From Eutreptiella sp. 'Long Island Sound 2002' (taxonomy: Eukaryota; Euglenozoa; Euglenophyceae; Eutreptiales; Eutreptiaceae): a stretch of DNA of 64,000 bases. Below, piece after piece: positions 1 through 64,000 of the stretch. The stretch lies in NCBI GenBank assembly GCA_964036045.1, contig OZ038379.1, positions 188,927,885-188,991,884 of the forward strand. The letters run 5' to 3'. Within the stretch, counting starts at the first letter, position 1. Each line of letters starts with the position of its first letter. Both the position numbers and the translations under genes were made by a program. Under the pieces are notes generated by a model that saw nothing but the letters and a program-made list of their open reading frames with translations, was not told where the DNA came from and made no database searches.

Positions 1-575
1 TCCTGACGAGGGGTCAATTTTGGGGATTTTTGAGTTAATTTCAGTTTGGGCTGAAACAGCCCATTTTCAGCTACCAACTCCTGGGTGATAATAGCGGGGC
101 CATATCTCTGGCTCAGAGAGGAGTTGGGACCTGCCGTTAGGGGAGCATAGGCAGCCACTGTCGTTTGGCCATGGAGCCCCTCGGTTCCCAGGAACTCGCC
201 TGTGACTGGGTGGGACACCCCCCCCATTGGCAGGGTTTCAGGATCCGGACTGAGCAGGGCATGGGTTGTGTTTGAGCCCCCGCCCCCACCAGCCACTGAG
301 AGGGTCGGACCTGGGATTGGGATACGAGTTGGGATAGAGTGTCTATTGTCCTGTAATGCCCTTACCCCAGTCCAGTCTTAACCCCATGTGTACATATCCT
401 GATGTGTTGCTGTACATACTTTCGTTCCCTTGTTGCAGAGTGGCAAGGATCCTGAAACGCTTTGTCACATGACACGAGCGTATTGATGCCCTTGTGAGCG
501 TAGTGCTTTGCCTGCCTGCTCACCTGTGCGTGTCACCGCAGCGTCCCGTGGCCGGCCCCCCACGGGAAGGCGTCA
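1..575 (+). repeat. 3' end of a D-family LTR (element D2, rest off the left edge)
   Basis: This stretch matches the last ~575 bp of the two 3-kb LTRs of element D (25150-25729 and 38740-39318) and stops at the same terminal base, ending GCGTCA. Element A's reverse transcriptase frame is open immediately to the right on the minus strand and is cut exactly at 575/576. The most direct reading is that the 3' LTR of a second plus-strand D-family element was inserted in A's pol; its body lies outside the window. The U5-end hairpin (541-572) is kept. A solo LTR is possible, but the left end is not visible. Confidence 0.85.
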
Positions 576-3051
576 GTAGACCCTTCTTAGGGTCATCGCG
601 AATCTGCATGTCCTGTAGGGGCTGCATCTTAGACGCGGCTGGTTTCCACCAGCCGTACCCCACGTCGAAACCCAAATACTCCATCTCCTCTTTCATAAAC
701 TCCCATTTTTCGAGTTTGATTCGGAGATGGTTTTCTTGACAGACAATGAAAAATTCACGAAGGAGAAGGACGTGGTCCTCTTTGGTATTAGTACCCAAAC
801 TCACGTCGTCGATGTGAGCCTCCATTTCTGCACCCCGAGAAATCAACTCTTGTACTAGAGGCCTGCGCCTCAGTATGTATAAAATTTTGTTCATAAGCTC
901 CTGGAAGAGCGCTGGGGCATTAGCCACCCCGAAAGGCATAACCTTCCACTTGAAAACACGACCCTTAGGGGTTATAAAGGCCAACAGCTCCTGAGCTGCG
1001 GCGGGTAGGTCCACCTGCCAGAAACCAGAGCGTTTGTCCATTTTGGTCTTATACCTGCATTTGGCAATACGCTCCAGGGTGTTTTCCATGTTAGGAATAC
1101 TCCCTGAGTGGTTCTGGGTTTTCTTGTTGACCTCACCATAGTCTACAACAAGACGTAGGGCAGTCGACCCTGGTTTAGCAACAAGGAAACAGGGACTGCA
1201 GTGATGGGGATAGTCTGCATGTTTATACTCTTCAACGAGGCCAGCATCAATGCATTCTTGGATCTGGCGCTCGATTTCTTCAACCTGTTCCTGTGGAGCG
1301 GGATAGGGACGACGCCTCACTCGCGTCTTTTCAAATTCTGGTTTCAATTTCAGGTGCACCTGGACCAGTTTTTTACAAGAAAGGGGAGGCGGCAAGGCGC
1401 CGAACACCTCCTCATAGGTTATCAGCAGTTTCTTCAGGCGGGGGTCAAGGTTAAGACTCTCGAGTTTCTGAAGGAAATCCTCCTCAGCATGGAGGTTGCT
1501 TTTTCCATGTTCTTTCTTTTTCTGCCGATCAGCACTTTCGGCAGGCACAGTACCATCGTCCCACTCAGTGGGACATTGCTGCCCGTAGTGTAGAGAATAC
1601 ACTAGAGGTATCTCTGGATCAGGCAGCGTATAGGACTCATCGTCCTCCTCAGACCAGATGGAGGATTTCCAAGTCTGTCTGAGGTATTGCAGCCGCTCTT
1701 GGCGCTCAATACCTTCGGCCTTCAGGTACAACAGCCGCCAGAGTTCTTGAGTGTCATGCTCAGACAATGGCATGTTATTAGCAGCAGGCCGCGCCAGAGC
1801 ATCAGCACTCCGGACCACGGGTTCACCTGTGTGCACAGGCTGCATGTGTAGCACTGGCTTCCCAACAGGGGAAGCGGATTCAGAGGTTGACTCTAGATCT
1901 ACCTCCTCTAGCAACAGCTGGGCTAGGAAAGCATTGTGTTTTAGGTCAACACAGCTGGGATCAACAGAGGGAATAGTGCTGGCGATCTCAGACAGTTGGT
2001 CGTCAGCATCCTCTTTTACAGCTGCAGGTTCCAGATAGTCATCAGGAGACTCAAACCCTGTAAGTGTGGCAAATAGGTGCTCAGGAGATCGATTTTTGAG
2101 ATCATAAAGGGTCAGGCCACGATTTTCGGCCATGACCTCTTTCAGTAGCACCTGGTCTAGGTCACACAGGGGTACAGGATTGAGAGATCCATCGACGATG
2201 GACAGGAAACTGGCCCACTCAGGGGCCTGCATAGCTGTGTCTGAGTCCTCAGGCACATAGATGGGGCCGTCGGGGAGTTGCACTCTTCCCACGGTCATTC
2301 GATCTAGCATACGGCGCCAGTAAGCATGTTCACCAGAGCAACCCCAGTCAGGGGTGCACATAACAACCCTTCCTCCCTCATAAGCGATTTTGGTTAGAAC
2401 CTTCGCGAGCAGGGAGAAGGGAGGGTTAGCATACGCCCGGCCCATTGCTTTCCAGAAGAAACGGAAAGCATTGTTCAGTTGTTTCGAGCAGTACAACTGC
2501 ATGATGTGCTGTTGTTGGCTCGCAAACAATTCCACCTGGATCTCATCCAGGTTTACCTGAAGGGCCGCCAGTCCATTTTCAAGAACGTGACGGGCCAGTT
2601 GATAGTTTTCAGTACGATAGTTCGTCTTGGCTGCGTAGCGCAGCCCAGACTCTTTTCGTCCTGACAGCTCCAAAGGAACGGAGAATAGCCCACTGCCAAA
2701 GTCGCAGTGCAAAGAATAGGGACGCTGTAGGGACAGCATTTTTACCTGGGGGTTTCTTCGTAGAAAGTCGGTGCCAATGACGATGTCAAAGGCGTCAGTG
2801 TCCAACACTCTGCAGTGTTGGGTCACGGTTTCGTCGCCCAGACATATAGTCACATCGACCCCCCCCAAGGAATGGATGGTACGCCCATCCCCTACTCTTA
2901 TGGCCACGGTCTTAGTTTTCCTGAAAGTCTTAAGCAGGCGCCGGGCCACTATGGAAAGTGTTGCACCGGTATCAAGCACCGCTCGAAAAACCTGATCCCC
3001 GATTTTCACGAGGATCCAGAAAACCAAGTCCTCCTCTTCGGAGCCGCCCCC
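576..3051 (-). CDS. pol: Element A pol, truncated: retropepsin, Dam-like domain, reverse transcriptase
   Basis: Partial polyprotein of ~825 codons, same frame as gag after the UAG at 3052-3054. An aspartic protease begins almost at once (LDTGATLS, near 2960-2990) with a later IGTDFL segment. A Dam-like methyltransferase module follows, with the motif-IV tetrapeptide NPPF at 2416-2427 preceded by a VELFAS segment and followed by a VVMCTPDW strand. After an acidic linker comes a Ty3-type RT (LVVDY, MDKRSGFWQVDL, MPFGVANAPALF). The RT catalytic box reads HIDD at 805-816, with His where Tyr or Phe is usual. The frame ends at the D-family LTR junction, so RNase H and integrase are missing here. 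An inactive relic. Confidence 0.85.
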
Positions 3052-3054
3052 CTA
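3040..3054 (-). promoter_or_regulatory. Element A gag/pol readthrough site (UAG GGG GGC)
   Basis: Gag ends GAT GAG GAA UAG and the next codons are GGG GGC GGC, in frame with pol. UAG followed by GGR and a G-rich codon is the context known from gammaretroviral gag-pol readthrough. I saw no clear downstream pseudoknot here. Confidence 0.5.
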
Positions 3055-3864
3055 TTCCTCATCAGGGAACTTCACATCCACCCCTGCAGCCATGAGTGAC
3101 TTGGCCATCCAGGCCAAGCGCCTCTTCTTGGAATTATTCCCCTCAGGGGTAGCGTTATCCCCTTGGGGGCGTTTCTTGGGGTCACCTGTGGCTGGAGCGA
3201 GTGTAGCAGCAGGAGTGGGTGTAGCAACGGGCGCTGATGAGCGCCTCTGGGGGTTAGGGGGTCCAGTTTTGCCACCCCCCTTGCCACCTCCTTTACCACC
3301 TTTATCCCCGTTCGGGGGATTTCTGGCGGGCGTCTGGATCTTCTGGCGCTCCGCCTCCTGACGCTTGAGTTTGTCACTCTCGCGTTTCTTGATGTGGCAT
3401 TCGTCCTCCTAGTGACGACGTTTGCCACAGTAACCACAGGTGATGGTACACCTGAAATGGTCCTGATGGGTCACAGCTTTCCCATCTTTGATATGCTGCT
3501 GACGTTTCATCTGCAGCATACAGCCACTGCGGAGATCGCAGTCAGAGGCATGACAAGGTCCCCCCTTGTCATTGACAGGTCGGCAGCTTAACAGGGGGGG
3601 TGTACCTGCATCAGGTTTAACCTCGTTCATGGCACGTAGGTTGCCCCTCCCTTTACCACCTCCCTGGTTGGTGTTAGTGGCATTTTTATGCCCCTTCCCT
3701 TCGCCACGTTCGGGGGTAGGGGTACCACCTCGTCCCAAATGCTTCTTGAGGAATTTCTCCATGTGGGAGTCATTCTCTCTCTCAAGAGCTAGCTCAATCA
3801 AGAGATCCACCAGTTCATTGTACGAGTGGGTCCTGCTTCTCCTCTCAGAGGTGGAGCGGCAATC
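3052..3864 (-). CDS. gag: Element A gag, 3' segment (zinc-knuckle nucleocapsid, basic tail)
   Basis: Continuation of the capsid frame that enters across element B. It holds a helical segment (VDLLIELALEREND), a Cys/His-rich part (CRPVNDKGGPCHASDC) and a retroviral-type zinc knuckle, CGYCGKRRH-x-EDEC, which fits CX2CX4HX4C. The residue after the knuckle His is a UAG (3409-3411), so the knuckle is interrupted by a nonsense codon. A Gly/Lys/Pro-rich basic tail with KKRRLAWMAKS follows, ending FPDEE before the UAG at 3052-3054. That second UAG is followed by GGG GGC and an open in-frame pol, so I take it as the real gag terminus and the first as decay. Confidence 0.75.
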
Positions 3865-4344
3865 TGTAACCGCTGCATAGTGGTTGATCTTTGTTGTAAC
3901 TGCGAAGCCTGTAGCCTTGATGCCCCAGGGGTCGTAACGCCCGACACTGCCCCTGATATCTCCGAGCCCACATAACCCTCTTCAGACCCATATCCAGCCT
4001 CCGGGAGCGACATATGCGAAGCACTTGTAAGTCCTTTGAACTCCATGGTGGAATATGAAGAGTACGAAACCCCGGTCTACAAAAATGAAGCAGACATAGA
4101 ATCTCAATGCGCATTCATCGCACATAACAACACAACGCGAAATCATTCGAAATAATTTAAATAAATCCGATTGGGAAATCACGAAAGACAAATGCGACTC
4201 GACGCGCGCTCACAGGGGACATCTGGCGGCGAACGGAAAACATGAAATGAAGCGGAAAATTTACTGCACTAATGTACATCTGAGAATCATTGAAATTCTG
4301 ATCACATCAGTGTATAATTGAGTGCTGTCACTGCTGCCGTTACA
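3865..4344 (-). repeat. Element B 3' LTR (480 bp)
   Basis: Matches 53269-53748 over its full 480 bp with about ten differences by eye. On the minus strand it runs TGTAACGG...GGTTACA. It is flanked on its outer side by CAATC (3860-3864), repeated at 53749-53753. A PPT abuts its 5' side. It contains the LTR-borne start of the B gag frame (ATG at 4046 on the minus strand, in a CCACCATGG context). Confidence 0.95.
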
Positions 4345-4374
4345 CTCCCCCTCTGAAAACATACGCCAGTATGT
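4345..4374 (-). promoter_or_regulatory. Element B polypurine tract and preceding hairpin
   Basis: Reading the minus strand, ACATAC-TGGC-GTATGT (4359-4374) forms a 6-bp stem with a 4-nt loop, followed by the purine run GAGGGGGAG (4345-4353) directly against the LTR. The PPT primes plus-strand DNA synthesis. The hairpin sits at the same place in C, E and G with different but compensating stem bases. Confidence 0.75.
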
Positions 4375-5690
4375 CAGGCTGGGTCAAGTGAAGTGAACGA
4401 AACGGCGAAAGTGACCACAAACCGACCAATCTAAGGCAAAATGTGTGAAATTGAGCTGAATTGAGCAAAATTGTGCTGAGATCTGTGCTTCGCGATGGCC
4501 ATCGACTTGAATGAAACACATAGGTAACTTAGGGCACACAGAAAAAGCTTCGTTCAAGCTCGAAAATTCGAAAATTGAAAGTCTGAGTGAAGAATGTACA
4601 TGATGATCCATGATCCATGATTCATGATGAAATCAGGATCTGACATCCCACTGCCAGAAAACAGAAAACGAACGTCGCCATGTCGTCGAGCGTCAAAAAA
4701 ATAGGGTATCTCTTCATGGAGTCCAAGATGTGTGAAACTGGCTGGTGTCATTTGCAGTCATGAGACCAGATGCCAGATTATGGTACAAAATGTGCCTGAA
4801 TTGAGACCAAAATCAGTGAATCGCACACGGATCGAGGGTGGCGAAATCTGCAGCCAGCCAATATAGGTCCAAATCAGTGTCGAAAGACTCTGTGTGTAGT
4901 GCTGAACAGAAATCCAGTTCTCATTCATAGCCAATCCAGGTCAAATCCTCATGATGATGATGAATCCCATGATGGAAATCCAATCATTTAAAGTAATGAT
5001 AGCCAAGAAAACCCAGTGAGGGCTACCAAACTGTCAGTATTGTTCCCAGGGCTTCATGTTTAATCCAGTATGAGCCAGAAGGGGTAATTGACTCGTTATA
5101 GTCCCAGAATGTATAAGCATCCAATGCTTGGTACTGGGAATTTGCCCAAATTGAGCTGATTCTGAGGGGGATTCCAACACAATCCACAGATGAACAGCGA
5201 GTCGACACAAGTAAGAACACCATCGTCGTCACTTGGTCTATATAAGCCCTTTGACAGTGGTCGTTTGGAAGAGAAACCAACTGTCTCAATGTAAGAGCTG
5301 ATGGAAATCACATTCTGAGCAGATCCGTCAAACACATGAAATGGATCAGACTCAGTCATGTGCCAGAATCTCTGTAATGAGCACGAACTCGAACGAGTCC
5401 TTCCCAAGGCGAGTAGAGGGGTCCAGTCGACAGCTAAACACGAGAGTGTCGTCGTGGTTGAGGATAGTGGCCTTTCGGATCTTCGGATTGGAATCATCTA
5501 CATTGAAGCACATGATTCACATGATGACCATGATGAGAATGAAAGGATGGAATGACCAGGATGACCCCAGAATGTCCCATCATCTGTTCGTCGAACCACA
5601 TAGACGATGCGTCTGGACTGTTATGTCCCCATGCCAAGGGTATATGTCGACCGTAAACCTCTTCGAAAGTTTCGGCCACCCAAATTCTGA
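4375..5690 (-). other. Element B 3' untranslated region
   Basis: About 1.3 kb between the pol stop and the PPT. No long open frame, no match to the other elements' untranslated regions that I could see, and no tRNA-like or terminal-repeat structure. It contains several ATGATG/CATGAT-rich patches (4600-4640, 4940-4980, 5500-5540). I see no gene in it. Confidence 0.7.
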
Positions 5691-8600
5691 TCAGATCTTG
5701 TCTGGGATGGATGATGCCACGATTGGAGCTTCTTCTTGTGCTTGTAAGTCTTCCTTGGTGACACAATCCTTGATCAGCGAGAGCTCCTTGTCAATCTCAG
5801 GGTGTTTCTTCAGGAACTTGATGAAAGTGTCCGTATACCCATGGATAAAACTTGAAGCTGGCTCCCATTTGTCTTCTTCTGGATCGAATCCTTTCCATCT
5901 GCACAGAAAGTACCACTTGTTCCGAGCATTCTTCTTGTAATCAAGAATCTTCTCCAACTCGAAACTGCTTGTGACCATCTTCCTGTCGCTCAGGTACTTC
6001 GAAGTCCAATAGAGGGGCTTGAACCTTTCTTTGGGGCAGGGTACTTCGGCCTTCAAACGATCTCGATGTACTTCTTGATGCCTGCCTGGCTCAATCTGAA
6101 TTTTGAATGTAGTCTCACTTAGTTGACCACTGACTTGGAATGGGCCATCCCACAAAGGTAACAATTTGTTGTCGTCCTTCAGGGTCTCGTCTGACTTACG
6201 AAGCCAAACTTGCTGGCCTTTCTCGAAGGGCTTTCCTTGCGTTCTTGACTTATTTTTGAAATTCAACCAATCTGCTTGACTTTCCACTTTGGCTTGGATC
6301 CACTTGGCTTCTAAATCCTTGATCCTGTCAAACCATTGCGAGGCGTCGTAGCACTGCCTTGGATGATACATCACTGGTCCTGGACCCATCTTCTCGCGAC
6401 CAAAAACCAGCTCATTCGGACTTAATCCAGTGTAATTCTTGGTGCGATGGTATCTTCTCAAGACACAGTAAATTGTCTCCAACCAATTGTAGTCTTTTTC
6501 AGTTGCCAGAAATTTTCTCAGAATGGAGATAAGAATTCTTCCAGCGCGTTCAGTTCAGCAGGGAGAGCTCGATGGTCGTAGACTCGGGCACGAAGATGAT
6601 GAACTCCCAATAGGGCACACATGTTGTCCCACCAAGTCCCAATGAACTCCTTCCCACTGTCCGTCAGAATTTCACTGGGTACATCCCAGTTACTCATCCA
6701 CTGACTTGCAGTCCACTTGGCAGCCATTTCAGAGGTGAGATGCTTCGTGTTGCAAGGGAGGACTTGGATGTAGCCACTGTGGCGGTCTTGAATTAACAAA
6801 ACCCCATCGATAGGCTTCCTCGTGTAGAGACATTCCTCTTGGATTTGTCCCAACTCGAAGACATCCGCCGTCACCTTGTCGAACAACCTCTCAGGAATTG
6901 GTAATCCCTTCAGTAGTCCTTCTGCCTTTTGATTCTTGGGGATGGTCGCCTGACATTGCTTGCATCCTTTGGCAACTCGTTCACAGGCACTCTTGAGGTC
7001 CCTTGTGTACACTCTGTGGCGTAGCTCCTGCTCCAGCACACGAGAATGTGTGTGGGCTGTCTCATTCCGATGCCAATGTTTGACATATTGGTCAATCAGA
7101 CAATCAGGAGCCCAAATCCGTCCTTGCCAAAATAACTTGTCGCCTTGGATTTTGAAATCAGACGTCTCTTCAGAGTCGTAAGGCTTGTCCCCTTTCAACT
7201 GGTGGTATACAGACCCAAAGAACCTGTCCTCCTTGTACATCTTCGTCCAACCCACATAGAGGAAGGAAGTTTCCTTGTCCTTTTGTTGTGGAGGGAGCGT
7301 GGATTTCGCTTTGGATCTCGTCGTAGGAAACACATTCAGGAGTGGCAGCGACAACTCAGAGTCAGAGTTAACTCCTGCAGTCTGATCTGCCTTGGTAATC
7401 TCCTTGCATCTGACCAAATCCACCTTCATCCGATTTTTAATCGAACATTGGAGACAATGTTTCTTGATCAGTGCTTGTTCCTCCTTGTCGAACTCGATCA
7501 CTTCAGCTTTATCCGTCGCTGTCCCACGAAAACTCACTTCAGAGTAAGCCTCTGAGGCTGGGTAGGCCCAGCGACTCAGGGCGTCCGCCACTGTATTGTA
7601 GCGACCCGGAATGTAAGTCACATGGAGGTCAAATCTGCTGAGAGTTTCATGCCAACGGCCTCTTCTCCCAGCTGGTCCACCAGGGGTATCCACATGTTCT
7701 GTCCTCCAGCTCTCCAGTGACTTGTGGTCAGTCAGTACCTCAACGCGATGGCCCAAGATCCAACCCTCATAACGGCGTAAGGCACAAAGGATTGCGTAGG
7801 CTTCTTGTTCCCTTGGACTCCAATTTCGCTGCCTTGTTGTAAGCTTGCGAGACCAGAAAGCCAGGGGATGATGGTGACCTTCGTCATCGACTTGTTCGAT
7901 CGTAGCACCAATGGCGTAACGACTGGCGTCTGTACGAATATAAAAAGGTCTTCCATCCAACCACGGAGTCTTTAATGTAACCACATTTGCCAGTGCTTCC
8001 TTGAGACCAGTAAAAGCCTCTTCACATTCTTGCGTCCACTTGAGCTTGACTTGAGATCCCTTGTTTCCTTCTATTTTACCAACCTTCAGTAGCTCTGTCA
8101 ATGGACCAGAGAACTTGGCGTAGAGAGGAAGGAACTCGTGGTAGTAATTGCAGCAGCCTAAAAAGGCACGAAGCTGCGTGATGGTTTTAGGCCTTTCCCA
8201 TAGCTGCAGGGCAGCCATTTTTCCTGGGGCTGGTCTTCTTGTCCCATCTTCCAAGACAGAGCCACAAAATTCCACACTCTGGAGGAACATCTTGCCCTTC
8301 TTGGGTCCACACACGAGCTTCTCTTGTCGAAGCACTTCGAGACCTTTTCGAACTTGTTCTTCGTGCAACTTCAGGCAATCATCAAAGTTTTTTCCCAACG
8401 GCGTGGCAATCAGAAGGTCGTCAATGTAGATGCTGCAGAATTCTTGTAAATCCAGAGACTCGTGCTTCTGAAATAAAATAGTCTCCATCATCTTCTGGAA
8501 CATCGACGGCGCATTCTTCAGACCCATCGGCAGTACAGTCCACTGGACAGTGCCACAGCCTGTGCACATTGCCGTCAAATGCCTATCCTCCCTTCGAAGG

Positions 8601-10389
8601 GGCATCTGATGAAAGCCATGGCGCAAATCCAACACAGTAAAGAGCTTGCCTTTGGCTCTCGCGGCGATCTCTTTCTCGATCAAAGGAAGAGGATGCGCGT
8701 CTGGTACTGTGGCGGCATTCAGGGCTCTGTAATCCACCACTAGACGCCAAGCATCTATGCTGGATTGGTCAGCAGGTGGGGGTTTTGGCACAGTAAATGG
8801 TGCTGAACACCACTCAGAACTCATGCAGCCCTCCAACCAACCGAACTCATAGAGATTGCGCTCAATAATCTTTCGCAGGGCATCTGCTTTGGTGCCTTGG
8901 AGATAGAATGGACGCTGTTTGTGCACCTTTGAGCCTTCGATTATGTCAATCTTGGCTTCCCCATTTTCACATGGAATTGGGGGGTTTTTCCACAACTTCC
9001 CACTCAGCACGTCATCTTGATAATCTTCGAACACTGCGTCCCTTCTTGCAGATATCTTGTCTCCGTCGACCTGATTCCCACATTTAATCACCGACATTAT
9101 GTCCACCAATTTGCGAATTGTTGGTCGTGGTCTCATGTTCTTGGCCACTTCATTCCAAACTTCTTCGTCGCATTGTTGGCGGATGAAGCTCACCTGAGCT
9201 CGCTCCTCCGTGGGATCCCACCAATGAAAGGGGTCCACGAATGTCTTGAAGGGATGGTCCGACGAATTCAGCTTCATTCCTGTCAATTCAGGCAAGATTC
9301 TTGGAGATTTGTCATCATTCTTGCTTGAAATCTTGACTTTTTTGGCTTGATTCTTGTCTGATGGGGACAAATTGTAATGGATGGAGGCGTTCTCTTGAGA
9401 GACGCCGATTGTCCTTCCCTCCTTCCGCGACGATACGTCGGGATTTCGCTCTCGATCGTCTTCATCCACCTCAATTTCGTCGATTCTTGAGGAATTTGAA
9501 ATGACCTCTTCTGTTCCCATTTCACTGCCATCTTGCCAATAATCTCCCAGATTCCCGTCAACTAAGCACGCCAACGTGCTCCACGAAAGCTGTGGCAAAG
9601 GCTTGCCATTGTCTTCGCAATACAGCTTCACTCCCTTGTGAGGTAGCTCGACAATGTCGATGGAAATGTCCATAATGTCCTTGAACCACTCTTGTCTTGG
9701 CCAATTGGGGACAATAAAAATCGCCTTTGGGCCGGAATCCTTCAGCTTCTGCACCACACGAGGGAAAACGTCGAAGGGCGGATTGATCCACAAAGGTTCA
9801 GACCAGTCCTCACTCCAGGCATCGTCGTAGAACTTCGGAAATCTTTTATTCTTCTTGTTTGCAAAGGCATCAACTTGAGGACGAAAATTGTGGTTCCTTT
9901 CGAAATAATCCACCAAAATGTCCCGCCATTTGTCGACTACACGATAGCAAAGTGACTTCCACTTCTTGCTGTTCAACGAATCCACCTTTCCTTCGTCGAA
10001 TTCTTCTTGATTCCCTGTCCATTCCTGCCCATCTTGCTGAAAATGCAGCTTGTTTCTCTCCTTGAATTGGTGGATACTCTTGGTATATGGGTGCAGATAA
10101 TACAAGTCAGACGGGTCGCTGGTCGACGGATCCTGGAGGAAGCACGTCCTGTGTCCCATGGGCGACACACGATGAGCGTGAAGCCATGGTTGACCCAAGA
10201 ATAAATCGTACTTTATGCTGGCCTCATAGAATTTTCCAGAAAACCACTCCTCCGTGACCGTCTCTTCCACGCTCCACACAGATTGTTTCACCAATCTGAC
10301 CGCCAATTCTGCTTCTCTGTCGCCACCGTCAAGGCGATGTCCGCTGACTCCCTCCAGCTGGACAGGTGTCGAGGACATCTTCGTCTCAT
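5691..10389 (-). CDS. pol: Element B pol, main segment (Dam-like, RT, RNase H, integrase, chromodomain), frameshifted
   Basis: Continues the protease frame from 22386-22673, interrupted by element C. In order: end of protease (DLFLGQPWL); Dam-like module with NPPF at about 9773-9784 and IFIVPNWPRQEWF after it; RT with YIDD near 8423-8434; RNase H (RTDASRYAIGA, REQEAYAI, TDHKSLE, ADALSRWAYP); integrase zinc finger (HWHRNETAHTH...CKQC) and DDE core (TADVFELG, LTDSGKEF, Glu after HRALP). A 5-bp tandem duplication (TTCAGTTCAG, 6549-6558) shifts the frame just before the catalytic Glu; the other frame then carries the end of integrase, a GPFQV segment and a chromodomain (CRWKGFDPEEDKWEP) to a UGA at 5691. 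Otherwise well preserved but not translatable as one protein. Confidence 0.88.
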
Positions 10390-10921
10390 TGAAAGTGCTG
10401 CCCTGGGTCGTTGTGGGTGCCGGAGGGCTCGGGGCCGGCAAGACCAGTGGGGCAGGCACGCGAGGAGTCTCCCTGGATGTTGTTATTGGGGGTAGAACCG
10501 GATACTCGGACACCAACAGAGGCGAGAGCAGCGACAACAGAAGCAAGGTCCATGCTGATTGTTATCCGGCAGAAAATCCCAGTCTATGAAGAAAATTGAG
10601 GGGAATTATTCTAAATACATCTGAGTGTCCAAAACTGTCTGAAAAGATTTAAATAATCCATTTATGTAAAAAGGTTTGGCCGATCTGGCCCGCGAGCGCG
10701 CGTCAGCGGCAAATGGCGATTCCAGCTAAAATAGCGGAACGCGGCGGATTTACGGGAAATGGACCGCGGAATCAAATCCGGCATATCAGAAATATATAGG
10801 AAATATCCTGTGACTGAGCTGCGAGGCGGCAATTCCGCCGAAGCAAAGAAAATGACCAAAATGTAGCCAATCTGGGCAGAATGTCTGAAAATCTGAGCAG
10901 ATGGGGCTAGCCGCACTTACA
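10390..10921 (-). repeat. Element C 3' LTR (532 bp)
   Basis: Minus strand TGTAAGTGCGGC...GCAGCACTTTCA; same length as and almost identical to 21854-22385. Its gag-leader frame (ATG at about 10553 on the minus strand) has CGA where the 5' LTR has UGA, so the intact version of the leader is kept in this copy. Confidence 0.97.
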
Positions 10922-10951
10922 CTCCCCCTCCAAAAACACACTAGGGTGTGT
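10922..10951 (-). promoter_or_regulatory. Element C polypurine tract and preceding hairpin
   Basis: Minus strand: ACACAC-CCTA-GTGTGT (10936-10951) then a short T-rich spacer and the PPT GGAGGGGGAG (10922-10931) against the LTR. A second inverted repeat, CTACGT...ACGTAG, lies just upstream near 10954-10974. Confidence 0.75.
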
Positions 10952-13797
10952 CGCTACGTCAACGAAGAACGTAGTGCGGGTAAGTCCCAGAAAAACATAG
11001 GAATGTAGCCTCGATGGGGCGAAATCTGCTTGATCTGACCTGATTTGGGCTGAATTGGCACTGAATCAGGCTGGATGAACCTGAAATAAGACAGAATGAG
11101 AAGTGACGAACAGTCCTACGTGCAGTAAAACATTAGGTCAAGGGCTAAAAATAGGGATGCAGATTCGCAGCGAATTCAATTTGAATTCGCCGAATTCGCT
11201 GCGAATTCGTTCGCACTGCGAATTCGCTGCGAATTCGGCCTGAAATTCTTAGTACTGCGAATTCGGGGCGAATTCGCGCTGCGAATTCGCAGGCGACGGC
11301 AAAATGGTCACGCGTGCGTCGTCTTTTCTCCAGATGAAAAACTAACTTTGAACTGTGCAATGCAATGATTTTTTTGACTTGACAAAATGAAAACTATGAT
11401 GATTTCGCTTCGATGGAGCCGTTTTTTTTCTTGTGCGGTGCCTGCGTACCCGTTTTCGAAATCAAAGTTTACTTTTGAGTTTTGAACACACCGCTGTGTC
11501 CGCCTACCTCCACCGAACACGGCGGTACCCTCCATTCTCCCCAGAAATCCACCAGTTTTGAGAAAAACCCGTCCCGAACTTTTGATTTTCGACTTTTTTT
11601 TTCTAATTTTTGACAGTCAAAACGTGTTGCCCCTTGGCAACCAGGCACTGTCGGGCGTGTGTGGAAGGAGAAGCAGCCGAGAGCAGCCCGACGCAGCCGC
11701 AGTGAGGCCCTGGGCACCCAAAAGGATGTGCACGGAGCTAATGACGTGCACGGAGCTGCACCCAGCCAGCGCACCTGCTCCAACCTCCCTATAAGCTATG
11801 TACATAGCCCCTTGTAGCCCTTGCGTATCCTTGACAGCGGTACCCTCCTTACCTTTCCCGGTGCCGTGTATGCTCTCTCTTAGATTACTTCAAGTCCAAC
11901 GATTCAATTCAAGAATGCAATGAATGAAGGCCCAATAAGGGCAACCAGTGGTTCACATGTGATGGTTTGTGTGTGGATTGGTGATCTTGCATGCTTCGTT
12001 GCTGCTTCTTTTCCAAAAGGCATTTGAGAGAAGCAAGGAACTTTGGAATTCTTGGTTTTGGTTTGCTTTATTTTTGTCAAATCGTTTCAGCATGGTAAAT
12101 GCAAGCAACAACAAACAACAAAAATTGCAAGGTTACGGAAGCTTTTGGGAAATCTTTTATGCGATATGGTACTGGGTAGTGGCGTACCGATACGTAAACA
12201 GGTGAATTGCAACCTAGAAGGTAAATTTCAGGTGCCTATGGATTCAATCAAGCGAATCAGGGAGGATTCGAATTTGAAGTTGCGAATTCGAGTTCGGAGT
12301 GGTCCACGAATTCGTGCGAATTCGGGGCGAATTCGAATTCGAGCGAATTCGTGCGAATTCGAACCTGCATCCCTAGCTAAAAAGCATGTAAACGCATCGA
12401 GAATCGATACCAAACCATGCATTGGTTGAGAATGAGGTAGATTATTGATGGATTGAGTGGGGGGATCAAGAATTGGAGTGACATCTCAGCGCTCTGGCAC
12501 AGTTTCGCTGTCGCGGGCACGCTACGGTGTCCTCGCCGAACTCTACATCGTGTTATCCCGCTTTTGTCGTTCTGAAAAGTACAGCATGTGGCTCAGATTT
12601 GGCGCATCTGGCGGATGATCACAAGATTCAGCAAAATGAGAATGAATTCGGGCAGAGATGAAGGGGATTAAGCAATCACAGTGCGGTTAAACAAGTACAC
12701 ATGTAGTCTACAGACCCTAAGTGAACCACCGAAGGTAGAGATGTTCTTCTGTTCAGTTAGATCTAAACAGATCTTCAAGGAATGAGAGGAGATGACAAGT
12801 AAATCAATCTAAATTGTCCTAATGTCAGCACATTCCCTAAGATGAAGGTGAAATGAAGCGGAATGTGTACAACTGAAACTACTAACACTTTCGTTTAGAC
12901 TAAAGTTAATATATATTGTCGTTTATTCAGCTCAATTGTGCTTTCCGGCACGTTGTTTCGCGAGCATCAAACAGATTCTATCAAAATGTGGATCATGTGA
13001 TGATGCATCATGATGGGACATGCTGGCCCTGGATCCTTGGCATGTAACGCGCCGAAGGTTCACTGAAGGCGCTTTACTGACAGTATATAACTGAGAGACA
13101 CCGAATTTACAGTGGCGGTGGTGTCAATCGACTTGGACAAGGCCAATCTTTCGATGGAGTCCCACAAGACACTTGGATTCACCATTCTCGACAGTTTCTG
13201 GTCGGATTGAGCTCACACTGGCGTGTGCCAAAAATACAACGAAGCTTACGGACTTCAGAGATTGCTGCTAGAAGTCCCTAGAGCTCCTAGATGAAGATTG
13301 TCTGAACAATTGACGTCTGGGTTTCGTACAACAGTGGCAGAATGATGGACAAACCTGAGAAATTCAAGGTAAATTTGAGGATCCTGGATCTGAATCTGGA
13401 CTTTGGCGTCAGCATCACAGCAAATGAAGGTGAGATCTGAGTTCCTGGCGTCGCATCTGGTGCAGCCAGTACTACAGGGGGTGCCTGTAGGGGTGAATGT
13501 CACCGGCCGGTGTTTTGATTATGTACATTTGCTTCCATCTGCACGAGTAGCCAAATTCCAAAGATGCACAGACCAACAGAGACAAGATTACCCCGAATCT
13601 GCCTGAATTAAGCCTGAGTTTCATTTTTTCTGAACACGGCAGCACACTCCGTCAGCGTATCTACGCCTTGTCTGCCGAACGGAGACCAAAGAAAAGTTGA
13701 TTGACGTCAAATTATCAAACATTCGCAGTTCTCCACATCATGACATAAACAGAAAGAATGAACAGTGGATTGAGCAGAATGTGGTAGGATGGCTTCC
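10952..13797 (-). other. Element C 3' untranslated region (contains the hAT-like insert)
   Basis: Non-coding stretch of about 2.8 kb, or 1.6 kb without the hAT-like insert at 11152-12375. It aligns with 48152-50014 in E and in part with 60923-62400 in G. Conserved blocks include a hairpin CTACAGG...CCTGTAG (13472-13490) and the segment TTTACAGTGGCGGTGGTG (about 13107-13124) next to TATATAAC (13084-13091). No gene seen. Confidence 0.8.
11152..12375. mobile_element. Non-autonomous hAT-like DNA transposon (1,224 bp)
   Basis: Ends are inverted repeats: TAGGGATGCAGATTCG on the left and the complement of TAGGGATGCAGGTTCG on the right. An 8-bp direct repeat GCTAAAAA flanks it (11144-11151 and 12376-12383), and the empty site is present once in element E (about 49800-49815, reverse strand). 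TAGGG-type termini plus an 8-bp duplication are hallmarks of the hAT superfamily. Both subterminal regions (11160-11295, 12280-12362) are packed with GCGAATTCG-like repeats, possibly transposase binding sites. No transposase reading frame is present, so it would depend on one supplied elsewhere. Confidence 0.85.
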
Positions 13798-16700
13798 TCA
13801 ATTCGGCCAAGCACGAATACATGTGACCACCAACCTGTCTGGCCTGGCACTCGTACGGCTTGGGCGCTGCAAATCAGGGGCCGAACTTGAAGCTTGGTCC
13901 TCATTTGCCTCCTGGGCTGGCCTGACCGCAGGAGGGGGGATCGACGGATCAGCCCTGGAATGTGGCTGCTGAGGGCCGTAAAAGGCTGGATCTCGATTCA
14001 CCACAGGTCGTTTTCCGTCGCTCTCCACTTGTCTGTCTGGTTTCGACAAACAATCTGTCAGGAGTACACCAATTTCGGGGTGCTTCTTGAGGAAGTCGAT
14101 GAACCCCTTGGTGTACCCATGGACAAAAGATTGGGCTGGTTCCCAGTTGTTGTGACTGGAATCAAAGCCCCTCCACTCACACAGAAATTCCCATTCGCCC
14201 TTGGCGTCACGTCTTGCTTCAACAATCCTCTTGAGTTCGTACTTCCCCCCTTCGATGACCCGATCAGACAAGTGTTTCGCAGTCCAAAAAAGGGGTTTAA
14301 CTCGATCCTTGGGGGAGGAGATCTCTCTCTTGAGGCGATCGCCCGAAACGTCAATTTCCCTGCTGACATCCACACGGATCCTCCACCTGTTCTCACCAAG
14401 ACGCGCTGTAACAGCGAATGGCCCCTCCCACAAGGGAAGAAGCTTGTCATCTCCGTCCAGGGTGGTTTCGGATTTTCGAAGCCAAACTCGATCATCGACT
14501 TCAAAATTGTGGGGGTTTCTTCGACCTTGATTTTGAACCCAAAGCCAGTCAGCTTGATGCTTCTCGACTAATTTCGACACAGATTTATCTGCTCGTTGGA
14601 CTTCGTCCAAAAACAGCGAAGCATCTTTACAGGGGCGAGGATTATTCAACGGCATGTTCCACCAACACTTCTTTCGTCCAAAGACAATTTCATTTGGAGA
14701 AAGGCCATGATACAAAGGCGTGTTGTGGTAACGGCGAAGCAGTGCAAAGAGAACTTCCATCCAATGGAAATCCTTTTCACTCGCGAGCTCCTTACGAAGC
14801 ATATTAATAATTGAGCGGCCGGCTCTTTCGCCAGGCAGCGCTCGATGCGAGTGGATTTCACATCGGAGGTGGTGGATTCCAAGGCGAGCACACAATTCTC
14901 TCCACCATTCGGAGGTGTACTCTTTGCCTGAATCCGTCACCACCTCGGATGGGACGTCCCAGCCTCCCATCCAGGTCTGCGCGCACCATTTGGCGGCAGC
15001 CTTGCCAGTCATCGACTCAATGTTGCAAGGCAACACTTGAATGTAGCCGGAATGACGGCACTGAATAAGGAGCACACCATTGACTTTTTTATTAGTCCAA
15101 TGGCACTCTTCGTCATCGAGCTCACCGAGATAGAAAAAATCACTCGTGACTCTGTTAAAGAGGCGCTCCGGAATAGGATGAGGCCTCAGATGGCCGTGCT
15201 TCTTCGCGCTGGGGGGCGTCGAGACAGCACATTGGGCGCATCCGGCGGCTACTTTCATGCAGTGAGTATATAGCCGTGAGCCAAACAACCTATGTTTAAT
15301 CATCGACCACAGTCGACGGCCATGTGCGTGCGGGGACTCCCATTTGTGCCACCAGTTTAACACTCGGGGGGCTAGGGCGTCTGGCACACACAATTTACCC
15401 TCCATCCACAGCTTCCCCCCATCCAACGAATACTCAGGAAAAATCCCATCCTTGTGAGCATCTTTGGATTTGAGATTTCCAAAGACCTCTTTAAACATGG
15501 GATCCTGCAGGTAATCGGACGTCCAGTCACGGATGATCAGGGAATCTTTAGGCAGGGGTGGAGTTTTGGCCGGATCTCGTCGCTTAATGCCTTGGATCAA
15601 CCGAAATCGACTTACTTGTCGGGTATAGTCAAACCGTTTCACACTCCCTGAGGAGGGATCGGTGACTTTTTCCAAGACTTTCAGCGTTTTGGTGCAGATC
15701 TCATGGGCATGCGCCGGATCTGAGATCGCCGTGATGTCGTGACACGGCAATGCGTGCTGTTTAACAGCGCACTGCATGCATGCACGTCGAATGAGTTTCT
15801 TTTCTTCCTGATCCCATTCAATGATGACATGGCGGTCCTGCTCCGTACCATGGATGTTGGTACTTTGCAGCCCCTCTGAGGCGGGGTAAGCCCATCGGCT
15901 CAGAGCATCCGCTACCGTGTTGTGTTTTCCAGGCAAATACGACACATGGAGGTCAAACAGAGAGAGAAATTCGTGCCATCTGGCCCGTCGACCAGCTGGG
16001 CTCGCGACAGTATCAATGTGTTCAGTGGCCCAATACTCCAGAGATCGATGATCCGTCAGGACCTCGACTCGATTGGTGCCCACCCACGATTGGTACTTTT
16101 TTAGAGCGCAAATTATGGCATACGTTTCTTGCTCACGCGGCGACCATTGCATTTGGCGTGGGGCTAGCTTCCGAGACCAAAATGCAAGAGGGTAATGATC
16201 GCCGGTGGCTTCATCAACCTGTTCAAGGACAGCTCCGATCGCGTACCTAGATGCGTCGGTTCTAATGTAGAAGGGTCGGTCGAATTGAGGCACATGCAAC
16301 GTGGCGACTTCACAGAGGGCCGCCTTCAAGTGATGGAAGGCCTCCTCGCACTCGTCAGTCCACTTGACACGAACCTTTGAACCTGCCTTGCCCGCATCTC
16401 TCCCTACCTTCAATAATTCAGTGAGGGGGGCAGCAAATTTGGCATAATTCGGCACAAAAGTGTGGTAAAAATTGCAACAACCCAGGAATCCTCTCAACTC
16501 CGTGATCGTCTCAGGGCGCTTCCACTTCTGAATAGCGACGAGCTTCCCTGGACTGGGTCGTCGGGTGCCATTCTCTAGGAGAGAACCACAAAATTCGACT
16601 GATTTTAAAAATAATTTTCCCTTCTTTGGCCCACAAATCAGCTGATTGGCGTCAAGAATGTCCAAAACTTGGTTCAGCTGCTTCTCATGTAGGGCCACCA

Positions 16701-18981
16701 GCTCGGCTTCGGTCAGTCCCTCCCCTTCCGTCGCGATGATTATGTCATCTATGTACACACTCACGAAGGCACGAAGCTCAGGATGGGTTGTGAACAGCAC
16801 ATCCTCCATCATTCTTTGAAAAAATGAGCGGGCGTTCTTCAGCCCCATGGGCATGACGGTCCATTGGACTGGGCCACATGGCGTGCACATACAGGTGAGA
16901 GGTCGGCTGTCCTTCCTCAACGGCATTTGGTGAAAGCCGTGACGGAGATCCAGCACAGAAAACAAACGACCTCTTGCCCTCTTGGCGATTTCCTCCTCAA
17001 TGAGGGGCAGGGGGTGTGAATCCGCCTTGGTTTCAGCGTTGAGGTTGCGAAAATCAACCACCATTCGCCAACCATCAATGGTGTTCTGGTCTGCAGGCGG
17101 TGGCTTCGGGACTGTGAAGGGTGAACAGCACCATTCGCTGGTCATACAACCCTCAAGCCAACCAAATTCCCTGAGATTTCTCTCGATGATTTTTCTGAGG
17201 ATCTCATGTTTGTGTCCATGATTTTCATAAGGGCGCTGTTTTTTTGCCTTGTACCCTTCACGAAGCTCGATGAAGGCTTCACCGAACTGTCCACTGACAG
17301 GGGGGTCTTTGATCAACTTTCCTGAAAGGGTTGTGTCCTTCCGTTCCCCAAAAATCTTTTCTCTTGACTTGGAACACAATTCAGTGTCCACCTGATCGCC
17401 AGGAATTACTGTCGAAAAAACTTTGGCGACTTCTTCAGCTTTGGCAGGAAGAATCTTCTTACGGATGTCCCTAAACAGGTCCGTATCAACTGCCTCTTGA
17501 AGATGGGTGGGTCGTGTGTCGAAATCCCAGAGATTCTCTTCGCGATCCAGCTCCTCGAAAGGATCCATGAAAGCTTCCACAGGGGGTTTTTCATAAAAAA
17601 CTCTGAATTTGCAGCGCGATTGGAGATTTTTCCTCGCCCGTGCACTGAAGATTCTTTTCGATGTCGACCGTATTGGGGAAGAGGGAGACGAGGCGGATCC
17701 ATTGGACGTTGAATCACCTTGGGTATCTGACGGACAAAAATCAGAAAAAATAGATTCATCATCAGTACCACGCTCAACCTCAGATTCAGACCCAACACAG
17801 GAATCTGTACTAGAATCAGCAGAATTAGAGTCAGAAAGCTTTCCATCCACCAGGAATGCAAGCGAACTCCAGGACCGCTGTGGCAGGGGACCTGTGTCGT
17901 CCCTGGCATACAGCTTAATCTTCCTGGGAAGTTCGATGTAATCTACACAAATGTCCTGTAATTCCTGAAACCAAGGCTTGTCGTCCCACAAGGGCACAAC
18001 CAAAATTGCCTGGGTTTTATCTTGCTTGATTTTGTGGATGACCTGCTGGATTAAGTGAAACGGAGGATTAATCCACAACTTCTTGTCCCATTTGTGGGTC
18101 CAAGCGTCGCTGAAGTGCTTGTCAAAGCGCTTATTCATACGGTTAGCAAAGGCATCATACTGGGGCCAAAAGGAATGATGTTCATGAAAGTATTCACAAA
18201 TTGCATCGCGCCATTTGTCGACAACTCTGTAGGATGAAGAGTGCCAGCGCGAAGGGCGTCGTGGCTGGGAGTCCCTACGAAGACATTCTAACTCTTGGGA
18301 GTAATCGGCACTCCCATTCACCTCTGCAATGGTGACATCTTCACCAAATTTTGGTGTCACCTTTTGCTTCAAAAATTCTTCTGCACTTTTAAACCCTGCG
18401 TGCAAAAAACGAAATTCAGGACGCTCCAAAGGACCTGACTCCAGCAAAAAACAACGACGATGACCTACGGGCGCTACCCTGTTCTTGCGAAGCCAAGGGT
18501 GGCCCAAATAAAGGTCATACTTTATGTCAGCACGATAGAAGTAGTCATCCTTAAGGACAACTTCTTCCACATTTTGCTCTTCCCAAAGGTCTTGAGCGAC
18601 CAAATGGGTTGATATATAACAACCGCGTTGCCCACCTGCGAGAGAATGTCCAGAAACTCCCTCGAGGGTAACAGGATGAGGCGATTCAAACACGCAGTCG
18701 TCGGGTAAGAATGAATTGGATTGGAGATTTACCTCTGATCCATTGTCACACAAACAAGTGGCGAGATGGAAATTTCCCTTGCAATCAGAGACCCACAGCT
18801 TTGTGACAAACTGACGAGCCCTGTGCTTGGACTGTACACCAACCTCGTCCACTACGACAGAAGGATCCGCTGCCGGATCCAGGGGAGAGGAGACAAGCGA
18901 CCCTACATCAAGTAATGGTCGATCAGGAATCTGGGGATCATGCCTGAAATCGCCTGGGGAGGGGCGATTTTCGTGGCTCCC
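13798..18981 (-). CDS. pol: Element C pol polyprotein (protease, Dam-like, RT, RNase H, integrase, chromodomain)
   Basis: One open frame of about 1,727 codons from just after the gag UAG to a UGA at 13798-13800. Protease with CDNGSEVN (Asn in place of the usual Ser/Thr) and DLYLGHPWL. Dam-like module: QYDAFANR, LWINPPF (NPPF at 18058-18069), AILVVPLWDDKPWF, ELPRKIKLYARDD. RT with VVDF, LDLRHGFHQMPL, MPMGLKNARSFF and YIDD at 16744-16755. RNase H (TDASRYAIG, REQETYAI, TDHRSLE, ADALSRWAYP). Integrase with His/Cys finger ending CAQC, then TSDFF, VTDSGKEY and GERAGR. GPFAV segment, chromodomain (YELKRI, CEWRGFD, NNWEP) and a ~70-residue tail. Translation likely needs UAG readthrough. KNARSF replaces the near-universal NAP, so RT activity is doubtful. 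Confidence 0.93.
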   Translation of the reverse strand, partial: GSHENRPSPGDFRHDPQIPDRPLLDVGSLVSSPLDPAADPSVVVDEVGVQSKHRARQFVTKLWVSDCKGNFHLATCLCDNGSEVNLQSNSFLPDDCVFESPHPVTLEGVSGHSLAGGQRGCYISTHLVAQDLWEEQNVEEVVLKDDYFYRADIKYDLYLGHPWLRKNRVAPVGHRRCFLLESGPLERPEFRFLHAGFKSAEEFLKQKVTPKFGEDVTIAEVNGSADYSQELECLRRDSQPRRPSRWHSSSYRVVDKWRDAICEYFHEHHSFWPQYDAFANRMNKRFDKHFSDAWTHKWDKKLWINPPFHLIQQVIHKIKQDKTQAILVVPLWDDKPWFQELQDICVDYIELPRKIKLYARDDTGPLPQRSWSSLAFLVDGKLSDSNSADSSTDSCVGSESEVERGTDDESIFSDFCPSDTQGDSTSNGSASSPSSPIRSTSKRIFSARARKNLQSRCKFRVFYEKPPVEAFMDPFEELDREENLWDFDTRPTHLQEAVDTDLFRDIRKKILPAKAEEVAKVFSTVIPGDQVDTELCSKSREKIFGERKDTTLSGKLIKDPPVSGQFGEAFIELREGYKAKKQRPYENHGHKHEILRKIIERNLREFGWLEGCMTSEWCCSPFTVPKPPPADQNTIDGWRMVVDFRNLNAETKADSHPLPLIEEEIAKRARGRLFSVLDLRHGFHQMPLRKDSRPLTCMCTPCGPVQWTVMPMGLKNARSFFQRMMEDVLFTTHPELRAFVSVYIDDIIIATEGEGLTEAELVALHEKQLNQVLDILDANQLICGPKKGKLFLKSVEFCGSLLENGTRRPSPGKLVAIQKWKRPETITELRGFLGCCNFYHTFVPNYAKFAAPLTELLKVGRDAGKAGSKVRVKWTDECEEAFHHLKAALCEVATLHVPQFDRPFYIRTDASRYAIGAVLEQVDEATGDHYPLAFWSRKLAPRQMQWSPREQETYAIICALKKYQSWVGTNRVEVLTDHRSLEYWATEHIDTVASPAGRRARWHEFLSLFDLHVSYLPGKHNTVADALSRWAYPASEGLQSTNIHGTEQDRHVIIEWDQEEKKLIRRACMQCAVKQHALPCHDITAISDPAHAHEICTKTLKVLEKVTDPSSGSVKRFDYTRQVSRFRLIQGIKRRDPAKTPPLPKDSLIIRDWTSDYLQDPMFKEVFGNLKSKDAHKDGIFPEYSLDGGKLWMEGKLCVPDALAPRVLNWWHKWESPHAHGRRLWSMIKHRLFGSRLYTHCMKVAAGCAQCAVSTPPSAKKHGHLRPHPIPERLFNRVTSDFFYLGELDDEECHWTNKKVNGVLLIQCRHSGYIQVLPCNIESMTGKAAAKWCAQTWMGGWDVPSEVVTDSGKEYTSEWWRELCARLGIHHLRCEIHSHRALPGERAGRSIINMLRKELASEKDFHWMEVLFALLRRYHNTPLYHGLSPNEIVFGRKKCWWNMPLNNPRPCKDASLFLDEVQRADKSVSKLVEKHQADWLWVQNQGRRNPHNFEVDDRVWLRKSETTLDGDDKLLPLWEGPFAVTARLGENRWRIRVDVSREIDVSGDRLKREISSPKDRVKPLFWTAKHLSDRVIEGGKYELKRIVEARRDAKGEWEFLCEWRGFDSSHNNWEPAQSFVHGYTKGFIDFLKKHPEIGVLLTDCLSKPDRQVESDGKRPVVNRDPAFYGPQQPHSRADPSIPPPAVRPAQEANEDQASSSAPDLQRPSRTSARPDRLVVTCIRAWPN

Positions 18982-18984
18982 CTA
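18947..18984 (-). promoter_or_regulatory. Element C gag/pol readthrough UAG with predicted pseudoknot
   Basis: Identical in sequence to 42977-43014 in E. UAG GGG AGC is followed by sequence in which GGGAG can pair with CTCCC in the loop of a hairpin AAATCGCC/GGCGATTT, giving an H-type pseudoknot. Pol is open in the same frame. Prediction by eye only. Confidence 0.55.
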
Positions 18985-21900
18985 GGCGTTCTGACCTCCA
19001 GCGGCTGCGTTAACATTGTGAACACAGCCTGATTCGTCGATCCACTCATCTTGGAACGGATCATCCGCTGGATTCAGGGCATTTTCGACATAATCTCGAT
19101 CCGCATCGGACACCTGATCTGCACCTGAGACCTGATCCACACGATGATTGCCCTTTCCTCGTCCACGGCCACGGCCGCCGGATGATGGGCCACCACCGTC
19201 GCCACGCCCTCTGCCCTTACCAGAGAAAGGGGTTCCTGAAGGATTTCCCTTACCTTTACCCTGTGATCCTGGAGCATTTCCTTTGTTAGTACCGGATTGA
19301 GGGGTTTGGCCTGGATTTAGATTTCCGCCTCCGGCGTTGCCATTGGGACTTGTCTGGCCGTTTGGCTGCCCACCGAAGCCGGATGGAGTCCGATTTCCTT
19401 TGCCTTGGGACCCGCCAGGGCCTCCAGTGTTTTTGTTTCCACCGGAGGGGGTCGGATTACCCTTTCCCCCCTTAGCACCATGCACCTGTCTGTCATTCCT
19501 GTCTGAATTCTGCGAATTACTGACATTTTCACCAATCACTTTGTGATCGTAAGCAGACCATCGGTGATTAGCAGTAGAATGCGTCTTAGCTCGGTTCGTA
19601 GAACCTAAAAGAAGGCAGATGCTACAATGATCCTGAACATTCCGGGTGTCATTCACCTTTTTGTTGCCCTTTTGGGCCCCATTTTGGGTGTTTTGCTGGG
19701 TATTCCTGTTTCCCCCAAGACCCTCATGGAAATTTTGATTGGCGGCGTCAGCGAGCCTCTCAACCTCTTCCCACAGTTCCTGCGGGGTAAACGAAAACAC
19801 CCAGTTCCTGGCCTTCAGGCGATGGCCGTGGAAACTTACTCCCCTGTTGAGGACTTGGACAAACAAGTCCCGATCCTCGTGTTCATTAAACTTGATTTTC
19901 CACGTGTTTTCAGTGAATTTCACCTTGGTAAACGACGTGGGGGAGCACTTTTGAAGTGCCTCCCTGACGGTAAACCGGTTGGCCGAGGCGTCAAAGCCAT
20001 CGACTTCCGCCCACCAGGTCTTGACCTTTTCTTCGGACTGTTTATTCCGAAGGGTGGCGGCGGTTTCTGAGGGGATCTTGTCAAAAATCAGATTTTTCAG
20101 CTCGGCACTGGAAAATTTTTCGCCTGAATGTTCAGATTCTTCTACGAGATTCCAGAAGCGCTGTCTCTTGTCCTGCACTTCGTGCAAGATTAATCGCGAG
20201 AACGAAGGAAAATTCTTCAACATCTGGTGGTAATGGTCCTCAGGCAGCCGGGATCCACGTACCTCCAACTGTTCCCACACCTCATCAAAGGTAAGGGGGG
20301 AACTTGAATCCTCACGATCACTCCAGGTCCTGAGCCAAGTGTTGGCCGGCGCTCCCTCAAGGCAGTCCAAGAGCGCCATCAGGAACTGATCATCCTGGAG
20401 TTTTTGAGTCTTAACCCACAGTTTAAATTCCCGTTGGAACTGAGGCCAACGTCTGGGGTTCCCATTATACTTCGGTTGCTTGGCAACCTGACGAAGTCGC
20501 AATGAAGTGGGATTTAGAAGTGAATCCAGCTCAACACCGGCCGTAATGGCAGACACCTTGGCGGCATCATTAGCCACACCAGCTCCGGCGAGGGTCTGGG
20601 CGAGCAACATCTGGGCAATTGCATTGGAATCAACAGCAGGAAGGGTAGTACGGGAGGCAGTTCGTTTGGCATTCTGAGCCTCATTCCTAGCCTTCACCGA
20701 TCTACTCTGAGATCGAGAGATGGTAACCCTTTCCTTTAGCTTAGTCCTGCTGATCCTTGCGTCGGTGGTCTTAGAGTCCACCGAAGGGGCGATCGAAAAA
20801 ATTTCTGTCGCCTCCTCCGACGGTTCTGCTGTTTGTTCCACCGAAGATGCGCCCTCAGACCTCATGTGGGTCTTGAAAAGATCTTTAATTCCCAGCGTCT
20901 GAATGATGAGTTGCATTTGATCTTTGAGCAATTGGAGCTCAGTATCTCGCTGTAATCTGCAAGAGCAGTCGGCAGGACAGTACATACCGTGTCCTGAAGG
21001 GCCTGAGCAGGCTGTCGGACAGCTAATCTCAGTGGTTCGCAGCCAGGAGTCCACTTGGGGAGCTCCTTCAGTCCTAATTTCCAGGCTTGCCTGCCTAGCT
21101 GCCTCTAAAATTCCTTCCTCAACCGCGGCGGCTAGATCGTCGCGGATGGACACAGAGGGATGAGGGGCGGAGGGCCCGGCGACAGGTGCCTTGGCCTTCT
21201 CCTTCGGGAAGGGGCTTGCCTCCCAGATCTGCAAAAAAATGGCAAAAGATTCATCTTCTTGAGAACACCACCACATCCTGGTATTAATTTCTTCTTGAAG
21301 AAGGAAAAAATATTCAAATACAAAATCAGAGGCGATTCTTTCTTGTCCTATCAGCTTAGACGTGGCTAACAGACAAAGGGCCTCGAGACTCTGAAGGTTA
21401 CGGGTCACTTCTGAAGACAAATGGTTGTCCCATTGTGCCAAAGAGTCTGGTCGATTATAGGTAGGTACCTCACCTGGACCACCCATCTCAATGTCGTCAA
21501 TGTCGGCGTCGATGGTCTCAAAATGTGGACATTGGTAAGGAGTATTAGTACCTGCCAGGTCGGTAAGCTCCACCGGAGCGTTGCCATTAGCGTAGGCTGG
21601 GAGATTCCAGCTGCTTGATGGCCAATTTCGACTGGGATCTTGATTGTAATCTGGGCCTCCACAGCTGCTGATTCGTGCCCTTCTTGGGCAATTTGGGCTT
21701 GCGCAAGGCAGTCCTCTCAAGGCCTCGTTCGAACAGCACCACGGCAGCGTAATCGTTACGTCTCCGGAGGTGGCGGAGTCTACGGGGCCGTACTGGGGAG
21801 CTAGCTGTGGTTGGGACACCAAAGGAACAACATTCAGGTAGCCTCTGCTACCATGAAAGTGCTGCCCTGGGTCGTTGTGGGTGCCGGAGGGCTCGGGGCC

Positions 21901-22017
21901 GGCAAGACCAGTGGGGCAGGCACGCGAGGAGTCTCCCTGGATGTTGTTATTGGGGGTAGAACCGGATACTCAGACACCAACAGAGGCGAGAGCAGCGACA
22001 ACAGAAGCAAGGTCCAT
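18982..22017 (-). CDS. gag: Element C gag, starting inside the 5' LTR; one stop in the leader
   Basis: The frame starts at an ATG (22015-22017) within the 5' LTR, crosses the LTR end and the PBS, and runs to the UAG at 18982-18984. The homologous E frame is open over the same region. In C a UGA at 21970-21972 breaks the LTR-encoded leader; no ATG follows soon in frame. Features: a Cys-rich N-terminal patch (LPWCC, CASPNCPRR), a second Cys cluster (CPTACSG...CPADCSCR) followed by a short helical stretch, a capsid-like helical domain (PKYNGNPRRWPQFQREF; RLPEDHYHQMLKNF), a finger-like C-SIC-...-TH-...-H motif (near 19610) and a Gly/Asn/Pro-rich tail with RG repeats, likely nucleic-acid binding. 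Confidence 0.88.
21842..21853 (-). promoter_or_regulatory. Element C primer-binding site (initiator tRNA-Met)
   Basis: Immediately after the 5' LTR the minus strand reads TGGTAGCAGAGG, complementary to the last 12 bases of the common eukaryotic initiator tRNA-Met. It starts minus-strand DNA synthesis and also lies within the gag frame. Confidence 0.88.
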
Positions 22018-22385
22018 GCTGATTGTTATCCGGCAGAAAATCCCAGTCTATGAAGAAAATTGAGGGGAATTATTCTAAATACATCTGAGTGTCCAAAACT
22101 GTCTGAAAAGATTTAAATAATCCATTTATGTAAAAAGGTTTGGCCGATCTGGCCCGCGAGCGCGCGTCAGCGGCAAATGGCGATTCCAGCTAAAATAGCG
22201 GAACGCGGCGGATTTACGGGAAATGGACCGCGGAATAAAATCCGGCATATCAGAAATATATAGGAAATATCCTGTGACTGAGCTGCGAGGCGGCAATTCC
22301 GCCGAAGCAAAGAAAATGACCAAAATGTAGCCAATCTGGGCAGAATGTCTGAAAATCTGAGCAGATGGGGCTAGCCGCACTTACA
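21854..22385 (-). repeat. Element C 5' LTR (532 bp)
   Basis: Pairs with 10390-10921. Contains the gag start codon (22015-22017) and about 54 codons of leader, with a UGA at 21970-21972 that is CGA in the 3' LTR. Followed on the minus strand by the PBS. Confidence 0.97.
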
Positions 22386-22706
22386 CTCATCCTCCTGCAG
22401 AAAGCCTTTCCTCACCAGATTGACCTCTGAACCATTGTCAATCAGACATCTGGCAAGTTTAACCTTACCATCCGTCGATCTGACCTGGATTCAGCAGACA
22501 AACTGGCGCTGCTTGCCTCGCCGGACAGCGCTGAGGACCCAGGCAGGGTAAAGGAGGCCGGAGGAGCGCGCCAGCCGTTCCCAGCAGCGTCCATCCACCG
22601 CCCCAACTACCCTGATGGGTTTTGTCTCCTGCCACTCAACCCCAGTGTTGGGATTTGGGTCAAGTTGGCTTCCCTATTGCCATTCTTCTTCTTCGTTCGG
22701 CTGTAC
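22386..22706 (-). CDS. Element B gag end, UAG junction and protease segment
   Basis: Small island of element B between C (left) and D (right). On the minus strand it gives the acidic last codons of gag (EEEEWQ), a UAG at 22674-22676, then GGA AGC and an open pol frame leading to the protease: SEVN follows Asp-Asn-Gly, like the protease of C and E. An in-frame UGA just before the protease β-strand (in the place where C has Thr after QFV) is a second nonsense codon. Both ends of the island are defined by TSDs (GTAC with D, CTCAT with C), and the frame continues correctly across each insertion. Confidence 0.82.
22662..22676 (-). promoter_or_regulatory. Element B gag/pol readthrough site (UAG GGA AGC)
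   Basis: TGG CAA UAG GGA AGC CAA, with pol open in the same frame. The six bases after the UAG match the GGR-RGC pattern of A, C and E although the surrounding protein sequence is quite different. No convincing pseudoknot drawn. Confidence 0.5.
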
Positions 22707-22748
22707 TGAAGCGGTACCCAGAACCCCATGGCTAGGTTAGGGCATACA

Positions 22749-22823
22749 ACCGGTCTCCGGTCCACTAACCCCATGTACGGAAGGGAAGACCGGTCTCCGG
22801 TCCACTAACCCCATGTACGGAAG
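22749..22823 (+). repeat. 38-bp tandem duplication near the start of the D LTR
   Basis: Two copies of a unit beginning ACCGGTCTCCGGTCCACTAA and ending TGTACGGAAGG, 38 bp apart. The same duplication is in the 3' LTR at about 36351-36425. It lies in the presumed U3 region; whether it is a regulatory repeat is unknown. Confidence 0.85.
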
Positions 22824-25694
22824 GCGCCTGTTGACGCCCGGTGCGAGCCCGGCGGGAGCGTGTTCCGTGCCGTAAAGCCCCGCATCGGCAATCGATGCAC
22901 CGCCAGCGGAGATTTGTGTATCAGAATATCGGGAATCAACAGGGTTTTATTTTCATATTGTTTCCGTCAATTTTTACGCTTCCGTTCTGATATTCACTGT
23001 TTTGACTGCTGGCGGTTGGATCGCGACTTTACCGTAACCGCCAGTTTAACTGTTTATAATGGAAATTTTAACGCTATCCGTGACGAAGGCTCTAAAGTCT
23101 TCAGGAATTGCGTTGATGCATCCGCAATTTTCACATTCTACACTCGCAACCTTAATCCGAATTTTTCAGGATGTCGAAATCGGATTTTCGACTTCGACAT
23201 CCCCGCACTTGATTTGACCTCTTTCGAGTGGACCTACGTGCTTCCCTATGCACGAATCAACTTTCCTTTTATCCTGCCCTCCATTTGTCTTAGAGATATG
23301 GGCAAAACAAAGTTGATTCGTGAGGCCACTTGTGAAGGTCATATCTCGTGTTGCTTGCGAGGAATGACAATAAGGAAAGGTGGGATGTATTCACAAAACT
23401 CCCGACGTAATTTAGCAAGCATTATATGCCTTGCGTCTCCACACGTGCGCGCTAGTGTAATGGATCATGGTCAAGAGGGTAGAGTTTGCGTTGTAACTCT
23501 ATGGCCATGATATTGCGTGCGTTAAGATAACTTTCGAGTGTAGCGCGCAAGTGTTGGTGTTGCATAGGAACTCTCCTTGAGTTCCTATGAGCGATTGACA
23601 CAAAGTTATGCCCTTGGAGGGGCATGACATATCGTGGGGGGAGCTACCTTTTTGGGCAATATGGAGTATGTGCCTTGTGTTGTGTTGCGTGCCCATTTGG
23701 CGGGTCCATCGCTCCAAGCCAAACCCGCCAATGGACCTCATATTGTGCAAGCCCCTTCTCCATACTCCCTAGCATCAATTGCAAGCCTAACCTTTGTGAA
23801 GGGAAGCTTGTGTGGCGATCCCGAAGCGATGCGTTGGGAGCAAGGTGTGTGTTTTGCAATTTTCAATAATTTCATGTGCCCACTTCGGAAGTAGCGCTCG
23901 TGACCTTTCAAAACGCCCCAAGTGGAGCACATATGCGGAATCGAAGGTCAATGGTGTCAAGTCATTGTGTTTAGAAGGATTAGTTGATTGCACGATCCAA
24001 GCCGAAGATATTATAATATAAATGTGCGCCTTTCAAGGCACTTTTATGAGTCTTTGTGCCAATTTTGCCGTTTTTGGCTCGTCAAGATGTCAAGTGGCGA
24101 CCGTGTATCTCAACGTTGCGCTCAATTGACATCATGACCCAAGTATGTTGTGAGGGTACATACTTCGGTGCCCAACATATCTTGGACCCGGCGAATAACT
24201 CCTCTTGAGATTGGCATACCGTGGCCGCCATGTTGGCGATTTGGGACTATCCCAAATCATGGGCTCACTTGGCGACCCTGCCATTCCCAAAACCGGAGGA
24301 GTTGGGCGACGCCCAAAAGATATGTTGGACACATAGGACTTGATACCAATCCTATGGCACACTCCGGTCCAAGTCGGGCATGTGCCTCATTTGCCCCAAC
24401 CATGAGTGTGCGCATTTTTGGCCATTTTGAGCAATTTTCCACTTTTGCTGCCCGCCGTGCACTATGTTGAGCCCACCCGTGCACGCCGGACGCATGGACC
24501 AATGGACCATATATGACATGGGTGTTATGTATATTGGTCCCCATGGTTCACACACCACGTGGGCGAAGCGGAGCATCCTTCGTTAAGGCGCTAGCCCAAA
24601 GTGAGTGTGGACAATTTTGCCATTTTTGCATTTGTGGACCTAATTGGGATCGTCACCCCGCCGAGTGGCATGGAGATCTTTGAGAGCCAAATGCATGGGA
24701 GTCTCTGTCGAACTCCCGTTGGATCGCGTATGGAATGGCGGATCCGATCTCCAAGCCGGCGTGGAGATATACTATTGGGAACACCCCGAATTTTGGCTCA
24801 TTTCGAGCAGCCAAAATGACCCCATTTGGGACTCCAATTTCCCCCTTCCGTGTGGTCAATTGGCGGCCCCATTTCTCTATGCCCACAGGGAGCCCGGACC
24901 TAAATCCAAGTTGTACACTCAGATATAAGTCCTAGGTCCTGCCTCCTATCCTGTGAGCCATTGGCCTTGCCCTGGCCGGGCGAGCCACGCGTGGGAATGA
25001 TGCCAATTTTGGTGATTTTGGCATCATGACCCCACTTGACGAATCCGTGTTGCCCTGATGCCAGGACCTCAGAGGGAACCAGGTTGGGAGAGGGCTCCAG
25101 GGAGTTCGTACTCGAAGGACATTGGGTCAGTTGCCTCGTCCCTACCTCTGGCGGGTCTGTAAGAGGGGTCAATTTTGGGGATTTTGGATCTAATATCAGT
25201 TTGGGCTGAAACAGCCCATTTTCAGCTACCAACTCCTGAGGGATAATGACGGGGCCATATCCCTGGCTCAGAGGGGAGTTGGGACCTGCCGTTGAGGGAG
25301 CATAGGGAGCCACCGTCGGTTGGCCATGGAGCCCCTCGGTTCCCAGGAACTCGCCTGTGGCTGGGCGGGACAGCCCCCCTATTGGCAGGGTTTCAGGGTC
25401 CTGACTGAGCAGGGCATGGGTTGTGTTTGAGCCCCCGCCCCCACCAGCCACTGAGAGGGTCGGACCTGGGAATGGGATACGAGTTAGGACTGAGTGTCTA
25501 TTGTCCTGTGATGCCCTTACCCCAGTCCAGTCTTAACCCCATGTGTACATATCCTGATGTGTTGTTGTACATACTTTGTTCCCTCTTTGCAGAGTGGCAA
25601 GGATTCTGAAACGCTTTGTCACATGACACGAGCGTATTGATGCCCTTGTGAGCGTAGTGCTTTGCCTGCCTGCTCACCTGTGCGTGTCACGGCA

Positions 25695-25725
25695 GCGTCC
25701 CGTGGCCCGCCCCCCACGGGAACGC
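25695..25725 (+). promoter_or_regulatory. Terminal hairpin of the D LTR
   Basis: GCGTCCCGTGG pairs with CCACGGGAACGC (one bulge), ending 4 bases before the LTR tip. Also at 541-572 and 39284-39314. Might be part of the U5 structure that positions reverse transcription; function not known. Confidence 0.6.
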
Positions 25726-25729
25726 GTCA

Positions 25730-26092
25730 AAAGCGTGTCACCGCCGCGGGGTTACCCAGCCCTCGCGTGCCACTCGGGGCCACCAACCCCGAGCAGCGCG
25801 GCGCAGCAGCTCGCAGCTCGCAGCTCGCAGCGCAGCGCAGCACCTCGCAGCGCAGCGCAGCGGCTCGCAGCGCCGCCCAGCGACGGCGCCGAGTTCGTCA
25901 CGGAGCCCGCAGCGCCGTCCAGAGCATCGCCCTGACCGCGCCGCGACCGTGAAGGAGGTTCACAGACCAGACCCATCGGCCGGCCAGCAAGGCCGCGTCA
26001 ACCACCTCCACAACCACCGGCTGACCAGCACCAGCCGCACTTCCAATCCAGTGCTGCAGCACCCGCATCAACAACCACCACCAGTTCGTTGA
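25730..26092 (+). other. Element D 5' leader with GCAGC-rich repeat
   Basis: Leader between LTR and gag. Positions 25794-25880 are a run of CTCGCAG/CGCAG units. No TGG-initial primer-binding site is visible at the LTR edge; the first bases repeat a GCGTGTCACCGC segment that also lies inside the LTR end (near 25682-25693). The next open frame begins right after a TGA without an ATG. Confidence 0.65.
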
Positions 26093-29000
26093 GTGGAGCG
26101 AGTGAACACCAAGGAGCTCAAGACCAAGTACGCCCTCCGCTGCCATGGTAAACTGGTAAGACGCGGGCAGGACGTGGCCGCGGCCCCACCCAATGCGGCA
26201 CGCCTGCTGCGTGGGTTGGTTTGGGACCAGCACTACCGCCACAGCCACCCCCAGTGCGAAGGCGGCATGCCCGGGAGCTTCGAGCTCCGCGAGGACATGG
26301 GGGAGGACCGCCTGTGGGCAGTGGAGGAGTGGCTGCGGACGGAAGGGTACGAGTACCGCTTCCGCCGCAAGCGCTGGAGGACCTGGACCCGGCCGGACAG
26401 GCCCGGCGAAGGGCTGCGCCCCGACGGGATTGAGGAGGACGAGGACTCCAACGAGTACCCGTCGGGCGCCTCGATCAATGTCTCCATGTGGGACATGATC
26501 GAAAAGAACTTCCCGGAAACGGAGGCGAGCGCAGGCTGCAGGGCAGCAGCAGCGCCTCTCCGGGGAAGGAGAAGCGGTCCGCCGGGGACAGGAAGCGGGA
26601 CCGGAAGTGGCGGGAGTACCAGGAGTCCCTGGCCGCCGAAGCCGCCCAAGGCGCCAAGGGCGGAACCCCAGCCCCCAGTCCCCAACGGGCCAATGGTGGT
26701 CATCACCCCGGCCACGCCACCCTCGGCGACTTCATCCAAGTCGCCAGGCAGACCAAGGCCAAGCCCCGTCCGCTGCTCCTGAGGCCCCAGCAGGCCCCAG
26801 CAGGCCCCAGCAGCGACGTGGAGTCGGCCCACCGCGGGAGGATGCCGGCCGACCAGGCCAGCTCCAGCAGCAGCGTCGCTCCCGGCAGGGACGTGGCGCG
26901 CGCCTGTGAGCGCGCCTGTGGGGTGCCCTGCAACCTTCGGGTTGCCCGGCAACGGGCCAGGCAGCACAGCGCTGCCGTGGAGGGCGCCGTCGGCATCGCC
27001 CAGGAGGAGGCTGCAGAGTGGGCGCATGGCATGGCCATCCACGCCCAGACCGTGGCGGCCATTGCGGCCGGACTCACGGCCGTAGCCGCCCATGGGGCAG
27101 CGACTGCCCAGGTCAACGGTGAGTTGGCGGCAGCCGACGAGGAAGCCCGCCTGACGCAGGAGGCCATTGCCTGCAGGGAGGCCGAGGTGAGGGCGCTGGA
27201 AGAGGCGCTTGCCCAAGAGAGGGCAAAGAAGGAGGCGGAGGAAAGGGCCCACGCCGAAGCGACGGCCAAGGCCCAGACAAATGCCGCCAAGAAGGACGCC
27301 ATCCAGGCCGCGTGACGGAAGGTCGCTGAGGAGAAGGCAAAGACGGAGGCGGAGCTGGCGGCGTTGGAAGCGCAGAAGGCGCGGCTGCAGCAGGCCTGGG
27401 AAGCCTAGGCGGCTCGTGCTCGGGAGGAAGCCGAAGTGCGGGCTGCTGCAGCCACCGCCGCCGCAATGGAGGAGGCAGAGGCCAAACTCCGCCGCGAGAC
27501 TCCCCCAGGAGGATCACGAGTGGAGACCCTTCGAAAACTTTTCGAAGGGGACGCCTCCTCCAAGATGACGCTGGACGAGGCCGACACGGGCAGCAGTGGG
27601 AGCAGTGGCCCCACCGCCCATCGACGGAGGAAGGGCAAGGGGAAGACCCCCGAGAGGCCGCGGAGGCCAGCGGGTGGACACCCCCACGACAGTGACCCCT
27701 TCTTCACCGCCAGTGACGGGGATGAACGAGGCCGCCGACATCGCCAAGTGGTGGCTTGGACGGGCGGAGGAGGCGGAGACGTCCCCATGGAACCGGAAGG
27801 TGAGGATGAGGACCTCCCTCCTCCCTACCGGAGCTCGGAGTCTTCCGAGACCGAGACGCCCAGGTGGGGCGACATGGACGAGGATGACGACATGGACTTC
27901 GGCATCACGAAGAAGCGCCCATCCTCGAACCCACCGAGGCGACCCGGCGGAGACCCACCGGGACCCCCTGGCGGAGGACCATCAGGACCCCCTGGAGGAC
28001 GCCCACCAAGTGGACCCCCTGGAGGCGGACCACCGGGCGGGGGAGGACCCCCTGGACCGGGCGGACCCGGCGGAGGCCCTCCTGGAGGACCCCCTGGGGA
28101 CCCCGACGACCTACCAGGGAACGGCGACCCGGATACCACCTGGCGGTGGATTGTCTACCTCCGCAGGAGGGTCTTTTCCCTCGAGTGCGAGGTAGACACG
28201 GGCAAGGGCGAGATGGCTCGCATCTCCAAGGTCGCCGCGCGCGCGCAGAAAGAGCTGGACATCGCCAGGGCCGAGACCAGGCAGCTGAACACGGTCATCA
28301 GCGGCCTGCAGCAGAGGCTGGACGCGCTGGAAGCCCGTGGGAGCGTCGGCAGCGACCACCGACCCCTGGAGTCTGGCTCGTTGGACGACGGCTGGGGACC
28401 CGGACCAGGTCCAGGCAGACCCCACGCCCCCGGCGGAGCCCCCAGGAGTCGCCCCAGCGCCAGTGCCCCCTCTCTCACTGCCCCCTCTCACCACAGCGCG
28501 GGCCGCCGCAACGAGCGCGTGCCGCCCGGCAGTGGCAGTGAGGATTGGCGTGATGAGTGGCTCAGCGCGGAGTACCGCAACCGCCGTGCTCCACCGCGGA
28601 CACCGGTACGCCCCCGGCGCCCCGCACCAGCCCCGGAGCCAATCCCGATGGCTGGTGGACGTTATGGTGGACTCAGGGATGAGGTCCCCAGAGGAGACGT
28701 GGAGTGAGATGTCGGCGAAGGTGAGGACCTGGACCTGGACCTGGAGGAGTTCGACATCAGCCCGCCGCGTGGTGTACGGCGGGAGGCCGCTGAACGCAGC
28801 CGCCGGCGCCGTGATGAGGATGCGTACATGGAAGGAGTACGGCGTGAACATCTAGGTTCAGCGTACATGGAGGAACCGCGGCGTAGCCACAGGGATTCCA
28901 TGGGGGAGATGGACGTGGCGGCCGTGGGAGTCCGTGGGCGAGGCCGATGGGAACCTCGGTCGACCTCGCGGCCGGCGTTCATGGTCTCTAAGGCCGCGGA

Positions 29001-30462
29001 TGCCGCCGTGTGGGAAGACTTGAAGGACATCAAGCCCCCCATGTACGATGGCAACCCCCTCAACCTCGACCGCTTCTTGGAGAAGCTGGACGATTGGGGG
29101 CTGACCGTCACTGAAGACCTGCCTCCCGCGGATGCGGAGAGATATGTCTTCAGACGGTTCAGGTACCGCCTGCCGGAAGTGCTCGGAGAGCTATACTTCG
29201 TGGCGACCAAGGAGGGGAGAATCAAGACCCTCAAGGAAGCCAAGAAGTGGCTCAACGAGCAGGAGCGGGTGGACGCTCCGCAGGTGGCGGCCAAGCGCTG
29301 GAAGTCCATCAAGCTTGAGCATGATGGACGGGAGATCCGCCTACGGGACTGGCGTGACTTCCGAGGGAAATACACCCTCTTCCGCCGCAACTTGGAGGAT
29401 TGGAACGAGGGTGACGAGCAGGCTCGCCTGCTCTCCATGCTGCCGGAAGCATGGATCAAGAGGGTCACCAAGCAGGAATCCAAGAGGGCCAAGTCCAACC
29501 ACAGGGTCAAGATGATGCTCCCCAAAGAGTATCATACGAACGTGGTGGCTTGGACGAGGAAGAACGTGGCCCGGGATGTCAAACGGCACTCCCTGCGGAA
29601 CGCTCTCCTCATCACCGTCTCGGGCGATCGCGGAAAGCCCGCGATGTGGCGCCTTGACGAGTGTGAGTTGAGCGGCCAGACCATCCGTCTGCAGCCCATC
29701 CCGGCGCGGATGAGCTGCGACGAGATCCTGGAGTGGGTTGGCGAGGAAGTACTCAAGGAGTACCGAAACTTCCACCACACCCGCGGGTTGAGGCCCGGCG
29801 ACCGCGACGTCAACTACGTTGGCGAGGGACCTGGCGGGGAAGCTGCCATGGACCCAGCGGGAGCCGGCGGCGATGAGACTCTCGTCGACGATGACGACGA
29901 CAATGAGCCCGCCGAAGTGGCCGTTTGTGCCTTCGTGGCCAAAAACCTGAGCGCGGGGAGCAAACCGGGAAACTGGAAGCCCCTGCAGCAGGGTTGGAGG
30001 AAGCAGGAGAAGAGGGACCCTCGGCGCATTGGCGACCCTCCGCTGTCCTTTGGGGAGTTCATACGAGCTCACCCTCAGGGCTGTTTCGTGTGCTATGGGA
30101 TGAAGCGAGGCTTCAACCATGACCACCGAACATGCCCCCTCCACAAGGCCGACACGGAGGCTTACAAGAAGGCGCACGGGTCGAAGAAGCGTGCGCCCGC
30201 GGGTATCCGGGAGGCCAAGGTGGAGGTGGACAGGGACGAGCTCTCCAAGCTGGTGTCGCAGGGGACCCAGTTGGCCAAGGAGATCCAGGAGATCAAGCGG
30301 AACTGGGTCCCCAGGTCGGACAACAAGAACAAGGAGAACAACCAGAACAACCAGAACAAGGACAAGGACAAGAAGCCTACTCGCAGCGAAAGAAGGATGA
30401 AGGGCGTCAACGAGGTTGATGCGGAGGAGAACACCCCTTCTTCCACAACTGAAGCCCCCTAG
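26093..30462 (+). CDS. gag: Element D gag region, disrupted
   Basis: Gag-like coding region. An open frame follows a TGA at 26090-26092 with no ATG; coding character passes from frame 2 to frame 1 near 26520 (frameshift). Frame 1 then carries UGA 27313, UAG 27406 and UGA 28705. In order: basic N-terminal part; Ala/Glu-rich coiled coil (about 26900-27520); acidic stretch; Gly/Pro-rich collagen-like segment (27940-28115); second coiled coil (28160-28330); capsid-like domain (28970-29800; PMYDGNPLNLDRFLEKLDDW); a Cys/His motif CFVCYGMKRGFNHDHRTC (30088-30141), an enlarged knuckle; Lys/Asn-rich tail. Ends at UAG 30460-30462. Whether the upstream part is a separate protein is unclear. Not translatable as one product. 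Confidence 0.7.
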
Positions 30463-30502
30463 CGGAGCCCCTGCAGCCAAGGGCCCGAGCTAGGGCGGTC
30501 GC
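30460..30502 (+). promoter_or_regulatory. Element D gag/pol in-frame UAG
   Basis: Gag ends UAG CGG AGC and the same frame is open into pol. CCCUAGC, which includes the stop, can pair with GCUAGGG about 40 nt downstream. The first base after UAG is C, unlike the G of the other families, so readthrough is less certain. Confidence 0.35.
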
Positions 30503-31722
30503 AGGATGGTGACGTGGGAAGCGCCGAACCATCCCAGTCGGGAGTCGATAAGCACAAGGGGACTGCCGCGGGCGGAAGGCCCGGTCCAGCACCCAGTCGC
30601 GGAGGTGGGGTGAGGGCAAGTGAAGGCACGAACCCTTGCACCCATCCGTCCTTCGCGACCAAGAATGTGTTTGATGTACTACAAGATCTATCCGAGAGTA
30701 TCGGAGGATCACCCGGACCGCAGCTGGATGCTGCAGATGGGCAGCCTGAGCCCATTGTCCACGACCTGCACCAGTCGCTTGTTGAGCTTCTGGAACGGCC
30801 AGAGATCCTGAGTTTGCACGCCGTGCGCCGTGTCGGTCGCGAGCGGCAGTTGCATCTTAAGGTCCGTGCCCTATGCGGGGAGGTGGAAAAGGTTTTCGAC
30901 GTGTTGGTTGACACGGGCGCTCAGGTCAGCTTGGTCAAGGCTGGCCTACTTCCGCCAGAGTGTCTGACGGACAGTCGGAAACCTGTCAGGCTGAAGGTGG
31001 CGAACGGCCAGTACATGGTGGGAGGCACGAAGGAAGCAGCCATTGGGCTGCAGTTCGTGAACTATCGTGAGCTGAGCCGCCCAGACCTCGGCAAGGAAAT
31101 CCTCCTGCACGGTCGCTTCTACGAGGCCGAGATGGACTGGGACATGATCGTTGGGTACGACTTCATGATGGAGACGGACTCCGGCGTCCTCCCGGCCCAG
31201 GCCTCCATGACCCTGTACCAGGACGACCAGCTCTCGTGGCTTTCGTCACCTGAGCACCATGTGGAATGCCAATGGATCCACCCCAAGCGCAATCAGCTCG
31301 AAGTGGCCGCGCTGGACACTGAGCCCACTGGGCCAGCAAACCAGGAGTACGGCGTAATGCCGGAAGTGGCGAACCGAGTGGTCGCGGACCTGGGAGCGTC
31401 GGATCTGGCCCTGGATGCGTTCTCTTCAGGAACCTCCGCCCATCTTCGGGTATGTGAGAAGTACTGGAGCGCCCAGGACTCCGCGTGGAAGAAGCACTGG
31501 GGTCCGCATCAGGGCTTGATGTGGATCCATTGCCCTCGATGGGACATTCCAAGAGCGATAGCGAAGATTCGCAAGGACCGCTCCAAGGCAGTGCTGGTTG
31601 TTCCTATGGGATGCACCGAGGAGGAAAGTACCCGACATTGGGTTGCCTCATTGACCAACATGACCTTGAACAAGGTCGTCCTACCGGCTGGAGAGAGTGT
31701 CTATCAGGACGCTAAGGGATAG
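30463..31722 (+). CDS. pol: Element D pol part 1: retropepsin and degenerate Dam-like domain
   Basis: Frame-1 segment following gag. Low-complexity lead, then an aspartic protease (VLVDTGAQVSLVKAG near 30900-30945; later IVGYDFMM). It is followed by a Dam-like module recognisable from DLALDAFSSG, AIAKIRKDRSKAVLVVPMG and a KVVLPAGESVY strand, but the motif-IV tetrapeptide is replaced by HCPRWD (31525-31545), so methyltransfer is unlikely. The frame stops at UAG 31720-31722; the next part of the module (PPQRWPTEFHYVDGGL) continues one frame over. Confidence 0.82.
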   Translation, partial: RSPCSQGPELGRSQDGDVGSAEPSQSGVDKHKGTAAGGRPGPAPSRGGGVRASEGTNPCTHPSFATKNVFDVLQDLSESIGGSPGPQLDAADGQPEPIVHDLHQSLVELLERPEILSLHAVRRVGRERQLHLKVRALCGEVEKVFDVLVDTGAQVSLVKAGLLPPECLTDSRKPVRLKVANGQYMVGGTKEAAIGLQFVNYRELSRPDLGKEILLHGRFYEAEMDWDMIVGYDFMMETDSGVLPAQASMTLYQDDQLSWLSSPEHHVECQWIHPKRNQLEVAALDTEPTGPANQEYGVMPEVANRVVADLGASDLALDAFSSGTSAHLRVCEKYWSAQDSAWKKHWGPHQGLMWIHCPRWDIPRAIAKIRKDRSKAVLVVPMGCTEEESTRHWVASLTNMTLNKVVLPAGESVYQDAKG

Positions 31723-34700
31723 CCTGCCCCCCCAGAGATGGCCAACGGAATTCCACTATGTGGATGGGGGCCTTGATCAGGCCGACGCCACGGACTTCGT
31801 GTGTGTCAACCGCATCATAGCGGAGCCATGGCGGCAATGCTTTGCGGTTCCCCCTGTTGACATCGAAGAATCGGAATCGGAAGACCCCCTCACTGAAGAG
31901 GAGTGGGATCTGGTTCAGGGGTATATGGATCAGCCCTTTCACGACTGGGGAAACCAGCGTGAGGGCAAAGGCCAGGACAAAGCCTGGTGGGAAGTGGACT
32001 CGATCGTCTCTGGTTCCTATGACGGGAACACCTTCGTGCAGAGGGTGCTGGACCACCTATCCAGCCAGGACGAGCCAATCGGGGGTAACCCACCCACCTA
32101 CGGCGATCTATTCCGAGGCAAGACCAGAGATGGCCCTTTGGGCCACCTGGGAAGACCGCCTGAGCCGAAGACGAGCGGAGTAGCTACCCCTCAAGTAAGC
32201 TCCGTGGTTCAAGTGCCCGGAAAAGCCAAGGCGGAGTCCGACGATTGCCCCAAGATTCAGGCATTGAGGGCCAGGCTGAAGCAGAAGTATGGTGATACCT
32301 TCTTCAGCGGTAAGCCTGTGTTTCCCCCACCGGTGCGTGGACCGTATGGCGAGGCCAAGAAACGACTGAAGCAGGACCCCCGTGTGTATCGGCACCGGGA
32401 GTTTGCCCTGAGGGGCGAGAGGAAAGAGGCCATGGAGAAGATCCTCCGTGACTTCATCCAGAGAGGCTGGCTCGAGCCGTGCCACTCCGAATGGGCCTCT
32501 CCGTGCTTCGTCGTCCCCAGGAAGGTTGCCGGTTTATGGCGGCTCGTGGTCGACTACCGCGGCCTGAACGCCCAAACGCAGCACGACAGCTATACGCTGC
32601 CCCTCATTGAGGACATGCTGCAAAAGCAACACCGGCGCAGGATCTTCACGGTGATTGACCTGAAACATGGTTATCATCAGATGCCTCTCGCCGAGGAGTC
32701 CCGTGCCTGCACAGCCATGAGCACCCCACTTGGACCTCTCCAGTGGAAGGTGATGCCCATCGGCGTTACTAACGGCAATGCGGCTTTTCAGCGGATGCTG
32801 GAGAACCTGCTTGAGCCGGTGCGCGACTGTGCGGACCCCTTCGTGGAAGACGTGATCATCGCGTCCGGGGACCCCAGTATGAGCTACGAGGAGCTCCTGG
32901 AGGCACACGAGAGAGACGTCACTCGAGTGCTGGACCTTCTGGTTCGGCACAAGCTTACGGGCAGCAGTGACAAGGCCACCATTGCGGTAAGCGAGGTGGT
33001 CTTCGCTGGCCACGTAGTCGGGAACGGGCAGCGAAAGCCCATACCTGGCAAGGTGGCTGCGATTGAGCACTGGGAAAAGCCCAAGACGGTCTCTGAGCTA
33101 CGGGCGTATCTGGGGTTCTGCAACTACTACTCGGGGTATATCAAAATGTATGCCGAGTATGCAGCCCCCATGACGACCATGCTCAAGGGCAACCGAGAGG
33201 AGACCAAGAAGGGGTACAAGAAGGCTCTGGTCTGGACAGCTGAGTCCGACCGTGCCTTTGAGGGGATGAAGCAGGCGCTGCTATTCGCAGTGGGTCTGCA
33301 CCTCGTGGATCCCGACCGAGGGTTCGTCCTGCGCACCGACGCTTCCGACTACGCCATTGGCGCTGTGTTGGAGCAAGTGCTTGACGACAGGAGGCACGTG
33401 CCCGTAACCTTCTGGAGCCGAGTCCTGGCGGAAGGCCAGAGACGGACGTGGACGCCCCGTGAAAAGGAGGCGTATGCCATCGTCATGGCTCTCAGGAAAT
33501 GGGCTGGGTACATAGCCCTCCATCCCGTCACCGTCTGCATCGACCATCAGAGTCTGCAGTCGTGGCACAAGGAGCACGTGGACACCCCCTCAGGTCCCGC
33601 CTCCCGACGGGCAAGATGGCATGAGACCTTGGCCAAGTTCGACCTCACGGTTGTGTATATTCCTGGAAAGGATAACACCGTGGCGGACTGTCTCAGTAGG
33701 TGGGCCTATCCCGCCAGCAAGGGCATGACGGATATATCTGCCGATGGCGATGAGGCTGAGACCGCTGAAGCCAAGAGGATCATCGAAATGGAGCGCCTGA
33801 TGGAGGAGGAGGGTGCTAAATGCTTCGTCGTCATGGCTGCAGATGCCCCCCCCGCGTCGAGGGTGAGCAGAGCGGTCAGAGTACTCGCCCCTGAGGGAGC
33901 CGAGTCAGACAAGCACCTCTTCCCGGAGTCTTGCCTCCAGGACGACTGGACCGACGATTACGCCAAGTCTGAGGCCTTTGCGGCCGAGTATAGGGCTGTG
34001 ACCGACCCTGACGACGGGCAGAAGTGGCCAAAGGGGCTGACCGAGGAAGATGGCAAGCTCTACCGTAATGGTAAGCTGCTAGTACCGGAGTCCCGGGTGC
34101 TCGAGCTCTGTGAAGCTTGGCACCACCACATGCTGCACCCAGGGGTCAAGAAGCAAGCTCTTGACATGCAGCGTCGGTTCGAGATCGACCATATCGTTCT
34201 CTACACCGCCATCAAGAAGGTCAGGAAGGGTTGCTCGGTCTGTCAGGCCTGCAATCCCGACAACCGGAACGTCAAGGGGGAAGCCCAATGGACCCCGGTT
34301 CCTGACCAGCCCATGGAGAGCGTGGCCATGGACGTCTTCTCCATGCCCGAAGTTCACATTGGCAAGGAGACCTTTGACTGTGTGGTTCTCTGTGTGGACC
34401 GCCACAGCGGCTACGTTGTAGCCGTTCCGGCACGCAAAAAGGGGTTGCTTGCAAAGGAAGTGGCAGTCATGATGATTCGTCATTGGCTGACCGTCTTTGA
34501 CATCCCCCGCACCATTTGCAGTGACCGAGGGCCCCAGTTTACTGGTGGCTGGTTCAAGGCTATGTGTTCCCTGATGGGGATACGTCATGCCAAGAGCGTC
34601 GCCTATCTCAGCCGGTCTAACGGCCGTGCTGAAGTGGCTGGACGGCAGCTGTTCGAGAAGCTGCGCAAGATCCACATCACCAATCCACGTCGGAACTGGT

Positions 34701-35443
34701 TTGAGGAGATGTGGCCTGCTCTGAAGGCCCATCATGACACCCCCACTCCGGGCGGTTTGTCCCCTCACCAGATTCTGTTCGGCAGGGACCCCCTGGGTAG
34801 GGGACTTCCCTTGTCTGGTGATGGCATGGCTATGGATGCCAAGGAATTCTTCGCGCGGCAAGAGCAAACGGCGCGGGACATCCGCCAGCAGCTCGAGAAG
34901 GAGCATGCTGAGCGTCAGAAGTCCGCCCCGAGCTCGACAGCGCAGAAGTTCAGTGTGGGAGACCCTGTGTGGGTGATCAGACCCCGCCCCATGGGCACCC
35001 ACCGCACCAAGACCTGGTTCACACCCGGCGAGGTGGTCCGCAGGATTGGTGAGGACACCTACCGCATCAAGGTGGGTCACGGACAGTTCCGGGAGCGCCA
35101 CGAGAGTCAACTCCGTGTGCGGGCACCCGACCTCCGTGGCCAACATGTGTCCCTGAGCTATGCCGCACATGAGGCTGACTCGGACGACGATTATGCGGAG
35201 CAGGACGACTATACAGTCGAGAGGATCCTGGCTCAGCGTCCGAAAGCCTCGGCACCCGGAGGTCTGGAGTTCAAGGTTCGTTGGCGAGGCTATGGGCCGT
35301 CCCACGATACCTGGGAACCCGTCTCCTCGTTCGTGCCGCGGGTCAATACTCCCTTCATGGAGTACATCCGCAAGCACAAGACCAAGATCCACGTTTCGGA
35401 CTTGGCAGCACTCACCCGGGCGATTGCAGCCAGGGGTGCCTGA
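31697..35443 (+). CDS. pol: Element D pol part 2: RT (altered active site), RNase H, integrase, chromodomain
   Basis: Frame 2, 1,248 codons, overlapping part 1 at GGA UAG C, where one extra base (or a +1 shift) links the frames. RT with LVVDYRGLN, IDLKHGYHQMPL, MPIGVTNGNAAF; the catalytic box is FVED (32840-32851) instead of FVDD, as in F, changing the first catalytic Asp to Glu. RNase H: RTDASDYAIGA, REKEAYAI, IDHQSLQ, VADCLSRWAYP. Integrase: H-H finger ending CSVC-QAC, AMDVF, CSDRGPQF and GRAEVAGR (DDE). Then a GEVVRRIGEDTYRI segment and a chromodomain (DYTVERIL, VRWRGYG, DTWEP). Ends with UGA. Downstream domains look intact; RT probably is not. Confidence 0.9.
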   Translation: MSIRTLRDSLPPQRWPTEFHYVDGGLDQADATDFVCVNRIIAEPWRQCFAVPPVDIEESESEDPLTEEEWDLVQGYMDQPFHDWGNQREGKGQDKAWWEVDSIVSGSYDGNTFVQRVLDHLSSQDEPIGGNPPTYGDLFRGKTRDGPLGHLGRPPEPKTSGVATPQVSSVVQVPGKAKAESDDCPKIQALRARLKQKYGDTFFSGKPVFPPPVRGPYGEAKKRLKQDPRVYRHREFALRGERKEAMEKILRDFIQRGWLEPCHSEWASPCFVVPRKVAGLWRLVVDYRGLNAQTQHDSYTLPLIEDMLQKQHRRRIFTVIDLKHGYHQMPLAEESRACTAMSTPLGPLQWKVMPIGVTNGNAAFQRMLENLLEPVRDCADPFVEDVIIASGDPSMSYEELLEAHERDVTRVLDLLVRHKLTGSSDKATIAVSEVVFAGHVVGNGQRKPIPGKVAAIEHWEKPKTVSELRAYLGFCNYYSGYIKMYAEYAAPMTTMLKGNREETKKGYKKALVWTAESDRAFEGMKQALLFAVGLHLVDPDRGFVLRTDASDYAIGAVLEQVLDDRRHVPVTFWSRVLAEGQRRTWTPREKEAYAIVMALRKWAGYIALHPVTVCIDHQSLQSWHKEHVDTPSGPASRRARWHETLAKFDLTVVYIPGKDNTVADCLSRWAYPASKGMTDISADGDEAETAEAKRIIEMERLMEEEGAKCFVVMAADAPPASRVSRAVRVLAPEGAESDKHLFPESCLQDDWTDDYAKSEAFAAEYRAVTDPDDGQKWPKGLTEEDGKLYRNGKLLVPESRVLELCEAWHHHMLHPGVKKQALDMQRRFEIDHIVLYTAIKKVRKGCSVCQACNPDNRNVKGEAQWTPVPDQPMESVAMDVFSMPEVHIGKETFDCVVLCVDRHSGYVVAVPARKKGLLAKEVAVMMIRHWLTVFDIPRTICSDRGPQFTGGWFKAMCSLMGIRHAKSVAYLSRSNGRAEVAGRQLFEKLRKIHITNPRRNWFEEMWPALKAHHDTPTPGGLSPHQILFGRDPLGRGLPLSGDGMAMDAKEFFARQEQTARDIRQQLEKEHAERQKSAPSSTAQKFSVGDPVWVIRPRPMGTHRTKTWFTPGEVVRRIGEDTYRIKVGHGQFRERHESQLRVRAPDLRGQHVSLSYAAHEADSDDDYAEQDDYTVERILAQRPKASAPGGLEFKVRWRGYGPSHDTWEPVSSFVPRVNTPFMEYIRKHKTKIHVSDLAALTRAIAARGA

Positions 35444-36297
35444 TCAGCGCCCTGAGCTCTCCCCTGATGTGCTTTGAGGCGCCTGTGAGGCCGACGGATC
35501 GTCCCTCACTTGCTTGCTCTCTCTCATCTTCCGGTGACCTGCCATCAGAGTGGCCATATACCCCCCCCTGCTGAATCCAGAGGAGGATGGCCCCTCTCTT
35601 TCAATTCTATTCGTCACTCCCCCCTGCTGAATCCTTGGGAAACCAGGTAGGGCAACTGACCTTCATATTTCTGAGCTCTTGGGGCCTTGAAGCCCATACG
35701 ACGTTGCGCAACGGATGCCGCTGTCATCGGCATTGCGATTTTTTGAGTGTGTGGTCTGGTTCCATGGCACTTGCGGAATCCAGACCAGTCGACGTGTGTC
35801 TCGAGACTATATATGGCCTGGACTCAGGCGTTTTCTTGTCCACCCTCCTGCATTGCCTTATCCTGACCGTGGCGTGGTTTGGCGCTCTATCCAGAGTGTG
35901 TTTACACGCCTATTTACCCCTCTTATTGCATCTTTTTCTGCCCCCCAGGATATGTGCATCTGGATGTTGACTCTTGTTGGCCCATCACTGAGATGTGGAC
36001 TGTTTTTCCCCCGAGGGGATGCGAATCGTATACAAAGGCGCCTTGAGTCGCCGTGTACATGTTCATACTGCCTGATCCAGCCTGGACCAGTACCTGAGTA
36101 CAGATTCTGATACTTGATACTATACCTGCGGTTACTATCAACTACACCATCATACCTGTTTTACTGTGGGATTTCAGGGATCTAACCTGGGAATCAGCCT
36201 GAAGTGAGGATGTGACACCCCCCCCCCCTTCAGGGGATGGTCCTGGGTACCCGCTGCCATGCGTGGGTGTTATCGAGCCCCCCCCAGGGTTTGCTCT
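35444..36297 (+). other. Element D 3' untranslated region
   Basis: About 850 bp without a convincing gene. CCCCCTGCTGAATCC occurs twice (near 35566 and 35622). Several C runs (36214-36229, 36278-36287). Confidence 0.65.
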
Positions 36298-36308
36298 AAG
36301 GAGGGGGG
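36298..36308 (+). promoter_or_regulatory. Element D polypurine tract
   Basis: AAGGAGGGGGG directly against the TG of the 3' LTR; primes plus-strand DNA. Unlike B, C, E and G there is no short hairpin just upstream. Confidence 0.85.
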
Positions 36309-39300
36309 TGAAGCGGTACCCAGAACCCCATGGCTAGGTTAGGGCATACAACCGGTCTCCGGTCCACTAACCCCATGTACGGAAGGGAAGACCGGTCTCC
36401 GGTCCACCAACCCCATGTACGGAAGGCGCCCGTTGACGCTCGGTGCGAGCCCGGCGGGAGCGTGTTCCGTGCCGTAAAGCCCCGCATCGGCAACCGATGC
36501 ACCGCCAGCGGAGATTTGTGTATCAGAATATCGGGAATCAACAGGGTTTTTTTTTCATATTGTTTCCGTCAATTTTTACGCTTCCGTTCTGATATTCACT
36601 GTTTTGACTGCTGGCGGTTGGATCGCGACTTTACCGTAACCGCCAGTTTAACTGTTTAAAATGGAAATTTTAACGCTATCCGTGACGAAGGCTCTAAAGT
36701 CTTCAGGAATTGCGTTGATGCATCCGCAATTTTCACATTCTACACTCGCAACCTTAATCGGAATTTTTCAGGATGTCGACCTCGACATCCCCGCACTTGA
36801 TTTGACCTCTTTCGAGTGGATCTACATGCTTCCCTATGCACGAATCAACTTTCCTTTTATCCTGCCCTCCATTTGTCTTAGAGATATGGGCAAAACAAAG
36901 TTGATTCGTGAGGCCACCTGTGAAGGTCATATCTCGTGTTGCTTGCGAGGAATGACAATAAGGAAACGTGGGATGTATTCACAATACTCCCGACGTAATT
37001 TAGGAAGCATTATATGCCCTGCGTCTCCACACGTGCGCGCTAGTGTAATGGGTCATGGTCAAGAGGGTAGAGTTTGCGTTGTAACTCTATGGCCATGATA
37101 TTGCGTGCGTTAAGATAACTTTCGAGTGTAGCGCGCGAGTGTTGGTTTGCATGGGAACTCTCCTTGAGTTCCTATGAGCGATTGACACAAAGTTATGCCC
37201 TTGGAGGGGCATGACATATCGTGGGGGGAGCTACCTTTTTGGGCAGAAATGGAGTATGTGCCTTGTGTTGTGTTGCGTGCCCATTTGGCGGGTCCATCGC
37301 TCCAAGCCAAACCCGCCAATGGACCTCATATTGTGCAAGCCCCTTCTCCATACTCCCTACGATCAATTGCAAGCCTAACCTTCGTGAAGGGAAGCTTGTG
37401 TGGCGATCCCGAAGCGATGCGTTGGGAGCAAGGTGTGTGTTTTGCAATTTTCCATAATTTCATGTGCCCACTTGGGAAGTAGCGCTCGTGACCTTTCAAA
37501 GCGCCCCAAGTGGAGCACATATGCAGAATCAAAGGTCAATGGTGTCAAGTCATTGTGTTTAGAAGGATTAGTTGATTGCACGATCCAAGCCGAAGATATT
37601 ATAATATAAATGTGCGCCTTTCAAGGCACTTTTATGAGTCTTTGTGCCAATTTTGCCGTTTTTGGCTCGTCATGATGTCAAGTGGCGACCGTGTATCTCA
37701 ACGTTGCGCTCAATTAACATCATGACCCAAGTATGTTGTAAGGCTACATACTTCGGTGCCCAACATATCTTGGACCCGGCGAATAACTCCTCTTGAGATT
37801 GGCATACCGTGGCCGCCATGTTGGCGATTTGGGACTATCCCAAATCATGGGCTCACTTGGCGACCCTGCCATTCCCAAAGCCGGAGGAGTTGGGCGACGC
37901 CCAAAAGATATGTTGGACACATAGGACTTGATACCAATCCTATGGCACACTCCGGTCCAGGTCGGGCATGTGCCTCATTTGCCCCAACCATGAGTGTGCG
38001 CATTTTGGGCCATTTTGAGCAATTTTCCACTTTTGCTGCCCGCCGTGCACTATGTTGAGCCGGCCCGTGCACGCCGGACGCATGGACCAATGGACCATAT
38101 ATGACATGGGTGTTATGTATATTGGTCCCCATGGTTCACACACCACGTGGGCGAAGCGGAGCATCCTTCGTTAAGGCGCTAGCCCAAAATGAGTGTGGAC
38201 AATTTTGCCATTTTTGCATTTGTGGACCCAATTGGGATCGTCACCCCGCCAAGTGGCATGGAGATCTTTGAGAGGCAAGGGCATGGGAGTCTCTGTCTGA
38301 CTCCCGTTGGATCGCGTATGGAATGGCGGATCCGATCTCCAAGCCGGCGTGGAGATATACTATTGGGAACACCCCAAATTTTGGCTCATTTCGAGCAGCC
38401 AAAATGACCCCATTTTGGGACCCCAATTTCCCCCTTCCGTGTGGTCAATTGGCGGCCCCATTTCTCTATGCCCACAGGGAGCCCGGACCTAATTCCAAGT
38501 TGTACACTCAGATATAAGTCCTAGGTCCTGCCTCCTTACCTGTGAGCCATTGGCCTTGCCCTGGCCGGGCGAGCCACGCGTGGGAATGACGCCAATTTTG
38601 GTGATTTTGGCATCATGACCCCACTTGACGAGTCCGTGTTGCCCTGATGCCAGGACCTCAGAGGGAACCAGGTTGGGTGAGGGCTCCAGGGAGTCCGTAC
38701 TCGAGGGGCATGGGATCAGTTGCCTCGTCCCTACCTCTGGCGGTTCCGGACGAGGGGTCAATTTTGGAGATTTTGGAGCTAATATCAGTTTGGGCTGAAA
38801 CAGCCCATTTTCAGCTACCAACTCCTGAGGGATAATGGCGGGGCCATATCTCTGGCTCAGAGGGGAGTTGGGACCTGCCGTTGGGGGAGCATAGGGAGCC
38901 ACCATCGGTTGGCCATGGAGCCCCTCGGTTCTCAGGAACTCGCCTGTGGCTGGGCGGGACAGCCCCCCTATTGGCAGGGTTTCAGGGTCCGGACTGAGCA
39001 GGGCATGGGTTGTGTTTGAGCCCCCGCCCCCACCAGCCACTGAGAGGGTCGGACCTGGGAATGGGATACGAGTTAGGACTGAGTGTCTATTGTCCTGTAA
39101 TGCCCTTACCCCAGTCCAGTCTTAACCCCATGTGTACATATCCTGATGTGTTGTTGTACATACTTTGTTCCCTCTTTGCAGAGTGGCAAGGATTCTGAAA
39201 CGCTTTGTCACATGACACGAGCGTATTGATGCCCTTGTGAGCGTAGTGCTTTGCCTGCCCGCTCACCTGTGCGTGTCACCGCAGCGTCCCGTGGCCGGCC

Positions 39301-39318
39301 CCCCACGGGAACGCGTCA
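36309..39318 (+). repeat. Element D 3' LTR (3,010 bp)
   Basis: Pairs with 22707-25729; same termini, internal duplication and terminal hairpin (39284-39314). Followed by the TSD GTAC and then element B gag sequence on the minus strand. Confidence 0.94.
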
Positions 39319-39579
39319 GTACGTCCTGTACTTGTCCCTCGTCAACCCATTCTTCTCCTGCTTCGACGGCATTCACTCCTTTTCCACGTCCACGACCACC
39401 AAATGACTTTCCACCACCACCTTTCTTACCTCCTTGGCCTTTGTTGTTGGAGGTGTTGGAATTGGGGTTGGATTCGTTGGATCTGCCCTTGCCTCGACCT
39501 CCAGTATCCTTGTTGTTGCCGAAGGTCTTGTTCGCTGACGTCTCCGCGTACAGGGGGTTGCCATTCACCTTGGAATCAT
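39319..39579 (-). CDS. gag: Element B gag, C-terminal island
   Basis: Minus-strand Gly/Lys/Arg/Asn-rich tail (GGRGKGRSNESN, GGRGRGKGVNAVE) resembling the RG-rich end of gag in C and E, ending in an acidic EAGEEWVDEG stretch close to the gag terminus. Bounded by element E (TSD ATCAT at 39575-39579) and by element D (TSD GTAC at 39319-39322). The frame continues into 22674-22706 on the far side of D. Confidence 0.8.
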
Positions 39580-40113
39580 TGTAAGTGCGGCTAACCCCCA
39601 TCTGCTCAGATTTTAGCAGATCTGCCCCAGATTGGCTACATTTTGGTCATTTTCTCTGCTTCGGCGGAATCGCCGCCCCGCAGCTCAGTCTCAGGATCAG
39701 ACCTATATATTTCTGATGTGCCGGATCTGATTCCGCGGTCCATTCATCGTAAATCCGCCGCGTTCCGATCATTTACCCGGAATCGCCATTTGCCGCTGAC
39801 GCGCGTGCGCGAGCCAGATCGGCCAAATATTTTTTCACAATCGGATTTATATAAATCTTTTCAGACAGATATGGACACTCAGATGTACTTAGAATAATCC
39901 GCATCAATTTTCTTCATAGACTGGGATTTTTTGCCGGATAACAATCAGCATGGATCTTGCCTCCGTTGTCGCCGCTCTTGCCTCCGTTGGTGTCCGTGTA
40001 TCCGGTTCTGCCCCCAACAGCAGCGTTCAGGTCGACTCCTCGCGTGCCTGCCCCCCCGGTCTTGCCGGCCCTGAGCCCTCCGGCACCATCAACGACCTAG
40101 GGCAGCACTTTTA
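39580..40113 (+). repeat. Element E 5' LTR (534 bp)
   Basis: TGTAAGTGCGGC...GCACTTTTA; the terminal CA is mutated to TA (it is CA in the 3' LTR). Contains the gag ATG at 39950-39952. Upstream of the ATG is an AT-rich stretch with TATATATTT (39703-39711) and TTATATAAA (39846-39854) that could serve the promoter. Confidence 0.97.
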
Positions 40114-42979
40114 TGGTAGCAGAGGCTACCTGAATGTTGCTTCACAGCCCTTCAGTCCACAGCTCGCTCCCCAGTACGGCCCCGTGGAGCCCGCCGCTTC
40201 TGGAGAAGTAACGATTACGCTGCCATGGTGCTGCGCGAACGAGGCCTTGAGAGGAATGCCTTGCGCAAGTCCAAGCTGCCCAAGAAGGGCGCACATCAGC
40301 AGCTGTGGGGACCCAGATTACCACAATCCCAGTCGAAACTGGCCATCGAGCAGCTGGAATCCGCCGGCCTACGACGATGGCAACGCTCCGGTGGAGCTTA
40401 CGGAGCTGACAGGTACCAACATTCCTTACGGAGGTCCAACATTTGAGACCTTGGACGCCGATCTGAATGACATTGAGATGGGCGGTCCAGGTGAGGTACC
40501 TAGCTATAATCGACCAGCCTCTTGGGCACAACGGGACGACCATTTGTCCTTAGAAGTGACCCGTAACCTTGAGAGCCTTGAGGCCCTTTGTTGGTTAGCG
40601 TCGTCTAAGCTGATTGAACAAGAAAGAATCGCCTCTGATTTTTTAACGGAATATTTTTTCCTCCTTCAGAACGAAATTAATACCAGGATGTGGTGGCGTT
40701 CTCAAGAAGATGCTTTTGCCATTTTTTTGCAGATCTGGGAGGCAAGCCCCTTCCCGAAGGAGAAGGTCCGGGCACCTGTTCCCGGGCCCTCCGCCCCTCA
40801 TCCCCCTGTTTCCATCCGCGACGATCTAGCCGCCGCGGTTGAGGAGGGAATTTTAGAGGCGGCCAGGCATGCAAGCCTGGAAATCAGGGCTGAAGGAGCT
40901 CCCCAAGTGGACTCCTGGCTGCGGACCACCGAGATCAGCGGTCCGACAGCCTGCTCAGGCCCTTCAGGACACGGCATGTATTGTCCTGCCGACTGCTCCT
41001 GCAGATTCCAGCGAGACGCTGAGCTCCAAGCGCTCAAAGATCAAATGCAACTCATCATTCAAACGCTGGGAATAAAAGATCTTTTCAAGACGCACATGCG
41101 GTCTGAGGGCGCCTCATCGGTGGAACAAGCAACAGAGCCATCGGAAAAGGCGACAGAAATTTTTTCAATTGCTCCTTCGGTGGACTCCAGGACCACCGAT
41201 GCAAGGATCAGCAGGACCAAGCTAAAGGAAAGGGTTAAAATCTCTCGTTCTGAGAGTAGGACGGCGAAGGCTAGGACTGAGGCTCAGAATGCCAAGCGAA
41301 CTGCCTCCCGTACTGCCCCTCCTGCTGCTGATTCCAATACCTTAGCCACGCTGTTGCTCGCCCAGACCCTCGCCGGAGCTGGTGTGGCGAATGATGCCGC
41401 CAAGGTGTCTGCCATTACGGCCGGTGTTGGGCTGGATTCGCTTCTTAATCCTACTTCTTTGCGACTTCGTCAGGTTGCCAAGCAACCGAAGTATAATGGG
41501 AACCCCCGACGTTGGCCTCAGTTCCAACGGGAATTTAAACTGTGGGTTAAGACTCAAAAACTCCAAGATGATCAGTTCCTGATGGCCCTCTTGGATTGCC
41601 TTGAGGGAGCGCCGGCCAACACTTGGCTCAGGACTTGGAGTGATCGCGAGGATACAAGTTCCCCCCTTACCTTTGATGAGGTGTGGGAACAGTTGGAGGT
41701 ACGTGGATCCCGGCTGCCAGAGGACCACTACCACCAAATGTTGAAGAATTTTCCTTCATTCTCGCGATTAATCTTGCACGAAGTGCAAGACAAAAAACAG
41801 CGCTTCTGGAATTTAGTGGAAGAAGCTGAACATTCAGGCGAAAAGTTTTCTAGTGCCGAGCTGAAAAGTCTGATTTTTGACAAGATCCCCTCAGAAACTG
41901 CCGCCACCCTTCGGAACAAACAGTCCGAAGAAAAGGTCAAGACCTGGTGGGCGGAGGTGGAAGGCTTCGATGCCTCCGCCAATAAATTTTCAGTTCGGGA
42001 AGCACTTCAAAAGTGTTCCCCCACGTCGTTTTCCAAGGTGAAATTCACTGAAAACACGTGGAAAATCAAGTTTAATGAACATGAGGATCGGGACTTGTTT
42101 GTCCAAGTCCTCAACAGGGGAGTCAGCTTCCATGGCCATCGCCTGAAGGCCAAGAACTGGGTGTTTTCGTACACCCCGAAGGAACTCTGGGAGGAGGTTG
42201 AGCGGCTCGCCGACGCCGCCAATCAGAATTTCCATGAGGGTCTTGGGGGAAACAAGAATACCCAGCAAAACACCCAAAATGGGGCCCAAAAGGGCAACAA
42301 AAAGGGGAATGACACCCGGAATGTTCAGCAGCACTGTAGCATCTGCCTTCTTTTAGGTTCTACGAACCGAGCTAAGACGCATTCTACTGATAATCACCGA
42401 TGGTCTCCTTACGATCACAAGGTGATTGGTGAAAATATCAGTAATCCGCAGAATTCAGACAGGAATGACAGACAGGTGCACGGTGGGAAGGCTGGAAAAG
42501 GGAATCCGACCCCCTCCGGTGGAAACAAAAATCCTGGAGGCCCTGGCGGGTCCCAAGGTACAGGAAATCGGACTCCATCCGGCTCCGGTGGGCAGCCGAA
42601 CGGCCAGAAAAATCCCAATAGCAACGCCGGAGGCGGAAATCGAAATCCAGACCAAACCCCTCAATCCGGTGCAAACAAGGGAAATGCTCCAGGATTCTAG
42701 GGTAAAGGTAAGGGAAATCCTTCGGGAACCCCTTTCTCTGGTAAGGGCAGAGGGCGTGGCGACGATGGAGGTCCACCATCCGGCGGCCGTGGCCGTGGAC
42801 GTGGAAAGGGCAACCATCGTGTGGATCAGGTCTCAGGTGCAGATCAGGTGTCCGATGCGGATCGAGATTACGTTGAAAATGCCTTGAATCCAGCAGATAA
42901 TCCGCTCCAAGATGAGTGGGTCGACGAATCAGGGTGTGTCCATAACGTTAACGCAGCCACTGGAGGTCAGAACGCCTAG
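39950..42979 (+). CDS. gag: Element E gag, starting inside the LTR; one internal UAG
   Basis: The frame opens at an ATG in the 5' LTR, encodes a Ser/Ala/Pro-rich leader ending AGPEPSGT, passes through the LTR end and PBS and continues for 1,010 codons to the UAG at 42977-42979. A UAG at 42698-42700 stands where C has CAG (Gln), so it is a nonsense mutation removing ~93 residues of RG-rich tail. Domains as in C: Cys-rich N-terminus, Cys cluster (CPADCSCR) plus helical segment, capsid-like domain (about 41480-41960), finger-like C-SIC...TH...H (42331-42402) and Gly/Asn/Pro/Lys-rich tail. Gag would package the RNA in virus-like particles. Confidence 0.9.
40114..40125 (+). promoter_or_regulatory. 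Element E primer-binding site (initiator tRNA-Met)
   Basis: TGGTAGCAGAGG directly after the LTR; complementary to the 3' end of initiator tRNA-Met. It is read as Gly-Ser-Arg within gag. Confidence 0.9.
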
Positions 42980-43014
42980 GGGAGCCACGAAAATCGCCCC
43001 TCCCCAGGCGATTT
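42977..43014 (+). promoter_or_regulatory. Element E gag/pol readthrough UAG with predicted pseudoknot
   Basis: UAG (42977-42979), then GGGAG (42980-42984) able to pair with CTCCC (43000-43004), and AAATCGCC (42991-42998) able to pair with GGCGATTT (43007-43014). The pairing order a-b-a'-b' is an H-type pseudoknot abutting the stop. Pol is open in the same frame. Identical in C. The connecting loop 43005-43006 is tight, so one base pair may open. Confidence 0.55.
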
Positions 43015-46000
43015 CAGGCATGATCCCCAGATTCCTTCTCGACCACTAGTTGATGTAGGGTCGCTTGTCTCCTCTCCCCTGGATCCGGCAGCGGATCCTT
43101 CTGTTGTAGTGGACGAGGTTGGTGTACAGTCCAAGCACAGGGCCCGTCAGTTTGTCACAAAGTTGTGGGTCTCTGATTGCAAGGGCAATTTCCACCTCGC
43201 CACTTGTTTGTGTGACTATGGATCGGAGTTAAATCTCCAATCCAATTCTTTCTTACCCGACGACTGCGTGTTTGATTCGCCTCATCCTGTTACCCTCGAG
43301 GGAGTTTCTGGACATTCTCTCGCAGGTGGGCAACGCGGTTGTTATATATCAACTCATTTGGTCGCTCAAGACCTTTGGGAAGAAGGCAATGTGGAGGAAG
43401 TTATCCTTAAGGATGACTACTTCTATCGTGCCGACATAAAGTATGACCTTTAGTTGGGCCATCCTTGGCTTCGCAAGAACAGGGTGGCGCCCCTAGGTCA
43501 TCGGCGTTGTTTTTTGCTGGAGTCAGGTCCCTTGGAGCGTCCTGAATTTCGTTTTTTGCACGCAAGGTTCAAAAGTGCAGAAGAATTTTTGAAGCAAAAG
43601 GTTACACCAAAGTTTGGCGAAGATGTCACCATTGCAGAGGTGAATGGGAGTGCCGATTACTCCCGAGAGTTAGAATGTCTTCGTAGGGACTCCCAGCCAC
43701 GACGCCCTTCGCGCTGGCACTCTTCATCCTACAGAGTTGTCGACAAATGGCGCGATACAATTTGTGAATTTTTTTATGAACACCATTCCTTTTGGCCACA
43801 GTATGATGCCTTTGCTAACCGCGAGAACAAGCGCTTTGACAAGCACTTTCGCGACGCTTGGACCCATAAATGGGACAAGAAGTTATGGATTAATCCTCCG
43901 TTTCACTTAATCCAGCAGGTCATCCACAAAATCAAGCAAGATAAAACCCAGGCGATTTTAGTTGTGCCCTTGTGGGACGACAAGCCTTGGTTTCAGGAAT
44001 TGCAAGACATTTGTGTAGATTACATCGAACTTCCCAGGAAGATTAAGCTGTATGCCAGGGACGACACAGGTCCCCTGCCACAGCGGCCCTGGAGTTCGCT
44101 TGCATTCCTGGTGGATGGAAAGCTTTCTGACTCTGATTCTGCTGATTCCTGTGTTGGGTCTGAATCTGAGGTTGAGCGTGGTACTGATGATGAATCTATT
44201 TTTTCTGATTTTTGTCCGTCAGATGCCCAAGGTGATCCAACGTCAAATGGATCTGCCTCGTCTCCCTCTTCCCCAATACGATCTACATCCAAAAGAATCT
44301 ACGGCGCACGGACGACAAAAAAATTTTCTTCGCGTCGCAAATTCAGAGTTTTTGATGAAAAACCCCGTGTGGAAGCTTTCATAGATCCTTTCGAGGAGCT
44401 CGATCACGAAGAGAATCTCTGGAATGTCGACACTCGATCCACCTATCTTCAAGAGGCAGTTGATACGGACCTTTTTAGGGACATCCGTAAGAAGATTCTT
44501 CCTGCCAAGGCCGAAGAAATCGCCAAAGCTTTTTCGACAGTAATTCCTGGCGATCAGGTGGACACTGAGTTGTGTTCCAAGAAAAGAGACAAGATTTTTG
44601 AGGAACGGAAGGACACAACCCTTTCGGGGAAGTTGATCAAAAACCCCCCTGTCCGTGGGCAGTTCGGTGAAGCCTTCATCGAGCTTCGTGAAGGGTACAA
44701 GGCGAAGAAACAGCGTCCTTATGAGAACCATGGACATAAACATGAGATCCTCAGAAAAATCATCGAGAGAAATCTCAGGGAATTTGGTTGGCTTGAGGGT
44801 TGTATGACCAGCGAGTGGTGCTGTGCACCCTTCACAGTCCCGAAGCCGCCGCCTGCAGACCAGAACACTATTGATGGTTGGCGAATGGTTGTTGATTTTC
44901 GCAACCTCAACGCCGAAACCAAGGCGGATTCACACCCCCTGCCCCTCATTGAGGAGGAAATCGCCAAGAGGGCAAGAGGTCGTTTGTTTTCTGTGCTGGA
45001 TCTCCGTCACGGCTTTCACCAAATGCCGTTGAGGAAGGACAGCCGACCTCTCACCTGTATGTGCACGCCATGTGGCCGTGTCCAGTGGACAGTCATGCCC
45101 ATGGGCCTGAAGAACGCCCCTTCGTTTTGTCAAAGAATGATGGAGGATGTGCTTTTTACAGCTCATCCTGAGCTTCGTGCCTTCGTGAGTGTGTACATAG
45201 ATGACATAATCATCGCGACAGAGGGGGAGGGACTGACCAAAGCCGAGCTGTTGGCCCTACATGAAAAGCAGCTGAACCAGGTTTTGGACATTCTTGATGC
45301 CAATCAGCTGATTTGTGGGCCAAAGAAGGGAAAACTATTTTTAAAATCAGTCGAATTTTGTGGTTCTCTCCTTGAGAATGGCACCCGACGACCCAGTCCA
45401 GGGAAGCTCGTCGCTATTCAGAAGTGGAAGCGCCCTGAGACGATCACAGAATTGAGAGGATTCCTGGGTTGTTGCAATTTTTACCACACTTTTGTGCCGA
45501 ATTATGCCAAATTTGCTGCCCCCCTCACTGAATTTTTGAAGGTAGGGAGAGATGCAGGCAAGGCAGGTTCAAAGGTTCGTGTCAACCGGACTGACGAGTG
45601 CGAGGAGGCCTTCCATCACTTGAAGGCGGCCCTCTGCGAAGTCGCCACGTTGCATGTGCCGAAATTCGACCGACCCTTCTACATAAGAACCGACGCTTCT
45701 AGGTACGCGATCGGAGCTGTCCTTGAACAGGTTGGTGACGCCACAGATGATCATTACCCTCTTGCATTTTGGTCTCGGAAGCTAGCTCCACGCCAGATGC
45801 AATGGTCACCGCGTGAGCAAGAGACTTATGCCATAATCTGTGCGCTGAAGAAGTACCAATCGTGGGTTGGCACCAATCGAGTCGAGGTCCTGACGGATCA
45901 TCGATCTCTGGAGTATTGGGCCACCAAACACATTGATACTGTCGCGAGCCCAGCTGGTCGACGGGCCAGATGGCACGAATTTCTCAGTCTGTTTGACCTC

Positions 46001-48151
46001 CATGTGTCGTATTTGCCTGGAAAACACAACACGGTAGCGGATGCTCTGAGCCGATGGGCTTACCCCGCTTCAGAAGGGCTGCAAAGTACCAACATCCATG
46101 GTACGGAGCAGGACCGCCACGTCGTAATCGAGTGGGATCAGGAAGAAAAAAAGCTCATTCGACGTGAATGCATGCAATGCTCTGTTAAACAGCATGCATT
46201 ACCGTGTCATGATATCACGGCCTTCTCAGATCCGGCGCATGCCCATGAGATTATAACCAAATCACTGAAAGTCGTGGAGAAAGTCACCGATCCCTCCTCA
46301 GGGAGTGTGAAACGGTTCGAGTATACCCGACCAGTAAGTGGATTTCGGTTGATTCAGGGCATTAAGCGTCGCGATCCGGCCAAAACTCCACCCCTGCCGA
46401 AAGATTCCCTTATCATCCGTGACTGGACGAATGATTATCTGCATGATTCCATGTTTAAAGAGGTCTTTGAGAATCTCAAATCCAAAGATGCTCACAAGGA
46501 TGGAATTTATGCTGAATATTCGTTGGATGGGGGGAAGCTGTGGATGGAGGGTAAATTGTGCGTACCAGACGCCCTGGCCCCCCGAGTGTTAAACTGGTGG
46601 CACAAATGGGAGTCCCCCCACGCACATGGCCGTAGATTATGGTCGATGATTAAACATAGGTTGTTTGGCTCAAGGCTATATACTCATTGTATGAAAGTAG
46701 CCGCCGGATGTGCCCAATGTGCTGTCTCGACGCCCCCCAGCGCGAAGAAGCACGGCCATCTGAGGCCGCATCCTATTCCGGAGCGCCTCTTTAACAGAGT
46801 CACCAGTGATTTTTTCCATCTTTGTGAACTCGACGACGAAGAGTGCCATTGGACGAAAAAAAAAGTCAATGGTGTGCTCCTTATTCAGTGCCGTCATTCC
46901 GGCTACATTCAGGTGTTGCCTTGTAACATCGAGTCGACGACTGGCAAGGCTGCCGCCAAATGGTGCGCGCAGACCTGGATGGGAGGTTGGGACGTCCCAT
47001 CCGAGGTGGTTACGGACTCAGGCAAAGAGTACACCTCCGAATGGTGGAAGGAATTATGTGCTCGCCTTGGAATCCACCACCTGAGATGCGAGATCCACTC
47101 ACATCGAGCGCTGCCTGGCGAAAGAGCCGGCCGCTCCATTATAAATATGCTTCGTAAGGAGCTCGCCAGTGAGAAAGACTTCCATTGGCTTGAAGTTCTC
47201 TTCGCATTGCTTCGCCGTTACCACAACACGCCTTTGTACCATGGCCTTTCTCCAAATGAAATTGTCTTTGGACGAAAGAAGTGTTGGTGGAACATGCCGT
47301 TGAATAATCCTCGCCCTTGTAAAGATGCTTCGTTGTGTTTGGACGAAATCCAACGAGCAGAAAAAACTGTCTCGAAATTAATCGATAAGCATCAAGCTGA
47401 CTGGCTTTGGGTCCAGAATCAAGGCCGAAAAAACCCCCACAATTTTGAAGTCGATGATCGAGTTTGGCTTCGAAAATCCGAAACCACCCTGGACGGAGAT
47501 GATAAGCTTCTTCCCTTGTTGGAGGGGCCATTCGCTGTTACAGCGCGTCTAGGTGAGAACAGGTGGAGGATTCGTGTGGATGTCAGCAGGGAAATTGATG
47601 TTTCGGGTGATCGCCTCAAGAGAGAGATCCCCTCCCCCAAGGATCGGGTTAAACCCCTTTTTTGGACTTCGAAATTTTTGTCCGATCGGGTCATCGAAGG
47701 GGGGAAGTACGAACTCAAGAGGATTTTAGAAGCAAGACGTGACGAAAAGGGCGAATGGGAATTTCTATGTGAGTGGAGGGGCTTTGATTCCAGTCACAAC
47801 AACTGGGAACCAGCCCATTCTTTTGTCCACGGGTACACCAAGGGGTTCATCGACTTCCTCAAGAAGCACCTCGAAATTGGCGTACTCTTGACAGACTGTC
47901 TGTCGAAACCAGACAGACAGGTGGAGAGCGACGGAAAAAGACCTGTGGTGAATCGAGATCCAGCCTTTTACGGCCTTCAGCAGCCACATTCCAGGGCTGA
48001 TCCGTCGATCCCCCCTCCTGCGGTCAGGCCAGCCCAGGAGCCAAATGAGGACCAAGCTTCGAGTTCGGCCGCTGATCTACAGCGCCCAAGCCGTACGAGG
48101 GCCCGACCAGACAGGTTGGTGGTCACATGTATTCGTGCTTGGCCGAATTGA
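42980..48151 (+). CDS. pol: Element E pol polyprotein, one nonsense codon
   Basis: Frame of 1,723 codons in phase with gag, ending UGA. Same domain order as C: protease (DYGSELN, where C has DNGSE, so the catalytic triad is altered), Dam-like module (NPPF at 43892-43903), RT (NAPSFC; YIDD at 45194-45205), RNase H (TDAS near 45690), integrase (VTDSGKEY near 47011-47034; GERAGR near 47117-47134), GPFAV, chromodomain (about 47700-47870). UAG at 43451-43453 replaces the Tyr codon of C in DLYLGHPWL, ending the product within the protease. A conserved Trp in the RT-RNase H connection is Arg (VNRTDE). Otherwise very close to C. Confidence 0.92.
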
Positions 48152-48172
48152 GGGAGATCTGTCGTGACTTGA

Positions 48173-48334
48173 GTCGCCGACGCCATAATCTGGGTAACAG
48201 TCGTCTAGTCCAGGGCGTCATGGCACTCGTCGCTAGGGCTCAAGGGTGTAGGTTCGAAACCCTTGCATGTCCAACTCCTACAAAAGCTCCAGCCTCGCCC
48301 CGTCGACCACTTATTCCAATGTGAGTGTTCTGAC
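48173..48334 (+). mobile_element. SINE-like insert with tRNA-related promoter boxes
   Basis: Present just after the pol stop of E but absent from the same place in C. Flanked by a 7-bp repeat GACTTGA (48166-48172, 48335-48341). Inside, an A-box-like TAGTCCAGGGC (48206-48216) and a B-box GGTTCGAAACC (48251-48261) lie 45 bases apart, as in tRNA genes. The acceptor and T stems do not pair as in a working tRNA. A run of A follows the right repeat. The size and layout fit a tRNA-derived SINE. Confidence 0.6.
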
Positions 48335-48341
48335 GACTTGA

Positions 48342-49998
48342 AAAAACCACATTCTGCTCAATCCACTGTTCATTCTTCCTGATTACGACATGATGTGGAG
48401 AACTGCGAATGTTTGATAATTTGACGTCAATCAATTTTTCTTTGGTCTCCGTTCGGCAGACAAGGCGTAGATACGCTGCCGAAAGCCACGGAGTGTGCTG
48501 CCGTGTCCAGAAAAAATGAAACTCAGGCTTAATTCAGGCAGATTCGGGGTAATCTTGTCTCTGTTGGTCTGTGCATCTTTGGAATTTGGCTACTCGTGCA
48601 GATGGAAGCAAATGTACATAGTAAAAACGCTGGCCAGCGACATTCACCCCTACAGGTACCCCCTGTAGTACTGGCGGCACTAGATGCGACGCCAGGAACT
48701 CAGATCTTACCTTCATTTGCCATGATGCTGAAGCCAAAGTCCAGATTCAGATCCAGATTCCTTGAATTTACCTTGAATTCCTCAGGTTTGTCCATCATTC
48801 TTGCACTGTTGCAGCAAAATCCCGACGTCAATTGTTCAGACAACCTTCAAATAGGAGCTCTAGGGACTTGTAACAGCAACCTCTCGGACCTCAGAGCTTC
48901 CGTAAGCTTCGTGTATTTTTGGCACACGCCAATGTGAGCTCAATCCGACCTGAAACTGTCGAAAATGGTGAATCCAAGTGTCTTGTGGGACTCAATCGAA
49001 AGATGGGCCTTGTCCAAGTCGAATGACACCGCCGCCACTGTAAATAAAGGGCTATTCGGTGTCTCTCAGGTATATACTGTCAGTAAAGCGCCTTCAGCGA
49101 ACCTTCGGCGCGTTACATGCCAAGGATCCAGGGCCAGCATGTCCCATCATGATGCATCATCACATGATCCACATTTTCATGGAATCTGTTGGATGCTCGC
49201 GAACCAACGTGCCGGAAAGTACAATTGAGCTGAATAAATGACAATATATATTAACTCTAGTCTAAACGAAAGTGTTAGTAGTTTCAGTTCTAGACATTCC
49301 GCTTCATTTCACCTTCATCTTAGGGAATTTGCTCAGAATTTGCTCATTTTAGGACAATTTAGGTTGATTTCCTTGTCATCTCATCTCATTCCTCGAAGAT
49401 CTGTTTACGGCTTTGCCTAACTAAGTGAACAGAAAAACATCCCTACCTTCTGTGGTTCACTTAGAGCCTGCAGACTACATTTGTATTTGTTTTCCCTCTC
49501 TGTGATTGTTTCATCTCCTTCATCTCTGCTCAAATTGATTCTCATCTTGCTGAATCCTGTGATCATCCACCAGATGCGCCAAATCTGAAGCACATGCTGC
49601 ACTTTTCAGAACGAGAAAAGAGGGAGTAACACGATGTAGAGTATGTGGAGGACACCGTAGCGTGCCCGCGACAGCTAAACTGTGCCAGAGCGCCGAGATG
49701 TCACTCCATTTCTTGATTCTCCCACTCAAGCCACCAATAATCTACCTCATTCTCAACCAGGGCATGGTTTGGTATCGATTCTCGATACGTTTACATGCTT
49801 TTTAGCCCGTAACCTAATGTTTTACTGCACGGAGGACTGTTCGTCACTCCTCATTCTGTCTCATTTCAGGTTCATCCATCCTGATTCAGTGCCAATTCAG
49901 CCCAAATCAGGTCAGATCAAGCAGATTTCGCCCCATTGAGGCTACATTTCTATTTTTTTCTGGGACTTACCCGCACTACGTTCTTCGTTGACGTAGCG
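48342..49998 (+). other. Element E 3' untranslated region
   Basis: About 1.7 kb, collinear in reverse with C 10952-13797 minus the hAT-like insert. Holds the conserved hairpin CTACAGG...CCTGTAG (48650-48668), the complement of the TTTACAGTGGCGGTGGTG block (about 49031-49048) and the empty hAT target GCTAAAAA (about 49798-49806, reverse strand). No gene seen. Confidence 0.8.
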
Positions 49999-50028
49999 AC
50001 ACACCCCAGTGTGTTTTTGGAGGGGGAG
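49999..50028 (+). promoter_or_regulatory. Element E hairpin and polypurine tract
   Basis: ACACAC-CCCA-GTGTGT (49999-50014), four T, then GGAGGGGGAG (50019-50028) directly before the 3' LTR. Confidence 0.8.
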
Positions 50029-50562
50029 TGTAAGTGCGGCTAACCCCCATCTGCTCAGATTTTAGCAGATCTGCCCCAGATTGGCTACATTTTGGTCATT
50101 TTCTCTGCTTCGGCGGAATCGCCGCCCCGCAGCTCAGTCTCAGGATCAGACCTATATATTTCTGATGTGCCGGATCTGATTCCGCGGTCCATTTTCCGTA
50201 AATCCGCCGCGTTCCGATCATTTACCCGGAATCGCCATTTGCCGCTGACGCGCGTGCGCGAGCCAGATCGGCCAAATATTTTTTCACAATCGGATTTATA
50301 TAAATCTTTTCCGACAGATATGGACACTCAGATGTACTTAGAATAATCCGCATCAATTTTCTTCATAGACTGGGATTTTTTGCCGGATAACAATCAGCAT
50401 GGATGTTGCCTCCGTTGTCGCCGCTCTTGCCTCCGTTGGTGTCCGTGTATCCGGTTCTGCCCCCAGCAGCAGCGTTCAGGTCGACTCCTCGCGTGCCTGC
50501 CCCCCCGGTCTTGCCGGCCCCGAGCCCTCCGGCACCATCAACGACCTAGGGCAGCACTTTCA
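50029..50562 (+). repeat. Element E 3' LTR (534 bp)
   Basis: TGTAAGTGCGGC...GCACTTTCA; pairs with 39580-40113. Its gag-leader frame (ATG 50399-50401) is also open to the LTR end. Confidence 0.97.
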
Positions 50563-53450
50563 ATCATCTTGATTCCCGAACTTTCCTTGGCCTTTGCCAC
50601 CTTTTTCACCAGACTTTCCACCAGATTTTCCACCAGCATCGGTCCATCTTGAGCCACTTGGATCTCCGCCTCGCTGCGAGTAATCTTTTGGTGTCCAGTC
50701 TCTGTTCTTTCCTTTGGACTGCCCTTTACCCTTTCCCCTCCCATGCTGGTCAGCATCTCTTGCTCCATCCTGCTGGGGATTTTTGGGAGAATTTCCCTTT
50801 CCATCCATTTTGGACTGAATTGTCTTGAGATCTGAGGGCGTCCACCTGTGATCTGCGGTCGTGTGAGTCGCCGCTCGACCTTCTTTTCCAAGGGCAATAC
50901 ACACAGAGCATCCCTTCTCACCAACGGCGTTGACCTTGCCTCCGAAGCCATGTGCATCCTGGGACTTCTGGCGTTCTAAGTTTGCATACTTTTCAAGTTG
51001 GTCCCAGATCTGCTCGACTCCATACGAGAAGATCCACGGTCGTACCCTCAAAACTGTTCCCTTATACTTCACTTTTCCATCCACCATGCTGCAGAAAAAC
51101 TCCAACTGTTCAGAATCGTGGAAACCAACTCTCCATCTGCCCTCACGAATAGTGATATCCTTCAATCCAGTAGCACTGATAGAGTGTAGCAACTCACGAA
51201 CTGCCATTTTTCCCATAGTCTCCGGCAATCCTCGGACTTCAACCCAGTTGCCCAGAACTTTTTGGTCCGCCTGAGAGTCCCTGATCTTCTGCTTGGTCTC
51301 TGGCGTGAGCTTGCTCAGGAGGATCTTCTTCATTTCGCCTTCAGAAAGTCCTTCTCCCGAATTCCCCGCCTCTTGCACCAAAAACTCCCAATCTTGCCTT
51401 GCAATTTGAATCTCTTCCAGAAAAAATTTCTTGATCGCCCTGAAGTTCTCCAGACGGGCCTGTAATGATCTTCAGGAAGTCGAGAGACTTTCTTCTTGAG
51501 ACTTCGATACAGCTCCTCATACGTCAGGGGATTCCCTTGATTTTGTCTTTCGACATAAAGATTGTAGGTACTTTCCCTGAGTTTGCCAGTCAAGCAGTCC
51601 ATCAACCCAAGGATCCAGAGTTCCTTGTCCAGCTTCTCCGTCTGCAGCCACACCATGAACTGCCTCTCGAAGGACGCCCAGTAATTTGGGTGTCCTGAGA
51701 ACTTCGGCTGCTTCATTACTGATCCTCGAAGCCTCATGTGCAGGGGATTCAGCAAGTGGTTCAGGTTGAAATTTGTGGCTGTGCCAACCGGATTGACGAA
51801 CACTGGGTTGACTGCGGCGCCTCCCATTGCCTGTGCCTGCGCAATTGCGGCTGCCAGCAACGCCTGGTCCACAGTAGGCTGCACGAAAGGCGTTGGTTGT
51901 GCTTGATGCAGCCCCATCTCCTTCAATTTCTTCTGCTTTTCTTTGATCTTGGCTTCGTTTTCTTTCTGCTGCCGGTCTTTCTTCTTCAAAGCCATTGATC
52001 GCCCCTTCACGGTAGTCCTTGCTTCTCCATCAATGTCTCCGACAGTACCAACAGACAGTACAGACCTCTCCGACGAAGATTCTCCTCCTTCGGTACCCAG
52101 ATTGAACCCAATAGGACTTCCAAATCCAGTAGGGGGGATACCAGAAATACCAGTAAAAGCTGGATGGTGGCCAGTAAAAGCTGGGGGTGCTGGAGAATGT
52201 GGAACGCCGTAAGGCGTGGATGTAGGTGCAGCTGAGGAGGTAGGTGCTGGGTGGCTTGCCATTGTAGGCGCTGGTCCAGTGAGCCCAGTAGTGCTCAGAT
52301 TTTGTACCAGATCTGTAACCTTCTCCAGCTTCTGCTCGATCTCCTTCCACTTGCTGTCATCATCCCTCTTTTTCTCCTTGGCAGCCTTCTTCAGCTCCTT
52401 CACCCTGTTCTCCAGCGACGAAATCTGTCTTCGACAGGAGCAGTCCTTGGCGCACTTGCCACAGGAAGGGCATCTCGTCCCTTTTCCTTTGCTTCTGACT
52501 TCATCAACCCAGCTGTCAACACTGGAGTTGGAGTCAGGAAGCTTGGACAGTTGCTCCCTGGAGAGGTGAGAATGTGTCGAATCACACCTCATCTCGTCGA
52601 CCTCGTCGTCGTTCCGACCCCAGACGCCCGACGGACCAGCGTGCGGATGCACATTCTGGCGTCTCTCCTCGGCAATGATGGCCATCTGCACCATCACGGC
52701 GGCCTGGTGGTCGAACTGGTCCATCAGCTCCTCCCAGTCCTCTTGCTCCTGCAATTGGGCGTCGAATCTCGACCGGCCGCTGTCCCTGAGGAACTGGCAC
52801 GACGCCCTGAACCAGTCCCTCAGGCGGCCACGGTAGCTCGCCTCAGCCAGCAGCCAATTCTGCCGGTGCAGGAATTCCTCATTCCAGATCTGCTGGAAGT
52901 GGTTTTCCCAGTAATCACCACTAATTCCAGTATCAGACTGCTCTCCTTCGCTGCTCCTGTCTTCCAGATCAGGCAAAGCGTGAGAGGAGGAACCAGATTC
53001 ACTCGAGGAGGGAGATTCTCGACCGGGTTCAAGGTTGGGTGGGGCGTTCACACAACAATCAGCACAAGTATGAACTCCAGGCTAATGCCTATGGCCACAG
53101 TAAGGGCACTCTGAAGGATGATCCTCGGTTTGTTGGGGAGATGCCACGAAGGCAACCTCAGGGGGAACACGCAGTGACTCTCTACGAGTGATAGCCCCGC
53201 TAAAGTTCGAAGATCTCAGAGTATCCGTGGAGATTCCAGAAGCAGAGTCATGATTTCCTCTGCTACCATGTAACCGCTGCATAGTGGTTGATCTTTGTTG
53301 TAACTGCGAAGCCTGTAGCCTTGATGCCCCAGGGGTCGTAACGCCCGACACTGCCCCTGATATCTCCGAACCCACATAACCCTCTTCAGACCCATATCCA
53401 GCCTCGGGGAGCGACATATGCGAAGCACTTGTAAGTCCTTTGAACTCCAT
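50563..53450 (-). CDS. gag: Element B gag, N-terminal and capsid part, disrupted
   Basis: Minus-strand gag of B. It starts at an ATG in the 5' LTR (53448-53450) in a CCACCATGG context, crosses the LTR end and PBS and continues; a UAG at about 53074-53076 follows CPYCGHRH. The same frame then runs on from about 53051 through an acidic segment, a Cys cluster (CPSCGKCAKDCSCRR, near 52440) with a long coiled coil, a Pro/Thr-rich linker and a capsid-like domain (PKFSGHPNYWASFERQF). Near 51460 a one-base loss shifts the frame; the rest (EAGNSGEGLSEGEMKK..., CSVCIALG...THTTADH finger, Gly/Lys tail) is in the other frame. Element E then interrupts it. Same layout as gag of C and E, but diverged. Confidence 0.82.
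53257..53268 (-). promoter_or_regulatory. Element B primer-binding site (initiator tRNA-Met)
   Basis: Minus strand TGGTAGCAGAGG directly after the 5' LTR, the same PBS as in C and E. Confidence 0.9.
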
Positions 53451-53748
53451 GGTGGAATATGAAGAGTACGAAAACCCGGTCTACAAAAATGGAGCAGACA
53501 TAGAATCTCAATGGGCATTCATCGCACATAACGACACAATGTGAAATCATTCGAAATAATTTAAATAAATCCGATTGGGAAATCACGAAAGACAAATGCC
53601 ACTCGACGCGCGCTCACAGGCGACATCTGGCGGCGAACGGAAAACATGAAATGAAGCGGAAAATTTACTGCACTAATGTACATCTGAGAATCATTGAAAT
53701 TCTGATCACATCAGTGTATAATTGAGTGCTGTCACTGCTGCCGTTACA
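53269..53748 (-). repeat. Element B 5' LTR (480 bp)
   Basis: Pairs with 3865-4344; outer flank carries the TSD CAATC (53749-53753). Together the LTRs define B as a ~10.3-kb element expanded to 49.9 kb by its guests. Confidence 0.95.
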
Positions 53749-55197
53749 CAATCATCCCACGTACGCTGGGGGATCTTACTCATGAGCCACAGGTGGGGCT
53801 CAGTGGCTCCGTATGAGCCCACGTTCATCCTCGAAAACAAGTACTCCAAGTCGCACACATACTCAGAAATTCGCGCAGCGGATGGAAACTCCGGGAGCAT
53901 AGGTAGCTCCTCGATCTGTGTGCGTACGCTGAGGTCAGTCTCATAGACTGGGAATGTTTTCTCCAACCTCAGGAGTACCTCTGCCCAGGTAGAACAGGTT
54001 TTCACAATCTGTTTAACCTGTTTTTGCAAAAACTTCTTTTTGCATGAGCGTTTTAGCAGTGAACATTTGGTGGCCACATCCACATGGGATTGGCCAGTCA
54101 ACAAAAGGAACTCTGCAAATTCTTCTGCCCATTCGGGCAGATTTTTGGGGTCGAACTCCGGCAGTTCCAGCTGGATGTTCGCCTGGGCAATTGGTCTGCC
54201 CGTCTTCCCACCCCCCGGAGTTAGGCCTGAAGGCGACACGCCGGGAGGAGGTGCCAGGGCTGACAGGCCTCTTCTCTCAATCTCTGTGACAGGCACGTCC
54301 TGTAGATCAGCCATAGGCACTGTCCTGGCACGGGGGTGAAAGGGGCTGGGGCAGGTGACCTTAGGCAACAGCCTTGAGACCCTTGATCTCTTGAGATCTT
54401 CGGCCAGGGTACTCAGTCCTGGAGAAAGAGAGGGCAACTCTGGCTTGGGTAAGGGTTCTGCAATACCCAGTTTAGCCTTAATGGCCTCCGATAGGGCCGT
54501 CACATCTGGATCTTCTGATCCAGACAGGAGTTTGGCCAACAGCTCGGCCGTATGATCCAGGGCACCGTAGGTTGGCCTTGGATGATGTTGTTCTTCGACT
54601 CGAGTCGGGCCCACTTCGGGAGCCCTTGGAGTTGGATAACATGGTCTTGGATACTCAGCTCTTGTTCGTCTTGGCAGGGATGCAGTGGACGGCGGACCAG
54701 AGTGCGCGTAGGACCCTAGGTCTGTACGTGGTCTGGATCCATGTACCGCCAATGGCTCCTCTCCATCTTCCCCACGAATGGATTTGTAGTACTCCTCATG
54801 TACGATGTACTCATCCATCTTCTTCCTCAGCTCCTCATACTCCTCAGGGCCTTCACTCGCTGTTGAGGATGAAGCCGGACAGTGGGATCTGGATACTGAG
54901 GCAGCTACACGTCTGTGAACCCCCTAGCACCCCAGGGGTAACGCGGGGATGCACCGAGCAAAAAGCTACACGTCTGTGGAGGTGACTGAAGCTGTCTCCA
55001 CCGTGTGCTGCTAAGGCCTCGGTGGTAAGGCCTTTATTTTCTTCCGCCCTTCTGCGTTCTGGATCTCCTTGGGACCCAGATGCGCCACTGAGATGATGTG
55101 GAGCTCGGTATGGTGGTTCACTCATTGGGTGGGCCATGCTGCCCATTTGCACTTGGACAGTTCTGATGGGCCAGGTCCTGACGCTTGGCGTGGACAT
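53749..55197 (-). CDS. gag: Element A gag, N-terminal and capsid part, with a 62-bp frame-breaking insertion
   Basis: Starts at an ATG (55195-55197) about 70 nt below a PBS-like site. The N-terminal part is Pro/Ser/Arg-rich. Between the two copies of a 15-bp repeat (54902-54916, 54964-54978) 62 bp are extra; the frame before them connects with the frame after them if they are left out. Then comes EGPEEYEELRKKMDEY, a disordered stretch, and a capsid-like domain (LPEFDPKNLPEWAEEFAEF; KCSLLKRSCKKKFLQKQVK; YETDLSVRTQIEELP; EPHLWLMSKIP). The frame runs into B at 53753 and continues at 3864. This capsid belongs to a different lineage from that of B/C/E and from D. Confidence 0.8.
54902..54978 (-). 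repeat. 15-bp direct repeat bracketing a 47-bp insertion in A gag
   Basis: AGCTACACGTCTGTG occurs at 54902-54916 and 54964-54978. The 47 bp between are C/G-rich and include ACCCC-AGGGGT palindromic sequence. The 62-bp offset is not a multiple of three and explains the local frame break. No GT-AG choice removes exactly 62 bp. Confidence 0.7.
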
Positions 55198-55267
55198 GAT
55201 GAACTTGTTGTTGAGCTTTTGTGCTGCACTTCTTCTCAGGGTCGGTTCAAAAGGTCACAAGGGTCTG

Positions 55268-55279
55268 TCTCTGCTACCG
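55268..55279 (-). promoter_or_regulatory. Element A primer-binding site, decayed (initiator tRNA-Met-like)
   Basis: Minus strand CGGTAGCAGAGA, two changes from the TGGTAGCAGAGG of B, C and E, preceded by CATCTTTC resembling their LTR ends (CTTTCA). This suggests A's 5' LTR ends at about 55280. Confidence 0.5.
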
Positions 55280-56940
55280 GAAAGATGTCCTTGAATTATG
55301 CCCTAGATCTTTTGATGTATTCCTGCAGGTTTTGTAGTTGAAAACCCAAACCAAAGCAGCAAGTAGAGCAAGAACAGGATATGGATCGAATCAATGATTG
55401 GTTTTGGAATCCAGTGTAACACAGAAGGGCTGCAGATAGACAAAGCAGGTTTATACACATAGATTCAATCACAAATGGATAATACAAAAGATTTTATATG
55501 AAAATTGGTCTGACTCTTGCCTCAGAGGTTGCATTAGGCACTTCATGTGCACTCTTTTGGGTGAAATGGTGCTGGTTAGGAATGTGGGGCATAGATGTCA
55601 GGACCACACAGAAAATGACTTGGCCAAGCAACTGTATTCAGAAACAGTTACAAAGTAGGACCACAATAAGTGGTAGAAACAATTGAGTATGGGGGTCTTG
55701 GGGTGGGAGACCACTAGGCTTAACCTCCAAGGCCTAAAGCATGAAATGCCTGTTTGATTTCGGTATATCCTCCATGAAGGAAGGTACCTCCGCTCAGTTG
55801 AGTGGTAGGGGTGAACTTCATGGGGGGCTAGGGTCACAACCCTAGTTACTTTGAGAAAGTGTACTTTAGGCAACAAAAGAGTGATAAAAACACTTAAGTT
55901 TTTCTTAGCATCAAAAAAAAAGGGTTTTAAGGGGGGCTTGGCCTGGATCAAGCCCTCCAAGAAAGACATGGCAGTGACGTTTTCTTACTTATACCATCCA
56001 TATAACACCTACCCTTAAAAGTGGCTCCCACCATGGTATGCCATGCCCCTCCATGGACATAACTTCATGTTAAGAATACGTAGGAACCCAAGGAAAGTTT
56101 CTATGCAGCACCAACACTCGTGCGGTACACTCGAAACCCAAATTAAAATATTCCGTATCATGGTCCAAGAGTTGTAAAGCACTTTCTACCCTCTTGACCA
56201 TGATCCTTTGATACCACGGGCAGGTGTGCATACCAAAGGCGTTTGACGCTTCCTAAATTAAGTTGAGACTAAGGCGGTGTCAACCCAAGTCTCAAAATTA
56301 GAATTCCTCGCAGTAAGCCGGAGATATGATTTTTCAAAGTGGTCTCACGATTCAATTTTCGCCTATATCTCCAAGAAAAATGAAGGAGACAACAAAAGGA
56401 AGGTTGATTCGTGATCGGGGAAAAATGTAGGACCACTCGAAATTCATCATATCCAGTGCGGCGACCTCGAAATCGAAAATCCGATTCTGAATGTCTGAAA
56501 AAATTGGATTAATTTTGCGAGTATATAACATGAAAATTGCGGAAGCAACGAACTCTTTTCTGATGAAATCTGACCCTTCATCGGGGTTTCCGCTAAAATA
56601 TCCGGAAATAACAGTTAACCAATCGGTTACCGCAAAATCGCGAGCCAACTGACAGTCACTGATACATTGACAATCAGAAAGGATAGCTGAAAAATTACGG
56701 AAACATCATGATAAAAAAACCCTGTTGATCCCTGATATTTTGATATATAAATCTCAGCCAGCGGCGCCTCGGTATTGAATATGGCCGCTCATAGCTGGAA
56801 TGGCCAAGCCTATCACACTATCACATCAGGTTAGGTGAGGCGGATGGGAGAGTATGATATCAGCCAATGGCGGCTTGCCGGCCCATAGATACACACCCCA
56901 AGTGACTCAAAGATGGCCACGGGGGTCCGAACCGGTTTCA
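55280..56940 (-). repeat. LTR sequence: 5' LTR of A and 3' LTR of F, boundary not resolved
   Basis: The upper part is a diverged, inverted relative of the D LTR: shared blocks in the same order near 56740-56765, 56350-56400, 56195-56220, 56085-56137 and 56020-56070. It begins TGAAACCGG at 56940 against the purine run of F, so it is F's 3' LTR. The lower part near 55280 looks like the end of A's 5' LTR. Only one copy of each is in the window, so the junction, and whether one LTR is shared, cannot be decided. Confidence 0.6.
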
Positions 56941-57338
56941 CCCCCCTTCTCAGAGCGTTGTATCCGCTCGGAAGTCATTGAAGAGAGGACGGGAGGACCC
57001 CAATGGGCTCCAACCCCCCCCCCCCCCCATGTCCCAAGGACACATGGAGGCCCCATATACGGCGTAGGCATCCCCCGTGCCCCAAGGGAGGGGTGAGGAC
57101 ACTCATAATCGGTGCCCTCCGCCATATCCGGTCTCCTCTTGATCTACAACATGGACCAAGGTGATCCAAGATAGAGAAAACGTCGTCAACTAGTCTAAAT
57201 ACGTATACCACAGTGAAATATATATGTGGAGACCGAGTGAAGAGGATATATGGCCAATCAAGGACCAAAAATCCCCAGACGAACGCCCTCACCTGTCTCC
57301 CAAACACAAAGACAAACATAAATGCCAAGGGGGATCCA
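56941..57338 (-). other. Element F polypurine tract and 3' untranslated region
   Basis: Minus strand ends GAGAAGGGGGG (56941-56951) against the LTR TG, a PPT like that of D. The rest, about 390 bp, holds a run of C (57009-57027 on the plus strand) and no gene. Confidence 0.65.
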
Positions 57339-60300
57339 TTACGGTGCTTTAGCAGCCACCAAATGGACCAACACGTCCTTGACATCCAAAGAAATGTTCT
57401 TTTCCCTCAGATACTCCATCCACACCGTAGTATACCTCGGCACGAAACTGCTCGGAGGCTCCCACGAATCTCTGGATGCGGCAAATCCCTTCCAACGGAC
57501 CTTATATAGCCTCCCCCCAGGCGTCCCCGGGTCCGGCTTGTCCATCAGGATCCTCTCCGCGGTGAAGTCGTCGTCCTCACCCTCGTCATCCGAGTCCACA
57601 TCGCCGGCTGTGAACTCGAAGGTGACGGGACGTCCGCTGGGGTCTGGTGCTCGGGGACGAAGCTGGGTGTGGTCGCGGTCAATGATCTTGTTATCCCCCA
57701 CACGAACCGCATACACATCCTGCCCGACCTTCCGAACGATTACCCCCGGCACATACCAAGACGCCTGCCGATGCCTGGACAGGACATCCTTGTGGTGCCG
57801 CTCCACCCATACGGTGTCTCTGAGAGCATATTTCTGGACTTTTCCCTGCTTGAAGTACTTGGCCCTCTTCTCATGCTCGTCGTGAAGTGCTTTGCACACC
57901 TTGGCCGCCTGTTACACCGCCGTGTCGTCCGCCTCAGCCATCATAGCACTCGCATCCCGGGCCACTTTGCCATGGTTCAACCACGGGAGAGTGCGTGACA
58001 CTCGATCCCGTAGGAACAGGATGCGATGGGGCGACAGTCCAGTGGGCCCCGGAAGGTCGTGGTACGCTTGGAGAACTCTCCACAGCGAATTATACCAATT
58101 CCGGCCCGGTTTGTCAATGTGCAACTGGAGGAACTTCTTGAACATCTGCCGGCCGGCCACCTCAGCCCGGCCATTCCAATGGCTGTGGTGCGCCACGGTC
58201 TTGGCGTGCCGAATCCCCATGTGCTTGCACATCGTCTTGAACCACGTCCCCACAAATTGACTGCCCCGATCGCTGCAGATGACAGCTGGGACATCAAAAA
58301 TCGTCAGCCAATGCCTGATCATGGCGTTGGCGACGGTCTTGGCCTGCAGCCCCACTCCATGCTTGTCCTTCTTGTCCTTCTTCTTGGACTTCTTGCCAGG
58401 GACCGCCACGATATACCCGCTGTGCCTATCCACCGCCAGGATGACACAGTCGTAGGTCTCTCCTTCCACGGTGACCTCGGGCACGGCGAATACATCCATG
58501 GCCACGGACCGCATAGGGGCCTCCGGTATAGCCGTATACACCGGGTTGCCCGCTGTGGAATGGTTGGGGCTTTTCGTGGCCCAACACATGGCGCAGTCGC
58601 TGCAGTACTGGTCCAGGATGGCGTAGTACCCCGGTGGGAACGTGAAACGCCACTCGAGGTCCTGCTGCATCTTGTCTGGACCAGGATGCATGAGCTGGGC
58701 GTTATGCCAGTGGTCAATGAGCTCCTCCATTCGGTTCTCAGGGACCAATAGCTTGTCCTTGAGGAATAATTTATCCCCATCCTCGGTCAAGTCCTCAGGC
58801 CATTCGTCGTCCCACGGGGCGCTCACGGCATTCCAGTACCTGCTCCACTGTTCGGATGCCGCATAGTCATCCGACCAGTCCTCTGTCAGCACCCACCTGA
58901 CTAGCTCTACAGGGGCCACCATCCATTGCTCGAGGGTTTCCTCTCCAATAGCTTGGACTCGGGCGCCCCGGAACTTGGCCAGGTCTGTACGGTTTGCCAT
59001 CACCACAAAGCACTTGACCGCCTCTTGCTCCATGGCCTTCTCCATCTCGATGATGCGCTTGGCCTCCTCGGTCTCCTTGGCGTCTGCATGGCTGGATATG
59101 TCCATCCATGCCTTGCCCGCGGGGTAGGCCCATCGACTGAGGCAATCTGCCGCAGTGTTGTTCTTCCCCGGGACATATACGACGCTGAGGCCGAACTTGG
59201 CGAACGTCTCGTGCCACCGGGCCCTCCTTGCCGCCGGTTCCCGAGGGGGTGTCGACGTGCTCCTTGTGCCAGCTCTGTAAGGACTGATGGTCCGTGCAAA
59301 CCACCACCGGTTGTAATCCGATGTGTGTCCAGACCACTTCCTGAGCGCACAAACACTGGCGTACGTCTCCTTCTCCCTCGCGGTCCAGGTTCGACGTTGG
59401 CCCTCGGCCAGGATCCGGCTCCAAAACGCCACGGGTACGTGCGACCCGTCGTCCGGGACCTGCTCGAGGACTGCCCCTACAGCATAGTCCGAGGCGTCCG
59501 TCTGTAGCGCAAATCCCTTGTTCGGGTCCACCAGGAATAGCCCCAGCTGCCCCAGGAGTCGCTCCTTCAGGCGGCTGAACGCATCTTCGGCCTCAGGGGT
59601 CCAGGCAAGCTTCTTCTTGCTCCCCTTCCGGCCATCGAACTTGCCCACCTGCAGCATCTTGTGCAGCGGGCCCGATAGTTCCGCATACATCCGGACATAG
59701 CCCAAATAGTAATTGCAGAACCCCATGAAGGATCGGAGTTCGCTGATGGTCTGGGGCTTCTCCCAGTGGTGCAGGGACGCCAGCTTCCCAGGCATGGGAC
59801 GGCGTTGCCCGTGACCAACCACGTGACCCGCAAACTGCACTTCCCTCACGAAGAGTGAGGCTTTGGTGGGCTTGCACACTATGTTGTGCTTGTCCAGCTC
59901 GCTGAGCACTCGGCGCAGATCCTTCTCATGCGCTTCGATGAGCTCGTCCTCAGTCATGTCTTCTGTGCCGGACCCAATGATGATGTCATCCACAAAGGGG
60001 TGGGCACAGTGCCGGACAGGACCGAGTAGGTCCTCCAACATGCGCTGGAAAACGGTGTTGCCATTCTTGGCGCCCATAGGCACCACATTCCACTGCATGG
60101 GCCCCAGCGGCGTCGACATCGCTGTGCAGGGCCTGGAGTTCGGGTGTAGCGGCATCTGGTGATAGCCGTGTTTCAGGTCTAACACCGTGAAGATCCGCTT
60201 TTTTTTGTTGTTTTTGGAGGATGGTGACGATCAGAGGAAGCGAGTACGAGTCGTGCTCGGTTTGCTCGTTCAAACCTCTGTAATCAACCACCAACCTCCA

Positions 60301-60358
60301 CTCGCCCTTCTCTTTCTTGGGCACGATAAAGGCTGGGCTGGCTCTAACCTATTCCCTT
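57339..60358 (-). CDS. pol: Element F pol, truncated and frameshifted (RT, RNase H, integrase, chromodomain)
   Basis: Closest in the window to D pol. From the top: RT start (IVPKKEKGEWRLVVDYRGLN), a frame shift in a run of eight T (60199-60206, plus strand), then LDLKHGYHQMPL, MPMGAKNGNTVF and an intact FVDD box (59980-59991). RNase H has TDASDYAVGA and REKETYA, then two opposing frame shifts (near 59320 and 59240) that scramble the DHQSLQSW block. Integrase: H-H finger with CSDCAMC, AMDVF, CSDRGSQF, GRAEVAGR. An in-frame UAA (57912-57914) precedes the last part, a PGVIVRKVGQDVYAV segment and chromodomain (DDFTAERIL, VRWKGFA, DSWEP) ending in UAA. Upstream is cut by the G LTR. A dead copy. 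Confidence 0.88.
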
Positions 60359-60892
60359 TGAGAAAGCTCCGCGGAGCCTGGCCGGAGGGCTCAGGGCCGG
60401 CATGGGGAAAGGGAACAGAGGGCAGGTATCCCTTCTGTGCGTCCCGGCAGTATGGAGGGGTCGGTGCTTGGGCCTTGCCCTTGGGGTCCATGAGGTACAA
60501 GCACGACAGTGAAGACAATGAAGATGAAGATACGAACTTGCAAAAAATCCCAGTCTACAAGAAAATGTAGGCGGATAATATAATACATATAATTCCGGAA
60601 TATTCTTCCTGTATAATTTATAAAAAATCCGATTGTGAAAAAATATTTGGCTGATTTGATTTGCGCACGCGCGCCGGCGATACCGCCAAATCATTGGAAC
60701 GCGACCATCTCAGCCGCAACGGACGCCAGAATTGAATCCGGCGTGTCCATAATATACAGGAACTGTTCGGGTAAAAATTTGGGAAGGCTCCCATACGTAA
60801 ATGTCCGGAAATGAGCTGAATTTGGCTGAATGGGGATGCATTGGCCTGAATTGACCTCAGATCTGCGCGGATGGAGGGTAGCCGCACTTACA
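60359..60892 (-). repeat. Element G 3' LTR (534 bp)
   Basis: Minus strand TGTAAGTGCGGCTACCC...GCTTTCTCA. Diverged relative of the C/E LTR with the same length. Carries an open leader frame with ATG at about 60492 (minus strand) whose AGPEPSG stretch matches the LTR-encoded gag leader of E. Inserted in F's RT; the other LTR lies beyond the right edge, so no TSD can be checked. Confidence 0.85.
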
Positions 60893-60922
60893 CCCCCCCT
60901 CCACGAACACACTGGGGTGTGT
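60893..60922 (-). promoter_or_regulatory. Element G polypurine tract and hairpin
   Basis: Minus strand ACACAC-CCCA-GTGTGT (60907-60922) followed by GGAGGGGGGG against the LTR. Confidence 0.75.
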
Positions 60923-62478
60923 TACCGGGTCAACGAAGGCGTGAGTGTGGCTAAAAGCCGAAAAACGCGCCTCCTAGCAGCAAAATCTGTCCAGATCTGC
61001 TCACAATCCAATGGATTGAGACTGAATCAGGGTAAATGACACCAGAATGTACAAGAATGAGACATGGAAAACAACCAAAGGAAAAAAAATTAGGTCAAAA
61101 GACACGTAAACGTACCTCGAAAGGATACCAAACCGTGTCCTGGTCGAGAATGAGGAGCAATTCAGCAAAATCAGGCAAAATTACACATGAAATGCAGGGG
61201 GATTCAAGACAAATGACCTGTTCTGAGCGTTTGTTGCTCTCGTGGGCACGCTACGCTGTCCTCCACGTGCTCTACATTGTGTTATTCCCGCTTTTCTCTT
61301 GTCGAACCGACAGCATGTGCTCAAGATGGCCAAAATGCATACATAATTGGCAGGGATGAAGACAATTGACACTGACTTGGGCTTGGATTGAGGAGTCAAA
61401 ATACACGCAGAGAGCAATCGTTAACAGAGATAGTATATATTCACTACAAAGTGTCCTGCCTAGGTCCGCGGCAGGGCAATTGGAGGAAGCCGTCACTAGA
61501 TCCTACAGAAATCCAACAAACTGACACCACAATGTCCTGGAATGCAGGACTGTACAAGATTAAGGCGGGAATCAGCTGAAATCAGCAATAATGAGTAAAC
61601 GGAGAGTGGGCAAACGAGCACCACAGCAGTAAACAAAAGTCAGTTCACCTTGGGTAGGCGAGTTTTTATCTCACAAAGCGAGCATCTAACAGATTCTAAG
61701 AAAATGTTGACATGATGAATCATTCATGATGGTGGACATGCTGACCTTGAATCCTGCAGCTAAATCATGACAGACTCCGCCGGAGGTTCACGGAAGGCGA
61801 TAGCCTGTGGGCCATAAGCTGCAACACACCGTATATAACCGTATTTACAGTGGCGGTGGTGTTTTCGAAGGATAAATAGGTCAATCTCTTGCTTTCAGAC
61901 CACAATCTGAACAATTCTGCTGATCTAGGATCTGAATTCGCAAATGAGGCTCACTTTTCTGACGAAACAATTTTCGCCTGTGCCACCAGACTCCAGAAGT
62001 GTCTGCCTGAACTCCCTAGAAGCCATATATAAAGTTCCTTAAGAGAACTGACGTCGCGGTTTAGCGAAACGGTAGAAACAAGTCAGCAGGATGCTCTCAA
62101 ATCAAGACAAAATTGGAGGAATCTCCACAGGTGAAGCTGGAATGAAGTCCACCGGCAGCAGAATGAAGCTCAAAACTAAGTTTTTGGTTGTGTTCGGAAC
62201 ACTACCAGACTACAGGGGGTTCCTGTAGGGAGTAAGCGGCTGCGCAACCTGAGATTTATCTACATTACATCATCTGCTGGTGGTAGAAATTCAGGAATTC
62301 CAGTTCCACAGTTCAGATTACCCCTAGTCTGTCCTTGTGGAAGCCTGGCGCTGACCTTACCACACATTACATCACTACACCGGACATACCAGTAGCGTTC
62401 TTACGCTCCGGTAATTAACCGAAGGGGCACCACGCAAAATCTGAAGGAATGAGGGGCGAATGATCAAGATTCCCTCAC
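60923..62478 (-). other. Element G 3' untranslated region
   Basis: Diverged counterpart of the C and E untranslated regions. Shares the CTACAGG...CCTGTAG hairpin (62211-62229), the TTTACAGTGGCGGTGGTG block (61844-61861) with TATATAAC just before it (61832-61839), and several short AT-rich blocks in the same order. No gene seen. Confidence 0.65.
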
Positions 62479-62621
62479 TCATGACACTCTAAAGCAAGTG
62501 CTCTCCGCTCCTGGTGTAGCAGATTGAGCACGCAGCTGCAGCTTCGAAGGAGCCAGTTTGGTCCCCTTTGGAAGAAGGGGAAAAGAAGAAACAGACGAGG
62601 CAGCGGTGTAAGGATCTCCCA
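62479..62621 (-). CDS. Possible 3' end of element G pol
   Basis: Minus-strand frame open for 47 codons to a UGA at 62479-62481, at the place where the pol tail of C and E ends relative to the conserved untranslated blocks. It is Ser/Pro/Ala-rich, like their tails, but with no residue-level match I can rely on. It is cut at 62621/62622 where sequence of a different kind begins. Confidence 0.3.
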
Positions 62622-63357
62622 TGTTGGTCAAGTCAAATAACTTTCTCCCAATGATATTTTGAAAATTTTGAACTCAAAATCCAAAAGTTCCAACTTGCCA
62701 ATGACCAAGGATGTCTATTCTTTAGCATGGTACATGGATGGACACCACAAACCTTAATCAAAGTAAATGCACAATGACAAAGGCGAGCAAAGACACTTTC
62801 CACACTTGGTCTTGATCCTTGTTGAAGTTCTCTCACATAGAGTATCACATAACATTCGAACAATGAACCTTACATAATGTCATCTTATACTTATCTATGA
62901 AATAGATAAGTAAACATACAAACAAGAGCACAACAAATAGACACTCAGTTTTTTACTAATACCAAAGCGACACAATTGAGTACTCTACACCACGAGCAAC
63001 GCTACGCCGACAAAGATTCGTGTGTGTCGGACCTCTAACATGTGTGAACGGCAAAATCAGCCCATCACACCAAACCAAGAGCACCAATCAAATTGTATGG
63101 GTCTAAAACCACAGAAATCCACGATCCCGTAAATTCAGACCCACAGAAATCAGAATTGGAAAAGTAAAACTCAGTAGGCTCACGCCCGATCGCGATTTGT
63201 GTCGCGCCCGCACCAGGCCAGAAAAGGAGTAATTCAGCACCCCTAGGATCTACTGCATCCCACCCCAAAGGGATGTTTTGTGTGTGGGGGGCTTGGATCG
63301 GTCTTGGGACCGATGCCGTGGGGGGTAACCCAAAGGGGGAAAGCCAAACTTATTGCA
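62622..63357 (-). repeat. Candidate LTR (element H)
   Basis: A 736-bp stretch that reads TGCAATAAG...CCAACA on the minus strand and is met at 63358 by a purine run (GGGAGGGGAG) and then a hairpin, the same arrangement as the 3' LTRs of B, C, E and G. No second copy is in the window. No gene inside. The call rests on the junction pattern only. Confidence 0.3.
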
Positions 63358-63397
63358 CTCCCCTCCCAAGACCGAACTTAGGGTGCAACCCTAAGTT
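63358..63397 (-). promoter_or_regulatory. Candidate polypurine tract and hairpin of element H
   Basis: Minus strand AACTTAGGGT-TGC-ACCCTAAGTT (63375-63397) then GGGAGGGGAG (63358-63367). CCCAAGACCG (63365-63374) also forms an inverted repeat with CGGTCTTGGG (63297-63306). Confidence 0.35.
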
Positions 63398-63499
63398 TGG
63401 GCTGAAACCAGAACCATATAGGATTGGCTGACCACAAACAGTGATGTGGGGGGGTTATGTGTCCCTTTGTGGGCGTGGTTGTGGGTGTGGTGGGGCGGG

Positions 63500-64000
63500 T
63501 TCAAGACCGCAGGTGCCTCGGCACCACTTGGGTACCTACAGGGCAGAAATTCAGACAAAAAGACAAAAATTCAGCCATCAGGCAAGCACAAAAGCAAGCA
63601 GTCACAGAATTCAGGACCCCAGGAGTCCAGAGTGACAGAAATTCAGCACTCCAGGCGTCGGGAATACCGGAAAAGCCAAAAATCAGGAATCAGCAACACA
63701 ACCCGCAGGTGTACCCTCCTTACACACCCTCCCAGTGCTACCCCAAGTACGCCTTCACGGCCTTAGGGACCACTGCACCTGAATATATGGGGTGTTATGG
63801 GCCCGCGGAAGCTGAACACCACGTGGCCTTCTCCTGGCGGGATATCTGCCGCAGGTCACACATGGGGGCCCAACTCAACCCTACCTCCATCGCCCTCGTA
63901 GCCGCACTTGACTACCCGTCGGCAACCAAAATGGACGTGGCAGAAAACAGAGCTCGCACAGCAGTACTACCTTCAGTTGCATACCATGGGGGGGGGGGGT
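63500..64000 (+). CDS. Unidentified open frame running off the right edge
   Basis: The frame that reads QVYPPYTPSQCYPKYAF near 63706-63756 is open from about 63510 to the end of the window, past 160 codons; the first clear ATG is at 63787. It is Gln/Arg/Ser-rich, then Tyr/Pro-rich, then more ordinary (HHVAFSWRDICRR, LNPTSIALVAALDYPSA). I do not recognise it. It could be the N-terminus of another gag. It lies opposite in strand to the proposed element H, which weakens one of the two calls. The final bases are a G run. Confidence 0.3.

Follow-up and report, generated by a model that had tools for sequence, protein, structure and literature searches.

The pol polyproteins of very abundant Ty3/gypsy retrotransposons in Eutreptiella sp. 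'Long Island Sound 2002' carry, upstream of the reverse transcriptase (RT), a module that is shown by profile and alignment comparisons to be homologous to the phage-type DNA N6-adenine methyltransferases (Dam, PF05869). It is present in at least six families, referred to here as A, B, C/E, D, the L009 type, and the L013 type. We propose, with somewhat better than even confidence, that a phage-type Dam domain was captured into the Ty3/gypsy pol upstream of RT, and that it would be catalytic in the families having NPPF at motif IV and would have a binding or structural role in family D.

Host elements and modules in the window

The window, which is the whole 64-kb stretch of DNA analysed, contains several LTR retrotransposons, some nested, and belongs to a genome of 2.28 Gb in 2205 contigs. 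The main features of elements C and E are as follows.

13798..18852, minus strand: element C pol ORF with module, RT, RNase H, integrase, and chromodomain (Pfam and ORF scan)
18982..21822, minus strand: element C gag-like ORF, upstream of pol (weak DUF1759 match, E 0.034)
10390..10931, minus strand: element C 3' LTR, 542 bp, 99.3% identity to the 5' LTR
21854..22395, minus strand: element C 5' LTR, 542 bp, pairing with the 3' LTR
43454..48151, plus strand: element E pol ORF with module, RT, RNase H, integrase, and chromodomain (Pfam and ORF scan)
39580..40111, plus strand: element E 5' LTR, 98.7% identity to the 3' LTR, flanked by ATCAT
50029..50560, plus strand: element E 3' LTR; two bases beyond give TG...CA and the target duplication ATCAT

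The host elements are Ty3/gypsy LTR retrotransposons, not DIRS elements. LTRs are present in C and E, the domains follow the order RT-RNase H-DDE integrase, and E has TG...CA termini and a short target duplication of 5 bases. The Pfam scan also found RT, RNase H, integrase, and chromodomain in the pol of element D, so that C, D, and E all give chromodomain matches; the integrase (rve) scores are under the Pfam cut-off in the pols scanned. Tyrosine recombinase (PF00589) was found neither in five window ORFs at E<=1, nor in six more window ORFs and six genome-locus ORFs at E<=0.1. The order typical of DIRS, in which the methyltransferase (MT) follows RT and RNase H, is absent: the module is upstream of RT in elements A to E and in the genome loci L009, L013, L014, and L015. 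A DIRS assignment might be entertained because the RT and RNase H of DIRS are close to those of Ty3/gypsy and the two are sometimes confused, according to the accessible text of PMC2685390. However, the LTRs of C and E, the target duplication of E, the DDE integrase and chromodomain matches, and the lack of tyrosine recombinase in the ORFs scanned lead us to reject such a misclassification; it is extremely improbable, as is a match due to chance or to another fold.

The window also shows traces of nesting and repetition. Element C (10390-22395) is apparently inserted into the protease region of element B, between 10389 and 22396; protease-like residues stop at 22396, the B pol continues below 10390, and an LTR of C contains what appears to be the start of the B ORF (10546). 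The pol of the element D copy at 30514-35443 is broken into two overlapping frames and has FVED, compared to FVDD in three relatives. Just outside elements C and E, a 3-kb direct repeat (22707-25729 and 36309-39318) has 97% identity, and its end recurs at 1-578 with ~94% identity. Another direct repeat of 481 bp (3865-4345 and 53269-53749; 98% identity, ~49 kb apart) possibly represents the LTRs of another family. A sixth pol fragment with RT, RNase H, and integrase, truncated at RT, lies at 57912-60185; no module was found in the one upstream frame translated or in a six-frame profile scan. The spliced-leader motif of dinoflagellates does not occur in the window, a result of little weight.

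Five modules were located in the window, of which that of element D was absent from the sequence-only reading. The PF05869 values given below for C and B are those of the isolated module.

17815..18294, minus strand: Dam-like module of element C pol, NPPF at 18058-18069 (profile match; PF05869 21.5 bits, E 2e-4)
43667..44146, plus strand: Dam-like module of element E pol, NPPF at 43892-43903 (profile match)
9530..10003, minus strand: Dam-like module of element B, NPPF at 9773-9784 (PF05869 E 4.1e-5, PHROG 111 E 1.4e-7, TIGR01712 E 2e-4, all for the isolated module)
2161..2670, minus strand: Dam-like module of element A, NPPF at 2416-2427, motif I ELFAS..Q (PF05869 E 1e-3)
31285..31719, plus strand: Dam-like module of element D, motif IV HCPR (PF05869 E 6.1e-4, phage-only profile E 1.7e-6)

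Each NPPF in A, B, C, and E lies within a long pol ORF, and the element C residues quoted by the sequence-only reading are present. That reading had also placed the module between protease and RT. The part concerning RT stands: Pfam places the module before RT in A, C, E, L009, L013, L014, and L015, and in B the motif is at residue 254 of pol and RT at 587-762. The part concerning protease is borne out by Pfam in A; in D, one ORF contains the module together with a protease match under the threshold, and RT is in the next, overlapping ORF; the protease of B, C, and E is recognized by eye only.

When the 1318 six-frame window peptides of at least 30 amino acids were scanned with a six-module profile, which itself includes the window modules A, B, C, and D, exactly five copies were recovered, namely A to E. 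A profile built from four phage Dam proteins only detected D (E 1.7e-6), A (0.0014), E (0.011), and C (0.015) in the window peptides, missed B, and had no further match at E<=10 and none in 20 shuffles; as the phage proteins were picked by similarity to a relative of the module, this control carries a mild bias.

Homology to phage-type Dam and the predicted fold

The phage-type Dam identity proposed earlier was supported, with methyltransferases matched in both profile and fold searches. Among Pfam families, PF05869 ranks first for all five isolated window modules (E 4.1e-5 to 1e-3) and is the sole one at E<0.05; two of the modules show one unrelated Pfam match each, at E 0.079 and 0.17. Their scores of 19.2-23.8 bits are under the curated cut-off of 28.1 bits, which is passed by the genome loci L009 (38.7; E 1.1e-9), L015 (36.4), L013 (36.3), and L014 (28.9). 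With whole window pol ORFs at E<=1, PF05869 was found in four of five (E 0.0034-0.011), the exception being B pol. The PHROG 111 family, 'DNA methyltransferase', matches four of five window modules, with B the best (E 1.4e-7) and no match for D, and also matches L013 (E 5.4e-11) and L009 (E 4.3e-9). TIGR01712 matches the B (20.9 bits), D, and A modules, and gives only unrelated matches for C and E (E 0.16 and 0.32); its curated cut-off of 97.05 bits is not reached, the best score being 36.4 bits for L013. PADLOC returned nothing for the window modules C and B, and its orphan-methyltransferase models match L015 (1.1e-5) and L009 (3.2e-7).

A single profile-profile comparison of the five window modules with four phage Dams gave a probability of 98% and E 2.1e-13; as a control, RT of these elements gave 0.8% with that phage profile. 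In an alignment with the four phage Dams, the modules are collinear over the whole domain, with W, P, and W identical in all 10 rows and D, A, A, W, and N in at least nine of them. The aligned features comprise D-x-[AF]-A-x(3)-N and W-x-NPP[YF], each in some of the families, together with A-x(4)-W, the hydrophobic strand, and a collinear W. Ten residues (A1 numbering) are invariant in the five window modules: Y28, F55, A70, W75, P84, K94, P107, W114, L128, and P129. Unlike the phage enzymes, the module sits in a retrotransposon polyprotein, shares 16-24% identity with the first aligned phage protein, has NAPF or HCPR in some families, and is devoid of the N-terminal W-x-TPP and C-terminal R-x-x-F, features that are defined from just four phage proteins.

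Some details of the sequence-only reading need revision. It had considered a SAM-binding motif not obvious, whereas a putative motif, D-x-F-A-x(3)-N, was found that aligns with D-x-A-A-x(3)-N of the four phage Dams, which likewise have no glycine loop at this place. The pattern D-x-[AF]-A-x(3)-N in the first core strand is present in B, C, E, L009, L013, and L015; A has E...Q, and D keeps D, has S for A, and has no N. The strand described as resembling GR-x-KF is not confirmed: at this place the phage Dams have R-x-x-F, and the modules have LP with a different continuation.

With the L015 module, tblastn matched 904 phage records at E<=10; among the 30 matches listed, the best E was 2e-3, and 22 of the 23 annotated ones are named methyltransferase or methylase. 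No relatives were found by tblastn of viral_contigs with the C, B, and A modules or of prokaryote genome_contigs with the B module, and a module profile against the sequences of solved structures had no relevant match (eIF3L being the best, E 0.59). When C and B were used to search for homologous proteins, six distinct proteins from ENA records were obtained, with RT in all six and RNase H in five, one cluster of which comprises 4843 sequences. Chance similarity was rejected on the basis of the PF05869 matches in the genome, the profile-profile result with its RT control, and the phage-only profile with its shuffles.

The predicted fold of the module is shown by the models to be that of a class I SAM-dependent methyltransferase. 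The AF2 model of the C module has a pLDDT of 80.1 and a pTM of 0.77, and that of the A module 70.9 and 0.70, respectively. Against viral structures, the C model has 25 matches at E<=1e-3, consisting of nine DNA N-6-adenine-methyltransferases, two other methylases, three PCIF1/WW-domain proteins, one uncharacterized protein, and ten unnamed proteins, two of which are the top matches; phage Dams, which share the class I fold, are among the best. Most of the 50 PDB matches listed for this model are methyltransferases, and the remaining ones are spermidine synthase, AzeJ, a CbiT entry, an uncharacterised protein, and an acetyltransferase. Fold matches are thus to methyltransferases, with N6-adenine ones prominent. 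An RNase H-like tether was also considered and rejected, no RNase H being among these 50 matches, and the concordance of profile and fold matches argues against chance or another fold.

Families, motif IV, and selective constraint

The genome search with PF05869, in which 150 of 3813 candidates were scored, gave 93 matches, all over the cut-off; among 14 control genomes, E. coli alone gives a match. The 28 loci read (L001-L028) comprise 24 copies of the L009 type, three of another family (L013, L015, and L025), and one B copy (L014). The L009 pol also carries RT, RNase H, H2C2, and rve domains, and RT is downstream of the module in L013 and L015. Genome searches with the B and D modules matched in 150 of 150 scored candidates each, out of 20038 and 23433 first-look candidates, respectively, which are not to be equated with confirmed copies; many open frames of 1658 codons for B and of ~1660-1673 codons for D were seen. 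Two open frames, at C10:49772303 (B module) and C3:104793274 (D module), are of 2729 and 2365 codons, compared to the usual 1658-1673, and possibly represent gag-pol read as one frame. The module tree and the RT tree agree in grouping B with P5, C/E with P4, the L009 copies together, and L013 and L015 together. A and D form long, unresolved branches, and the trees do not discriminate one acquisition from several.

The sequence-only reading had taken conserved NPPF as an argument for a function, perhaps adenine methylation or nucleic-acid binding. NPPF is not a general argument for catalysis, because other families have NAPF or HCPR. NPPF is found in A, B, C, E, three L013-type copies, and the B copy L014. 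The 24 copies of the L009 family contain NAPF in 22, NTPF in one, NASF in one, and NPPF in none. All six D copies read, including the window copy (L033), have HCPR, and three of them keep a frame open through the RT box FVDD. The other five are top matches of the D-module search, which favours D's own motif; however, all but three of the 150 scored matches in this search are at >=99% across 145 residues, too close to accommodate the three substitutions between HCPR and NPPF.

NAPF is not necessarily inactive, given that KsgA and Erm have N-[IL]-P-[YF]. In known enzymes, the N and the aromatic residue of motif IV hold the adenine, and HCPR has neither, from which the D module is probably a pseudoenzyme. 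Among the five window modules, that of D gives the strongest match to the phage-only profile, so its fold was kept after loss of the motif. The fold is kept across families, and motif IV is not universal.

The amino-acid sequence of the module is under constraint between C and E, which are window copies not picked by module score. Their dN/dS is 0.15 for the module, in comparison with 0.09 for RT, 0.12 for RNase H, 0.04 for integrase, 0.31 for the chromodomain, and 0.42 for the spacer after the module. The corresponding values between B and L014 are 0.23 for the module, 0.16 for RT, and 0.66 for the spacer. L013 and L015 show the opposite, with one synonymous and 12 non-synonymous changes, which are too few to weigh. 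For 23 copies compared with L009, pN/pS is 0.21 in the module, 0.36 in RT, 0.41 before the module, and 0.44 after it, values that are biased toward the module because the copies were chosen by PF05869 score.

Proposed role and relation to known elements

From its position before RT in pol, the module should be made together with RT and would probably end up with template and cDNA. In the NPPF families (A, B, C/E, and the L013 type), the protease may release it or leave it joined to RT, and the methyltransferase would modify nucleic acid of the element itself inside the particle, with the new cDNA as the most likely substrate. The cDNA would then enter the nucleus methylated, by analogy with what has been proposed for the cytosine methyltransferase domain of DIRS elements. 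Adenine methylation by the NPPF modules is the simplest reading, and the activity is putative. The NAPF family could be either catalytic or binding/structural. In family D, catalysis has probably been lost, and the domain may persist in the RT complex with a binding or structural function; this family suggests that at least one abundant lineage can do with a non-catalytic role.

A non-catalytic role throughout is a strong rival to this reading, to which we give roughly a one-in-three standing in our judgement. In that case, the module would be a methyltransferase-fold pseudoenzyme in all families that binds nucleic acid (or SAM) and aids RT, cDNA handling, or particle assembly. The abundant D family, with its many open frames, has HCPR in every copy read and yet gives the best phage-only Dam match; NAPF prevails in a family whose module stays constrained; and P84 is the only motif IV residue among the ten invariant in the window. 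On the other hand, NPPF is kept in four lineages whose modules are 20-50% identical, for which a pseudoenzyme offers no clear reason. An RNA adenine methyltransferase that modifies element RNA (m6A) before or during packaging is improbable. Returning to the capture of a Dam domain with catalysis in the NPPF families, a bolder form of it, which is rather unlikely, would make the module an old and regular constituent of pol throughout a large radiation of Ty3/gypsy elements, with the NPPF families methylating adenines of their own cDNA as a self-mark and D's module serving as a non-catalytic cofactor of reverse transcription; the MT of DIRS would share its ancestry, with inheritance in either direction.

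The earlier statement that a Dam-like domain is known from DIRS elements, after RT, is confirmed by the accessible text of PMC3783388, in which the DIRS pol has the order RT, RNase H (RH), MT and the fungal MT domain is detected by PF05869. The same text and that of PMC2685390 describe DIRS pol as having a tyrosine recombinase and as lacking protease, DDE integrase, and LTRs. The two cases share a Pfam family in a retroelement pol and differ, going by these published descriptions, in that the present module precedes RT in LTR elements with a DDE integrase. Chromodomain-bearing Ty3/gypsy elements (chromoviruses and similar) resemble the present ones in their RT-RNase H-integrase order and in the chromodomain of C, D, and E, but do not have the Dam-like module before RT. 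DNA methyltransferases inside retrotransposons are further known, from the accessible part of PMC5890265, as cytosine DNMTs in Symbiodinium LINE and DIRS and Klebsormidium Gypsy elements; methylation of cDNA is proposed there for the DNMT-bearing DIRS, and the Gypsy pol fusion KnitGypsy-Dnmt3 evolves under purifying selection. These are cytosine enzymes, to which Dam-like enzymes are structurally unrelated according to the same source. A ParB-methyltransferase accessory gene in a DNA transposon, as presented in the accessible part of PMC12477816, is a different case. The accessible text of PMC6338049 contains one ambiguous phrase on DAM in Ty3/Gypsy, and DIRS is not mentioned in that of PMC12695648. 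The occurrence of the domain in Ty3/gypsy pol, in addition to DIRS, may already be published, the literature search being incomplete.

One paper calls the Dam-like domain DIRS-specific. This rule fails, since the module is regular in very abundant Ty3/gypsy families, and it may be necessary to re-examine how DIRS and Ty3/gypsy arose. The series of NPPF, NAPF, and HCPR in one genome provides a ready test of catalysis versus binding in retroelement methyltransferase domains. An active module would mean that 6mA in a eukaryote can come from an enzyme encoded by a retroelement.
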